This document shows, in pieces, positions 1-64,000 of a DNA stretch of 64,000 bases. This stretch comes from Metellina segmentata. Lineage: Eukaryota; Arthropoda; Arachnida; Araneae; Tetragnathidae. The DNA lies in the NCBI GenBank assembly GCA_947359465.1, contig OX375879.1:91128578-91192577 (forward strand). Reading direction: 5' to 3'. Within the stretch, counting starts at the first letter, position 1; the number at the start of each line of letters is the position of its first letter. The translations under genes and the position numbers were made by a program. Under the pieces are notes generated by a model. The model was not told the DNA's origin, did not search any database, and saw nothing but the letters and a program-made list of their open reading frames with translations.

Positions 1-80
1 ACCCCCATAGGGATGTAAGTTCAAAACTTCGTCCAACCAAAGATCTTTATGTACGTGGGGATTAGAACACATTAAATATA
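1..80 (+). repeat. SINE fragment, cut by window edge
   Basis: The segment with the B-box-like AAGTTCAAAACTTC followed by GTCCAACCAAAGATC resembles the head-to-body junction of the SINE copy at 41415-41580 (GAGTTCAAGACTC, then GATCCAACCAAAGACC). It is truncated by the start of the window. SINE identity is inferred from that similarity only. Confidence 0.45.
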
Positions 81-2286
81 TCGCGGCTTCAAACATCAGA
101 TGATTTTTTTCTGTGTAAACATAAACAAACTACCGGAGGAAAAGGAAAAAGAGAACTCAATTCATTTATCCCAGTTTTGAAGATGTTCGGAAATTGCATT
201 CCAGTCATATGCCAAGTTACGTCACCGTTACGAAATAGGTTACCAAAACACTAACGTCTTCTGTGTTTAGCTTAACACAGAAAAACCCTCTCACAGAAAA
301 CATATTCTTCTCAAGTGGCAACAACGTCAAATTTTACTTTCATTTTTAAGGATTTCTTTATTAAACTTTATTACTTTTTTGATGATTAAAGACGGTGTTA
401 TTTGCTAGCCCTTTTGAAACAAGGGAGTATGTCTTCAAAAAGTTCATTCTCTCAGATGTGTTTGGTCCGAAGTTTATTTCACTTGAAGTGTATAAAGTAT
501 TTGACCTATTTGACAAACTAGTACTCGACGATTGAAAATTTCATACTTTTAAGTTTTAGTTTGAAAGATGAAAATTACAGATGGATTGCAGGATTTTAAC
601 GAAATCCATAAATCATGAGAGCAACGAACCCCTAGAATTGACCGACTGTCCATTGTATTTGTGACTTAGTACATTTTTTGATGTTGAAAACATATACACA
701 TGAAGACGACATGAAACGGGTGTCTTTTATGCAGCACAAAAAGCAAAAGGGATAAGGCGTAAAAGGGATATTCACTTTACTAAACTGTACCATATCAAAT
801 TAAAATTATAACTTATTGAACTAAATTTCAATGAAAAGCAAGATATACTTAAATCAATAACATTCGAATAAGTTCGAAGTTAAGCTTCAGTTTATGTATT
901 GCTTGACATGAAAGACACATTGCAAAAATATTTTGATGATATCGATTTATCCAAAGGAGTCTATTATGATGAAAATAGCCAATTTATAAAATTGAATTTT
1001 GAAGGTTGCAATAAGAATTTACCGATAGTAAGTACCACATTTTAGAACGATAAAGGATCACTTTAAATGACATTCGATGTTTCTTGATGATTTCACTTCC
1101 TAATAGAAGCGTTGTCATGGAGTGAAGACCTAAACATTCTCAGAATTAAGGTGTAAAATCGTAAACAGTAAAATAGATTGCTTTCGTGAGGAAAATGTAT
1201 CTTTCATTCTATACGTTCAAGGTAGAGTCAGCTTTCAAAGCAGATAACAATGTCAGTTGGTACGTTTTCATTGAATTTTAATGGAAAATATAACCCCAAA
1301 GTTTTTTTTCCACATAATAAAGGCAATTTTCTAAAATCGATGCTTCGTTAATTTATGACAAAAAGCTTTTGCAATTGTATTTCGCCTATGAAAACATGAA
1401 ATCAATAGATTAACCATCATTTATCTGATGACACTAAACGTACAATGGGAAGTAATACACAAATGATGCATCACCGTAATTATCAGAATGGAAAACTTTT
1501 TTGAAGGTTTTCTTGAAGAGCATTGTGTAAAGGTTTTCTACTATTCCAAATCAGATTATAGAATATATTTGTGTCAGTTTTCTAAACGTATTGCAGAGAT
1601 ACGTAAATTATAAAGACACAAATTTTCAGATAACATGTGTTTGGTTTAAAGAAAGCGAAAGGAAATTCAAATATATTAAGAATATTAATATGAATATCCA
1701 TCCTGTTTTTTTTTAATTAAAATTTCATTCTATTTTAGAGATTTTGTTATAGCTCTCAACTTGCACTAAAGATTAAGATAGTAAATAATGCAATTGCTTC
1801 TGTAAAGCTTAACTACAGTCATTGCATTTACAGTTACAACTGTCGCTGTTTTGAAAAAAAATTCCGCTGTAGACAATACGACCCAAGGTATTCCAGTGAT
1901 CTTTTCTTTCTCATGAGGTTTCTGTCTTTGTCAAGACGAGTGTCTCTTCCTAGCTATGTTTTTATGCTTTCAACCCATTACTCTATTTCCTAAAGTCTGT
2001 CTTATGTCTGGCACAGCTTGGACAAATAAGGCTCTTACGTCATAAGACCCAAGTACATCCAACCAAACAACTCTAGGCAACAAAACTAAAATTTGAAAGT
2101 ATCAATGGGTATAAGATTTAATCAGTTATTTCGGATGGTAATAATAAAACATCGAAAGTTACGAAAAATACTTAAAATGTGTGTAGTTTTTAATTTCTTT
2201 TGATACATAAATATCTTTAAAGATTAAATCTAACGCACGTTGGATAAATGTAATCAGAAGAGTAAAATTTTAAAAAGAGAACTTAC
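81..2286. other. AT-rich non-coding stretch
   Basis: No credible coding sequence, terminal inverted repeat or tandem array was seen. It is probably intronic or intergenic. Confidence 0.5.
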
Positions 2287-2403
2287 CGTCATTGAACGTC
2301 CATCGAGAAAGATTGGTGAAACAGATATATCCACGCTAATATCGGTGGAAAATTTAACCATTCTTCTGCAATGACCATTGCACTGGAACCATTCAGAATC
2401 AGA
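2287..2403 (-). CDS. Candidate internal exon of an unidentified host gene
   Basis: The minus strand is open for 39 codons and ends at a strong splice donor (ACG|GTAAGT; the intron starts at 2286 going down). The encoded peptide starts SDSEWFQCNGHCRR and ends PIFLDGRSMT. It has two cysteines in a WFQCNGHC motif and looks protein-like rather than random. An in-frame TGA lies just upstream at 2407-2409, so the exon must begin below it. A possible acceptor AG sits at 2404-2405, but its pyrimidine tract is weak. I do not recognise the family. A transposon-derived coding fragment is the main alternative. Confidence 0.35.
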
Positions 2404-3317
2404 CTCTCATGCGACTGACGGACATCTTCAAAGCGAAAAGCTTAGAAACGAATAAGCACTTGAGCATGGAGAGTTTTTCTTGCACTGCATAGTTGAAAAA
2501 TCCCTAAAAACAACGATCAACACAAACTCTTCAATAAATCCCAATCAGACTCTTTTCCTTTACTTTTGATTCTTGGCTTTCATGCCTGAAAATTTATTTT
2601 GAATTACTGCATTTCATACTTCCGGAACATGTAGATTTCCTTTTCAAATTCGAGCCATCGAATAATTTAATGATTGCTTTAGAAATTTCATTCTTATTGC
2701 GTTCTTTTTATATTTTTGTTGAATAAAAACCACGCTTTTGTCACTACCATTTACTTTTTGCATTGGAAAGTATATCTTGCGGTAAAAAGAAGCGAGCACT
2801 TAGACAACTTGAAATGATACTACTACCTCTTGAGACATAGTGAAACTCTATGGATGGCATAGCACTAGCTACAAATATGATACAAGCTCTGTAAATCTTT
2901 TGTACGTGTTACCATGAAGGAACAACAGACCAATAGTACCGCACCTCTACATCCTAAAAAGTTTTCTTTTTAAAACCTCCTTTCAAAGAAGGTTCACCGT
3001 GTTGGAAAGAGTTCGTGATTCAGGATTCAATCCGTCATCAACCCGGCCTCATATGTTTATTTGAGCAACTCCTTAGAGGCAACACCTTGGAACCATCAAC
3101 TACCGACAAACCTGGATTCCCTTGTATACTTGGACAAGAACGGCGGATTTTCCCCCCTTTCTGAACAAAAACAGAGGAACGGTAAAGATTTATGGAAAAG
3201 AAAGTAGAGTTGGAAAAAAAATACGTGCCGAGTTAAAAGTTCTATTTTATATAGGTGTGAGGAAAAGCATTTATAAAAACATACTTTAAAATAGCAGTCT
3301 AAAAATACCATAAAATA
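2404..3317. other. AT-rich non-coding stretch
   Basis: No supported gene. The short open frame around 3096-3311 has low-complexity, codon-poor content and no recognisable motif. Confidence 0.45.
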
Positions 3318-3746
3318 CAGTGGAATCGTGATTATCTCAGCCTCTAATTAACCTATAATCCATATTACCCGTGTCGAATTTGATAGCTTTTAATACTTTT
3401 CATAAAGATTTATGCACGAGTGTCCAAATATTAAAGAAAGTCTTGCGAAATTGAAGCCATTAAGAGTAGTTCAAGAGAGGTTTAAAAGGTACTTAACTAA
3501 AGACCATATTCACTGTAAAATTATCGCAATAAATATATTCTGTGATAGAAATACGAGTATAGATTGTCCTTAATCAACTTTTTTCTTGAACTAGCTTCAG
3601 TTTCTGTTGTTGTGACACACACATACATTCAAGTAAATGTTTCTGTTTTTCGTATAGGCTGTTTTCTTACTATGACCGTATTATTAGTGTTAATGAATAT
3701 CGGAGATGACGTCAGTTCACACTACCTCGGATAATCAATTTTCAAC
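3318..3746. mobile_element. Possible Tigger-like MITE
   Basis: The left end after a TA is CAGTGGAATCGTGATTATCT. The right end, read in reverse complement, contains TTGATTATCCGAG. Both resemble Tigger/pogo-type ends (CAGT, then a GATTATC core). The repeats are short and imperfect and the right border is uncertain. There is no coding content. Confidence 0.3.
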
Positions 3747-4337
3747 TTCATTTTTGCTAAATGCTTGAAATGCTACATTTGAGTATTGGGTTTCTAAGAA
3801 ATATCTTTGATACATTTTACAAAGGTAGTTTGTTCTCAGCAGACCAAAGAAAGGTTACACTCTGACTTTGTAATATTAATATTACAAACTTTAGAACGTC
3901 GTTTTCAAATTCTCTTCCTATATTGTGAACACGAATAAAATTTGGAACTAATTTTAATACTTCTTACAATTACTCCACCGAAATCCATACTTCTAAAACA
4001 GAAAATGAACTAACAATTTCTTTCATGAAATGCACAAAGTCAACCATCCCATCAAACTTAAGATTTGGGTTCTGTAAAGGTTGGATTAAAATATCAATTT
4101 ACAGGCTTATAGATTGCCAAAAAGAAACAGTGTCTAAGTTAGACAGTAAAAGAGATACCATTTAACAGAAAGAATACATGAAAAGGTATTTATTAATTTA
4201 TTCGTTTAATATTATAATGTTATGTAAGTAACATAGAATGTGGAAATTCAATAAATCATAAGACAAGTAGTAATATACACAAAATACTATATCGACGAAG
4301 AGAATCCTAAAAATGGAGAAAAAAATAATAGAAAGTT

Positions 4338-5420
4338 TCAAAGATTTTTGTTTCGGACAAAAGTTTCATTAATGTCATTCAATATTTTTTTGGAGATAAT
4401 AGAAAATTTGTTGAATACTATAACATTAAAGAAATAAATTAATTTGTTGACTACGGTATTATTGTTATAAGAAAGTATGATCCTGTTCACACAACGTTTG
4501 CATAAAATACAAACTTTGTATTCAACAAAAGAACCATTAATACTTGTTATTGTTTGTCTGGAGAGAATGAAGTTGATACCAACCTGTGTGGATAAGTTCA
4601 GTATCAGTTCAATCAAATTTATTCTTTCCTGAAACACTTTAGAGAAGCGGAACCAGTTTTTATCCCAATTGTATCACAGAAAAAATGATCAAAAGCAAGA
4701 CATCACATTATATGAATGTACAAAGCTCCATATCTGCATTAGCTCTACCGTTAATGCCCGTCATGATTTTGCTAGAGTGAATAGGAATTTTGTTTTACAT
4801 ATAGAAATAAATGAAATTACAAACTATGGTGTTAATATAGGTAAGTATGAAACTGTTCAACGGGTTCATACAGCTACAAAGCTTTATGTCTTCGACTAAA
4901 GACCATTAATGCCAATTATTATTTGTCTGGAGACAACAGAGAATAAGTTGCGATTCATAATATTAGCGAAACAAATTTACCTGATTACTGATGTGTAAGA
5001 TATATCTAAGAATCATCCTGCTCAACGGGTACACACGACTACAAAACTTATATTTTCGACAAAAGTTTTATTAATGGCATTCAATACTATTCTGGAGATA
5101 ATAGGAAACTTTCTGCGTTCTATAACATTAGAGAAATGAATTAGTCTGTTGACTACGGTGTTATAATGGGAAAGTATGATTCTGTTCAACGGGTACATGC
5201 AAATACAAACCTTGTCTGCGATCAAAGGACTATTAATATCCGTTAATGTTTGTCTGGGGAGAATAGGGAATATGTTACATTCCATAATATTAGGAAAATA
5301 AATTGATTTGATGACTGAGGTGTCGCTATGATGCTGTCAACGAGTACTGTTACACCTACGAAAGCACCGATCAATGCTTAGAAGTTCAGAGGAACGAACC
5401 ATAGCAATAAAATTCAAATC
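4338..5420. repeat. Diverged tandem repeat, unit about 150-220 bp
   Basis: A module recurs about six times. Anchors such as CATTAATG.CATT or CCATTAATGCC appear near 4366, 4533, 4747, 4904, 5070 and 5230, followed by GTTTGTCTGGAGA.AA or TCTGGAGATAATAG.AAA and then CTATAACATTA. Spacing is mostly 150-170 bp with one larger gap. The minus-strand frames at 4338-4637 and 5022-5285 translate to related peptides sharing NRIILS and TVVN.LI.F.NVI. That may reflect repeat relatedness rather than a real protein, because unit lengths are not consistently multiples of three. Confidence 0.55.
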
Positions 5421-7062
5421 GGTGAATGGCTTTATCCAAGAGGAATATTTCCACAGTAGATGATGTACTGCAATCAAGTTATTGATCATATTCATCTAAC
5501 GAAACGAAAAAATTGGTCCATAAGAACCAGCTCAAAATATAGGTTTATTTCTTTTAATATGTTACGTTATTTTACAAAAATGTCAACTAATAGCATTGGA
5601 ATTCCTTCTAGGAGATTTTTCCTTATTACTATCATTTTCAAATGCAACTCTCCACTATTTAGTCTAGTGAGAATCAATCGTTTCGAAAAGCTTCTGACAC
5701 CTAAATATATTTTAATTATTTTTCCACAATCAGCTTTTGAACGTATTATCCTTTAAGCATTCGTTGGTGGATACTTGTCAGTTTTACAATAAGACTAAAT
5801 TCTGCGTATATGATATTTGAACTCATAAACAAGTACTTGAGGCTACCGGTTTCTTTTAAGAACTTCTTGGCCACTAGCAGGTCATTTGTCCAAACGTGAC
5901 AAACGCTTAATAATTTATTATTTATTGTTTGATGGGCCATGTAAATTTTTTCATCAAGTCCCTTTGGGTGCGAAGGATTTATTATTATATGGATGCGTGC
6001 TTTTGAAATTAGCTCTCAAGAGGAGTGCTTTTCAATGCATGAGATAAACTTGTCTAAATCTTCGATTTAAACAATTTAAATATCTTTATATGTGAAAAGT
6101 ATTTATTGAAGCGACATTACAGTGGGCTAATGATTTGGAGTCGTATTATTTTGGGGACATATTTCTTTCCAAGAAAGGAATCATTTGAATTTTTGAACTC
6201 CACGCAGATTTAAAATGATCAATTACACACATACAGATATACTACTTTTGTTATTTTACAAAACCGCAATATTTTCTGCTTTTATTTCTCCTCCAAAGGC
6301 AATTTCAAATCCTATCAATTCTATACTGTGCGGAATTTTCAATACGTTCATTATATAGATTCCTGCATGTTATCTTCGAATCAGATGTAATAAATGTGAA
6401 GAATATAAGTTGTTTTCACTTTTGTATTAAATCTGTGTCGCCATCTAGTGTGAAAGAAAAATTTAAATCTGAAGAAACTGAAGATTTAATCAATACGATG
6501 ACAGTTTTAAATGCCAATAACATTTTTTCGAAGTCGAATCGAAGTCTAGACAGTAGACTTTGTGGAAGTAAGCCATAAAGTGCCGTTTTTAGATAAAGCA
6601 ATTCAGTTTTTGGGAATTACCGTAGACCCCGACTAGTTGAAGAAACAAGGAAACATGATATTTTTAAAGTCTGAGAAACTATTTTAGATTTAAAAATAAA
6701 TCGGATCTTTCCTTAAATGATCATTTCTGGTCCATACCAAGTAGGAAGGACCGTTAGCCTTGATTTAATGTAGAGACAACACCGACCGGACGCTTTGAGA
6801 AATTCGTCCTATCAACACCAATATACGAAAGAAGGCATTCAGGAGAAGCTTGAACGACGTGCACTTGGTGCATAGTAGAAAATGCTTTTGGAACTTAACG
6901 TCACAGGACTTAAATGACCGTTTCTGAATCTTGAAAAAGCGATATGATCCGCCCTGTCCCCAGGGAACTCGAGGGTTGCACCGAGACGATGTCCTTGATA
7001 CCAGTCACGTGCAAGCGGCCTCCTATTAACTTTGTAATTCAAAACCCTTGCCTTTGTAAACA
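5421..7062. other. No recognised feature
   Basis: AT-rich. The short open frames here (for example 5460-5756 and 6396-6601) lack motifs and overlap one another on opposite strands. No gene is supported. Confidence 0.4.
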
Positions 7063-7368
7063 TAGTAGAGCCGCCTATTATTATCCGAGGTAATATCGAC
7101 CCAGGCTACCACGGGTAACAAGAAACTCAGATCATTCAGACGAATTAACACAAAAGAGTTCTACGTAAAACAAAAAAATTACGGTACCACATGTTACAAC
7201 TACTTTGAGATTTAGTTCAAAGGCATTCCAAAAGAGATCCAAAAAGATGTTTTCAAGACTAATCTGTACGTGAATGTGTGACACGGTATTTATTTATTTC
7301 AACAATTTTATGTATAAATCCGGATTTTGGTTAACTACATTTTAAAATCTTGGAAGAGTACTTTACAA

Positions 7369-8426
7369 CAGTGGTCCCCAACCCCCGGTCCGTGGATCAA
7401 ATGGTACCGGGCCGCCGAAGGAACATTAAATTACTTCCATTTTATTTACTATGGTGTATTTCTCTCGTGTTTGTGCGATTCTTATCCATGAAATGACCAC
7501 TCAAATTAGGAGGCGGTAAATCAGAACTTGAAATTTGTTCTGTTACTAGAGCTTCAATTATGATTTCTGAATTCAGTATGTCTCTATTTTCCAATTTTGA
7601 CAAATGTGACAACTGTTTTCAAGTTGGCAGACAAAGTAGCTGCATTTAAAGCCAAACCTAAGTTGTGGGGACGGCGCGTGAACAGAGGCATTTTGGACAT
7701 GTTTCAGACATTAGTGGGAATTTTAGGCGGGACTGAGCCTAAACATTCATTTTCCCAGTTGGTTCACGATCACCTGTCTTTGCTTTAAAAATAGTTCGTG
7801 CGCTACTTCCCAACCACAAAAGAACCACGAAACAGTAAGGAATGGATCTTCAACCCATTTGTCAACAAATCAGGCGAATCTAGCATGTCTGTGCAAGAAG
7901 AAGATCAACTGCTGGAGATTGCAAATGAAGGAGGCCTTAAAACTACGTTCGAGACAACAACTTTGCCGGTGTTCTGGATTAAAATCATGGCGGAATACTA
8001 TGAGATTGCCACCACAGCTCTTAAATCCCTATTGCCATTTTCGACAACCTATCTGTGTGAAGCGGGGTTTTCTGCAATGACAGCAACCAAAATAAAACAA
8101 CGGAATAAACTGGACCTAAGCAACACACTTCGGGTGTCATTGTCTCCTATTACTCCCAGATGAAACCATTTCGTAGCAAAGAAACAAGCTCAGGGTTCTC
8201 ATTGATTTAGCGTTCTAGTGAGTTAAAATGTTAAATCACTTTATATTCATTTTTTGGTGTAACTGTATTTTATTTTGAAGGCATGTTTAAATACAATTAA
8301 ATTAAAATTATTAAATCAAAACAATCTAAAATATAAACAATCAACGTCCCGCTCCCCTCAGCGGGCCGTGTTAAAATTATCAAACGTTGATTCGGTCCGC
8401 GGCGATAAAAAGGTTGGGGAGCACTG
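7369..8426 (+). mobile_element. hAT-family transposon, internally deleted, 8-bp TSD
   Basis: The ends are CAGTGGTCCCCAACC on the left and, in reverse complement, CAGTGCTCCCCAACC on the right. Both sides are flanked by the 8-bp duplication CTTTACAA (7361-7368 and 8427-8434). TSD length and CAG-type terminal repeats are diagnostic of hAT. At 1,058 bp it carries only the 3' part of a transposase and cannot be autonomous. It sits inside the older Tigger-like MITE. Confidence 0.9.
7597..8205 (+). pseudogene. hAT transposase C-terminal fragment
   Basis: One reading frame runs through this interval with stops at 7786-7788, 7795-7797 and 8161-8163. It encodes the C-terminal dimerisation region of a hAT transposase of the kind related to vertebrate ZBED/FAM200-type proteins: a PFVNK..ESSMSVQEEDQLLE-like segment, then ALKSLLPF, TTYLCEAGFSA, and RLD/KLD..NTLRVSLS near the end. 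The original C-terminus appears to lie at 8203-8205, because the frame beyond the 8161 TGA still reads QAQGSH before its own stop. Catalytic domain, CxxH motif and BED finger are absent, having been lost with the internal deletion. Non-functional. Confidence 0.85.
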
Positions 8427-8587
8427 CTTTACAATGTCCTGTTTCGTAGCACTTTCAAGCCTCTTTGGGCAAGTTCCCGCACTCGTGCTCAAAACTTTAC
8501 TGAGAAGACCCCTCGCATATTAAAATCGGCTCGGATAATACGGGTACTCAGCTAATCAGAGCTCGGATAATCAGGATTTTACCCTTT

Positions 8588-8934
8588 ATTTATACAAAAG
8601 CTAAACTACAAGTCGATGGTCTTAATTCTAGAGTCCTTTTTTGTCAATTTGTAGGCTATTTCATTTTCTTTGAGCTCATTGTGATAAGGTATCCACCAAT
8701 GTGTATTTTACAATCTTGAAACAATTTCGTCTATCGTATGTTGATATATACACTAGTTTTATCGATAGAGCCGAGTGGGTTACCGTCTCTATCTCTTAGA
8801 AGTAAACAACTGAAGATCCTACAGGATACAATATCAGTATCCAAATTTCTTTATGTGTACACTATGAAATGTTTTTAAACATAATTAAATTTTTTTATTC
8901 TTTACTATCACGATGTATCTTTTGATCACACTCT
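8588..8934. other. No recognised feature
   Basis: AT-rich unique-looking sequence between the Tigger-like MITE and the palindromic repeat patch. Confidence 0.4.
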
Positions 8935-9127
8935 TTACTCTTGACAAGGTATCTTCGTCATTAGAAAAACCGACCATAACTTGAGGGATGAGACATCTCG
9001 TCATTCGAAGGAAACTGACCAGATCATGATCTCGTTATCATAAAAATAAGGAGGATCGTGACAACAAAATACCTCGTCATTAGATAAATTGGTGAGATTT
9101 TGATGGACGAGATATCTCGTCAAAATC
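8935..9127. repeat. Repeat patch with 16-bp palindrome GACGAGATATCTCGTC
   Basis: A perfect palindrome lies at 9106-9121. Degenerate versions precede it (GATGAGACATCTCGTC near 8988, ATCATGATCTCGTTAT near 9023, CCTCGTCATTAG near 9071). The same motif is repeated in the piggyBac-like MITE at 62258-62517, so this is probably a decayed relative whose ends I could not place. The right side runs into the poly-G tract. Confidence 0.55.
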
Positions 9128-9131
9128 ACTC

Positions 9132-9145
9132 GGGGGGGGGGGGGG
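9132..9145 (+). repeat. Poly-G run, 14 nt
   Basis: Fourteen consecutive G residues. This is unusual in AT-rich DNA and a likely site of length polymorphism or assembly error. Confidence 0.9.
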
Positions 9146-11797
9146 TAAATTAATGTTTCAAAAGGGTTCGAGGGAAAAATAGTATAGAAACGAACTGGTA
9201 CTGCAGTCCATATAGTTTCAATTTCAATGTTGCCCAGTCAGAATATCTCTTGCAAAAAAAAACTTGTCAAAGCATCTTACACATCAAAATAGCCAAAAAA
9301 TTTCCAATGGAAATTGTATTTTTTTTGCAAACAATAGAACGCAGATGGCTTAGATATTAGAGATGGTAATTACAAAGAAACGATGGTTGTCTTCGGAGCG
9401 AAAGAATAACTTTAACCGCACCCTTAGAGTATATATGTCTATTGAAAACCTTTCGTAAACATATTCATTATTATTTTCATTATATGATCCACCCTGTTGC
9501 AACCTCCAATCAAAAACTATTATCTAAAAGTAAATAGTATTTTGAAAAGCCTCAATTTAGCATCACAAGAAAGACTGTCTACAACCTACTCATGAATTAA
9601 TAAATACTTTTTCAACAGTACAGGTTTTATAGACCTAATATGAAGTGTTTGAATATTCAGAACAATAATGTTGAACTGAAGACCCAATTTTGCTGTTTTG
9701 ATCCAATATCTAGAGAAATAATTTAAAAACTTTAAAAGGTGCAACGGACATTCAATAATCTAAAACTTGGCATTATGTTTGTGACTCATAATGAACTCGG
9801 AATTATGAGTCAGTATTGGATTCCATTTTTGATTTTTCCCCATTACTTTCATAACACTTAAAAAATAACAACTTTTCCCATTATTTAGCCTAGTGAGTTT
9901 CAATTCCTTTTGGAGCCGTTCTAAGCCAAATGTGTTTCTCTAAATATAACAAAAATTATTAATCTATTTTTACATTATAAGCACGTTAAAAGTGTTTAAT
10001 GTCCCTTCCGGCACGAGTACAAAGTATGGATACCTAATTCCTACACTATAATATTCAACTGAATAGGGAGTCTGTAACTGGATTTACAAAACGGGATAAA
10101 TTACTAAGATTTGTTACAACGAATCAAAATTTGCACTAACTCAGCATAAGCAAATTTATTAAAAGGAATTCCACAAAGCTGATAAAGCCAGTGACCGATA
10201 AGAACAATGGATTGACTATTGTGTTCATCCAACAGCCTTAAATTCGAAGTGGCTATTGCATTATCTGGTTACAAACATTGAAAATGGAAATTGTACCATC
10301 TGAATTCCAAAATGTCCCTGGTTCTACAAATTATTAGGTTCTATAAAATACAAGCAGAACCTCATCTCTTTCAGAATCTCGAATAAAAAAAGCATGAAAG
10401 GGTTGATATATATGCATGACTCGGAGTCCCAAAGAAAATCAAGAACAACTGGATTCCATACCAACCGTGTATAAGTAATGTCGTTTAAATCATAGTAAAC
10501 TGGCAAAAGTTTGCCGAATTGTCCTTTTATCAACAATTCTAACCATTACAATTTGGCAACAAATAGTTGAAATCACACCATATGAACTAGGATTTCAGAA
10601 GTGTTCTCTCAGTTTTTTGTTTGAGTGAGATGCAAAGTTGAAGACGGATAGAAAATTTAATTTTACCAGGCAATTATGTTGGGCAGTTTATAAAATTCGC
10701 AATTTATTAATAATAAATTTTAAAGGAAAAAAACATACTTTTTGAATTTATAGAGAACAACTATTCTGATTCGTTATCAATTGCTTATAATTAAAAGGGC
10801 ATTCGTCTAGAATACCGAAAAGTGTAATGGAACTTTAGGACTTAATCGAAGTAAGTAGTTGAAGTTTAAAAGCAAATAGGAAATTGACGGGAACATAAAT
10901 TATCTTGGAAAGTTGGACCGTAAGACAGAAATCACGTAAACGTTGCTTAAGGAACATACTTTTTATGCGAAAAAGAAAGCATTAAACAACATTATGTTTA
11001 AATTTAAAAATAACACATGTTTATTACATTTTTCAACTTAGATTCGTCAAATATATTTTCTGGTAAAAATTATAAGAATCTCAGTGCACACGCATCTTCT
11101 AAATCATTATTACAATTTTTTAAATTCAAACTTAAACTTAAAATAGTTCATATTCCCTTCAAATGCTTATGAGAACTATTTTCGTTTTCTGTTTCAAAAT
11201 TTTTTATAGCCAAATGGAATGGCGATTTTTTTCATTTTAAATTTATTTGGTTTATTAAGAAATTACTGCTTCACTGCAGAAAAATATCAAATTTAAGGGA
11301 ACAAAACAAAACTATCAGAAAAATTCAAGAAAAAATACAAACAAATATAGTTAGATAAGAGATAAAACTTAACACACTTCATTAAAGCAGGTTACCTATT
11401 GAGTTGAAATCAGTAAAACATAAAACTCCGAGAAACAATTAAACAGGTAACAAAATTCATTCTCAGCAAAATTACACTTACATTCTTTTCAAGGTTTAAC
11501 AAAAAATTAATTTCAAGTTCTGGCGATGTATCTGGTTATGGGGCGTAATAAACTAAATATGTCGAACAAATTTTGTTATGTAAGAATGCGTACAATATTG
11601 TGAAATCAATATCTCTACAGAGCTTCAAAGTAATGAAACTGAAAAGATTGCGCAATTCAGAAGAATGTACACCTGAAGATGCATAGTTCTCAAAAGAAAT
11701 GTAGTTAAGAAATTTACTATCCATTCTTTTAACCTCCATAAAATGACAGTTGTTAAAAGATTCTTAATTACAAATCCATACTAGTCGTCATATGATA
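9146..11797. other. AT-rich non-coding stretch
   Basis: No coding sequence, terminal repeats or tandem arrays recognised over 2.6 kb. Minus-strand frames at 10324-10536 and 11536-11739 have no recognisable motif. Confidence 0.45.
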
Positions 11798-12620
11798 TCT
11801 CTACTAGTGTAAAAGGAAGTGTTTCTCTGTGTTCTGTGAGCAGTGCCCTGAAGGTTCTATGGCACTTACAATAATGAAATTTGGTATACAGATAGTCCTA
11901 ATTTTTTGCGATTCTTATGTCCAGCCCGAATTTTAAAATTTATCTCTACAAGGATAAAAGAAAGTGTTTATCTGCGTTCTAGCAGTGTCCTGACGAATCT
12001 ATGTCATTTACTATAATTAAATTTGGCACACAGGTAGTCCTAAATTTTTTGCGATTTATGTGTCCAGCCCGATTTTTAAAATATAATCCAAGAGCATTTT
12101 AAAATAAAATTTATTGTTTTTTCACCTTCCTTTCGTCTCTCGCAGAAGGCTACCTCGATTGAAGAAAGGAGATGATTTTGCGAATTTCGACCGCTAACGT
12201 CACATTGAAGAAAGGACAGATCCTGAATTTTTGGTCCTAATGCCTTTGGAACCATGCCAAGTTTTCCGATTCTAGCGTGTTTTATTTCACGTTGTTGATT
12301 AATACAACTTTCTTGCTAGCGATGTAAACTTTGTCACGGGCAAAGACTATTTGAAGTTTTCTATCTTCGCGATCGTTAAAAATATAGAAATTTCAACGGA
12401 ATTAAAATCTGAGGAATATTTTACACCAGATCGATAGCTTAAATTTGATTATCTTTAAATAATTTTTAATTGTAACCCGTGTAACGTGTCATGTCGGGTA
12501 AAAGTGGGACTCATTCCTAAAATTATTGTTTTTTCTTTTTAATGTTTTCGTATCAGTAAGATTTAATGTGTCCAGCCCGAATTTTAAATATTAATCTAAA
12601 ATATTTTAAAATTAATTTAT
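11798..12620. repeat. Interspersed repeat with tandem ~145-bp modules
   Basis: Two adjacent copies start near 11799 and 11943. They share AAAGTGTTT.TCTG, GTTCT, AATGAAATTTGG or ATTAAATTTGG, AGTCCTAA.TTTTTTGCGA and GTCCAGCCCGA. A third partial copy (GTGTCCAGCCCGAATTTTAA) lies near 12569. The 'no change in AAATTTGG.. plus GTCCAGCCC' style is typical of non-coding parts of dispersed repeats. The element class could not be determined. Confidence 0.5.
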
Positions 12621-12629
12621 TGTCATTTA

Positions 12630-12890
12630 TTTATTACTAGCCACTTTGAGGCCATCACGGCGTTGCCTGTGGTGCTGGTTTGCGAACAAACCAAATGGTA
12701 ATGCGTAGCAATCAACGGGGGTTGGCGAGCGTCAGCGAGCAGTGGTCGCACCTGTTTCCACGAAAAGAACTATAACGGGCAACGCCATGCTGGGCCACCT
12801 AAAGTATTTTGTAATTAATTTATTGGCATTTATTTATTACTAGCCACTACGAGGCCATCAACGCCGTGCTGGCCACGCAGTAGCTAGTAA
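12630..12890 (-). repeat. Hairpin-rich repeat, copy 1 (minus orientation)
   Basis: Read on the minus strand this segment contains GCTCGCTGACGCTCGCC, AACCCCCGTTGATTGCTACG and TTTGGTTTGTTCGCAAACC in that order. The order and sequence match the plus-strand copy at 24531-24680. A direct repeat frames it: the TTATTACTAGCCACT..GAGGCCATCA motif occurs at about 12632 and 12835. Confidence 0.6.
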
Positions 12891-14093
12891 ATATTAAATA
12901 AAGAAATTATCGCGTGCGTGCTATAGAATTACAAAACCTTGTTCTTGTCCCAACCAAGTTTACTATATGCACATTTCATAATAGATCTTATGTGGTAGTT
13001 TAAGTGAGAATCCTTCTTGTATGTGTACACTTCAATAAACAAAAGGTTTTTTTCTTAATAATGGTTCATAAGTACCGTAATATACATTCTCGATGTAATT
13101 TATTTTAAATGTGGAATTCAAAGTGAAACGCGTTTAGGAGTAAATTTTTTACTAAAGTATCAAAACTGGCAAAACTAAAATTTTTCATTCTGTTAGGACA
13201 GTTTTATAAGAAACAGTTTTTAGTCACTGTATGAATAATTTCAGAATAGTTACTGACTTTCATTCCGATGCTGAGATTATACATATATTGTCTACAGTGA
13301 ACTAAATTAATATAAATGGTAATGAACTAATGTTATTGTATGTCTTTTAGTCCTTGAAGAAAGTTACAAAACGTCATTTTTGAGTTGAAATACAAGAATA
13401 TTAAACTTTTTTATATGTTCCTATATTTGAATAAAAGCAAAAAATAATAAGAGAAATATTTATAAATCAATAAAATGCGGAGGTGAAATAAAAAAAAACG
13501 ATTTAAGTAACATTCTCTTTCAACATGTTTATTCGGTTTTACATCATATAAGTTTCGAAAATACTTTTATAAATAAATCTATTCTCCATCTAATATTCTA
13601 AACATCTGCCTCTGACATCTCAATACGACTTTTGTCCTATTATAATAAAACGGAGGGTTACGCATCCAACTTATATTTTAGATTTCACATCACAACTAAA
13701 ATCCCGTTTCGCTACCATTCTTTTGTAGTGTTTACACAATAAAATTGCATTGAAATATTTTGAAGATTTTTCTGTGAATTTAGAAGGTAAAATAGAAAAT
13801 TGCTTTTAAAGTAAAGATGAATCATAATTTTCATACGTATACAGATTTCTAATACAGATTAAATACATAAATCATAATTGTTTCATAAGTATAAACGATT
13901 AATCAAAATGGAAAACTTCAATAATTACTGCATATGTAAGCGAGTAAATAAATTTCATGAAGTTAAAAATATGATAATTTACCATGAGACTTTCAACAGT
14001 TTGTAAGAAATTATGTTCGTATTTATTCCTGATTTACACTAGTCATACTTTTGATTTTAGAGTTTCACACGCGAAATTTAAATTTAATAAAAA
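12891..14093. other. AT-rich non-coding stretch
   Basis: No feature recognised. Confidence 0.45.
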
Positions 14094-14252
14094 AATAGCT
14101 TAAATACACATTAGCTTAAATATACCAAAACAGCTTAAATATACCAAAATAGCTAAAATATACCAAAATAGCTTAAATATACCAAAATAGCTTAAATATA
14201 CCAAAATAGCTTAAATATATCAAAATAGCTTAAATTTACCAAAAATTAGGCA
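14094..14252 (+). repeat. Minisatellite, 19-bp unit, about 8 copies
   Basis: The unit AGCTTAAATATACCAAAAT repeats with small variants (AGCTAAAATATACC, ATATATCAAAAT, AATTTACC). It ends immediately before a tRNA-like SINE segment. Confidence 0.9.
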
Positions 14253-14319
14253 AATCTAGAAATAATGCGTAGCACTTCTCTAAACTTACATAACAATGGA
14301 GCAGTCGTGTCTTCATTTT

Positions 14320-14400
14320 ATAGCACAGTGAGAGCAGCTTCCGAGCTGTAGGTGGCGTAGGTTCGAGTCTGGATGTATTTCTTTTTTGTATGAGTAAAAT
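14320..14400 (+). repeat. tRNA-like SINE head
   Basis: TAGCACAGTGAGAGCA (A-box-like) is followed about 35 nt later by GGTTCGAGTC (B box, 14360-14369). That spacing suits an internal RNA polymerase III promoter. No cloverleaf closes cleanly, so it is called a SINE fragment rather than a tRNA gene. Confidence 0.4.
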
Positions 14401-15390
14401 GTTCTTTGTTTGGGTATGTTCATTTACGTGACAGAAAAAATATTGTTTTGAGCAACTTGCCCAAATTCGGTTGGACATAAAAAAAAATATCAATCGAACC
14501 AAATGACAACATCTGCTTCACTTCTTCGAGTCATTGAAAGATACACCAAACTAAAACCTTCTGTTAGTTTTCAGTCTGATTTGTTGAAGAGCATTAGATG
14601 GAGTGTTTGCACTGCGTCCCGTAAGTCTTTCGTAGATTTTAAATATGGAGAATTTGGCGGCTAGTGAAGTTTTTTTTAACAGACAACAACCAGTTGGAAC
14701 GTTGTTCGTCGAGCTAGTTTAATATTCAAAGTGCAGTATGGTGGTTGATACAAATCACCCTTTCCTCAGAACCGACCATCCGGGACTTATCCAACCGACT
14801 TATAGATTCGAAGATCCGGGTAGTTTAATCTGTAAATAAATAATGCATTGGATTTGTGTATATATAAACGCCATATAATTTAACCAACCAAACTCCATGT
14901 TAAATTGTGTCCCTATGTTTAAATACATTAACCGTCTTGAATTAAGCTGCTAATACTTTGACCACGGATCGTCACCCTCAACAACTTGTATACTATAGAA
15001 TTCGTCGTGATATGTGTGACCCATCACAGCCTATTTTATTCTACGGCATCGTTTCTGACCCAGTTCAGCAAAGCCTCATATTTGTGTTTATCGATTCCTT
15101 CGCTAACGACAGCCACGTGTCACTACAAGAAACAGATTACAGAGTACGAAAAAAATATTCTGAAGAGACAGCAACACGCTCTGCTGATAGCGAAATCTCC
15201 CCTTCGCGTTTCCTTCCATCATAAAGACACTTTTCCGAGGTTTCTCAACAACCAAATGTAAGTATCGAAGTAGAAAATAAGACTTATATCGTGACTTGTA
15301 GACATTAACAAAGATTGTGTGGAAGCGTCAAGATTGATAGGGACAGAGCAGGTAAGTAACCTAAGGATTATCTGGCTTTTTTGTCTAGTT
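14401..15390. other. No recognised feature
   Basis: The overlapping plus-strand frames at 14958-15261 are open in two registers at once and show no motif. No gene is supported. Confidence 0.35.
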
Positions 15391-15399
15391 GTTGAGGGA

Positions 15400-15500
15400 T
15401 ATGTTTCTCTGTTGCTTGATTTTGGGTTTTATGGCGCAAGGGCCATATTTGGCAGTGCATCGCCAAACACAAGACAGACCATATCAAGTTGTTGTGAAAA
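15400..15500 (+). repeat. Dispersed GCGCAAGGGCCATATTTGGC repeat, copy 1
   Basis: The segment TTTTATGGCGCAAGGGCCAT followed by ATTTGGC..TGC.TCGCCAAACAC.AGACAGAC is shared with 29545-29630 and, in reverse orientation and shorter, with about 41735-41785. It is probably part of a SINE or other dispersed family. Confidence 0.5.
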
Positions 15501-18500
15501 GAAAGAATTAATAGGAGGATGTAAAAAGAATAGCTTTGGTATCATGGGATCGCGAGTCCTTTGCGTACGAGAAGCAGTTAACCCCATGGGAAAATAATAT
15601 ATCAATAGGGTGTGTCATATTCGTGAAGCCCGTACAAACCTAAAGAAGTTGTGCCTCTGAGGGGATCTCTTTAGTGAAAAGTTAGTCATGGTTATTTGGT
15701 ATACTGGTTATTTTCATGCTTGTTTGAAACATTTGAAAACTATTTTAATTTTTTCTTGTTGCTTAGATTCAAAAAACATTAAGCTTAGTCTGCATTTTGC
15801 GACTTGAGTCTTTTGTAGAGTTTAAATCTGGCGAATTTGGTGGCCAATGGAGTTATTGTACTGTCAGCATCCAGTTGTTAGTTGTGGGTATTTCGATCCT
15901 ATAATATCGATCCTAATGAAATTCGGAAGGTAATTAACACGAGTTTAGACATTTTTGAGGATTATACTAAACGCATTTCAATATTCCATTAATAATTTAA
16001 GAACTTTTTTCATTTAAAACCCTTGAAGAAATACGTATGCATAACATTAGCGAGCACTTTTCTTGCTATAGTGATGTATGTCATCTCTTGAGATATGGGG
16101 TTCTCATGCTGCTTTTCTAGATCTGAGGTGCATTTCATCACTAGGAGCTCTCTGATAAAAGAAAATCCGCGTTTTGGTCCTTATATTCCTCTAACTCGCA
16201 TACCATCGTAGTGTTTCGTACCTAACCAAAAAAAAAATCAAACACAGTTACGAACAATGTAACGAATCTCGTCTTTTATTTTCTTTTTAACTACTTTGGT
16301 CTACTTCGTAACTACGGGTGATCACGTTTATCTTTTAACAAAAAATTCTTACAATTTGTACAACCCTTGCTCTTGCAAAATGCTGTGATTCGGAAGTTTA
16401 CGTAGTGTATTAGGTGGTTAAAATATTTTTAAATTTAATAATCCAAAATCAGATGCTATAAAAAGTTAGAAAAAATTTTAACAAATGACCTAGAATATAA
16501 CACCTCTTTTATCCAAATCGTAAATATATCACAATTTCATCCCTGGTCTGTATGGTGGTAGTGTAAAAGTCTTAAATCAAATTAATTTTTCTGAAAAGTA
16601 ACTATTGAGAACGAGTAACGTAATTATACTTCGGTGAGAGGTAAAAGGCACGACACAAACGATCTCTACCACAAACAATGTGCGGAACAAAATTGAAACC
16701 AATCTTATTCAATCAAGTTCTATATCTGAAAAGATAAATATTCTTAATTTTACTTTCCATTTTGTAGTAAACGAATATATTTAAAACAAAATCACCTGAT
16801 CCATTGCGCTTGATTGTCCAAGTCAGTGAATTTGCTGAGAGGAAAAGATTCTTAAGTCTTTCTGACTTGGGTAAGAGAAAGAAGCCTCTCCACCTTTAAC
16901 AGCAGAAATATTGAGGAAGAAAAAATATTTGTTGTTTGTAGATTGTTTCACCAATCATTATCCTAACACCCATACTTTCTTCATGTTTCCCAACAATTCC
17001 AAATTGCCAAAGTTGTTCGAAGTACATAAAGTACTTTCAACTGCGAGCTAAAATAGAAAACTATAAACATTAAACGCTTCAGCTTTCTTGTGTTCCTCAG
17101 AGTATCTGCTGACGTTTCATGAGACGCTTTTGAGCACCAGTTGGAAGAAAGTTCTTAAAATTTAGGCTGAAACAAACTTCCATTCTACATCTTCGTAGAA
17201 AAGTTGCGTGCCAAAATCCATCCACACGGAAGCCAGTGTAAATAAACATCGTACTTGAGCTTCTTTTCTCCTGTAGAGTTTACAGCTTATTTAAGAGTTA
17301 CAATTTTAATTTACTATATAGAGTGAATGTAATACTTGTTACTTTGAAGCAATTGCTATCGAATTAATGAATAGAAAACATCTAAACCAAACATTGTCTT
17401 TGGATGTTAAAAAAATATTATTTGAGCAATAAAATTGTGCGAACTATGAAAGGTCAATCTATAGTAGTTAGAAAATACTTTAAAATAGTTTGATGACTTT
17501 ACGTCGCACTGAAAAGATACGCAACGTTCTATTAATAGTTTAAGGATAGTGAAAATTTTCAAAAATACTATGAATAATTCATGTCCACTTGCAGATTCGC
17601 TGCAAAAGTACAGTTTTAAATACAAATCCTGATGTTTCAGACTAAGCACATGGATAACATAACCATGGTAGGAAAGAGTAGTAATCTTGTAGAAGTTTGG
17701 TGCATATTTTAAACGGATTAAATTTCGTTTCCATCACACACTTTTAATAAATTTCTCATATTAAAACAACAGAATGAATTAAAACATTTATTTTTCAAGA
17801 ACATAAACAAAGGCTCTAAATGAAATTTGTTTTCATTAATGACTACAAGTAGCAATTAGTATTGGCCTCCCGACCAGAAATATAACTTTTCAGCAATACT
17901 TTATTGTTTTTTTTTAATATTTGGTTGTGTTCAGGATAAAATTGTGCAGATAATATGCTTGTGTACGATTAATACATTATTATGTATGACTAAATCTACA
18001 CATAAATGTTTACATTACGAGTTTATTATTTCAATCACGAACGTTTTTTTTTTTTTAAGGTAACTTGGGTGGTGCTGTTACCTTTCTCAGCAATATTGTT
18101 TTAATAGCAATTCTCTTAAGTGGTCTGTGAAACTTGTAACTCGCAATTCAGGACATTTTCATATCTCCTCTGATCATAAAAAAAACCACTCCGAAAATCA
18201 GTTAAACAATACCTGGAAATTATTTCGTATGAAAATATTTCTTATGAAAATGCTACCGATAAGAACACTTACTAAATATAGAAGGGTAAAATCATAACGG
18301 TGACGGAAAAAAGAACTCTGTCAGTATGGCTGGTGACCCAATGCCATTAACAAATGAAAAATTCAGCATGGTGCTCCCGTGAGGATTTGACCCATTACCT
18401 GAATTACTTGAGATAAAAGTTATAATTACCTCGAAAGGCGAATGAATAACATAACTCCGACAGTGCAATTCAGACGGTTGTAAGTCATGTCATTGTTGCT

Positions 18501-18990
18501 GTCTGCTTTTTGGAATAGCGCAGCATGCATGGTAAAGAATTTCAGCCATTTTCTATTAGTGCGACTTCGAATTCATGTCTGACTGAAATCCTTGTGTGAA
18601 CGAGCGGAATTGCGGACATTACGGAATTTTAGGCTTTCAATTTAAAGTCTGCGGATAATAAAATAAACAGGTTAAAAATAACTCATTTGATAGATAGAAA
18701 TTAATAATTTTTCATTTGCAAAATAATTTGTCTCGTGATTTTTGAGTAGCTTAAAAACAATGCATTGTCATGTGTGGGTCATGTTGAGAGGATTGAAGGT
18801 TTTGGTGAAAGCAGACTGTTGTATTTCTTTGAAAAAGTAGAATCAGTCATCTTTTAATCCATATCCTTTGTGAATAAAGTTGATATTTTTGCATTGCTTG
18901 ACATTCCTAAACAGATAATAGTAGAAAAAGGTCTTTAATTCCAAGTTTATGACAAAAATTTAGGATACGTTGACTAAAACCTGTATTAAA
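15501..18990. other. Long stretch without supported genes
   Basis: AT-rich. One plus-strand open segment near 16788-16871 ends at a plausible donor (TTGG|GTAAGAG) but is only about 25 codons, too short to claim. The homopolymer T run near 18045 is unremarkable. Confidence 0.35.
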
Positions 18991-19904
18991 GGGTTAAGAA
19001 CCTTTTAAATTTTCAAAAAAATCAAAAAAATTCTTATGACCTAATTTTAATGCTCTGTTTCTTAGCAACGTTTTAAAACAAACCTGGTGTAAAATTTCAC
19101 TCTAGAACGGAAGTTATGGTTAAAAGAGTAAAGCCCTTAATCAAACATAAAGATCCAGCTCTAGAATGTCTAGTAAATTTAGATGATGAAAGTATAGACC
19201 TTGGCAATTTACGCATTCTTCACAGCACGAAAGAGGCTCGAAAGAGCAAAAGAAGAAAGCAAAAAGTTGATGCAGAAAATTTTCTTCTGCAAGAAGGAGA
19301 AATATATGCTGCTGGAGCATTTTAATAATAAAATAGTTTGTAAACGACGATACCTCAAAACTGTGATTTTACCACTTGCGCACAAGATTTCTCTGGAATG
19401 GTTGGTTAGAATAACATGAAATTTTAATTGATTATGTAAACCATATATACGTTTAAAATGACCAATTTTTTTGTCTATCCTGTTGAAAGTTTTTGAAGAA
19501 AGGTTAATTTTGTATTGAAAAAAAAATAAAACATTTCAAAAAAAATTTTATTACAAATTTTGTTAAAGAAATTTTAAAAAAAATACAAGAGTTCGTTATT
19601 GTAATTATACTATATATTTTTAAGTATATAAAAAAATCAGCTCAGAATAATAATTATTTTGCCCAGAATACTGCGCGCAATGCACCATATAATATTCTAA
19701 CAACAAAAACAATGCATTTAATTTTGGTCTAATTTACAATATATTTAAGGGGTGGAAATTTTTAAAAAATAGTTTACAAAAGATAAAGGTAGTTAAAATC
19801 TGCATACAAAATTTTATTTATGTAAATAATTTATTCATGGAGATATTAAGATTCAAAATGTAGTGATTTTTTTGCATATTTTGACATTTAAAAGGTACCT
19901 AACC
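18991..19904. mobile_element. Putative DNA transposon with terminal inverted repeats
   Basis: Left end GGGTTAAGAACCTTTTAAAT. Right end in reverse complement GGTTAGGTACCTTTTAAATG, then TCAAAATA on the right against TTCAAAAA on the left. The ~914-bp interval encloses the only protein-like frame in the area. No clear target duplication was found. Superfamily unknown. Confidence 0.4.
19116..19325 (+). CDS. Hypothetical transposon-encoded fragment
   Basis: A 69-codon open frame rich in charged residues (KPLIKHKDPALECLVNLDD, then KEARKSKRRKQK). The same register stays protein-like for about 12 codons upstream of the ATG (GVKFHSRTEV) until a stop, so it is likely the remnant of a longer protein. 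It lies inside the inverted-repeat-bounded interval and is probably a degraded transposase or accessory protein. I do not recognise the family. No membrane or zinc-binding motif is visible. Confidence 0.35.
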   Translation: MVKRVKPLIKHKDPALECLVNLDDESIDLGNLRILHSTKEARKSKRRKQKVDAENFLLQEGEIYAAGAF

Positions 19905-21343
19905 ACATAACTCTAAACAAATCCAGTTTTAAGTAACTTCATTAGAACTAGTGGACGAGTTAATTTTATTTTTTGCGCTATTTATCCAGATGAGAAAATA
20001 GATTATTGTAGTCTATTTAAGCTGAAGATTTGAACCCGGTATGCCTCAAGAATAGTACACCAGTTGCAAATGTTCAACTATACGTTATAATTTTTCCCAT
20101 TCATTATATATTACCAGTTGAAATGTTAATGGTGAAACGTTTTAAGTGGGGGAGAAATTTATTTTATGTCAACTGCTTAGTTTTGAACTTCTGACAAGTG
20201 TATATTATTTTAAGTAATGCCTCATATGATATTAATAATATTTTCAGTGTTAGTTTTTATTACAAAGTATAATAAACAAATTGCTTTAAAACGATTTCTT
20301 TAAAAGCCACTATGTAGAGACAGAGCAGATAATTACTGCATGTTTTGTAAACCTATCAAAACTGTGCCGATTTTTATTTGGATCGGCATAAAGTATAGGT
20401 AATATACTTTTTTGTTTACCGTACGGACTTAATAATTACTTTATTCACGTCACGAGATAAAAAAGATTGAAATAGTTTTTCTAAGCAGAATGTATTCATG
20501 TGAAAATGAAGTCTTAGTTGTTAAAAAAAATATTGATAAACACACAAAATTAAGAAAAATCATGTTTTGGAAAATTCAAATTGACATATAGGTGCTCAGA
20601 TGACAAAAGGTTACTAGTCACTTTTCCCAAAAGATTGAGTAAGTCCCGTTCTGGTGTCTGGTTTGTTAATGTTTAGAAGATGGCAAAATGCCGTAAGTCT
20701 TTTTCTTTCAGTTTATGAGAAAACAAAGGTGGAAAAAAATGTAACAAGTCAAAAACCACAGAACCACATGTTGAATCTTAAAATATCTGTCACGAAAAAT
20801 TAAAAAAAAAAATGATTTGTAACATTTTGCCATCTGAGCACAGATATATTTCCCTATTATTGTAAAAATGTTCTTTTATACTGCGTTCGTTTCAATTTAA
20901 ATTAATGCACTTCAATTTCACTAATACGTTAATCAAATATTGAATTTCTTCTTTTAATTCTATGAGCGTCATGCGATTTCTGAGTAGCGTAATATTTCTT
21001 TCCTGCACAATAGAAATAATAACTAAATAACTGCAGCTATTCGTTGAGACTTTGTAAATACGTTCGAATTATATTGTATAAGAAGGTCAACGTTGATTAA
21101 AAGTCATGCTGGTAATATTTGTGGTTGCAAAACGGGTATATACGAGTGAACCCCCACTCGAGAGTTAAATTTTTCATTCACTTTTAATAAATTATGTCTA
21201 GTCAGTTAGATTTAGAAGCATCGGAACTGAGATTGAATCATCATTATGATAAAAATATAATACAATACTTAATAATTAAATAATTGTTCTGTCTGTTTAC
21301 ATTTTAAAATATTGAACACTAGAAAATGGTCAGTTTAGATTTA
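19905..21343. other. AT-rich non-coding stretch
   Basis: No feature recognised. Confidence 0.45.
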
Positions 21344-21480
21344 CACTGGTGTGCAAAATTAAGGACGAGATAGTTTTTCGAATGTAACATCTGGCAGAAG
21401 TGTTCTACATTGACCCAAATCATATCAGGGAAATAGAGACCCAAATAAAAAAAAAGGTTTCTATCAGAAGCTGTCGACTA
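21344..21480 (+). mobile_element. Tc1-like terminal repeat remnant
   Basis: TA is followed by CACTGGTGTGCAAAATTAAG, a typical Tc1-family end. A related end occurs at 39785. No matching right end or transposase was found nearby, so this is a solo or truncated end. Confidence 0.4.
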
Positions 21481-21663
21481 ATAGGTAGTTTTTAACAAGA
21501 TAAACCACCAGGAGGGTTTAGTTATATCTCCCCTATTTGATCTAACTTTTTCCAAATTATAAAACAAGGCAATGGTGTCTGTTGACCTTCAGAGTTCGAA
21601 TTTTGGAATTTACATGAATTTCACCACATTTACAACATTTTTAGCATTAAGTCTGCTTTGCAC

Positions 21664-22305
21664 TAAGGATGCGACATCGATGTCGATGTTTTCAAAACAT
21701 TGAAGTTTTTTTAAAAACATCGATGTATTGAAGTCGATGTTTTTGTAACATCGATGTTATACTTGTCGACGTTTTTACGTTGTCGATGTTTTATTTTTGA
21801 ATGAAAAAAAATACCGTTTTAAAAATTTAAAAACTAACGAAGTAGCATAATTTTTAAATTCAGCAAATCGAACATACTTTTAGACCAAAGTGGCCAAGTG
21901 TGGAGGGTCTGAAAAGTAGGGATGCGACATCGATGCTTTCACAACATTGATGTGTTAGAAAAAAAACATTGATGTATTGGATCCGATGTCCCATCACTAG
22001 TTGCTAAACCAGTTTTAAGAAATGGGGAAACTAGTTTAAATACACTGAATTTTAAAAACATCGATGGTTTGTTGACGATATGTATTATCAACATCGATGT
22101 TATAATTTTCAACATCGATGTTTTGCTGTCGATGTCGCATCAATAGTTGGAAAACCAGTTTTAAGAAATGGGGAAACAAGTTTAAATACACTGAATTTTA
22201 AAAACATCGATGTTTAAAAACCTCGATGTTTTGGGGTCGATGTATTATTAACATCGATGTTTTAATTTTGAACATCGATGTTTTGCTATTTATGTCGCAT
22301 CCCTA
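21664..22305. mobile_element. hAT-type MITE packed with ATCGAT palindromes
   Basis: Ends are TAAGGATGCGACAT and, in reverse complement, TAGGGATGCGACAT. The flanking 8-bp duplication CTTTGCAC occurs at 21656-21663 and 22306-22313, which supports hAT-type mobilisation. The interior carries many AACATCGATGTT-like palindromes. The right half has two tandem ~150-bp units, each with AAACCAGTTTTAAGAAATGG and TTTAAATACACTGAATTTTA. A further TAGGGATGCGACATCGATG near 21917 suggests a nested or duplicated end. No coding sequence. Confidence 0.8.
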
Positions 22306-22721
22306 CTTTGCACTACTTTCCGATCATAGAAATCATTATAATTTAGCTCGATTAGATCATACGGATTGCTCTGGTTTGTAATAAAAGAAGTTCACTCAGA
22401 TGAAGACCGCAGTTTTATTTTGAACTTCACGTTCAATAGTAGCACATACCAAGTATGCATGTATCTTTGTCTGTATAAGAAGAAGCAAAGTTACTACTAT
22501 CTTTCGATGCTAGATATCCTTTTCAAACCTGAGAATACCATAGATATCACCAGCCTATTTGTATTCTTTTCTGGATAAGTCACAGATCAAAGAAAACACT
22601 TTCATATTATTGCTCTCATCGGTTTATTTTATATAAAGTCATAAAATGTTACAAATCTCACTTGCCTCTCATCGGAATTCAAATAAATATGCACTAACAA
22701 AAAAATGATGCCAAGTATATA
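22306..22721. other. No recognised feature
   Basis: Short spacer between the MITE and the Tc1 element. The plus-strand frame at 22366-22578 has no recognisable domain. Confidence 0.35.
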
Positions 22722-23871
22722 CACTGACGAGCCAAAACATTATGACCATCCCCACATTTTTCAATGAATTTCGTCTTGATGACGTGGAGGGCACGTGATT
22801 AAGTAAGAATGGTATTTAACTGCTGCTGGAGAAGGTAAGTAATCATTCTTGCACTTACTTTTGCGAGTGATCGTAATGGCCCGAAGACTCGGAACGAGTA
22901 TCACCGAAACTGCACGACTAGTAGGTTGTTCACGATCTGCCGTTGTTAATATTCATGAAAAGTGGATAAATGACGGTGACGCCACCAGTAGCCATGGTGT
23001 ATCAAAGAAAATGGACGCCGGAGACTGTCCCGCTAGGTAAAGCAAAATCGGCGCGAGACAGTGGCTCAGCTGACAGCCCAATACAATACAGGTTCAAGCG
23101 CTAGTATTTCGTAACACACAGTTCAGCGGACACTGTTGGATATGGGACTGTGCAGCAGACGTCCAACTCGTGTGCCTCTGTTGACCAAGCGTCATCGTCA
23201 ACTACGCCTACAGTGGGCCCGGGAACATCGAGATTGGACCATGGATGAGTGGAAGAGAGTTGCATGGCCAGATGAATCCCGATTTCTCATTTATCACGTC
23301 GATGGTTGTGTCAGGGTACGCCCTCTGCCAGGCAAACAGTTGCTCTCCTCTTGTATAGCAGGTCATAGACAAGCTGGTGGTGACGGTATTATGCTTTGGG
23401 GGAAGTTCTCATGGGCGACTCTGGGACCCGTAGTTGTGGTAGAACAGACTATGAACGCTGATAACTATCTGAACATCATTGGGGGCCATTACATGGCGTC
23501 TGTCTTCCCAACTGGAAATGGAATTTTCCAGCAGTACATCACCCCATGTCACAAGGCTCGAATTGTGTTGGAATGGTTCGAGGAGCATACTGATGAATTC
23601 CACTTAATGTCCTGGCCACCCAAATAGCCGGATCTTCATCCGATAGAGCACATTTGGGGTGTCATGGAGCGGCAGCTCAGAGCACAAACACCACCATGTC
23701 CGAATATCTCGACTTTGCGTGACCGCTGTTTAGACATTTGGTATAACCTGTCTCCAGTCATGTACCAAGAACTTGTGGCATCTATGCTCAGGCGAGTTGC
23801 AGCTGTTTTGCAGGCCAAAGGAGGCGCAACGCGTTATTAAGTAGGTGTCATAATGTTTTGGCTCTTCAGTG
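22722..23871 (+). mobile_element. Tc1-family transposon
   Basis: Terminal repeats CACTGACGAGCCAAAACATT on the left and, in reverse complement, CACTGAAGAGCCAAAACATT on the right. TA occurs on both sides (22720-22721 and 23872-23873). Its 1,150-bp length is usual for Tc1-like elements. The single gene is a decayed transposase. Confidence 0.9.
22849..23840 (+). pseudogene. Tc1-like transposase (DD34E type), inactivated
   Basis: Recognisable order: helix-turn-helix DNA-binding region (GTSITETARLVGCSRSAV, 22849-23040), the RRPTRVPLL linker, WAREHRDWT, then the catalytic core. The first catalytic Asp is in PDESRF. The usual second-Asp motif QQDNAPCH is changed to QQYITPCH, so that Asp is missing. 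The third acidic motif PDLHPIEHIWG retains its Glu but is preceded by an in-frame TAG at 23625-23627. The start region also contains frame breaks around 23040-23136. The C-terminal tail ends GGATRY, as in many Tc1 relatives. Transposase would bind the terminal repeats and cut and paste the element into TA sites. This copy cannot. Confidence 0.9.
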
Positions 23872-24139
23872 TATAATTATGTAGTAACATCAGCTGATCA
23901 AATTCAACTCCCAAGAGGCCAAAAAGTAGTGTACCTCATAACAGACTTTGAACCATTTGGCAGCACTAGTTTGAAGTAGGTACAAGAGAAAAAATAGAGA
24001 GTTGTGGTACACGTCCTTTTGCTTTAATCTATTTTTAGTTAAACGTTGCTTAGGTCAAAAGTGGTTTTGCTTTTCACAGTTTAAAGGTTGAAGAACATCC
24101 GAACACATTTTGAGACGTCCTTCGAACTCGTCTTCGTAT

Positions 24140-24450
24140 TAGGCCCGGTGCACACACCCGGTTTTTAAACGTGCGGCACCGAAGCCCAACTATGCACACA
24201 TAACCGTGAAATGACGCAAGTACTCATTTCAAGCCACTGTCGATAAATATTTTATCGAAGAAAACGTGTTTATTTCGCTTACTGTGGCACCGTGGGGAAC
24301 TGCGGTATGAATTGCTCGCAAGTTCGACGTGCGTCACCGCAGCTGCGCCGGAGACATGTGTGCACTACTCCATTGGATCTAATGTTTCTCAGACCACACT
24401 TTCGTTGCCGCAGCGGCGCCGCACGTTGAAAAACAAGAAGTATGAGCACT
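24140..24450 (+). mobile_element. Possible Harbinger-like MITE remnant
   Basis: Starts TTA then GGCCCGGTGCACACACCC, a style seen in PIF/Harbinger-type MITEs. It is CpG-rich relative to its surroundings (GCAGCTGCGCCGGAG, CGCAGCGGCGCCGCACG). No matching right terminus was located, so classification is tentative. Confidence 0.3.
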
Positions 24451-24530
24451 TAGTCAGTCAAGTGTCGCATAGGTATTTATTGGTCAGTGAAACCCCTCTG
24501 TGGAGCTAGAATAATCGCCAACACCTTTTT

Positions 24531-26090
24531 ACTAAACTAGGGGGCTCCGCCCCCTGCTCGCTTACGCTCGCCAACCCCCAGGGATTGCTACGCAATCCCA
24601 TTTGGTTTGCTTCGCAAACCAACACTCCTTTTACATATGCCATTTGGTTTGCTTCGCAAACCAACATTCCTTTCGCACAGTGAAACTATCTGAATAATTT
24701 GTATTATCCTAATTTCACTTTCCGGTCCATGACGTCACAGCGAGGGCTTCGCAACCTGATCACCGACCCCCGGGGATTGCTACGCAATCCCGTTTGGTTT
24801 GCTTCGCAAACCAATACCTCTTTCGCAAGTGATTTCACTTATTTTTACTTTAACACTTAATGCACCCTAAACTAATAGCCGCATCAGTAAAAAATCTTCT
24901 GCATCTTGTTCCCTGTACAATTTTAAGTAAACCATGTTAATCTAAAAACTTTAATGATCTGTACTTTGTACTTTCTCTTTAAACCATCTGAAAACAGAGG
25001 GAAAAAAGCGAGCCTTTTTCCTCGCCAAATAAAAAGAAATCGTTTTCATGGCAATTGGTGCTACGATAAATTTGATATCTGGCAAACCCGAAAGTAAAAA
25101 ATACAACCCTCCGCGAATGCAATGCTCCGCGAATTTGCTCCGCGAAATAAAAATTACGAAATTTGTGTCACCAACTTTTGATTGCATCCAATTTATTTAT
25201 GAACCAATTTTAAAAAGAATTCTACTGTAAGAAAGAGAACATTCTGAGGTATACTGCGATATTTTAAAAATTAAAAACTAATAGTAATACGATATAGATA
25301 TGACAGTTTTAGTTTTGTATCGGAAATTACGATCTGAAAGTTCCGAAAATTGTATGATCCACTTTTAATTGCATCGATTTTATTTATTAACCAATTTAAA
25401 AAATAATTGTGCCATAAGAAAGAGTGTAATGTAATGTATTCAGTGATGTTCTCAAATTTAAAAAATAATGGTTTTTTCTGTAGATATAACTGTTGTGACA
25501 AAAAGTAGCGAAAATATCCAAAGATTCCGAATTTTGTATCACCACCTTTTGATCGCATCCAATTTAATTATTAACCGATTTCAAAAATAATAGTACCGTA
25601 AGAAAGAGTACAATTTGAGGTATACTGCGATATTTAAAAATTAAAAACTAATAGTAATAAGATATAGATACGGCAGTTTTAAAAAAAAGTAACAAAAATG
25701 TCCCGATTTTTCCCGAATTTCAAAAAAATATTATCAAGAACCAAATTGAAATTTAAAAAAAAACTCGACGAGCTGCAAAAATTTACGTTGAGAGGTACTC
25801 TTAAAAAAAAACTCACGACTGAAGACTGAAAATTTGAATGTGTTTTGCTCACTCGCGGAAGAAATTTCACTTCTTCAACTTTAACACTTAATAAAACCTA
25901 AACTAAGAGCCGCATCGGAAAAAAATCTTAATAATTATCCAGGGAATACGATGAAGAACAAAGCATGTTAATTTCATTTTTTTCCGATCAGTACTTTCTC
26001 GGGAAACCGTCTAAGAATCGAGCTTAACAACACATTTTTCAATCCTGCGGCGGCGGCGGTAACTTTTTTTTAATATAGAGAGAAATCAAA
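24531..26090 (+). repeat. Hairpin-rich composite repeat, copy 2
   Basis: Begins with a run of short inverted repeats with three-base loops: GGGGGC-TCC-GCCCCC, GGATTGC-TAC-GCAATCC, TTGGTTTGC-TTC-GCAAACCAA. The last two recur within 24600-24820. A direct repeat of TTTAACACTTAAT...CCTAAACTAA.AGCCGCATC lies at about 24850 and 25881. The right edge is near the CGGCGGCGGCGGTAAC tract at 26047-26062. The front block matches 12630-12890 in the opposite orientation. Confidence 0.6.
25150..25690 (+). repeat. Three tandem ~187-bp units
   Basis: Units start near 25156, 25344 and 25529. They share TTTGAT.GCATC.AATTTA, CCAATTT.AAAAATAAT, TAAGAAAGAG, GGTATACTGCGAT and TAAAAACTAATAGTAATA. They sit inside the hairpin-rich composite repeat and are non-coding. 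Confidence 0.8.
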
Positions 26091-27066
26091 TTAAAACCTC
26101 TTGTACAGATCTTAGACATATTTTAGTTCATGACCTCCGCATTCATCTCTTCTTTTTTCACGCATTTCGCTGTTTTTTTTTTACCTCATCCGTAATTTAT
26201 CAACTTTAAAATTACATTTCATCACATTTTAAACAAACTAAGTTGGGGTTATCGCCATCATTTTTTTGTCAGGGTTAAGCGGCATCCAAACCACATTTGG
26301 ATCAAATATATTTTGCTTTGAATATATACCCAAGTAGTTTATCAACTTTTTAATGTTAGTTTGATTGCTATACTTATATTTTTTTAACCAATTTTTTTAT
26401 ATTTATCACCTTGCATATGGCGCTACTTACCCAACACCCGCCAACATGCACTAATAGATGTCACGTATAGCAGCTTGTCAACGCGAGTAGACGATATTTG
26501 GAGCACTTACTCTACTTTTTAGAGGATTAAAATGCAGTAGTTTTTTATTCGAAATGTAACTTCTTCACAAAAAAAAGCAATATATATATATTAATCACTG
26601 AAATTAATACATCAATCACTTAAAATAGTTTGTGAATGAATAAAAAATGGTTTTAGAGGAAATTGCCCTCATTCCCGCTAAATTAACTGATCAAAAACTA
26701 TTAAATATTAAATAATATGAACTAAATATTTTATTCATACTCTAATATAACAAGAAAATTCAGCTGAATAATGTAATAAACATTGACGTTTGCTTCCATA
26801 ATCGAAACATACTGGATAATCTCACAACTGGAAAATAATAAAGTACCGTGTTCTCAAACCCAACTGTGGAATAATAAATTAGAATAAAATCAGTAACATT
26901 CGTAACAACATATCAATTACGATTGAAAAGAAATCACGTTACCAAAGTGACGCCAAGGAAACCCATTAAGTACCAGCAGTGAAACTCATTTCAAGATCGA
27001 TACGATATGATATGTTTTCATAATGATATTTTTACCTTCGCGTGACCTTGTTTCCCATTTTGCCAG
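26091..27066. other. AT-rich non-coding stretch
   Basis: A short ATATATATAT run lies near 26580. Nothing else recognised. Confidence 0.4.
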
Positions 27067-27140
27067 CTTTAAGGGAAGAAATGTGGTCAAAATTTGTCCA
27101 GAAACGCGATATCCTAATTCCAAGTGATGCAGAACATTAG
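27067..27140 (+). CDS. Candidate terminal exon of an unidentified gene
   Basis: A pyrimidine-rich tract followed by CCATTTTGCCAG gives a good splice acceptor ending at 27066. The following frame reads LREEMWSKFVQKRDILIPSD, then AEH and a TAG at 27138-27140. An AATAAA polyadenylation signal lies 20 bp downstream (27160-27165). The exon would be only 24 codons, so chance remains a real alternative, and no family is recognised. An opposite-strand frame (26986-27240) overlaps it. Confidence 0.3.
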
Positions 27141-27165
27141 AAGAAACGAAAATATACTCAATAAA

Positions 27166-27909
27166 AAAATCAATCAAAGGATACAAATGCAAACAGAATC
27201 GAAAATCGATATCTCTTTTCCAAATAATTACTGTCATCATTTAAATATGCACTAATTCCTTTGTTTTCAATTGGTATTGGATTCGTTTTGCTTAGAAAAG
27301 AATGTTTCGTTGCATTATACTTTCACACAGTAGTGTATATACCAAACATCCTGAACTTTTCCAAACTATAAGCTTCTAAAATGCTGATTAAAATTTGTGT
27401 GAAAAATACGTTATTTTTACCATGAACAAAAGTCCCAAACTGCTGTCAATGAAAGTTATATTTAAGTAATTTAAGACGTACTCTCTTCAGACTGTGTACT
27501 ACGCATGTTTTTTTCTGAAAAGAAATGGCTTCTCGCTTTGTCTCAACTATCAACTCGATCAAATAACTGGGGAAATAGGAACGCGGTTTTTGAGACAAGT
27601 ACGTCTTTATTTCTCATTAGACATTTCAAGATAATATGACGTTCCATCACTGCTTTTTGAAGTAAAAAAAAGTACTTTACTACATTTAACTGATTAGTAT
27701 TTACGGGTAACACTTTTACAATTAAATTACAGGTAATACGGAAAGCTTAACATGATTATTAAATGAAAATTACTTTTCATAGTTTCGTGGACCCCCCTTG
27801 AACCTCAAACCACAGTACTGGCAATTCCTTTGAGGGATCGTGTATAGAACTAACCGAATGGCCACACATTCATGTCTTATTGTTGTCGAAAAGTGAAATT
27901 ATATATGAT
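27166..27909. other. No recognised feature
   Basis: AT-rich spacer before the foldback element. Confidence 0.4.
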
Positions 27910-28860
27910 ACCGCTAAAGTGCAGTAATCAGTTATTCTACAGATTGTCTAGGTAATGTGCAGATTAACCATGGCAATCCGTTAAAGGGCCGAAAATTGTT
28001 TAATTTCTCAAATTACCTAAGTAATCTGCAAATTACCTACTAGGCACTCGTTAAAGTGAAAATAAGATCTTTGCTGGATCAAATCTTCAAATTACCTAGA
28101 TAATCTGCACGTTACTTACTAAGCACTTGTTAAAGTGAAAATAAGATCTTTGCTGGAACAACAGAAAGGTTTCTGTACGCTTAAATTAACATAATGTTAT
28201 GTATTTATTTTTCGATATCTAAAGAATGAAGTTAATGCAGTGAAATAATCAACAAATTAGTTGATAGAATCAATCATCAATCAATTAAAAAACTATAATA
28301 ATAAGAATCAAACGGTTTAAAATATTATTACAATTAAGGAAATTAACATAATGTTATTTATTTATTTTTCGATAGGTAAGGAATCAAGTTAATACGATCA
28401 AACAATCAACAAATTAGCTGATAGAATCAATCATCAATCAATAAAAAAACTATAATAGAAAGAATCAAACGGTTTAAAATATTATTACAATTAAGGAAAT
28501 TAACATGTTACTTGTTTATTTTTTCGGTATCTAAAGAATCAAGTTTACACAATCAAACAATCAACAAATTAGTTCATATAGAATAAATAATCAATCAATC
28601 AATCAAACTATAATAGAAATAATCAAACGGTTATAATAACAAGCGAAATCAAACTCAAAGTGGAGGGAGAGAGGGAAGGTGCTGGGAAAGGAAATGAGAG
28701 AAACAAATTTTTGAACTTTAACGATACGGAAGCCGTTAATGTTTACATTACACAGTTTAAATGTGGAAAACTCTTGATTTCGCACAGTAACGGAGCAAAT
28801 CAGTTAATCTAAAGATTAGCTATGTAATGTGCACATTAACGGCTTTCAAGCTTTAGCGGT
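27910..28860. mobile_element. Foldback MITE with internal tandem repeats
   Basis: The outer ends are ACCGCTAAAG and CTTTAGCGGT. Subterminal sequence is imperfectly inverted (GGTAATGTGCAGATTAA on the left against GTAATGTGCACATTAA on the right). Two copies of AATTACCTA..TAATCTGCA.ATTAC.TACTA..CAC.. lie at 28010-28150. The superfamily is undetermined and no clear TSD is visible. Confidence 0.6.
28187..28650 (+). repeat. Three tandem ~156-bp units inside the MITE
   Basis: Units begin at ATTAACAT near 28187, 28342 and 28499. They share TATTT.TTTTTCG.TA, AATCAACAAATTAG and AATCAAACGGTT. Non-coding. Confidence 0.85.
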
Positions 28861-29544
28861 CACATATAGATGTTTAAGTAAAAAAAAGCAAACAATATCA
28901 CAAAATTTATTATTTGGCATTTCTGTTACGTTGGATGTCCAGATAACGAAGTAACCACCAGATGTGCTCTCGGGCATGTGCTTTACTAGTTATCTAATAA
29001 AATTATTAGTTATCAGTTTGTTGGGCAGTCCTGGCAACTTTAGTAAACAGCAAAAGCATGTGTGTATATGGATGTATATGTATTTGCACATTTTATAATT
29101 ATACTTACGTTTTTCTTTTGACTTCTATGCTCACCTCGAAAATCTGAAAATCTCGAATCTCCAATCAGTTAAATTGACCTGCGGATTTCGATTTAATTTA
29201 ATTTTTGCTAACTTCAATAATTTTAGTGCATTGTTTACTTATGTATTCTTATTTGGTATCAGGATGTAGACTACATTTGTAATTTGACTGGTCTTTGGAT
29301 CCTGTTTGCTTTTTAGTAACTTGTTTTATAAGAATCAGCTGTATTTTGTCAGTGCGGGTGATCTAAGGATCCTGAGGACTTTCCGGATCCTGGTAAAGGT
29401 TCTCCCGACCACCTCTCGTCTAGCCTTGCAACTTCTCGTGGTCAGAGTCTAAAAAAAATAGGTCTCCTGTAGTAAATCATCACTATGGTATTGCAATACC
29501 TTAAATGTATGCCCAGCATATCACTTAGGACCGGCCCTGTCGGT
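28861..29544. other. No recognised feature
   Basis: Slightly higher GC around 29340-29540, including GGATCC twice within 40 bp, but no gene or repeat structure was recognised. Confidence 0.35.
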
Positions 29545-29630
29545 CTCTATTGGTTGGTTGTTTTGGAATTTTACTATGCAAGGGCCATATTTGACCAAGT
29601 TATGCCAAACACCAGACAACTTTAAGCAAA
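29545..29630 (+). repeat. Dispersed GCAAGGGCCATATTTG repeat, copy 2
   Basis: Aligns with 15400-15500: GGTTG.TTTT, TGCAAGGGCCATATTTG, TGCCAAACACCAGACA. Confidence 0.5.
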
Positions 29631-29889
29631 AATGTCGCGAAGAAAAAAAGAGGAATTGTGTGGAGAATAGAGAGAGGGGGCCGACCTCCATCGACATTAA
29701 TGCTTAGTTTTTTCAGAATTAATTTATTTAAAGAAATTGTTTCCCTCTAAAATATCCATAAATTTTCAAATTAACAAGAAAGCTCGATGTGAATGTAAAT
29801 AACATATGAAATAAAAGTTTAACTTTTCAAAACCAGTTCAATAAGTCATCGCAGAAAACATGCATACTTTTGGTACGATCTTCTCTTAC

Positions 29890-30022
29890 CTGCTTATAGA
29901 TGTTAGAGATTCGGATACCCATTAATAGATCTTCATCGGGCACATACGCTATTTGAGGTTTTGGTGGTGGATTAGGAACGATTTTACTTCGCATCCTCTA
30001 TTGTTTCAGATGCGATTTGAAC
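29890..30022 (-). CDS. Candidate exon B of an unidentified host gene
   Basis: On the minus strand a good acceptor (CTTATCTTTTACAG|G) precedes a 133-nt segment ending at a strong donor (AAGCAG|GTAAGAG). In the frame joined from exon A the peptide contains a proline-rich stretch, KIVPNPPPKPQIAYVPDEDL, then LMGIRISNIYKQ, ending exactly on a codon boundary. An in-frame TAG sits at 29998-30000. A second AG 27 nt further in would remove that stop and keep the frame, but it lacks a pyrimidine tract. The gene is unknown. The possibilities are a pseudogene, an alternative last exon, or use of the second acceptor. Confidence 0.5.
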
Positions 30023-30756
30023 CTGTAAAAGATAAGTTATTCATATAAATGGTTTCTAAGACATTCTTATAGACGAATGGAATAGAGTTTAATAGAGCAA
30101 AATGTGTTGAAATCATAGAACAACATAAGACATGAAGTAAATAAGTATGCTACTGCAAAAAGCGTTTTTCTCCTATTGAAATTTTTTGGCATTCTTTGGT
30201 TTTCAAAATGTTTTCTACGCTTCTGGTTGTAATTGATTTACTTGAAATTTGTTTTGGATAATACTTGAAACAGTTTGTATGTAAGTATATATATATATAT
30301 ATACAAACTACAACATGAATTTAAAATTTAAAGTTTGACAATACATGAAAAGTTAATCCACATGAGACAGATAGATTTTTGCTAGTTTATCAGAATTTTC
30401 GACCACATTTCATAACTAAGCAAAATATGAGAGCAATTTCGAATGATATAATATTTTTTCATAATTTGATATTTTAATATGTGACAAACAGTCTACAAAT
30501 TTCTTGATAATCGAGTTAGATCTGCAATTTCTTTGGAAAGCTCAATGTCCCCTTAAAAATCACTATGTAGCCCCTTATAATTGTGCATCCTCTCCAATCG
30601 TGTTACATAAACGCCTAACAACAATCAAAGCAAAATATGAGAGGATCGTCTTTTTCTATCCATTTAGGAGACTCATTAACAAAAGTTAGTCTGCGAATAA
30701 ATGGATGTGATGAAGAGTGAGAGAGAGATAAAGTGAGTGTATTAGAATGTGGTTAC
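30023..30756. other. Putative intron between exons A and B
   Basis: About 734 bp bounded by GT on the exon A side and AG on the exon B side (minus strand). It contains an AT microsatellite at 30284-30304 flanked by inverted GTTTGTAT/ATACAAAC. Confidence 0.4.
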
Positions 30757-30995
30757 CTGGAATACTTTCTTGCAACATCAGCCATGAGCAGGAATAACAT
30801 TTGTTTCAAGTGCTCCGATATAATAGAATTGATTCTTTCAAGTATATCTTTAGTAAATGGGCTGTCTGTCTGTTGTCTACGATAACAGACAAACGTATAT
30901 TCAGTGTCTGGAGCAATGCTCTTGGTAGGCACGTAGTATATTAATTTGTTTCTCTTAATGCTTAAGCAAATGTGAAGAGCATTCAATCGAAACCA
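30757..30995 (-). CDS. Candidate exon A of an unidentified host gene
   Basis: The minus-strand open segment has an acceptor-like TTTTTGAAACAG|TGG at its upstream end and a donor TTCCAG|GTAACC downstream. The 239-nt exon leaves phase 2, which joins exon B in frame. The peptide looks like genuine protein: LIYYVPTKSIAPDTEYTFVC, then TKDILERINSIISEHLKQML, then LMADVARKYS. It is probably mostly helical in its second half. No family is recognised. It could start further upstream if the acceptor is wrong. Confidence 0.5.
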
Positions 30996-31731
30996 CTGTT
31001 TCAAAAATTGTAAATATTGCTATCATCTAATGATGAAAGGAATGCTACTTCTCTTAGAAAAGTGTCACATATGAATTTAGTCATGTCCGCTCATCATAAG
31101 CGGTAATAAAATAATAGTCTCAATCAAAAAAAGACAAGAAAATAACTGCAAGTCCTGCAGTTTCACAATAAAAGTAGCTTAAAGTTTTGGATATTATTTT
31201 TTTATGAGTGGAGAATACAGAGAGACTAATCCTACCTCAAAGTAAAGAAATAACGAATAGTCTGGAAAAGAATTTTCACTCAAAAATACAAAAGTTTCTG
31301 CCAGTATTCAACGACTTCAGAGATTCGGTCTAACCATTGAATGCCGTACGTTGAACGTTGCCTTTAAAATGTGCAAAGGCTGCGGATTAGAAATATCCTG
31401 TCCAAGTTGAGCGTGACGCATGATGGGTAAGGTCGTAAAAGATTGTCTTTTAACGACAGGAGCTTGGCAACATATGACAGGCTTTAAGATTATGAGCAGA
31501 AAAAGAAACTTGATGGGCAGTTCCGAGTTGTCAGGAGGTGATGAAGTCATCAATATTTGACACCGCAGTGACAAAAGATCGATTTTTTGTTTTCCGATGT
31601 TCTCAAATTGGAATTACCATTTCGTTTTCATCAAATGATGTGCTTTTGAGCTTTTCTGAGGCGTACAATTCTTATGACCTGTTAGGCGTATTAAAATTTA
31701 AGATTCAGATATAAGTTAGTTATTCCATTTG
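30996..31731. other. Unassigned spacer with one open frame
   Basis: A minus-strand frame at 31317-31574 has fairly protein-like composition (APVVKRQSFTTLPIMRHAQL) but no convincing splice sites or homology, so it is not called a gene. Confidence 0.3.
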
Positions 31732-32416
31732 CAGTGGACTCGCGTTTTTACGAACTGCCCGTTTCTACGAACTACTACGTTGATCCCGAGTAGGATTCCA
31801 TAGAAATAATGTTAATTTCCCCTAGGATTTACGAACCAAAAAATTACACATTCTCCCTTTTTTTAAGAACTCGGTTTTCCTCACTTTCTATTCATTGTTT
31901 TCCTTAAGACAGAAAAACTTGGCGGGAAAGGGTAAAATTTCTTTTGACTGGTTAGACATTGAACCTCCCAAGTTTGTAAGGGGGACGAAAAAATTCTTAA
32001 GAGCGATTCTGTTCTCAGTGCAGACGAAGCCTTTATCATTATTTTCTGACTGTGGAAGAGAATGTTCAAGCATGCTCAGAGGAGATATTGGACGAACGGG
32101 AATGCCAAAGAATAATCAGATGAAGAAGAATGAGTAGAGGTCATCCCAAGACCAACTTTCAAAGAAGCCACTGAATAGTTGTCCAGACTACGTTGGTTCT
32201 TAGAAGCAGATACCAATTTTGAGATGATTAACAGCATCAACTCTATGGAATCGTATGTTTACTGAAGTGCTATCATGAAGCTAACAAAGACAGTCGATTT
32301 TTTTGGAATCGCTACTCATAAAGATTAGTGCAAGTTGCATTTTTGTTTTTTTAAATCTCATTCCCATTTACGAACTTATTCGGTTCCCACGAGTTCGCAA
32401 AAACGCGAGTCCACTG
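31732..32416 (+). mobile_element. Tigger/pogo-like element, decayed
   Basis: Ends are CAGTGGACTCGCGTTTTTAC and, in reverse complement, CAGTGGACTCGCGTTTTTGC. TA is present on the right (32417-32418) and TG replaces TA on the left. The CAGTGGA-type ends and the enclosed transposase tail indicate the pogo/Tigger branch of the Tc1-mariner superfamily. Confidence 0.75.
32140..32260 (+). pseudogene. Pogo/Tigger transposase tail fragment
   Basis: One frame reads PRPTFKEATE, a stop, then LSRLRWFLEADTNFEMINSI. This matches the helical C-terminal region common in Tigger-type transposases (F.EA...L..LR.FLE....). The catalytic core is not recognisable in the 685-bp element, so it is a non-autonomous relic. 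Confidence 0.55.
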
Positions 32417-33540
32417 TATTTTGCTTGGCTTGTTTTAGCTAAAATTCGCTTCTTTACTGGTTCGTGTCCACTTAGAGGACACAAAGAAAGTGAAAAGGTA
32501 ATTTTAGCTGCATAAGATTTGTGAGATTATGTTGTCAAGGGAAAAGTTGCGTGATGTTTAAAAAATACGAGAGGGAATTTTAGTGTTAACAAAACGTAGT
32601 TAAACCAGATGGAACGCGAGCTCCCTCTACCCAAATGAACGCACATGATACATACCGGGGTTACTTTAAGATGTTATTCGTCACAGTTTTGGCTATATTT
32701 AGCACTACACTAATTAGTATTGACCAATAAACTATTATATATCAATTCGGAATCTTTAATGACAACACGAGGTGCTAAAATAGTTACGCAAAAACAAGCC
32801 GTGAGGCTACTTTTGGAAACACTTTTTGATATTATATTGGATTATAGATCAGCAAACCCACGTTAATGACGTCAAATGTCTTTAATAAGAGAAAAATATG
32901 CTATGTAGACAGATGTCCATCAACATTTTCTACACCAGCGTCTATTTTCTTATATACACATAAACTGAGATAGAATTCGGATACTGGGAATAAATATCAG
33001 CATTGTAACATTATATAAGACATACATACCGTTCTGTATTTTTATTGTGAGAAGTAAAATTAACACAAACTGTTACTTTTGAAACGGCTTACAAGTTTCT
33101 CTACGACTGCGCACAATTACAAGAGCAACAGTTAAGTATGAGTTATACTTGGTTTTTTCTAGAACAAGTGAAATTTTCACCTCGCAATAGTTCCATTTGC
33201 ATATAGGTTGTACTTTAATGTCCTAAAGGTACAGGTACTTTCATTGGGGTTTTCTAAATACGTAATTTAGTGAAAACTGTTGTAGATATTTAGGAACACG
33301 CTATAAGAGATCTTATTTGATGACAAGAAAAAATTTCCCTAGTCTTAGCATTTCTATTGTAAATTGTTCTGCAATATCAAAGTACTGATTTAGAAAAAAA
33401 ATTATTTCTCGGCTTTTCATACGTTTATTCATCCAAGGCCATAATTTATCATTGTGTGTATTGTAATTTTCCAGCAGACTCAAAAATCCGAATACATTAT
33501 TTAAAAAAATAATAATCCGAAAATCGTTGAAAAGTTAAAA
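32417..33540. other. No recognised feature
   Basis: AT-rich. An AATAAA on the minus strand near 33423 lies about 115 bp downstream of the exon candidate at 33541-33651 and could be its polyadenylation signal. Confidence 0.4.
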
Positions 33541-33651
33541 TCAACTCGTCTGACTGATGTGGTTATGATCCTCTTCATCATCTGGAACGACACTATCATA
33601 CAATTTTGTTTGCAATTGATCCCAAACTATTACCAATAACCTGTTGAATTG
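33541..33651 (-). CDS. Candidate terminal exon of an unidentified host gene
   Basis: The minus strand after a CACTTGAG acceptor-like site reads QFNRLLVIVWDQLQTKLYDS, then an acidic tail VVPDDEEDHNHISQTS and TGA at 33541-33543. Composition is strongly protein-like and the frame is open up to 33669, where an in-frame TGA forces a splice or truncation. It is 36 codons long. I do not recognise the family. It may be the last exon of a minus-strand gene extending to higher coordinates. Confidence 0.45.
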   Translation of the reverse strand, partial: QFNRLLVIVWDQLQTKLYDSVVPDDEEDHNHISQTS

Positions 33652-35997
33652 CTCAAGTGGGACGTAAATTCAACTACCTACCTTGAATGACAAGTAGAAT
33701 TTGCTTTATATTAAAAAAATCATAAGTTTATTGTTATATAGATTGAAGCTACGACGATACTGCATATGGAGGGGTCTGATTAAAGCAGCTTATGAAACAC
33801 GTGTTTTTCTGATAAATGGAATTTAGCATAGCTCAATTAATCATGTTATCGTTAACAAGATTTTGTACTAAATATCATAAAATGCTTAGAAAGCACTATT
33901 GACATTGGTAAAAGTATGATACAAATTAATTAAACTAAATACTACTCATGTGTATTTTTATTTATGTAAATGAATAAAATAATCTGCGATTAAAAATATT
34001 TAATGAAATATTTTGTTAAAGAAGTATCTCTAAAAATAAAATATAATCTTTTAATGGGAAGTTCCTTAAGAACTGAGAACGAACACATATTATTAGCTAC
34101 ATTCAATCTTACATTTAATGATGTGCTAGAAAATTAATTAAATTTGTTATTGAGAGAAAGTAATTGCGCTGAAAGGAATTCCAAGAAAACTTTAAGAACT
34201 ATTGAGCAAATAATTTCCTGCAGTCCCAATTATCATAACTTCCATAGATAAAAATAGAAATATATATAAATGGAACAAACACATTTCCCAGCATTCACAG
34301 GTAAAAAATTAATTGTCCTGAGGATTCGGATTATGAAACCATAAAAAATGCAAAACATTCACAGAAAATTTTCTAAAAATATCCTCTCTTAATAATTGGG
34401 ATTTCAAATTGAATTTTCACTTTCTTCAGAGGCTTAGAACTCGAGTGGTGCGTTTCTTTCAAAAGTTCGAAGATTCATTTCCCACTTAAACACTTTTTAT
34501 CGCTTGTTATATATCTTTTTAATCTCGTGTCAGTGGCATAGCTAGATTAAAGTACTTTAAGCCACTAAAATTATTGTTTTTTTACATTTTTTTTTGCAAA
34601 TTCATTATTAAAATAGTAGAATACTTTCGCAATATTTAAATAAAGCTTGTTGGTTAAGGCTACGTTTATAAACATCTGCAGATCTGTAACTACGGAGTTC
34701 TGTCTGACAGTATATCCAAAAATATAAACACTCTTATGAATTTCTCTGCCAATTATTAGTAATATGTAACAGTTCTGGCTACAATTATATAGGTGCTATT
34801 CAAACACTAACGAGAGACGTTCGAAGCTGTCGGTCAGTTCTGTAGCATGTTGAACGACCGTTTATTTTTCTGGGTGTCTGAAGTTCACTCCATTTCGTTG
34901 TTGGATTTTTGCAAATAAATTGGTTTATTTTTTTGTTCGTTATTTGGGTGATCAAGAGTGAAAATTAAAATGTTCTTATTATGAAAGCTATGAATTCTTT
35001 CGAAACTGGGGTGGTACATCACATATACTGACGATCTAAAAAATTACTAAACACCAGTTATAGGATTTGAAGAACAAGGAACATAGAAACGGAGCACTGA
35101 ATTTAAATATTTTGCAAAAGAAATTAGAGATACTTTGCAGGTTTTTTAGAAGACATAAGCCGAAAATCCCGCAATTGACAAAATTGGTATAGATAAACTA
35201 TCGAAATTTTAAAAAATCGGGGAGGATACTAATGTAATTTATGTGTGGTCTAAATGTCCATATATATTAAAGTATTAAGCTTTCCAAAAGGTAGTTCAAG
35301 AGAACTAACAGAAGGAAACTTTAAATTTGTATTTATATAACAATTTCATTTATATTTAATTCATTTGAAATAACAGTAAATTATTAACAATGCTAAAACA
35401 TTTCATTCTAACATCATTTCTGAATTTTGTGCCCTCATTTTCATCTCCATGTGTTCTACTTTGCAAATTAGTTTTTCTGAACTTTCAGGTTTCGTGCTTG
35501 TAATTTTGGCACAGTGAATTACAACTTCCATTTTAAATTCATTGAACCTTCGGAGCATACTCCTAGAAGTTCCTTTATGTTAATCCATTCTCGTATTCAT
35601 AAGACACGTTTGTTTCTTCTTTCGAATAAACCCCTGGCCATTCCCTGAAAGGGCTAAAATAAGAACACTAGCTCAAATCTGCTTCCTGAAAGCCATAACT
35701 GAATTCGGAAGTCAGATCATAGGTAAATGTATGACAAATATTTCCCGTCAGTACAAACAGGTCATACAATTCTATTCTAAAGTTCTTTCTAGAGATCTGA
35801 ATTCGAACTATACGAGATCGAACTATAATGTCTAAATATTTTCAAGGGCAAACGTCACAGAAAGTTATGGTCGGCCTGTTGATGAAATTGTAGCTTCTGA
35901 TACGTACAGGTGTAAACGTACCTTTAGATTAAATAATAGGTTACATAATTAGCAATTTACTGGAGAAAATAAAATCATCAAAATTATTCATTTATTC
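33652..35997. other. AT-rich non-coding stretch
   Basis: No gene supported. A possible Tc1-like solo end (ACTGACGATCTAAAAAATTA) lies near 35028 but has no partner. Confidence 0.4.
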
Positions 35998-36029
35998 CAT
36001 TGATGTATAATAATAATTATACATCAATG
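35998..36029. repeat. Perfect hairpin, 13-bp stem
   Basis: CATTGATGTATAA and its exact reverse complement are separated by TAATAA, 28 bp outside the mariner left end. Confidence 0.85.
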
Positions 36030-36057
36030 AAATCATAATTTATAATTTATTCGTTTA

Positions 36058-37396
36058 TGTACAAAGGACGTTCCATAAAAACTCAGAGTAAAATCATAAA
36101 AAATCAAGAAATATATTTACAGAAAAAAATACATCATACTTTTTCAAAATACCTTCCATCGGATGATATGCAACGGTCCCATCGTTCAACCCACTTTTTA
36201 AAACAAGTAGAGGAGCCTTTTTCTGGAAGCTGCTTCAAAGAACCCTGCATTGCTGAAATAACTTCAGAATCTGTATTAATTTTTTTAACACGGAGCTTCT
36301 CCTTCAACGTCGGAAGCAGACAGAAATCGCATGGTGCGAGACTGGACTGTAAGGGGGATGTGGCATGATTTTAATATTGCATTTACTAAGATATTGCTGA
36401 ACACAGAAGTAGCGACATGCCAGCGAGCATTATCGTAATGTAATGTCCAATTCCCTAACAGTTCATGTCGCTTTCTCGATATGTGCTGTCGCAAAATTTT
36501 CAAAACTGAAATATAATATTCACCATCCACAGTAGTTTTTGGAGGCACAGCATGCTGATAGATTACACCTTTATGATCAAAGAAAATAATCATCATGACC
36601 TTTCCAGCAGATTTGGTTTGTCGGATTTTTATCGGAGGCAGAGAATCAGTGTATTTCCATACACTTGTTACGGATTTGGTAAGGGAATCAAAATGATGCA
36701 CCCAAGTTTTATCACCTGTTATTACAGTCTTTAGAAAATTCGGATAATTTTGAAGCATCGGTTTCCATTCACAACATTGGTGAATTCTTGTTTGCATTTG
36801 TTCTTTAGTAAGGTGATGAAGATCTGGAGCAAACATGGCGAAGCTGTAAATTGTTGCGTAGAATGCGAAAGATCGGCGTTTTCGAAATGTTAGTTGATGC
36901 CGCTATCTCCTCACATGTCATTCGCCGATTTTCTTGCAAGATTGCCCACACAGTGTTAACATTTCGATCATTCACTACACTTTCTGGTCGGCCAGGCTTA
37001 GGAGTCAGTTGTGCAGACAAACGTCCTTTTTGTAATCCTCATGCCATCTAAAAATCGTAGACTCACCCAAATATTTGCCTTTGTAAGCTTCTTTCATTGC
37101 TTCATTAACTAAACTGTTTCTGGAGCTGTTTTGCCAAAACGATAGCAAAATTTTATGGCAGAACTCATTTCGTTTTTTAACTTTAAATCACTCACCTCCA
37201 TTTCTGTAGGACAAAGAAAAACAGTTCTTTGAACAAGCACGAAACTAGGAAAATAAAATCGTCTGCTTCGTTTAGAATCTTTATAATTGTACAATAACAG
37301 TTTGAAAAAATCGCCTGCACTTCTATATTTATAGTTTCGCGGTGTTGCCACTACGTAAAAAAATTACTCACAGTTTTTATTGCATGCCCTTTGTCC
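36058..37396 (-). mobile_element. mariner-family transposon
   Basis: The left end (TGTACAAAGGACG, then TTCCATAAAAACTCAGAGTAA) is inverted at the right (GGACAAAGGGCATGC, then AATAAAAACTGTGAGTAA). TA lies outside both ends (36056-36057, 37397-37398). Length is about 1.34 kb, with one transposase frame on the minus strand, typical for mariner. Confidence 0.88.
36134..37201 (-). pseudogene. mariner transposase (DD34D type), frameshifted
   Basis: The start at 37201 (MEVSDLK) matches the usual mariner N-terminus. Helix-turn-helix regions follow (MSSAIKFCYRFGKTA; MTCEEIAASTNISKT). Then comes the catalytic domain with the first Asp in VITGDKTWVHHFD and the second in HYDNARWH. Near 36340-36370 two small frame changes occur, and the second removes one base of the GAT codon for the third catalytic Asp. 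The downstream frame then continues as LAPCDF, LLPTLKEKL, and WVERWDRCISSDGRYFE to a stop at 36134-36136. In-frame stops also occur near 37000. The restored length is close to the usual ~345 residues. This copy is inactive. Confidence 0.88.
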
Positions 37397-37398
37397 TA

Positions 37399-38184
37399 TA
37401 ATCAATTAAATAGTGATAGAAATAATAGGTGGATGTCGTGGATGTTATATCTTTATTTTGCAACAAATTCTGTTTATCGCCTTTGAGCTCTTTCCAAAAT
37501 GAATCCTTTCTACTCTACTGCCTCAATTTGTAGGTTTTCCCGAGTAAAAATCAGATTAATTATCTTTATGAGAAGCCATATTGCTGATTTCTTTCTAAAG
37601 GAATAGTAATTATGCTTCAATGGCACAGTATTCTATTTTAGACACATTGTCTCGTTACTAGTAATCCTTTTAGTCTATGCTATCTTAATTCCAATGTTCT
37701 ATTTCGATAGCGTTGATTAATCTAATTATCGATTGACTGTGCAAGACAAACGCCAATACTAAGAACTAAAAAGAAATTTCTGTCAAAAAAAGAATGATTT
37801 TTGACAATTTCTCTCCCTTTACCCATTATATGTTAAACAATTATCTGTAGAAGGGTCGTCTCATTTATACCAATAATGATTATGCTTCACACGGTCTTAA
37901 ACTGATATAGTTTCGTATATATTTTCAAGGAAATATATATGTGTTTAATAGAATATATTTACAAATTTTTCGTCAGTGGACTTTATTGTCTGAGATCTTA
38001 TAAATTCAATGCTCTTGCATTATTTAATTATAAGCTTTGAAATCAATTTTTTATTAGTTCTCAATATTTATCTAAATAATAAGAACTCTACAAAAATATT
38101 TATTTTGCTAGCCATTTTTCTCTGAATAAGAGAAGAATAACTAATTTAAAAAGTTCAATCTCCAAAATACGAATCAGGTTTAAA
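37399..38184. other. AT-rich non-coding stretch
   Basis: No feature recognised. Confidence 0.45.
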
Positions 38185-38430
38185 GTTGGTAGTCAAATTT
38201 ATGTCGCACTGGAGCACTACACATCGCTAATGGTGACTTCCAGGGATCAATATCGAAAGGATGATCCGAGAACAGCACCTGGTAATTTTGAACCACTGTC
38301 AAATGACGAGGTAAACATTTGAGCTGGCACCGTATACCTTAGACTTTCATACTACGCCAAAGAGAGGACATTTGAAACCCCACGACAGATTTAACATGCA
38401 CCAGCTCCACATACAGGACGGACCGTGTTT
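38185..38430 (-). repeat. SINE copy, head missing
   Basis: Carries the body landmarks of the tRNA-derived SINE seen many times near the right end, here in minus orientation: GTCGCACTGGAGCA.TACA, GGATCAATATCGAAAGGATGA, GAACAGCACCTGGTAATTTT, GAGCTGGCACC, AGGACATTTGAAACC, CACGACAGATTTAA. The tRNA-like head is not recognisable. Confidence 0.65.
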
Positions 38431-39784
38431 ACAATTAAGAGTAAATAGCAAGAGATTACCTACAAATTTCTGCAAACTTCAATACATTTAACAATAATAT
38501 GTTTCGGCTTAGTCATCATAATTTTACTTCAACAGAAAACGTTACAGGGTAGTGTGTAAATGTGTATTTCTATAAAGTGGTTACATAATGGTGAAATCAC
38601 CAATCTACTATATCGCTCGAACCAATCAGATGTTGAATCAATGGATGGATGTCCTCTTTCCCGTTCACCAATCAGAAGATGAATGTTCGTTTCCACTCGG
38701 CAAACGAAAGTAGTCTGTGTCACGTTTTTACTAGTTTTGGTCACGTGATCCTTATCAAATTAAAGGTAACCATTGACCACATTGCTGTACTTCCTTTGTG
38801 CTTCAACTTTGATTAAGTTGGACATTTACGAAAAATATATCTTTAGCGTAATATTGATAACGGGAAATGATGAGATTCGATCGAAAGCAAACAATCAAAC
38901 CTTATGCTTAGCTTTTGATAACCTTACAAGTCAACACCAATCGCCTGTTTCTTTTCCTCAGACAAAACAATGTAAATCCCTTTTAGCCTTAAGTTATAAA
39001 AAAAAAAGACCCAATTGCATTCAAACTGGAAGCTCTAAGGATGATCCAAACGCTGTCTTAGAGCTTAGTGACAGTTTTTTTACATAGGCTGAAAAATGCG
39101 GAGGGAACAATGCACCATACTCAAGGACACACTGTGAACATAATTTGAACTGGATGTAATTAATTTTAAAGCATAATGTAGGGGAGAATATTATGTGCTT
39201 AAAGTACCCATTGCACATGGCACAGTTAACCAATCACAGTACGGAATTTTTTGTGGCTGAATGGTTTGGGCATTAGTATTTTCTGGTTGGCTTTTGAGGA
39301 GAAAATCGAAGACATAAACATTGAAACTGACGTTTTACTTCTAATTACAGAAAGGAAATCGTCGATTTTGCTTCAAGTTTTATGGATTTTATGCCTTCGA
39401 ATTTTTCTGAACTTGAATTTCGTTTTTTATCAGGGAATGCCGGGAATTGGGCTTCCATAGACACAACGCTATGGAAAAAATTGTTGTGAAATCTGTTTTA
39501 GTGAAATTTTGTTACCTATTTTTTTGTAATTTATGGAACATTATTTATTTTTATTTTTTGATATTGTACTAAAGACAAATTCCAATTTTGTACAGAAAAA
39601 GGGAATGAGAAATCTAGCTTGCCAAATAATTCGTCTCAGTCGAATATTGACTTTGTCTAACCGTATGTCTTCAATTAGAAATTAATTTTAATACACACTG
39701 ATTAGTTTCATATGAACGATAACATATTTATGTCCATTTCTAGGTTGTTGACATCTTACCAAACGTCTCAAATCAATAGTCCTA
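38431..39784. other. Unassigned stretch
   Basis: Contains two CCAATCAG boxes (about 38633 and 38668) and GTCACGTGATCC (38740-38751) within ~120 bp, a promoter-like cluster with no gene attached. A plus-strand frame at 38773-39087 follows but has no recognisable domain. Confidence 0.3.
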
Positions 39785-40284
39785 CACTGGCGCGTAAAAC
39801 GTAAGGGACAGCATGGTCTTCAGTTAATACCTTTGTAGTGATGTGACTTGGATGCGGAAAAATTATACAAAAGGTACATCAGGAGTTACCGAATCGAAAA
39901 GTAAAAACAAAACGATAACAAGAAGAGAAACGAACATTAAAAATTTGATGCGAACGTCATTGCACTGAGAGTTAAGAGATAGAAGGGTAACTGTGAAAAC
40001 CTACAAAAAGATTATAGGTGGTGTTTGTAGGCTGTATGACAGTCTCGAACACTGATTCTGATACACCGACGTTTGCATACAGACAATGAAGTGGCAGACG
40101 AGTTCCTGTAGTAACAGAATCCATTCCTATGCCAGATTCTCTGACATTACGATTCCAAAATTTGAAATTGCACCAGTTTTCTACCGAATATCCTCTGCTA
40201 TGCTAATTGACACAGGCTGCCGCGCTTATTTTTGATATTGTAACCTCTAAAAATACAGTGTTCCTTAAGTTTTGTATGCCAATA
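39785..40284. mobile_element. Short Tc1-like non-autonomous element
   Basis: The left end CACTGGCGCGTAAAACGTAA pairs with a right end whose reverse complement is TTGGCATACAAAACTTAAGG. About 500 bp with no transposase frame. The ends are related to the solo end at 21344. Confidence 0.45.
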
Positions 40285-41414
40285 TAATTATCTCTCAGAC
40301 GAAATGGTTATCCATTACCTACTCGCGACAATGTTAGCTAGAAGACACAAAAAGGGACTTAGGAATTTATGAACGCTGGTAATAAATCGTTTATTGCGCT
40401 CTCGAGATTTACAGTCCACATAAAACCCTACTCTTTTTACGAGATCTCTTTTGTTCATTTTTGAGGTATAGTTTGGTTCTTAGAAAAGGGGAAGGATTAA
40501 CAATATCTAATAACCGTATCCCACTTTTTCATAACCTGAATCATCTAATACTTTTTACATACTTTGGTTCTACCGATTCATAAACTAAAAATCTATCTGT
40601 TGAGTGATACAAAATTAAGGTTCATACAGAACAATTTTTATATTTTGGATCTCTCGTTTATAGCTTGAATTTCTCGCTCATCTTTAGTTAAAACTTTCAT
40701 ATTATACGATAAAGGTTTTTTTCCCTTAAGAATTACAATAATTATTTGCTTATTGCATTCTAACGCACGCTTGTAAGACTGAATTGGGTCTTTTGTTTGT
40801 AAGAGAAGAATTTTCAGTTTCAACAAACAAACCAGATGGTCTGAGAATAATTTTAAGTTCTGCTGTCCAAATGATCTAGCATAATACAGATCGGGATTAT
40901 CTTAAAATGTAGTTAACGACCACATTTTAGGTTACGTTTGCTGTTAATCTAATTGGTTTTGACCAATCAACTATCAATTCGGAAATTTTGCTGTCGAAGT
41001 GCTAAAATCGTATTCGAAAAAGATGCAAACTGGCGTCACGTTTAGAATACTTGCAGGAAATGTACGTACTTAAAAGGTTGTAACATTTTTTAAATATGTA
41101 GTACAGGTAACGCATCTGAAAGATCATTTCTAAAAGATCACCGCTGCGAGCACCTACTTAGAAACTAAACATAAGACTACTGCCAAACTAAGATTAAGGC
41201 TGATAAAAACGTTGCTCACATACTTGTGGATCTTAAATTCTGCACCTTATTGATACCTTAAGCAAATTGCAATAGCGCTTGTGAATATATCATCTCTGTA
41301 TGTATAGTTTAATTTGGTGTTCGCTACCACCTATAAACATTTGTACAGGAATTTTTCTGATACCTTCTATATAATCTATACGTGCTAAAATGTTATTCAA
41401 ATTTTATCCGTACA
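40285..41414. other. AT-rich non-coding stretch
   Basis: No gene supported. The minus-strand frame at 40638-40826 lacks motifs. Confidence 0.4.
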
Positions 41415-41580
41415 ACCGTGGTGATCCAGTTTGTAGTTACAGAGTAGCTACCTGAAGGCTGCGAGTTCAAGACTCGATCCAACCAAAGACCATTGCATAT
41501 GTGATCGTATCTATATTAGCTTCAAATGTCCTCCCTTTGGCGTGGTGTCGAAGTTTGGGGAGTAGTTTGCCAGCTCACAG
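41415..41580 (+). repeat. SINE copy, plus orientation, head and partial body
   Basis: tRNA-like head with B-box-like GAGTTCAAGACTC, then GATCCAACCAAAGACC, TCAAATGTCCTCCC, GGCGTGGTGTCGAAGTTTGG and CCAGCTCAC, following the same order as the other SINE copies read head to tail. Confidence 0.55.
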
Positions 41581-41599
41581 ACTGGGAACGCGTGTTAAA

Positions 41600-41984
41600 T
41601 TTCCGTACAGTCGTGGGTATGCCCACTGCGCTAGCGACTTGCAAATTGAAGGTGGTGCAGGTTCAGTTTCTCGCTCTGACTTCTCGTTTCTGTGTCGAAA
41701 TTTTTTTGTGTGCATATCTATCACTTGATCTTTGTATTGCGTTTGGCGCAGCATGGTCAAACATGGAACTTGCGATATAAAATATAACCAACCCTTCGAG
41801 ACAACCTGAACCGTCACCAATAGACCATTGTTGTAGCTTTAATGTGATATAAATTCAACTACCCGCTCACCTAAGTACCATGCAAAGTTAAGTAATCATT
41901 AAAAATAAAATTATACATTGATACAAAATTGAAGAGCTCGTAAATCAACAGTTTGAGCTTACTTTCAATGGGTGTAGGTAAGGT
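41600..41984. other. Mixed repeat fragments
   Basis: Contains a B-box-like GCAGGTTCAGTTTC (about 41657) and a reverse-oriented TTTGGCGCAGCATGGTCAAA (about 41738), related to the dispersed GCGCAAGGGCCAT family. No gene. Confidence 0.35.
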
Positions 41985-42133
41985 AGGTAATTTTAGTTAA
42001 CGTCACACTAGATCAACACAACGGGCTATTGACGACGGTCCGGGATCAGTCTCTTAAGGGAAAGATCCGAGAACAACACCTCGTAATTTTGAACCACGGT
42101 CAGATGACGAAGCAACGCCTGAGCTGGCACCCC
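41985..42133 (-). repeat. SINE copy interrupted by the Maverick-like element, tail-side half
   Basis: Minus-oriented SINE tail and body (AACGTCACACTAGATCAACA, GACGACGGTCCGGGATC, GAAAGATCCGAGAACAACAC, GAGCTGGCACCCC) stop abruptly at the element's left end. The rest of the same SINE resumes at 57599 with CACCCCACTCTCCAAACTTC, in register with intact copies. Confidence 0.85.
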
Positions 42134-42165
42134 AGTAGTAAGCAGAGGTACTGGTGAGACGAAAG

Positions 42166-43074
42166 TGACGTCATCAAAAGGGGGCGTGGCATCGTGACGT
42201 CACAACGTGACGTCATCATAACCGGAAGTGACGTATTGATTGTTGAGTTGAGGAGTATGGGTCCTGCTGCTGAACAAAAACATTAGGGTCGAGTGGAGTT
42301 GAGATGTTGGTTTTGGTTTCAGGTTTTTTTATAGTTTATCTATTGTGGAATGGCAACAGGCGGTGCTGTTAGTTTCGGTTTCAGTTTGGGACTTGAGATT
42401 TTTCTGAAATTTTGATGTGACGTGTGGACTTGAGTTGAGGTGTAGGAGAACTGCTGCTAAATAAAAACATGAGGGTCGAGTGGAGTTGAGTTGTTTTAAT
42501 TTATTTTTGAGTTTATCTGCTGTTGATTGGCAACAGGTGGTGTGTTTACGATAGGAACGGTTTGTTTACATTTTTGGACTTGCGATTTTTCTCAGAGATT
42601 TCACTGTGACGTCATACAGAGTTAAGTTGGGTTGTCAGATTCCTGCTTCTACAACCTTTAAATAATTTCTATTTCTAGAAATGGAGTTGAGTTGTTTTAA
42701 TTTCAATTTTATGAATTCCATGGAAGCTTTGATACGGATGAGTGGCAACAACAATTGTGACGTCACTGGGACTTGAGATTTTTTTCTTAGATTTTGATGT
42801 GACGTCATGTGGAGTAAAGTTGAGATGTAGGATTCCTACTTCTATTACTTTCAATAATTTCTATTTTCCAGGAATGGAGTTGTGTTTTTTTTGTATGAAT
42901 ATGGAAGTTTCTTTACGGATGAGTGGCAATAGGTTAGTTTTATTTAATTGGGAATGGTCATTCTGTGACGTCAGATTACTTGTTAGAACATGTAGGTACC
43001 TAATCACAGCGATTTGTCTACGAACGTAAGCGCGGAGGAATACAAGTCGAGGAGTGACGTTGTGAATGACGTCA
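42166..43074. promoter_or_regulatory. Cluster of eight TGACGTCA (CRE/ATF) palindromes, left end
   Basis: Exact TGACGTCA octamers lie at 42166, 42195, 42208, 42607, 42758, 42800, 42966 and 43067. Half-site variants occur near 42229 (TGACGTAT), 42418 (TGACGTGT) and 43054 (TGACGTTG). The block ends just upstream of the ALKBH2-like frame. TGACGTCA is the consensus for CREB/ATF bZIP factors. Function as enhancer or promoter is inferred. A short frame at 42742-43029 in this block looks spurious. Confidence 0.75.
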
Positions 43075-43368
43075 CAAGAGAATTACACATGACTAAGAAT
43101 TATGTTTTTGCACGTGTAGGTTAAAGAGAAGGAACGGACGTATACAAGGAGTCATCGATAAAAGTGATTCATAAGAAAATTAAAGATTAGCTTAAACTAC
43201 TGAAGTACACGTGTTGTGGTATCTGAAAATGTTAGGGACCAAACAAAAGAAAGTGATTATACTATTTGATAACTAAGAGGCTTTTAAAAGCATAATTGAA
43301 CTTGTTTCTTGGGTCTTTGAATAACTGCTTCTCTGGATTTTTGCCCTTCTACTGTTTTTAGATATATC

Positions 43369-43993
43369 ATGAATTCTAGTGATATTAGACCTGCAAAGAA
43401 AATTCGAACAGACAAAGAACAGTGTTTTCAGAAATACTGTAAAGATTCTTTATGCTATGAATATGGTAAATTGTTTGCAGATTGTGTTGGTTGGTCATAT
43501 TTCCGTCGATTGGAAAACGAATTAACGTATTTAAAGAAAGTGGAAACTACTATAGAAATTTACGGTAAGAAACATACTGTGCCTCGACAACTTGTAGCAT
43601 ACGGGGACGAAGGTATATGCTATACCTTTAGTGGATCTTGTATTGCAGCCAAGCCCTGGTTTCCTTTACTGTTGGAAATAAAGGGTGAAGTGGAATGAAT
43701 AATTAATTTTGTGTTGATGAACTGTTAGAAAGATGGTAAGGATTGTATTAGGTGCACATAAAGACAACGAGAAGGACTTGGATCATAATGCACCCATAGC
43801 GTCTGTTTCATTTGGACAAAAAAGACAGTTTGTGTTTTCTAGAAAGAACTACAACTCTTTAAAAATTGTTCTGGAAAATGTAAGCTTACTTGTAATGATT
43901 TAGCCAACAAACAAATTTTGGTTACACAGCTTGCCCCGTGGAAATGCATTATGCCCTAGAATTAACTTAACGTTTCGAAAATGTATTGTATAA
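43369..43993 (+). pseudogene. ALKBH2-like DNA dioxygenase, disrupted (left arm)
   Basis: AlkB enzymes are Fe(II)/2-oxoglutarate oxygenases that remove alkyl groups from DNA bases. The first 109 codons are open and include VPRQLVAYGDEGICYTFSG and KPWFP, closely matching the ALKBH2 nucleotide-recognition region. The homology continues past the stop: INFVLMN, then the iron-binding HxD as H-K-D (codons 43757-43765), SVSFG, the distal His in HSLP (43925) and the 2OG-binding PRINLTFRK near the end. Lesions are TGA at 43696, TAG at 43726, an extra base near 43750 and TAG at 43901. About 208 codons would be full length, against 261 in human ALKBH2. All metal ligands survive, so decay is recent or the stops matter less than they appear. 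The right arm carries the same lesions. Confidence 0.85.
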
Positions 43994-45853
43994 ATTAGTG
44001 ATAATCCCCATATGTACCCCCCTGAACTGGAACGCAGTGTAAATAGGAATGTACACTAAACGATATTTGGAAAACGTTACAATTAATATTTATGCCTTTG
44101 TGAATATTATTTTTTATACTTACTTCTTATTGTTATTTTAAAGAAACTTTTATGCGTGTCTTACTACATACACTGCATTTTGGATTTTTTTTTTAAACTA
44201 AATACTAATTTAAAAAAATGTGTCTTTTACAATGCAAGATCTGAAATGAAATTTTATTTGCTATAAATATTTATGTTTTTTTAATTTAGATGCTTTCACT
44301 TAAACACTAATTATAAATTAGATGCTATAGCACATATTTTATTGCAGAATTTATTTTTAAATAACGTACCCTTAAATAAAAGTACAAAAATCTTTTTTTC
44401 TTTTATTTGAAAACTTTGCAAGACCCATACTATGAACATGTTTCCTTGTAAATTTTTTTTAATTGAACCAAAGAAAACTCACCCATATACCACAGAAGTA
44501 CAACACGGGACTTACAGAAGTAAGTTGATTAAACAAAGAAACAGTGGAACAAAGTTAATTAAACTTACAAAGTTGGATGACTTTAACAAATGAGTAGAAA
44601 CGCAAATGACTCCTTGTTCATTTGAAGAAGGTATAATTGTATTGAAATCAAACCATATATTATTTTTTATTTATTCTTTCCTTGCCATATTATTTTTTTA
44701 TTTAAATAAATCTGTCTGAAATTTTGTGATTTAATTTTTTAGATTTACAAACTTTTTTTAATGAAATTTTCTTTTATTTATTGTAAAATCTTAAGATGCT
44801 TTTACACCAAAATTAGATACTATTACACATATTTTAATAATGATTTTGAAAAAATACGATTGAAACATATAAATTAGCTATTATCCAAATTTTAAATGCA
44901 GATTACAAAAAAATTATTTTTGATTTACAATTAAGACATTTAGCAGTTTAATTTCTTGAAGCGTGTTTTTATGTAAGAAAAAAAAATTAAGAAGAAACCT
45001 GTAAAAGTAAAATATTTTTTACCTTTAGTTGAAACTTTGCAAAACCCATACTATGAAGATGTTTACTTGTACATTTGAAGTAGTCAAAATGAATATTAAT
45101 AAACTTTTAGTCCTTGAAGTTCTAAATAAAATGTTCTTTTTTCTAATGCTCTTGCAAACCATACATTTTACTAAACATATGAACTAATTTTTATTTACTT
45201 GAAAACCTTGTGTATGTTATGTAGTTTAAATTTGCAGAGCCATATGCCAATTTTGTACAAGTATTTTACAAGATACTTTGTATAGGTGTTTTATAATTTC
45301 AGTTATACTACATTGCTACGTTATATGGATAGTAAGTGCGTTTTGTGATATTGAAAATAATGTGTACACTTCTAGGTTGCTAAACAAAATAATTATTGCA
45401 CTTTCTTGATAGTTAATGCAAATCTAAAGATTTACTCACACCACTGATAGTTTTACACATGAGTAAAATTAAATTACAACTGAAAATTTTAAATACTAAT
45501 TAATTTTTATATGAACAAATACCATTGAAATAATGTTTAAATATGAATTCTATGTATTTCTTCATACAATCTCTGCTAAAAACAAACTGTTCTAAAACAT
45601 ATTGAAAAATAATTCTAAAACATATTGAAAAATAATTCTAAAACATATTGAAAGAAGTCATACTGAAACAAAGTAAACTATATAACAGTTTTTAATTGAA
45701 AAAAAAAACAGGATTCATATATTTTACACAAAGTAATGCATTATAGCAAAAACAAAAGAACGTATTTTTTACATGCTTGCATTTTTTAAGAGACATATAT
45801 TTCCTATGAGCAAGTTATTAAATGCCGTCACCACAGCTTTTGGGCAATGCAAA
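43994..45853. other. AT-rich arm interval without a recognised gene
   Basis: Mostly A/T tracts. A short plus-strand open segment near 44462-44583 (EPKKTHPYTTEVQHGTYRSK, ending TKLDDFNK) may be a coding relic but has no start codon or known homology. A 22-bp unit ending AATAATTCTAAAACATATTG is repeated three times near 45594-45650. Mirrored at about 53879-55738. Confidence 0.45.
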
Positions 45854-46315
45854 TTATTTTTGTGATGACCACATGATAGGTTTTTGGATCTTTTTGTTGC
45901 TGCTTAGAGCACATAGTGCATCGAATTTGGGACACCCAAAGTGTTCCAAGTTCATGTTCGGAATATTCAATGCATCTAAGCGTTGCTTCTCAACACAACC
46001 ACCTTTGTAAGCTACTAGGTACTGAGAGGCACTCTTTGTCTGCTTGTACAATTCCAAAAGTTTAGAGTCTAGACTTTCTAAGGAAGACACGTTTTCCCAT
46101 GCTATGGGACATAAATGAAGTCCACACACATAATTTTCGACATATCGCACAGTTTTACGATCTTTGGCACTAAGTTTATACTTATAAGGCGATAGGTTAA
46201 AACGAATACTTGAAGCTACTTGCGATTTTATACTGATGTATCCGTATTCACGTACTAAGAAACCTTCCTTAGTCTGAAATCCATCAAAATCCATAATTGC
46301 ACAGACATTAAACAT
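45854..46315 (-). CDS. Conserved protein of unknown function, 153 aa (left arm)
   Basis: Intact frame, identical in the other arm. Landmarks: N-terminal MDFDGFQTKEGFLVREYGYI, a central GLHLCPIAW, then QYLVAYKGGCVEKQRL and a C-terminal LEHFGCPKFDALC. This arrangement (acidic D.DGF start, hydrophobic strand, central W, YKG..K...L, and GCPKFDAL) recalls a family I associate with invertebrate mobile-element and virus-like loci and that may have an RNase H-like nuclease fold. I cannot name it with confidence and the catalytic residues are not certain. It is transcribed divergently from the IAP gene, with a ~616-bp spacer between starts, so the two may share regulatory sequence. Confidence 0.7.
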   Translation of the reverse strand: MFNVCAIMDFDGFQTKEGFLVREYGYISIKSQVASSIRFNLSPYKYKLSAKDRKTVRYVENYVCGLHLCPIAWENVSSLESLDSKLLELYKQTKSASQYLVAYKGGCVEKQRLDALNIPNMNLEHFGCPKFDALCALSSNKKIQKPIMWSSQK

Positions 46316-46931
46316 GGCTATTGAAAAACGTTATCTGTTCTTGGGGAAAATAATTGTAAACTGAAGACATGAAGAACTGAACTATATAACACCATACACT
46401 TACTAATCAGTAAAGTTAATCTTATTTCAGTCCTATCTTTTGTGAGTGACAATGAACTCGTAAGTGAAGAATGTACCCAGAAAACACGTGCTTGTGATAA
46501 TGCGACGAGTGCAACTTTATGCTAGAATACAGGATTTTAACAAAAGGGGTATGCTTAAATGTGCATGTAATTTGTCCTTTTTTTTTTTTTTTTTGCTCCA
46601 TCACGTTGATGAGCTCAATACAATTCAATTCGATGACTAAACATGAGCAAGAAAAGAAATATGTAACCAAATATAATTTATATAAGAGAAACTTGTTTAC
46701 TTTCTTTAAAGTATACTCATTTCTCTTGATTATGTAGTTTTATTTTTCTAAATTTACATCAGCAAAATTGAATTATTTTTTTAGGGGAACAAATCTTTGC
46801 CTTTTGTTGAACAGAAATTAGTATCTTTGACTAGTATCAAATTTCTTAAAAATTGACGAAGATATCCTTTATGAGGGGGTTTAACTCAGTAGGTCTTATA
46901 ATTTTACAATTAAGAGTAACAGATCAGTATA
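46316..46931. promoter_or_regulatory. Divergent intergenic spacer between 153-aa and IAP genes (left arm)
   Basis: The two intact arm genes start at either end of this interval, so promoters for both must lie here or within it. An 18-bp T run lies at 46577-46594 and TATATAA-like sequence occurs near 46677-46684. Short frames inside are not supported as genes. Confidence 0.4.
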
Positions 46932-47495
46932 GTGTTTAGGAAAATGAATAACCATTATGTAAATATGAAGCCAAAATTTCCAAGCATGTCTATGCTCAAT
47001 AAACGCCCATCTACGTTTAGAGATTGGCCACGCACAAACTTTGACTTTTGGGACCTGGCCGAAAACGGATTGTTTTATACGGGTATAAAGGACAGGGTCA
47101 GGTGCTATTGGTGTGGCGAAGGGCTTGAAAATTGGCAAAGAGATGATGTAGTGAGACACGAACACATAAAGTTTTATCCAAAATGTTTGGTAGTCCATCA
47201 ACAACAAATGGTTGCTGACCCTATATCAAAAAGAACACCAACAGATGAAATTGTACAGGTGGATGAAATCAAGAATAATAGCAATGTTTTTATAAAACCC
47301 GATGTAAAACATTACCCCTCAAACAACAACAAGGACGAACGACTTTGTAAAATTTGTTTGGAATCGGAAATGGATGCTACTTTACAGCCTTGCGGTCATT
47401 TGGTGACATGCATGAGATGTGCAAAAGGTCTCTTAACCTGTCCTATGTGCCGAACCAATATTTTACATAAAATTAAAACGTACATTTGTTACTAA
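46932..47495 (+). CDS. BIR + RING inhibitor-of-apoptosis-like protein, 187 aa (left arm)
   Basis: A single BIR domain (about residues 25-90) has canonical zinc ligands C58-x2-C61-x16-H78-x6-C85 with RPSTFRDWP in front. A linker of about 50 residues follows, then a C-terminal C3HC4 RING (C139, C142, C154, H156, C160, C163, C170, C173) ending CPMCRTNI. IAP proteins bind caspases or IAP antagonists through BIR and act as ubiquitin ligases through RING; viral versions block apoptosis of infected cells. It is shorter than baculovirus or insect IAPs, which usually have two or three BIRs. The first ATG is used; M5 and M12 are alternatives. The frame is fully intact and identical in both arms, whereas the ALKBH2-like gene nearby is broken. 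This suggests selection or very recent duplication. Confidence 0.93.
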   Translation: MFRKMNNHYVNMKPKFPSMSMLNKRPSTFRDWPRTNFDFWDLAENGLFYTGIKDRVRCYWCGEGLENWQRDDVVRHEHIKFYPKCLVVHQQQMVADPISKRTPTDEIVQVDEIKNNSNVFIKPDVKHYPSNNNKDERLCKICLESEMDATLQPCGHLVTCMRCAKGLLTCPMCRTNILHKIKTYICY

Positions 47496-48363
47496 ACGTT
47501 ATCTACCCTTTGTCAATTCAAGTAGTAGATGCAATTCTAGTGACTAACTGAACATGGCGTGAAAGAATTCTATAAGAGTGATATTTTGAGTTTAATGTTA
47601 TGAAATTAACACATGTGCGGTAGCAAAAAGACTAGTAAGGAAGTTAGAAACTACTAAAAAAATTATAAGACTTTCTGTCAAGGACTTGTAGTAAAATCGT
47701 GTAGGAAAGACTTATATTTAATATATTTAGAAGGGGTATAATAACTATTTTACTTATTTGTTGTTTGTTCATTACATGCTAAACCTATTTTGGATAGAGA
47801 AATTTTAAAGTGCCTTAAAAAGGAATTACAAATTGCTTCAAGAAAGATATGTGTAAAAGTATTCTGTAATACAAGAAAGCTGGAAATAAATATTATTCAT
47901 ATTTTGAGATTTTTTCCTTTTTATTTTCTATCTGATTTTTTTCTGCATAACTTTTTTTTTATTGTTCTTAATAAACTTTATTTTGCTTTTTTCCTTTAAA
48001 AAAAACATCGTAATTTATTTTGTTACTGCTTAGCTTATTTTTTACTGCTAAACTTTTGTTTTTGTTTATTACCTAATTTTTTTTTGCCGCTTAACTTTGT
48101 TACTGTTAAACTTTGTTTTGTTGTGTTACCACTTAACTTTTTTTTTTACTGTTTTATTTTTTTAATTGTTTAACTTTTTTTTCTTATTCAAACTTTTTTT
48201 TTTTAACATTATCAAAAAAAAAAAAACTGTAATTGTTGTGTAGAATATATTTTTGACAACACTGGATTGAAGATAAAATATTTATTGAAAACATAGGAAT
48301 CGGTAAAACAGTTAATACAATTGTTATAACATATCTTACAGGTCTTTTACTTACATTTCTTTA
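47496..48363. other. T-rich inner end of left arm
   Basis: Contains AATAAA signals near 47885 and 47969 that could serve the IAP transcript. Long T tracts alternate with GTTACTGCTTAAC-like repeats (about 48020-48200). The ~58-bp length difference between arms falls in this slippage-prone stretch. The frame at 47790-47999 is not supported as a gene. Confidence 0.5.
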
Positions 48364-48364
48364 C

Positions 48365-48800
48365 ATGTACCTAATAGCTCTTAAAATGATGCGCTTTACA
48401 AACCAACCCAAAGCGTGTAATAGAATGCGATTCAACCATCAGGCGTTTTCGGAGGAAAGCTTAAATTTGCTTCCAGCCAATATGTTTCACCTTGGCGAAT
48501 ATTTATTCGTGCTAATTAACAACTTCAATGGTTCCACACATGTCCACATACGTAAATTTACTTTAGAGTTTACACAGTGTCTTGCAACCAACGAAGGAAT
48601 TTATTTCCCTGCATACGAAAACATGGTATATTCTTATGGAGAAGTTGATCAAGTTTTTCGCGTATGCAACTCCCTTCGAAGTTAAAGTTATAGAGAAGGA
48701 AGTCTGCCTTTCTAAAGTGTTTGATGCTGAAAAAACGTGTATTTCAGAAAAAAGACCATTGTTTTCATTTTTCGCCCCATTGTGTGTTTATGAATTCTGA
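48365..48800 (+). pseudogene. PC4/p15-like coactivator domain gene, one frameshift
   Basis: The first frame (48365-48580) has HLGEYLFVLINNFNG followed by VHIRKF, the beta-strand pattern of the PC4 single-stranded-DNA-binding fold. From about 48580 the match moves to another frame, QPTKEFISLHTKTWYILMEK, equivalent to the PTK.GI.L....W..L..-type second half of PC4, and runs to the stop at 48798-48800. A one-base change near 48579 explains the shift. If real, the protein would be about 145 aa with a 40-aa C-terminal tail. PC4 binds ssDNA and promotes transcription or replication. It sits in the non-duplicated centre, immediately after the left arm. Alternatively the first frame alone (106 aa) is used. 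Confidence 0.55.
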
Positions 48801-49020
48801 TCTGCATTTTAAATTGTACGAATTCTACGATAATGTGTCAGGTATATTGAAAACATCGCTTTTGACGTATTTGCTGCCATACTATGTGAAACTGGAAATC
48901 AAAAATGGTTTTCCTGATGAAAGTTACAAACTTTACTGCATTGATACTGGTAAATCTGAATGTTGGAGAGAAGTTATAGCTTCTCTCTGCAAGTGCCTAA
49001 AGGAAAATTGTGGTAAATAA
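48790..49020 (+). CDS. Small ORF of unknown function, 76 aa
   Basis: The ATG at 48790 overlaps the last 11 nt of the PC4-like frame, a compact virus-like arrangement. The product is rich in aromatic and charged residues, with a hydrophobic stretch ILKTSLLTYLLPYYVKLEI and four cysteines near the C-terminus (YCIDTGKSECW, CKCLKENC). The frame is also open upstream to 48721, so a longer start is possible. No family recognised. The hAT element inserted 52 bp after its stop. Confidence 0.45.
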   Translation: MNSDLHFKLYEFYDNVSGILKTSLLTYLLPYYVKLEIKNGFPDESYKLYCIDTGKSECWREVIASLCKCLKENCGK

Positions 49021-49080
49021 TATTACTATTCTTTTTATTGCTTAGGTTGTACGAATGAAATTGTCAATCAATCTGTACAT

Positions 49081-51190
49081 TAGGGTGGTCCAAAAAAGGC
49101 CTTTTTTTAAAAAAGAAAGATTCTTATTGGTCCTACCCTCCTATTTGGTTCCATCTATGTAAAAAATATTTATTGTGAAGTTTGAGCTCATAATTTTAAT
49201 ATTTAAGGGTAGCTCCACACCCTCAAAGTTCTATGTTTTTCTATTTTATACTATGGATGTAGAAGGAAACAAAACTCCATCTAGAAAAAACATATAATTT
49301 TAGTTTCTTGAAATTTCTAGCATTTTGTGAGTTAAAAATAATACAAGTGACATTTAAACAGCAATGGGTGTACTATGTGCTTGTGCATTCACATGCTAAA
49401 CTCTGCTTTTTGCAATCGGGATAAATTCGTCAGTGTTCTTCTATAACCAGCAACAAGAATTGAAGTTGGTCTTCACTTTGTGTTTTTTTTCATATTAAAC
49501 TCTTTTATGAGGGCTATACCCCTTTCAACAAGATCATTAACAGCTGAAATTCCTTCAATACTTTTTAGTGCTTTGTAATAATCCTCCTGATGCTCCCAGA
49601 TTTGTTGATGTACGTGAAGGAATGTATCGAGTAAACTCATTCTTTTAAATAACAAAGCTGACTGCTTTGTTACAAAGTCCTGAAATTTCATGTCCATAGC
49701 AATTTTAAGCTTAATGTCGGGACGTTTTGCAAGATTATTTTTTCCATTTACTTTTTTCATAGTCTTTATAATTTGCCTTTTAATGCAATGAGGCACTTGA
49801 TTGTCAAAAAGAGCTAAGGCGACAAGATCATCTGATAAATACCAAAGGTGATTGGCTAGTTTTTCTGATGCAACTTTTCTTATTTCTTCATCAATCTTTT
49901 TATAATGTAATAAAGATTTCATTTAATTAAAAGCATTGTATGGTGCATTTTGAGGTAAAGAAGCTGTATTCCAAGCTTTTAAAAACACATGTATAGCATA
50001 TATACGTATCTTTTGCAATCCTTTTTTCTTCTGTTGGAGTGATGGTATAAACTGGTAACTAAACATCCATATTTTAAGACAGTACAATATTTTTGAAATC
50101 CATCAAGCGTGGTGCATAGCCCTATGTGCCATAAATATCATTCCACACGAAGGGGCTTTACCAAGAAATTTTTAAATCAGTTCAAGAAATTCTCAATAAT
50201 CATCTCTTGAGTGGGAATCATACAGTAATTTTTCAGCAAGTTTAATTCTATCATTCTTTATATCAGTCACTTGGGCCCAAATGTCCTTATTATTGATTCC
50301 TGTCCTATACTTATTCTTATTAATGAACTCCCAATAGGCCTGGAATCTTTTAAAGAGAAGTACATCTGATGCAGAAGAGAATCTCATGTATTTATTAAAA
50401 ACTGCACCAATAATCAATTCCATGATGTGGTGTCGACATGCCAAATATAGTAGGATCTTGTTCATTTTTTGTTTTGTTCCAGTAAGACACTAGTGCCATT
50501 TCTTTAGCCAGTATTCACACTCGTTGTGTCAAAGCACATAGCAGACACTCTGTCAGCTAAGCAACAGTCCTGCAAAGCTGCATAAACTTCAACAGCGTGA
50601 TTTTCTCCGGTTCTTGATGCAAGTTTGGCCACTAAGTAATTGATGGACACTTTTTTCAGATACTATGACAGGAAGTCTATCGACTTTTTCTTTCCCAGTT
50701 TAGTTTTGTAACAGTTTACCATCCCAGTGTTAACTGTTAATTTAGCATTCTGTTCCTGTAATTCAGTTTTCAGCTGCTGAAACATATTAGAGCGGTGTTT
50801 CTTTCTTTCTCGGAGAATATAACTTCTGCTTAGGGTAATGTCATCCACTTCACAACCCAAACTCCTTGCCGCTTCAGCAACAACAAATACTACCTTGCGA
50901 TCTGACGTTTATATAAAAATGAAGTTTTTATTATACAATTATTTTTTGTTAATTACAATAGCAATTTTATTTGTGGTTAGTTTTTTTATTTTTGATAAAA
51001 ACACTATTGAACAATGATACTAACAATTTAATACTATTGAACAATGATGCAAACTTGATCTGCATTGAGCTACCTCATAATATTATTGAAATGTTTTCAA
51101 ATTTTGTGTGATTTATTTTTTAATGCATTGGAACAAAATAGGAGGGTAGGACCTAAAATATTTTCACCTTCAAAATTTTGGACCACCCTA
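49081..51190 (-). mobile_element. hAT transposon inserted in the palindrome centre
   Basis: Terminal repeats TAGGGTGGTCCAAAA are inverted at both ends. The 8-bp duplication CTGTACAT lies at 49073-49080 and 51191-51198. TAGGG-type ends plus an 8-bp TSD define hAT. At 2,110 bp it carries a broken transposase on the minus strand. It is clearly younger than the host element. Confidence 0.9.
49473..50860 (-). pseudogene. hAT-like transposase, multiply broken
   Basis: Read on the minus strand, protein-like pieces occur in order: 50860-50663 (LRERKKHR...KTKLGKKK, basic), 50650-50470 (VYAALQDCC..., then an acidic CFDTTSVNTG motif), 50465-50193 (LLYLACRHHIMELIIGAVF, containing a CxxH typical of hAT cores between the catalytic acidic residues), and 49922-49473 (FVTKQSALLFKRM, near the end AVNDLVERGIALIKEF). 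Stops and shifts separate the pieces. The sequence stays coding upstream of 50860 (KVVFVVAEAARSLG) to an AG that could be a splice acceptor. Catalytic Asp in CFDTT is inferred from the motif. This copy is inactive. Confidence 0.75.
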
Positions 51191-51198
51191 CTGTACAT

Positions 51199-51426
51199 GC
51201 ATGTATGAAGATGAATGTCGACGAACGCTTTTGCAAAATTTTCACCCTTGATTTATGTGCTGTTAACTGGAAAGAGTTTGCTATTCATTTTGTAAGATAG
51301 ATAGATAGATAGATAGAGATAGAGAGAGAGAGAGAGAGAGAGCAATAAATTGTTAAACTTTTATGACATTATATTAGAAGGCAACTTTTTTGAAAATTTG
51401 AATACAACAAATATTTTCAATATTGT
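51199..51426. other. Right part of palindrome centre
   Basis: Unique spacer. Includes a (GATA)n then (GA)n microsatellite at 51297-51342. Confidence 0.7.
51297..51342 (+). repeat. (GATA)n/(GA)n microsatellite
   Basis: GATAGATAGATAGATAGATAG followed by AGATAGAGAGAGAGAG. Compound and uninterrupted apart from the transition. Confidence 0.95.
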
Positions 51427-52235
51427 TAAAGAAATGTAAGTAAAAGACCTGTAAGATATGTTATAACAATTGTATTAACTGTTTTACCGATTCCTATGTT
51501 TTCAATAAATATTTTATCTTCAATCCAGTGTTGTCAAAAATATATTCTACACAACAATTACAGTTTTTTTTTTGATAATGTTAAAAAAAAAAAGTTAAGT
51601 GGTAACACAACAAAACAAAGTTTAACAGTAACAAAGTTAAGCGGCAAAAAAAAATTAGGTAATAAACAAAAACAAAAGTTTAGCAGTAAAAAATAAGCTA
51701 AGCAGTAACAAAATAAATTACGATGTTTTTTTTAAAGGAAAAAAGCAAAATAAAGTTTATTAAGAACAATAAAAAAAAAGTTATGCAGAAAAAAATCAGA
51801 TAGAAAATAAAAAGGAAAAAATCTCAAAATATGAATAATATTTATTTCCAGCTTTCTTGTATTACAGAATACTTTTACACATATCTTTCTTGAAGCAATT
51901 TGTAATTCCTTTTTAAGGCACTTTAAAATTTCTCTATCCAAAATAGGTTTAGCATGTAATGAACAAACAACAAATAAGTAAAATAGTTATTATACCCCTT
52001 CTAAATATATTAAATATAAGTCTTTCCTACACGATTTTACTACAAGTCCTTGACAGAAAGTCTTATAATTTTTTTAGTAGTTTCTAACTTCCTTACTAGT
52101 CTTTTTGCTACCGCACATGTGTTAATTTCATAACATTAAACTCAAAATATCACTCTTATAGAATTCTTTCACGCCATGTTCAGTTAGTCACTAGAATTGC
52201 ATCTACTACTTGAATTGACAAAGGGTAGATAACGT

Positions 52236-52799
52236 TTAGTAACAAATGTACGTTTTAATTTTATGTAAAATATTGGTTCGGCACATAGGACAGGTTAAGA
52301 GACCTTTTGCACATCTCATGCATGTCACCAAATGACCGCAAGGCTGTAAAGTAGCATCCATTTCCGATTCCAAACAAATTTTACAAAGTCGTTCGTCCTT
52401 GTTGTTGTTTGAGGGGTAATGTTTTACATCGGGTTTTATAAAAACATTGCTATTATTCTTGATTTCATCCACCTGTACAATTTCATCTGTTGGTGTTCTT
52501 TTTGATATAGGGTCAGCAACCATTTGTTGTTGATGGACTACCAAACATTTTGGATAAAACTTTATGTGTTCGTGTCTCACTACATCATCTCTTTGCCAAT
52601 TTTCAAGCCCTTCGCCACACCAATAGCACCTGACCCTGTCCTTTATACCCGTATAAAACAATCCGTTTTCGGCCAGGTCCCAAAAGTCAAAGTTTGTGCG
52701 TGGCCAATCTCTAAACGTAGATGGGCGTTTATTGAGCATAGACATGCTTGGAAATTTTGGCTTCATATTTACATAATGGTTATTCATTTTCCTAAACAC
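52236..52799 (-). CDS. BIR + RING inhibitor-of-apoptosis-like protein, 187 aa (right arm)
   Basis: Residue-for-residue identical to the left-arm copy: one BIR (C58, C61, H78, C85) and a C-terminal RING (C139 to C173). Transcription runs towards the palindrome centre in both arms, so the two copies converge on the unique region. Two identical genes double the dosage of a putative anti-apoptotic ubiquitin ligase. The opposite-strand frame at 52524-52835 is a shadow. Confidence 0.93.
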   Translation of the reverse strand: MFRKMNNHYVNMKPKFPSMSMLNKRPSTFRDWPRTNFDFWDLAENGLFYTGIKDRVRCYWCGEGLENWQRDDVVRHEHIKFYPKCLVVHQQQMVADPISKRTPTDEIVQVDEIKNNSNVFIKPDVKHYPSNNNKDERLCKICLESEMDATLQPCGHLVTCMRCAKGLLTCPMCRTNILHKIKTYICY

Positions 52800-53415
52800 T
52801 ATACTGATCTGTTACTCTTAATTGTAAAATTATAAGACCTACTGAGTTAAACCCCCTCATAAAGGATATCTTCGTCAATTTTTAAGAAATTTGATACTAG
52901 TCAAAGATACTAATTTCTGTTCAACAAAAGGCAAAGATTTGTTCCCCTAAAAAAATAATTCAATTTTGCTGATGTAAATTTAGAAAAATAAAACTACATA
53001 ATCAAGAGAAATGAGTATACTTTAAAGAAAGTAAACAAGTTTCTCTTATATAAATTATATTTGGTTACATATTTCTTTTCTTGCTCATGTTTAGTCATCG
53101 AATTGAATTGTATTGAGCTCATCAACGTGATGGAGCAAAAAAAAAAAAAAAAAGGACAAATTACATGCACATTTAAGCATACCCCTTTTGTTAAAATCCT
53201 GTATTCTAGCATAAAGTTGCACTCGTCGCATTATCACAAGCACGTGTTTTCTGGGTACATTCTTCACTTACGAGTTCATTGTCACTCACAAAAGATAGGA
53301 CTGAAATAAGATTAACTTTACTGATTAGTAAGTGTATGGTGTTATATAGTTCAGTTCTTCATGTCTTCAGTTTACAATTATTTTCCCCAAGAACAGATAA
53401 CGTTTTTCAATAGCC
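52800..53415. promoter_or_regulatory. Divergent spacer between IAP and 153-aa genes (right arm)
   Basis: Mirror of 46316-46931, with an A run at 53137-53154 corresponding to the left-arm T run. Confidence 0.4.
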
Positions 53416-53877
53416 ATGTTTAATGTCTGTGCAATTATGGATTTTGATGGATTTCAGACTAAGGAAGGTTTCTTAGTACGTGAATACGGATACATCAGTA
53501 TAAAATCGCAAGTAGCTTCAAGTATTCGTTTTAACCTATCGCCTTATAAGTATAAACTTAGTGCCAAAGATCGTAAAACTGTGCGATATGTCGAAAATTA
53601 TGTGTGTGGACTTCATTTATGTCCCATAGCATGGGAAAACGTGTCTTCCTTAGAAAGTCTAGACTCTAAACTTTTGGAATTGTACAAGCAGACAAAGAGT
53701 GCCTCTCAGTACCTAGTAGCTTACAAAGGTGGTTGTGTTGAGAAGCAACGCTTAGATGCATTGAATATTCCGAACATGAACTTGGAACACTTTGGGTGTC
53801 CCAAATTCGATGCACTATGTGCTCTAAGCAGCAACAAAAAGATCCAAAAACCTATCATGTGGTCATCACAAAAATAA
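53416..53877 (+). CDS. Conserved protein of unknown function, 153 aa (right arm)
   Basis: Identical to the product of 45854-46315. Transcribed outward, away from the centre. Intactness in both copies argues it was functional when the arm duplicated. Possible nuclease-like fold, not established. Confidence 0.7.
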   Translation: MFNVCAIMDFDGFQTKEGFLVREYGYISIKSQVASSIRFNLSPYKYKLSAKDRKTVRYVENYVCGLHLCPIAWENVSSLESLDSKLLELYKQTKSASQYLVAYKGGCVEKQRLDALNIPNMNLEHFGCPKFDALCALSSNKKIQKPIMWSSQK

Positions 53878-55738
53878 TTTGCATTGCCCAAAAGCTGTGG
53901 TGACGGCATTTAATAACTTGCTCATAGGAAATATATGTCTCTTAAAAAATGCAAGCATGTAAAAAATACGTTCTTTTGTTTTTGCTATAATGCATTACTT
54001 TGTGTAAAATATATGAATCCTGTTTTTTTTTTCAATTAAAAACTGTTATATAGTTTACTTTGTTTCAGTATGACTTCTTTCAATATGTTTTAGAATTATT
54101 TTTCAATATGTTTTAGAATTATTTTTCAATATGTTTTAGAACAGTTTGTTTTTAGCAGAGATTGTATGAAGAAATACATAGAATTCATATTTAAACATTA
54201 TTTCAATGGTATTTGTTCATATAAAAATTAATTAGTATTTAAAATTTTCAGTTGTAATTTAATTTTACTCATGTGTAAAACTATCAGTGGTGTGAGTAAA
54301 TCTTTAGATTTGCATTAACTATCAAGAAAGTGCAATAATTATTTTGTTTAGCAACCTAGAAGTGTACACATTATTTTCAATATCACAAAACGCACTTACT
54401 ATCCATATAACGTAGCAATGTAGTATAACTGAAATTATAAAACACCTATACAAAGTATCTTGTAAAATACTTGTACAAAATTGGCATATGGCTCTGCAAA
54501 TTTAAACTACATAACATACACAAGGTTTTCAAGTAAATAAAAATTAGTTCATATGTTTAGTAAAATGTATGGTTTGCAAGAGCATTAGAAAAAAGAACAT
54601 TTTATTTAGAACTTCAAGGACTAAAAGTTTATTAATATTCATTTTGACTACTTCAAATGTACAAGTAAACATCTTCATAGTATGGGTTTTGCAAAGTTTC
54701 AACTAAAGGTAAAAAATATTTTACTTTTACAGGTTTCTTCTTAATTTTTTTTTCTTACATAAAAACACGCTTCAAGAAATTAAACTGCTAAATGTCTTAA
54801 TTGTAAATCAAAAATAATTTTTTTGTAATCTGCATTTAAAATTTGGATAATAGCTAATTTATATGTTTCAATCGTATTTTTTCAAAATCATTATTAAAAT
54901 ATGTGTAATAGTATCTAATTTTGGTGTAAAAGCATCTTAAGATTTTACAATAAATAAAAGAAAATTTCATTAAAAAAAGTTTGTAAATCTAAAAAATTAA
55001 ATCACTAAATTTCAGACAGATTTATTTAAATAAAAAAATAATATGGCAAGGAAAGAATAAATAAAAAATAATATATGGTTTGATTTCAATACAATTATAC
55101 CTTCTTCAAATGAACAAGGAGTCATTTGCGTTTCTACTCATTTGTTAAAGTCATCCAACTTTGTAAGTTTAATTAACTTTGTTCCACTGTTTCTTTGTTT
55201 AATCAACTTACTTCTGTAAGTCCCGTGTTGTACTTCTGTGGTATATGGGTGAGTTTTCTTTGGTTCAATTAAAAAAAATTTACAAGGAAACATGTTCATA
55301 GTATGGGTCTTGCAAAGTTTTCAAATAAAAGAAAAAAAGATTTTTGTACTTTTATTTAAGGGTACGTTATTTAAAAATAAATTCTGCAATAAAATATGTG
55401 CTATAGCATCTAATTTATAATTAGTGTTTAAGTGAAAGCATCTAAATTAAAAAAACATAAATATTTATAGCAAATAAAATTTCATTTCAGATCTTGCATT
55501 GTAAAAGACACATTTTTTTAAATTAGTATTTAGTTTAAAAAAAAAAATCCAAAATGCAGTGTATGTAGTAAGACACGCATAAAAGTTTCTTTAAAATAAC
55601 AATAAGAAGTAAGTATAAAAAATAATATTCACAAAGGCATAAATATTAATTGTAACGTTTTCCAAATATCGTTTAGTGTACATTCCTATTTACACTGCGT
55701 TCCAGTTCAGGGGGGTACATATGGGGATTATCACTAAT
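53878..55738. other. AT-rich arm interval (right)
   Basis: Mirror of 43994-45853. No recognised gene. Confidence 0.45.
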
Positions 55739-56363
55739 TTATACAATACATTTTCGAAACGTTAAGTTAATTCTAGGGCATAATGCATTTCCACGGGGCA
55801 AGCTGTGTAACCAAAATTTGTTTGTTGGCTAAATCATTACAAGTAAGCTTACATTTTCCAGAACAATTTTTAAAGAGTTGTAGTTCTTTCTAGAAAACAC
55901 AAACTGTCTTTTTTGTCCAAATGAAACAGACGCTATGGGTGCATTATGATCCAAGTCCTTCTCGTTGTCTTTATGTGCACCTAATACAATCCTTACCATC
56001 TTTCTAACAGTTCATCAACACAAAATTAATTATTCATTCCACTTCACCCTTTATTTCCAACAGTAAAGGAAACCAGGGCTTGGCTGCAATACAAGATCCA
56101 CTAAAGGTATAGCATATACCTTCGTCCCCGTATGCTACAAGTTGTCGAGGCACAGTATGTTTCTTACCGTAAATTTCTATAGTAGTTTCCACTTTCTTTA
56201 AATACGTTAATTCGTTTTCCAATCGACGGAAATATGACCAACCAACACAATCTGCAAACAATTTACCATATTCATAGCATAAAGAATCTTTACAGTATTT
56301 CTGAAAACACTGTTCTTTGTCTGTTCGAATTTTCTTTGCAGGTCTAATATCACTAGAATTCAT
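55739..56363 (-). pseudogene. ALKBH2-like DNA dioxygenase, disrupted (right arm)
   Basis: Mirror copy of 43369-43993. The same stops and one-base insertion are present at the corresponding positions, so inactivation preceded the arm duplication or was copied between arms by conversion. The open 109-codon N-terminal part is identical, and the HxD, distal His and PRINLTFRK motifs persist in the broken remainder. Confidence 0.85.
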
Positions 56364-56657
56364 GATATATCTAAAAACAGTAGAAGGGCAAAAATCCAGA
56401 GAAGCAGTTATTCAAAGACCCAAGAAACAAGTTCAATTATGCTTTTAAAAGCCTCTTAGTTATCAAATAGTATAATCACTTTCTTTTGTTTGGTCCCTAA
56501 CATTTTCAGATACCACAACACGTGTACTTCAGTAGTTTAAGCTAATCTTTAATTTTCTTATGAATCACTTTTATCGATGACTCCTTGTATACGTCCGTTC
56601 CTTCTCTTTAACCTACACGTGCAAAAACATAATTCTTAGTCATGTGTAATTCTCTTG

Positions 56658-57566
56658 TGACGTCATTCACAACGTCACTCCTCGACTTGTATTCCTCCGC
56701 GCTTACGTTCGTAGACAAATCGCTGTGATTAGGTACCTACATGTTCTAACAAGTAATCTGACGTCACAGAATGACCATTCCCAATTAAATAAAACTAACC
56801 TATTGCCACTCATCCGTAAAGAAACTTCCATATTCATACAAAAAAAACACAACTCCATTCCTGGAAAATAGAAATTATTGAAAGTAATAGAAGTAGGAAT
56901 CCTACATCTCAACTTTACTCCACATGACGTCACATCAAAATCTAAGAAAAAAATCTCAAGTCCCAGTGACGTCACAATTGTTGTTGCCACTCATCCGTAT
57001 CAAAGCTTCCATGGAATTCATAAAATTGAAATTAAAACAACTCAACTCCATTTCTAGAAATAGAAATTATTTAAAGGTTGTAGAAGCAGGAATCTGACAA
57101 CCCAACTTAACTCTGTATGACGTCACAGTGAAATCTCTGAGAAAAATCGCAAGTCCAAAAATGTAAACAAACCGTTCCTATCGTAAACACACCACCTGTT
57201 GCCAATCAACAGCAGATAAACTCAAAAATAAATTAAAACAACTCAACTCCACTCGACCCTCATGTTTTTATTTAGCAGCAGTTCTCCTACACCTCAACTC
57301 AAGTCCACACGTCACATCAAAATTTCAGAAAAATCTCAAGTCCCAAACTGAAACCGAAACTAACAGCACCGCCTGTTGCCATTCCACAATAGATAAACTA
57401 TAAAAAAACCTGAAACCAAAACCAACATCTCAACTCCACTCGACCCTAATGTTTTTGTTCAGCAGCAGGACCCATACTCCTCAACTCAACAATCAATACG
57501 TCACTTCCGGTTATGATGACGTCACGTTGTGACGTCACGATGCCACGCCCCCTTTTGATGACGTCA
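56658..57566. promoter_or_regulatory. Cluster of eight TGACGTCA palindromes, right end
   Basis: Mirror of the left-end cluster; for example 57559-57566 corresponds to 42166-42173. The motif is self-complementary, so both arms present the same sites facing the interior. Confidence 0.75.
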
Positions 57567-57598
57567 CTTCCGTCTCACCAGTACCTCTGCTTACTACT

Positions 57599-57790
57599 CA
57601 CCCCACTCTCCAAACTTCCACGCCAACCCAACGTGAGGACTTTCGGCCACGACAGATTTAAGGTGCACCAGCCGCCTCTACACCATACGCTTACAAACAA
57701 CCATGCCCGGACCCGGATTGAAACCAGGAACCTTCCGATCTAGAGGCTAACACCTTAACCACTATACCGGTTGGTCGGCTTAAATGGGTG
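57599..57790 (-). repeat. SINE copy interrupted by the Maverick-like element, head half
   Basis: Continues the SINE broken at 42133. Read on the minus strand it begins with a tRNA-like head (GGTATAGTGGTTAAGGTGTT as A-box region; GGTTTCAATCC as B box), then GTCGTGGCCGAAAGTCCTCA, GTTGGGTTGGCGTGGAAGTT and TGGAGAGTGGGGTG. This is the best preserved head in the window and shows the family is tRNA-derived. Confidence 0.85.
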
Positions 57791-58138
57791 TACTACACCT
57801 TAAAGCCGCCAATGAAATGTCCACGTAGTGAGCTACGACGAATGTAGAAGTATTTGATTCTAGTACGCCAAAAAGTAAACTTCTCGGACATAAAAATTTA
57901 GCTATTCATCCAAGGTCGAAATTAAATTTTTTGTCATCGTGCACATATGCAAGTTGTTGCTTTGGCTGCAGTTTTATTTTGGAGGAAATTAAATTAGAAT
58001 GAGCCTAACTAGTAAATCATAAGCAGTGTTCGAATTATTTGTATTAGACATGTATGGCAGTAGATATTTAAAGCTACTATGACATGATTGATACAACAGT
58101 GGGATGAGAAGAAACTGAATTTGCAATGTTTTCGTGAT
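57791..58138. other. No recognised feature
   Basis: AT-rich spacer between SINE copies. Confidence 0.4.
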
Positions 58139-58432
58139 TGGTAATTAGTTAACGTTGCAACTGGAGCAACATAGAGGGCTATTGACGACGTTCCGGGATC
58201 AATCCCCCAGTAGAAGATCCGAGAACACCACGGCGTAATTTCGAATCATGGTCATATGACGAGGCAACACCTGAGCCGGCATTCCACTCTCCAAACTTCC
58301 ACACCAATCCAATGTCAGGACATTCGGGGCCACGAAAGGTTTACAGTGCACTAGTCCCAGTATATACGACAGTCTTTGATTGGACCTCATTTCGAACTCG
58401 CAACTCTTCTAACCGAACTACCGCGCCCCTGC
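58139..58432 (-). repeat. SINE copy, near full length, minus
   Basis: Tail GGTAATTAGTTAACGTTGCA at the left. Body GGGATCAATCCC, GAGCCGGCATTCCACTCTCC, GGACATTCGGGGCCACGAAA. The head's B-box-like sequence GAGTTCGAAAT reads on the minus strand near 58396. Confidence 0.8.
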
Positions 58433-58719
58433 AATTCATTACTATGTGGACTAAATAGTCCGTTATAGTCAGCGAAATAAAGAAAAGAAGAATGCGTTTA
58501 TGGAATGAGGTAGATAATTTATTTATAATCAGGATAAATTGATCATTTTTATTAAATTCTACGTAGAAAGGGACATGACAAATAATTTCCAATTGTTAAG
58601 TAAGCCAAGGACATCTTTAAAATGAAATGTGGAATTTAATAGTAGATTCTCAACATAATTTCTCAATATTCATTGTTATTCTGGTGAACCGCAAAGTTTG
58701 CATGTTAAAATTAATCCTT

Positions 58720-59010
58720 TTACAGAATTCACAACCGGATGACTGGGAGTTTGAATCCAACAAAAGACCGTCGTATGCAAAGGGACTAGTAACTGTTAAG
58801 TCTGTCGTGTTTTAAAATGCCCTCATGATGGCGTGGTTTAGAAATTTGGGCAGTGGGTGCTAGATGAGGTGTTGCCTCGTCATCTGAACATGGTTCAAAA
58901 TTACGTGGTGTGTCGTATCGTAATCTTTGGGATTGTTCATGGACAGTACGTTAATAGTACACTGTGTTTGCTCCAGTGCGACATTAATTAAAAATTTCTA
59001 ACCTAATAAA
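58720..59010 (+). repeat. SINE copy, near full length, plus
   Basis: The head with GGGAGTTTGAATCC (B-box-like, about 58746) is followed by CAACAAAAGACCGTCGTATG, GAGGTGTTGCCTCGTCATCT, GGTTCAAAATTACGTGGTGT, and the tail GCTCCAGTGCGACATTAATT. Confidence 0.75.
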
Positions 59011-59197
59011 ATACCGAATACTTTTGTAAGGCATTTGAAAGAAGAAAGTTTTGCAAAAATCGAAAGTATGGATTAAATTTTTTGATGGCTCATTGTTTCA
59101 CTTTTAAAATATTTCTAAAATATTAAATGTGTATTAACATTTAGATCTCTTGAACAAAATAGTGCCGAAAAGTACAGATAGGTAATGAAAGATAGTT

Positions 59198-59945
59198 AAT
59201 GGTAATGGTAATTTTTAATTAACGTCATATTAGAGCAGCACTACAGGCTATTGACCGGAATATTGGTAATTATTAGTTAACGTCGTACTAGAGCAACACA
59301 ACGGGCTATTCACAACGGTCCGGGATCAATTCCTTAAGGGAAAGATCCGAGGACAACACCACGTAAGGTAATTGTAATTGTAACTTTTAATTAACGTCGT
59401 ACTAGAGCAACACATCATGTTATTGACGACGGTCCAGGGTCAATCTCATAAGAGAAAGATCCGAGGACACAGCTTAATATTCAACCAGGTAAAAGATAGG
59501 TAATTGAATTAATGTCACACTGGAGCAACACAATGAACTATTCCGAAAAGTAGAGATTTGATATCAATGCAAGGGGTTTCCTTCAAGTGGTTCAAAATTA
59601 CATGGCGTTATCCTAGGATCTTTCCCTTAGGGGGTTGATCCCGGATTGTCGCCAATAGCCCATCGTGTTGCTGCAGTAGTGACGTTAAATAACTGCCTAA
59701 CTACCTCACATTGGAGTAGAGTAGCAGCTTCGGTATTGACCTTGTCATCTGACCAGGGTTCAAAATTACAAGATAATTAGGTTCAAAATTGCGTTCTCGG
59801 ATCTTTCTATTCGAGTAGGGTAGACATTTTAATTAACGTCGCACTCTAGCAACACAATGGGCTATTCTTTCTTTTCGTGATCGATCTAAAAACTCGCCAT
59901 TAGCCCGTCGTGGTGCTCCAATGCGATATAAATTAAACTATCGAA
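59198..59945. repeat. Cluster of truncated and nested SINE fragments
   Basis: At least four minus-oriented tail fragments start with GGTAAT.GTAA.TTTTAATTAACGTC or similar (about 59198, 59271, 59368, 59499). Plus-oriented tail fragments follow (about 59590-59705, 59735-59820, 59886-59945), with a short minus piece at 59829-59870. Repeated restarts at the simple tail are the signature of 5'-truncated insertions landing in older copies. Confidence 0.7.
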
Positions 59946-59970
59946 TCTTACCCTAAATTGCTTTTAAAAA

Positions 59971-61504
59971 CACTGACGAGAAAAATTAAAAGAAAAACCA
60001 TAAAAACGTGCTTTATAGTAATTCTATTAAGGGAACTTCAATGAAGGGTGATTGGTTGGTAACTCAAGGTCAACGTTATCACGTAGTTCAATGGGATTCA
60101 CCTTCGCTACAGAAAAATATGCAACTCTATTATACCGTTCTTTTGGCAGGTGTGAAGGGGAGTGCAAGTGGGTGGTTTGAAATCTAATTTCAAGTATTGT
60201 ACGAGTAGTTGGATAAAATTTTCGCTTGTAGTAGATGGAATATGTCGTCCAGAAGACATTTGACGTATTGTGAGAAATGGAGCACGATAGGGAGAATGGA
60301 AACAGAACAGACACTGACAAGGGTCTGTAAAGACTTAAAAATAGCCAAACGAGTCATGTCAAGAATCTGGAAACGGCTTAAAGACAGTGGTAATGTGCAC
60401 AGACAACCAGATCAAGGTCGAAAACGTGCCACAACAGACTCTCATGACCGTTATTTAGCAAGTATTGCTGAATAAACAGGCAACTGACATCAGTTCAGAT
60501 TGCAAGGTAGTTTGCTGCAACAACAGGATCTCGACTATCCAGATTTTCTGTGAGTGACAGGCTGCATAAAGAGGGTTGTAATGCAAGGAAACCCATTATT
60601 TGTATTGCACTAACTCTGGCAGCGAAATGCGCCCTTATAAAGTGGTGCAGATATCATCCTGATTAGAGTACCACGGAATGGAGTCGAGTTCTCTTTACCG
60701 ATGAATCCCTACTTTGTTTGGATAGTGATTCCAGACGTGTTACAATATGGAGGAAGAAAAACACACGCAATAAGCTTGCAAACATCCGTGAAAGGCATCC
60801 ATGCAATGGTGGTGGAATCATGGTAGGGCGGGCATCATTTTGAATAACCGCACTAAACTACACATTTTTACGACTGCAACTACGAATGCAGAAATATACA
60901 GAGATGATATTCTAGATCCTCATGTCAAGTTGTTTAGGGGTGCAATCGGTAATAACTTCCTCCTAATGGATGATAATGCGCGTCCTCGTTGTGTGCACTA
61001 GTGACTGATTATTTTGAGGGCGAAGGAATTCAGCGAATGGAGTGGTCCGCATATTCACCAGATTAAAATCCGATAGAACATGAGTGGGATGCACTAGGAG
61101 GCCGACTTGCATCTCGGCAATCCCCACCTAGAACTCTCTAGAAACTTCGATGCGCTATTCATCTTGAATACACTTTGTTACTGCAAGCACTTCTGGATAA
61201 TCTAATCCACAGTATGGAAAATCGCTGTAAAGCTTGAATTTTGATCAGAGGTGACCACATACCTTATTAATTTTTCCTTTTTGTGCCTCTAAAAAGTTGT
61301 AACAGTAAAATTTCCTTATTCCACTTTTTATCACATTCCTGTTTTAATTAAATTTATTTTTTGGAGAAAAAGGCAAACCTGCATTTTGAATATGTCAGAC
61401 ATGACAAAATAAAGATCTTGTGCAAGTTTCATGTTCTTATCTGCAAAATTATTCAAGTTAGATGAGTTTTTATAGCTGTTCCTTTAATTTTTCTCGCGAC
61501 AGTG
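59971..61504 (+). mobile_element. Tc1-like transposon, 1.53 kb
   Basis: Left end CACTGACGAGAAAAATTAAA. Right end in reverse complement CACTGTCGCGAGAAAAATTA. TA follows the right end; the left TA has decayed. It encloses a degenerate transposase. Confidence 0.82.
60242..61237 (+). pseudogene. Tc1-like transposase, multiply broken
   Basis: The N-terminal frame 60242-60475 is intact and helix-turn-helix-like (WSTIGRMETEQTLTRVCKDL, ...RVMSRIWKRLKDSG). Later pieces are scattered over frames: FTDES with the first Asp near 60699, IMVWAGI-type strand near 60822, LLMDDNARPRC with the second Asp near 60966, and an EWSAYSPD, stop, NPIEHEWDAL block with the terminal Glu near 61075. The tail ends NRCKA. 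Several stops and indels mean no active enzyme. Confidence 0.82.
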
Positions 61505-61639
61505 TATATTTCGTTCATATTCAACTCTCCGTTAGTTCTTTTTTTCTTAACAAATGAGATCGCTATTCATCTGCTTCGTTTTGTTTCCTATTTGCACACT
61601 CATAAATAATTCAGTTTTTGTGAAATATTAATTGTATTT
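61505..61639. other. No recognised feature
   Basis: AT-rich spacer between the Tc1 element and the next SINE tail. Confidence 0.4.
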
Positions 61640-61790
61640 TAGGTAGGTAAGTATTTTAATTAACGTCATACTTAAGCAACGCAATGGGCTATTGACGACA
61701 GTCCGGGATCAAACCCAACCGGAAAGATCCGGACAACGCCATGTAATTTGTACCACGGTCAGAGGACAAGACAACAACTGAGAACACTCT
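61640..61790 (-). repeat. SINE tail fragment, minus
   Basis: AATTAACGTCATACTTAAGC, GGGCTATTGACGACAGTCCG, GGAAAGATCCGGACAACGCC, AGAGGACAAGACAACAACTG in the usual order. Confidence 0.7.
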
Positions 61791-62257
61791 ACTAATTATA
61801 TTTTAGGACATAACAGAAAACAAAAAAATTCAAAAATATGTATTTCAAATTTATAAATAATAAATACATTTTTGTTGTTTTCAGTGCGTAACATTTAAAA
61901 AAAAATCAATGTACACCCACCAGCAACAAAGCGTGCGACTGACAGAATGTTAATTGATCCTTTTGTGCGAGAGGAAATATTTTTTCAGACTTTCCGCAAA
62001 CGCTTCTTACTCTCATCAAATGAAAATTTTTCATGCGTTTTCACACTAATCTAAAAATTTTTACGCGTTTATTAATTTGTTCTATTACATATATTTTTTT
62101 TTATAAAGATGGCTTTCGTTATATCAGTACGTTTGATTGTCGGCTCTAGTCCAGTCCTTATACCTTACAACTGAACCAACAGAGAAAAATTTCTATTCAA
62201 AGTGCGTTTCCATTGTATTTTTAAATATTCTAAGGACCTCCTATTTAGGCAGTTTAA
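61791..62257. other. No recognised feature
   Basis: AT-rich spacer. Confidence 0.4.
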
Positions 62258-62517
62258 CCCTCTAAGTGGCTTCGACGAGATATCTTGTCCACCAAGATAT
62301 GTCAAATTTTCAGAATGACGACATATCTCGTCATCAAGATATTGCTTATTTTTTCATGATGATGAGATCAAGTTCTGGACAGTTTTCTTCTAATGATGAG
62401 ATTTCTCATCTATTAGATTTGTTAATGGTTGTGTTTATGACGAGATATCTCGTCCCTTAAATCTGCTAATATTTGTGCTTATGACGAGATATCTCGTTCA
62501 GACAGTCAACAAGAGGG
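62258..62517. mobile_element. piggyBac-like MITE, 260 bp, TTAA target
   Basis: Flanked by TTAA (62254-62257, 62518-62521) with CCCTCT...AGAGGG termini, as in piggyBac-type elements. The interior has four copies of GACGAGATATCTCGTC or one-mismatch forms at 62274, 62317, 62439 and 62483. Non-coding. Confidence 0.7.
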
Positions 62518-62759
62518 TTAAAAATACGAACTACACCGTATCACATTTCACAGGAATAATTGACAAACAAAACTTTAAACTGAAGACACATGCAGAAAAA
62601 TGACGTGAAATGCCTATCAACGTCAACAAAATATAAAAAAATAATGATATAAACACAAAATCCTTACCAATAGCGTTGAAAATAGTGGATCCATAGCTAT
62701 CATTAAGACACGAAACCTTTTCCTCCAAAAATATTTCTCAGCTGAATCTGAACTATCTG

Positions 62760-63220
62760 GCGGACCCAGGGGTTGATCTCATACCTGTTCCATCAAACGC
62801 GACCGAAATGTCTCGTTCCCATGGCTGACCAACGCGCGTGGTTTGAGAAGCTGGAGCGCCGCTCTTAATTTTAGCGCCTCGATCGGCGACACTGAACTTG
62901 ACGGTCTCGTGGTAGGCTACGCCCCTGAGAGGGGGTGGGAGAGGGTTAATGCACGTCGCAGTCTCGCGTTCGCTGTCATCGGCTCTGGGATGCTATTTCT
63001 TATGATTTATCGCTCCTCTAGGCGCTCCACTTTGTGAGGTGAACGGAACCCTCGGCCGTGTTGTTGAAAGGGGAGAGGGGGTATTCTGCGTCATAATTGC
63101 TCCATCCGCCACCGTAACTCATGTTTCCGTGGGGAGGGTTTAAAAATACCCGAAACGTGCGAGAGATGCGGTTTACTGATCTTCAGGTCTAGGGAAACTC
63201 CAAGAGGTCAAAAGGGCCGC
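62760..63220 (+). promoter_or_regulatory. CpG-rich patch with a TATA-like box
   Basis: CpG and GC content are much higher than the surroundings (for example GGAGCGCCGCTC, GCGCCTCGATCGGCGAC). TTTAAAAATA lies at 63139-63148 after a GGGGAGGG stretch. An open frame of 64 codons (62843-63037) shows no known domain. It may be a promoter with first exon, or a foreign repeat. Nothing decides between these. Confidence 0.3.
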
Positions 63221-63234
63221 GGAAGGGAATCCGG

Positions 63235-63450
63235 GTGGATGGACGCTCAGATGACGAGGCTACACATGAGTTGGCACCCGACTCTCCAAACTTCCATAGC
63301 ACGCCAACGTGAGGACATTTGAGGCCACGACAGGTTTAATGTGCTCCATCCCCCTTGGTACAAAACGTGTCTTACGGTAGATTCGAACTCGCAACCCCCG
63401 TTGTTAATCCGTTAGTCTTTCAACCGGTCTGATGGTTACGGCGTTAGCCT
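63235..63450 (-). repeat. SINE copy, minus, head side
   Basis: GAGTTGGCACCCGACTCTCC, GAGGACATTTGAGGCCACGA, then a head whose minus-strand B box reads GAGTTCGAATC near 63385. Confidence 0.75.
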
Positions 63451-63464
63451 CTAGATAGGAAGGT

Positions 63465-63524
63465 AATGGTAATGGTAATTTTTGTTAACGTCGTACTAGA
63501 GCAACACAGCGGGCTATTGACGAC
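63465..63524 (-). mobile_element. 5'-truncated SINE insertion with 14-bp TSD
   Basis: Sixty bases of SINE tail (minus orientation, with an AATGGTAATGG simple tail) are flanked by CTAGATAGGAAGGT at 63451-63464 and 63525-63538. This is a target-primed insertion into the head of another SINE. Confidence 0.8.
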
Positions 63525-64000
63525 CTAGATAGGAAGGTTCTTCGGTCAGTGTATTAAGGTTCTTCGGTCAGTATTCGGGGCAGTGTATAGATGTTTATAA
63601 GTTTATGGTGTAAAGGCGGCGGGGGCACCTTTAATCTGTCGTGGCCGAAAGCCCTCTAGTTGGGTTGGTGTGAAGTTTGTAGAGGGGGTGTCAGCTCAGG
63701 TGTTGTCTCGTCATCTGACCGTGGTTTAAAATTACGTGGAGTTTTCCTCGATCTTGTACCCTAAAGTACCCTTTGGTAATGGTAATTTTTGTTAATGTCG
63801 TACTAGAGCAACACAGCGGGCTATTGACGACCTAGATAGGAAGGTCTTCGGTCAGTGTATTAAGGTTCTTCGGTCAGTATTCGGGGCAGTGTATAGATGT
63901 TTATAAGTTTATGGTGTAAAGGCGGCGGGAGCACCTTTAATCTGTCGTGGCCGAAAGCCCTCTAGTTGGGTTGGTGTGAAGTTTGTAGAGGGGGTGTCAG
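63474..64000 (+). repeat. ~307-bp tandem duplication, second unit cut by window end
   Basis: Unit 1 begins at 63474 and unit 2 at 63781, both GGTAATTTTTGTTAA.GTCG. They are nearly identical, differing for example by AACGTC/AATGTC and by a missing T in GGTTCTTCGG. Each unit contains the truncated minus-oriented SINE tail followed by a plus-oriented SINE body, including GGCGGCGGG.GCACCTTTAA. Confidence 0.9.

What the first reader, a model, noticed from the sequence alone, without database searches (positions are those of the whole stretch)
42134..57598. A Maverick-type element rebuilt as a giant palindrome carrying only cargo genes
Seen: AGTAGTAAGC termini, 6-bp TSD CACCCC, total 15.5 kb, and >6-kb inverted arms with almost no differences. 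Known: Maverick/Polinton elements have AG..CT ends, 6-bp TSDs, 15-20 kb length and protein-primed PolB replication, but their inverted repeats are usually about 0.1-1 kb. Inference: as with the inverted end duplications of defective adenovirus genomes, one end may have been copied back on itself, discarding the core genes and leaving a self-complementary genome that moves with helper proteins. I know of no described palindromic, cargo-only Maverick.
Basis: partly seen in the sequence, partly recalled or inferred. Interest (0 to 1): 0.95.

Follow-up and report, generated by a model that had tools for sequence, protein, structure and literature searches.

The report
Giant palindromic Maverick satellite family
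In what appears to be a spider genome, a virus-like jumping element of the Maverick kind has been turned into mirror-image copies that lost their own integration and replication genes yet have spread, apparently with the machinery of intact relatives; the copies may record how such elements replicate.

Summary
Window 42134-57598 is a 15,465-bp insertion with a perfect 6-bp TSD, AGTAGTAAGC ends and ~6.2-kb inverted arms (98.97%, one ~60-bp indel). It belongs to a large family: a 30-mer inside the arm has 414 matches in the 1.67-Gb genome; of the 100 listed, 86 form 43 convergent pairs, none divergent (10 of the 43 were read as sequence). Sixteen fetched copies have both arms; 12 of 13 checked have exact 6-bp TSDs. 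The same ends flank ~17-kb elements with an open Maverick-type integrase plus chromodomain. The window element has no integrase or polymerase match; its centre holds a broken Maverick PC4-domain gene split by an unrelated 2.1-kb transposon. Its outer ~180 bp match an integrase-bearing Maverick at 97-100% while the rest matches other palindromes. The arms of a copy share private mutations, so they are largely homogenised. Turn-around points differ between lineages. Best reading: helper-dependent snap-back Maverick satellites. Maverick descent and mobility as palindromes are well supported; PolB in an element with exactly these ends was not seen, and copy-back origin is not proven against central deletion of one ancestral palindrome. 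I found no published description.

The parts
42134..57598 (.). whole palindromic non-autonomous element (15,465 bp)
   Evidence: contiguous empty-site paralogue at 58214-58327
42128..42133 (.). target-site duplication CACCCC, left copy
57599..57604 (.). target-site duplication CACCCC, right copy
42134..48363 (+). left arm (6230 bp)
51427..57598 (-). right arm, inverted copy of the left arm (6172 bp, lacks ~60 bp near the centre)
42134..42313 (+). helper-type end patch, outer ~180 bp: 97-100% to the integrase-bearing Maverick C4:121086799, 82-90% to three other palindromes compared
57419..57598 (-). mirror copy of the helper-type end patch
   Evidence: inverted-repeat coordinates; end alignment (outer 130 bp)
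43321..43900 (+). AlkB-like (ALKBH2-type) gene fragment in two reading frames, 43321-43698 and 43721-43900
   Evidence: PDB sequence match to ALKBH2, E 1.6e-14, for the first piece; second piece recognised by eye
55832..56411 (-). mirror copy of the AlkB-like fragment
   Evidence: for 56034-56411; the remainder by symmetry
45854..46330 (-). 158-aa ORF, tentative DEDD/RNase H-fold exonuclease-like
   Evidence: relatives; weak fold match to T4 DexA, E 0.014, model pLDDT 66
53401..53877 (+). mirror copy of the 158-aa ORF
46920..47495 (+). BIR + RING protein (inhibitor-of-apoptosis type), open frame of 191 codons
   Evidence: Pfam BIR 2.8e-16, RING 4.6e-13; PDB matches
52236..52811 (-). mirror copy of the BIR-RING gene
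48458..49080 (+). broken Maverick PC4-domain gene, first part (matches residues 72-284 of the protein in L044, in more than one frame)
   Evidence: PC4 domain of the relative's protein, E 4.5e-9
51196..51436 (+). broken Maverick PC4-domain gene, last part (residues 284-350)
49081..51193 (.). nested unrelated ~2.1-kb transposon that splits the PC4 gene; carries a broken minus-strand gene (49473-50908)
   Evidence: 97 matches listed; 910 candidates in the first look, 40 scored; ORFs

Best explanation
A helper-dependent satellite of Maverick/Polinton elements whose genome is a self-complementary head-to-head dimer of one side of a Maverick-derived block (end - AlkB-like - 158-aa ORF - BIR-RING - PC4-gene relic). 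Shown: Maverick-type ends and TSDs, no integrase match in the element, spread as a palindrome to several loci, ends matching integrase-bearing Mavericks, arms largely homogenised within a copy. Inferred: it is copied extrachromosomally by a Maverick PolB acting in trans and integrated by a Maverick integrase that sees two identical ends. A displaced single strand would fold into one long hairpin; repair on that hairpin would keep the arms alike while the loop (the centre) drifts. Palindromes would form when the polymerase switches from its template to the nascent strand (copy-back), leaving a short unpaired loop; sizes differ because the switch occurred at different points.
For: Same ends on ~17-kb elements with an rve+chromo integrase: 16 of 35 end-paired elements hold at least one integrase match, among them 10 of the 12 type-1 elements of 16.8-22.7 kb, six of these full-length without a stop. 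AGTAGT end motif and 6-bp TSD as reported for vertebrate Mavericks (passages of PMC8097293). Five copies at five loci share one junction and one nested transposon, and I, K and L share another junction in both orientations, so palindromes move as palindromes. The window copy is 97-100% identical to the integrase-bearing Maverick over its outer ~180 bp, and 88-100% to three other palindromes from ~240 bp inward. Arms differ at 0-4 sites per ~4.4 kb within 11 of 12 copies (M: 47, of which 46 lie in one ~120-bp patch) against 45-86 substitutions between the main groups; changes private to one copy and present in both arms: F 18, H 16; frameshifts shared by both arms in H, L and M. 43 convergent pairs, 0 divergent, among the 100 listed hits. 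Different turn-around points, 4 of 11 within 100 bp of symmetry, permutation P 0.03-0.04.
Against: No PolB was seen inside an element with exactly these ends (0 of the 64 matches listed; 91 of 393 candidates scored). The near-symmetry of junctions is only modestly significant; A-E (6230/7181), O (3117/6230) and N (4910/6158) are quite asymmetric. Homogenisation is incomplete: L has 3-4 single-arm changes and none in both arms, and E, J and Q differ between arms in an ORF. A non-palindromic copy (L039, ~7 kb, ~75-bp TIR) can be read as monomer progenitor or as deletion product. Central deletions of one old palindrome would give similar junctions. No extrachromosomal form can be seen in an assembly.
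Confidence: 0.72

Rival explanations
1. One ancient palindrome, many later deletions: a head-to-head dimer formed once and all other sizes are deletions across its unstable centre.
For: 21 of the 43 listed convergent pairs have almost the same spacing, 10,865-11,040 bp, which suggests one dominant palindrome lineage. G shows a later deletion inside one arm of a junction that it shares with L042. Junctions O, N and A-E are asymmetric.
Against: Four of 11 junctions lie within 100 bp of symmetry. Mirror pairs of integrase and of partial PolB matches point to palindromes with other content, which would need their own formation events; those pairs were not read as sequence.
Confidence: 0.3
2. Two monomers joined by recombination (inverted insertion of one copy beside or into another) rather than by replication.
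For: One locus (C2:19606000-19628000) has two copies side by side.
Against: Arms of one copy share private changes that other copies lack. At the nine centres compared no match to the terminal part of the arm was listed.
Confidence: 0.08
3. Foldback-like cut-and-paste transposon of another superfamily (P/Galileo, MULE) with long TIRs.
For: Giant TIRs and mobility resemble foldback elements.
Against: 6-bp TSD, AGTAGT ends, Maverick-type integrase on relatives with the same ends, Maverick gene relic in the centre.
Confidence: 0.02
4. Assembly artefact (false inverted duplication).
For: The arms are nearly identical and the read data were not seen.
Against: 12 of 13 copies checked have exact 6-bp TSDs outside both arms, the 13th after a 3-bp offset; arms differ by indels; an empty-site paralogue lies in the window.
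Confidence: 0.02

Closest known systems
Maverick/Polinton self-synthesising transposons
   Same: 6-bp TSD, (AGT)2 end motif, ends shared with elements that encode an rve+chromo integrase and a PC4-domain protein; broken PC4-domain gene in the centre
   Different: No integrase or polymerase match of its own; arms of 6.2 kb against TIRs of 46-1447 bp in intact vertebrate Mavericks (passages of PMC8097293); palindromic, with the same side at both ends
Foldback-type elements such as Galileo (passages of PMC4168063)
   Same: Very long inverted repeats, non-autonomous copies of varying size
   Different: Placed in the P superfamily in that paper; the second-longest TIRs in D. willistoni are 1575 bp there (the longest were not seen in the passages)
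Copy-back/snap-back defective genomes of adenoviruses and other viruses (recalled; no call shows them)
   Same: Two copies of one end, loss of core genes, variable turn-around point, helper dependence
   Different: Here the products are integrated in a genome and have multiplied there
Teratorn (passages of PMC6431247)
   Same: Large virus-like mobile DNA with long inverted repeats
   Different: Herpesvirus-piggyBac fusion, 41-182 kb, 18-bp TIRs; unrelated ends

Membership tests
Maverick/Polinton | 6-bp target-site duplication | tested here: met
   12 of 13 copies exact, one after a 3-bp offset
Maverick/Polinton | AG-start / (AGT)2 end motif | tested here: met
   AGTAGTAAGC-type ends: 85 matches, 35 pairs; motif from passages of PMC8097293
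Maverick/Polinton | encodes rve integrase with chromodomain | tested here: not met
   no match by tblastn in the window element; present in relatives with the same ends
Maverick/Polinton | encodes protein-primed PolB | tested here: not met
   none of the 64 listed PF03175 matches lies in the window element or in any of the 35 end-paired elements (91 of 393 candidates scored); longest ORF of the element is 191 codons. PolB lies 7.8-8.3 kb from a related integrase at 4 other places
Maverick/Polinton | capsid proteins, packaging ATPase, protease | not tested
   only 5.0 kb and 2.0 kb of one relative could be fetched; two further ORFs of it gave no significant Pfam match
Maverick/Polinton | TIRs of ~0.05-1.5 kb | tested here: not met
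   arms 6.2 kb; the relative C4:121086799 has a TIR of roughly 1.2 kb
Foldback/Galileo (P superfamily) | P-type transposase in full-length relatives | tested here: not met
   the relatives with these ends that were examined carry an rve integrase
Copy-back defective genome | both ends derived from the same end of the parent | tested here: met
   both arms are the AlkB-side block in the palindromes fetched
Copy-back defective genome | formed by template switch during replication | tested here: inconclusive
   5 bp of microhomology at two junctions (read by eye), modest near-symmetry

The most novel reading that the evidence does not exclude
Giant self-complementary Maverick genomes form a stable class of helper-dependent satellites that arise repeatedly by snap-back during protein-primed replication. 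They pass through a single-stranded hairpin in each cycle (which homogenises the arms), take over the ends of the currently active helper, and outnumber non-palindromic derivatives of the same block.
Probability: 0.42. Interest if true: 0.87.

Novelty: new variant of a known kind. Interest (0 to 1): 0.78.

Why it matters
[quoted passage not shown] A genomic archive of snap-back genomes, with arms homogenised copy by copy, would be indirect evidence that these elements replicate as free linear DNA with strand displacement in animals. It would also show a satellite-helper relationship inside one genome, with ends exchanged to fit the helper, and a large natural source of germline palindromes.

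Tried and rejected
The minus-strand gene in the centre looked at first like the element's own transposase. One search showed that it belongs to a separate ~2.1-kb repeat inserted in the centre, so that was rejected. An apparent 13-bp junction overlap in I, K and L shrank to 5 bp of exact microhomology on inspection. The many arm differences of copy M turned out to be one ~120-bp patch plus one site. AlkB showed no sign of purifying selection (few changes, mostly replacements); BIR-RING gave dN/dS 0.46-0.51 against N, O, P and L040, and the 158-aa ORF 0.27-0.32 against O, P and L040, with higher or undefined values elsewhere, so selection on the cargo is not claimed. Structure of the 158-aa ORF: weak exonuclease-like match, not relied on. 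tRNA search in pieces of three copies: nothing. Viral contigs with the integrase: one distant match. Literature searches for palindromic Mavericks or Polintons (listings and starts of abstracts only): nothing found.
Full report
What is in the window. The stretch 42134-57598 is an insertion of 15,465 bp. Its two arms, element positions 1-6230 and 9294-15465, are inverted copies at 98.97% with one ~60-bp indel. A perfect CACCCC duplication flanks it. A neighbouring paralogue of the target (58214-58327) reads straight through the insertion point, which confirms the boundaries independently.

The family. The window lies in a 1.665-Gb genome held in 173 contigs. The nearest named relatives of proteins found here are from spiders: Araneus ventricosus for the nested transposon's gene, Stegodyphus, Trichonephila and others for the integrase. 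The species was not identified. One search listed 40 matches to the outer 1067 bp (848 candidates, 40 scored), most of them in convergent pairs. I fetched the stretches behind them. Sixteen copies have both arms in hand (A-O and Q, leaving out P). Of these, 14 have arms of about 4.5 kb or more; G and O have shorter TIRs (1.48 and 2.8 kb). L034-L036 hold two neighbouring copies (P); L040 and L041 show a turn-around within the piece fetched; L042 shows one but its other arm is mostly missing; L043 shows none; L039 is not palindromic. Of 13 copies whose flanks were compared (N, O, P and Q left out), 12 have identical 6-bp TSDs at both sides and copy I does after a 3-bp offset.

How many. A 30-mer from the AlkB-like ORF, with up to 3 mismatches, has 414 matches genome-wide (202 forward, 212 reverse; 0 for the reversed control). 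The tool listed only the first 100, all without mismatch and on contigs C1-C5. Of these, 86 form 43 convergent pairs less than 25 kb apart, none are divergent, one neighbouring pair is on the same strand, and 14 hits are unpaired; a neighbour within 25 kb is expected for 0.6% of sites. Ten of the 43 pairs are copies that I fetched and read (E, F, I, K, L, M, N, Q, one of P, and L040 in part). The rest are palindromes by coordinates only. If the listed part is typical there may be some 180 palindromes; that number is inference. Spacings cluster at 10,865-11,040 bp (21 of 43), so one lineage seems to dominate.

Why Maverick. The end pattern has 85 matches and 0 in the control. By my rule (a + end followed by a - end within 45 kb) they make 35 paired elements, two of them doubtful at 36 and 43 kb; 16 of the 35 contain an integrase match. 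One, C4:121086799-121104116 (17.3 kb, TSD GATAGG, TIR roughly 1.2 kb), has a PC4-domain ORF (E 4.5e-9) and an integrase ORF with rve (1.4e-9) and chromodomain (7.2e-7). One search lists 118 matches to that integrase, about 100 of them without an internal stop, from 5509 candidates of which 114 were scored. For intact vertebrate Mavericks the end motif (AGT)2, 6-bp TSDs and TIRs of 46-1447 bp are reported (passages of PMC8097293). The centre of the window element encodes a broken relative of that PC4-domain protein, residues 72-350, interrupted at residue 284 by a 2.1-kb repeat that occurs widely elsewhere. The window element has no match to that integrase. The PolB family search listed 64 matches (91 of 393 candidates scored); none lies inside any of the 35 end-paired elements, the window's included. 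At four places PolB lies 7.8-8.3 kb from a related integrase in convergent orientation, so elements with both genes exist in this genome, but not demonstrably with these exact ends.

Helper ends on a palindromic body. Over its outer ~180 bp the window element is 97-100% identical to the integrase-bearing Maverick and 82-90% to three other palindromes compared (H, F, I). From ~240 bp inward it is 88-100% identical to those palindromes and 37-82% to the Maverick. Both ends of the window copy carry the Maverick-like sequence. The simplest reading is that a palindrome acquired the ends of a helper.

Arms evolve together, though not perfectly. In a ~4.4-kb alignment of 12 copies (A-F, H-M; G, N, O, P and Q left out), arms of one copy differ at 0-4 sites in 11 copies; M shows 47, of which 46 sit in one ~120-bp patch. 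Copies of different groups differ by 45-86 substitutions; copies within A-E, and within I-M, by 1-13. Changes private to one copy and present in both arms number 18 in F and 16 in H, against 1 and 0 in a single arm. Within A-E, which share junction and nested transposon, 9 such changes are in both arms and 4 in one arm only; in I, K, L they are 7 and 5, with L contributing 4 single-arm and no both-arm changes. In the ORFs, both arms share frameshifts in H, L and M, and B and C share an in-frame deletion with a stop in both arms; J, Q and E differ between their arms. So copying between arms continued after palindromes had formed, but it is not complete.

Where the mirror lies. In coordinates of the common block the left/right turn-around points are A-E 6230/7181, F 4441/4539, H 5881/6177, I-K-L 5178/5234, P 6842/6811, Q and L041 6177/6103 with an internal deletion, G and L042 5803/6214, L040 5891/6811, O 3117/6230, M 6230/5708, N 4910/6158; M and N are simplified from complex centres and J was left out as unclear. 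Four of 11 are symmetric within 100 bp. Shuffling gives P 0.03-0.04, a uniform model 0.0004. I-K-L and F show 5 bp of microhomology, read by eye. Two junctions are shared by copies in opposite orientation (I against K and L; Q against L041), as expected if palindromes transpose.

Other palindromes. (45 matches; 413 candidates, 40 scored) lists nine near-complete mirror pairs of the PC4-gene relic, lying head to head with 238-264 bp between them; their arms were not tested. One search shows three convergent integrase pairs with equal scores; in one (C11:14330692-14343702) the two genes lie exactly 2840 bp from either end. One search shows nine convergent PolB-fragment pairs 5.8-8.3 kb apart and no divergent pair, eight of the nine with equal scores.

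Cargo. AlkB-like fragment (ALKBH2, E 1.6e-14) in two frames; BIR-RING protein; 158-aa ORF with a weak exonuclease-like fold match. Intactness varies between copies. Selection on them is not established.

Mechanism. Shown: palindromes are mobile, the window element lacks an integrase match and carries ends of integrase-bearing relatives, and arms within a copy stay alike. Inferred: replication by a Maverick PolB in trans with strand displacement, hairpin formation of the displaced strand, repair-driven homogenisation, and origin by copy-back. The main rival is one old palindrome resized by central deletions; the dominant spacing class favours it, while near-symmetric junctions and the apparent palindromes with other content favour recurrent formation.

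Novelty. Eight literature searches (listings and starts of abstracts) gave no description of palindromic Mavericks. Most subscription papers and all bioRxiv preprints lie outside that library. I file it as a Maverick-derived, non-autonomous variant, not as a Maverick proper, since the integrase and polymerase tests were not met for the element itself.

Noticed in passing
window 49081-51193: Unrelated high-copy ~2.1-kb transposon with inverted ends and a broken gene of unknown family (relatives in Araneus ventricosus) nested in the centre of all five copies A-E.
   Followed up: partly
G000 C12:55045869, C10:116790275, C7:14939226, C1:113684069, C8:95540846, C2:101566468, C7:2782235, C13:12133132, C11:78826420: Nine convergent pairs of a partial PolB match (profile positions ~7-146) 5.8-8.3 kb apart, eight of them with equal scores in both members: perhaps another palindromic Maverick lineage with polymerase fragments in the arms.
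   Followed up: partly
G000 C11:14330692-14343702: 13.0-kb end-paired element with an open integrase gene exactly 2840 bp from each end, in mirror orientation: an apparent palindrome of the integrase side.
   Followed up: partly
G000, nine loci such as C2:64054874-64056623: Mirror pairs of the PC4-gene relic, head to head with 238-264 bp between them: apparent palindromes with the axis near the start of that gene; arms not tested.
   Followed up: no
flanks of A, B, D and K: Four of 13 compared insertions lie in or beside copies of one dispersed host repeat, which may reflect target preference or mere abundance.
   Followed up: no
window 23115-23627 and 36285-36902: Two ORFs of 170 and 205 codons that look by eye like relics of Tc1/mariner-type transposases; not tested.
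   Followed up: no
L039 (C13:1346000-1355900): Non-palindromic ~7-kb copy with a third end type (AGTAGTATACGGG), ~75-bp TIRs and TSD AACGCA: either a monomer progenitor or a deletion product.
   Followed up: partly
window 42576-42929 and mirror: Tandem units of about 190 bp in the end block.
   Followed up: no
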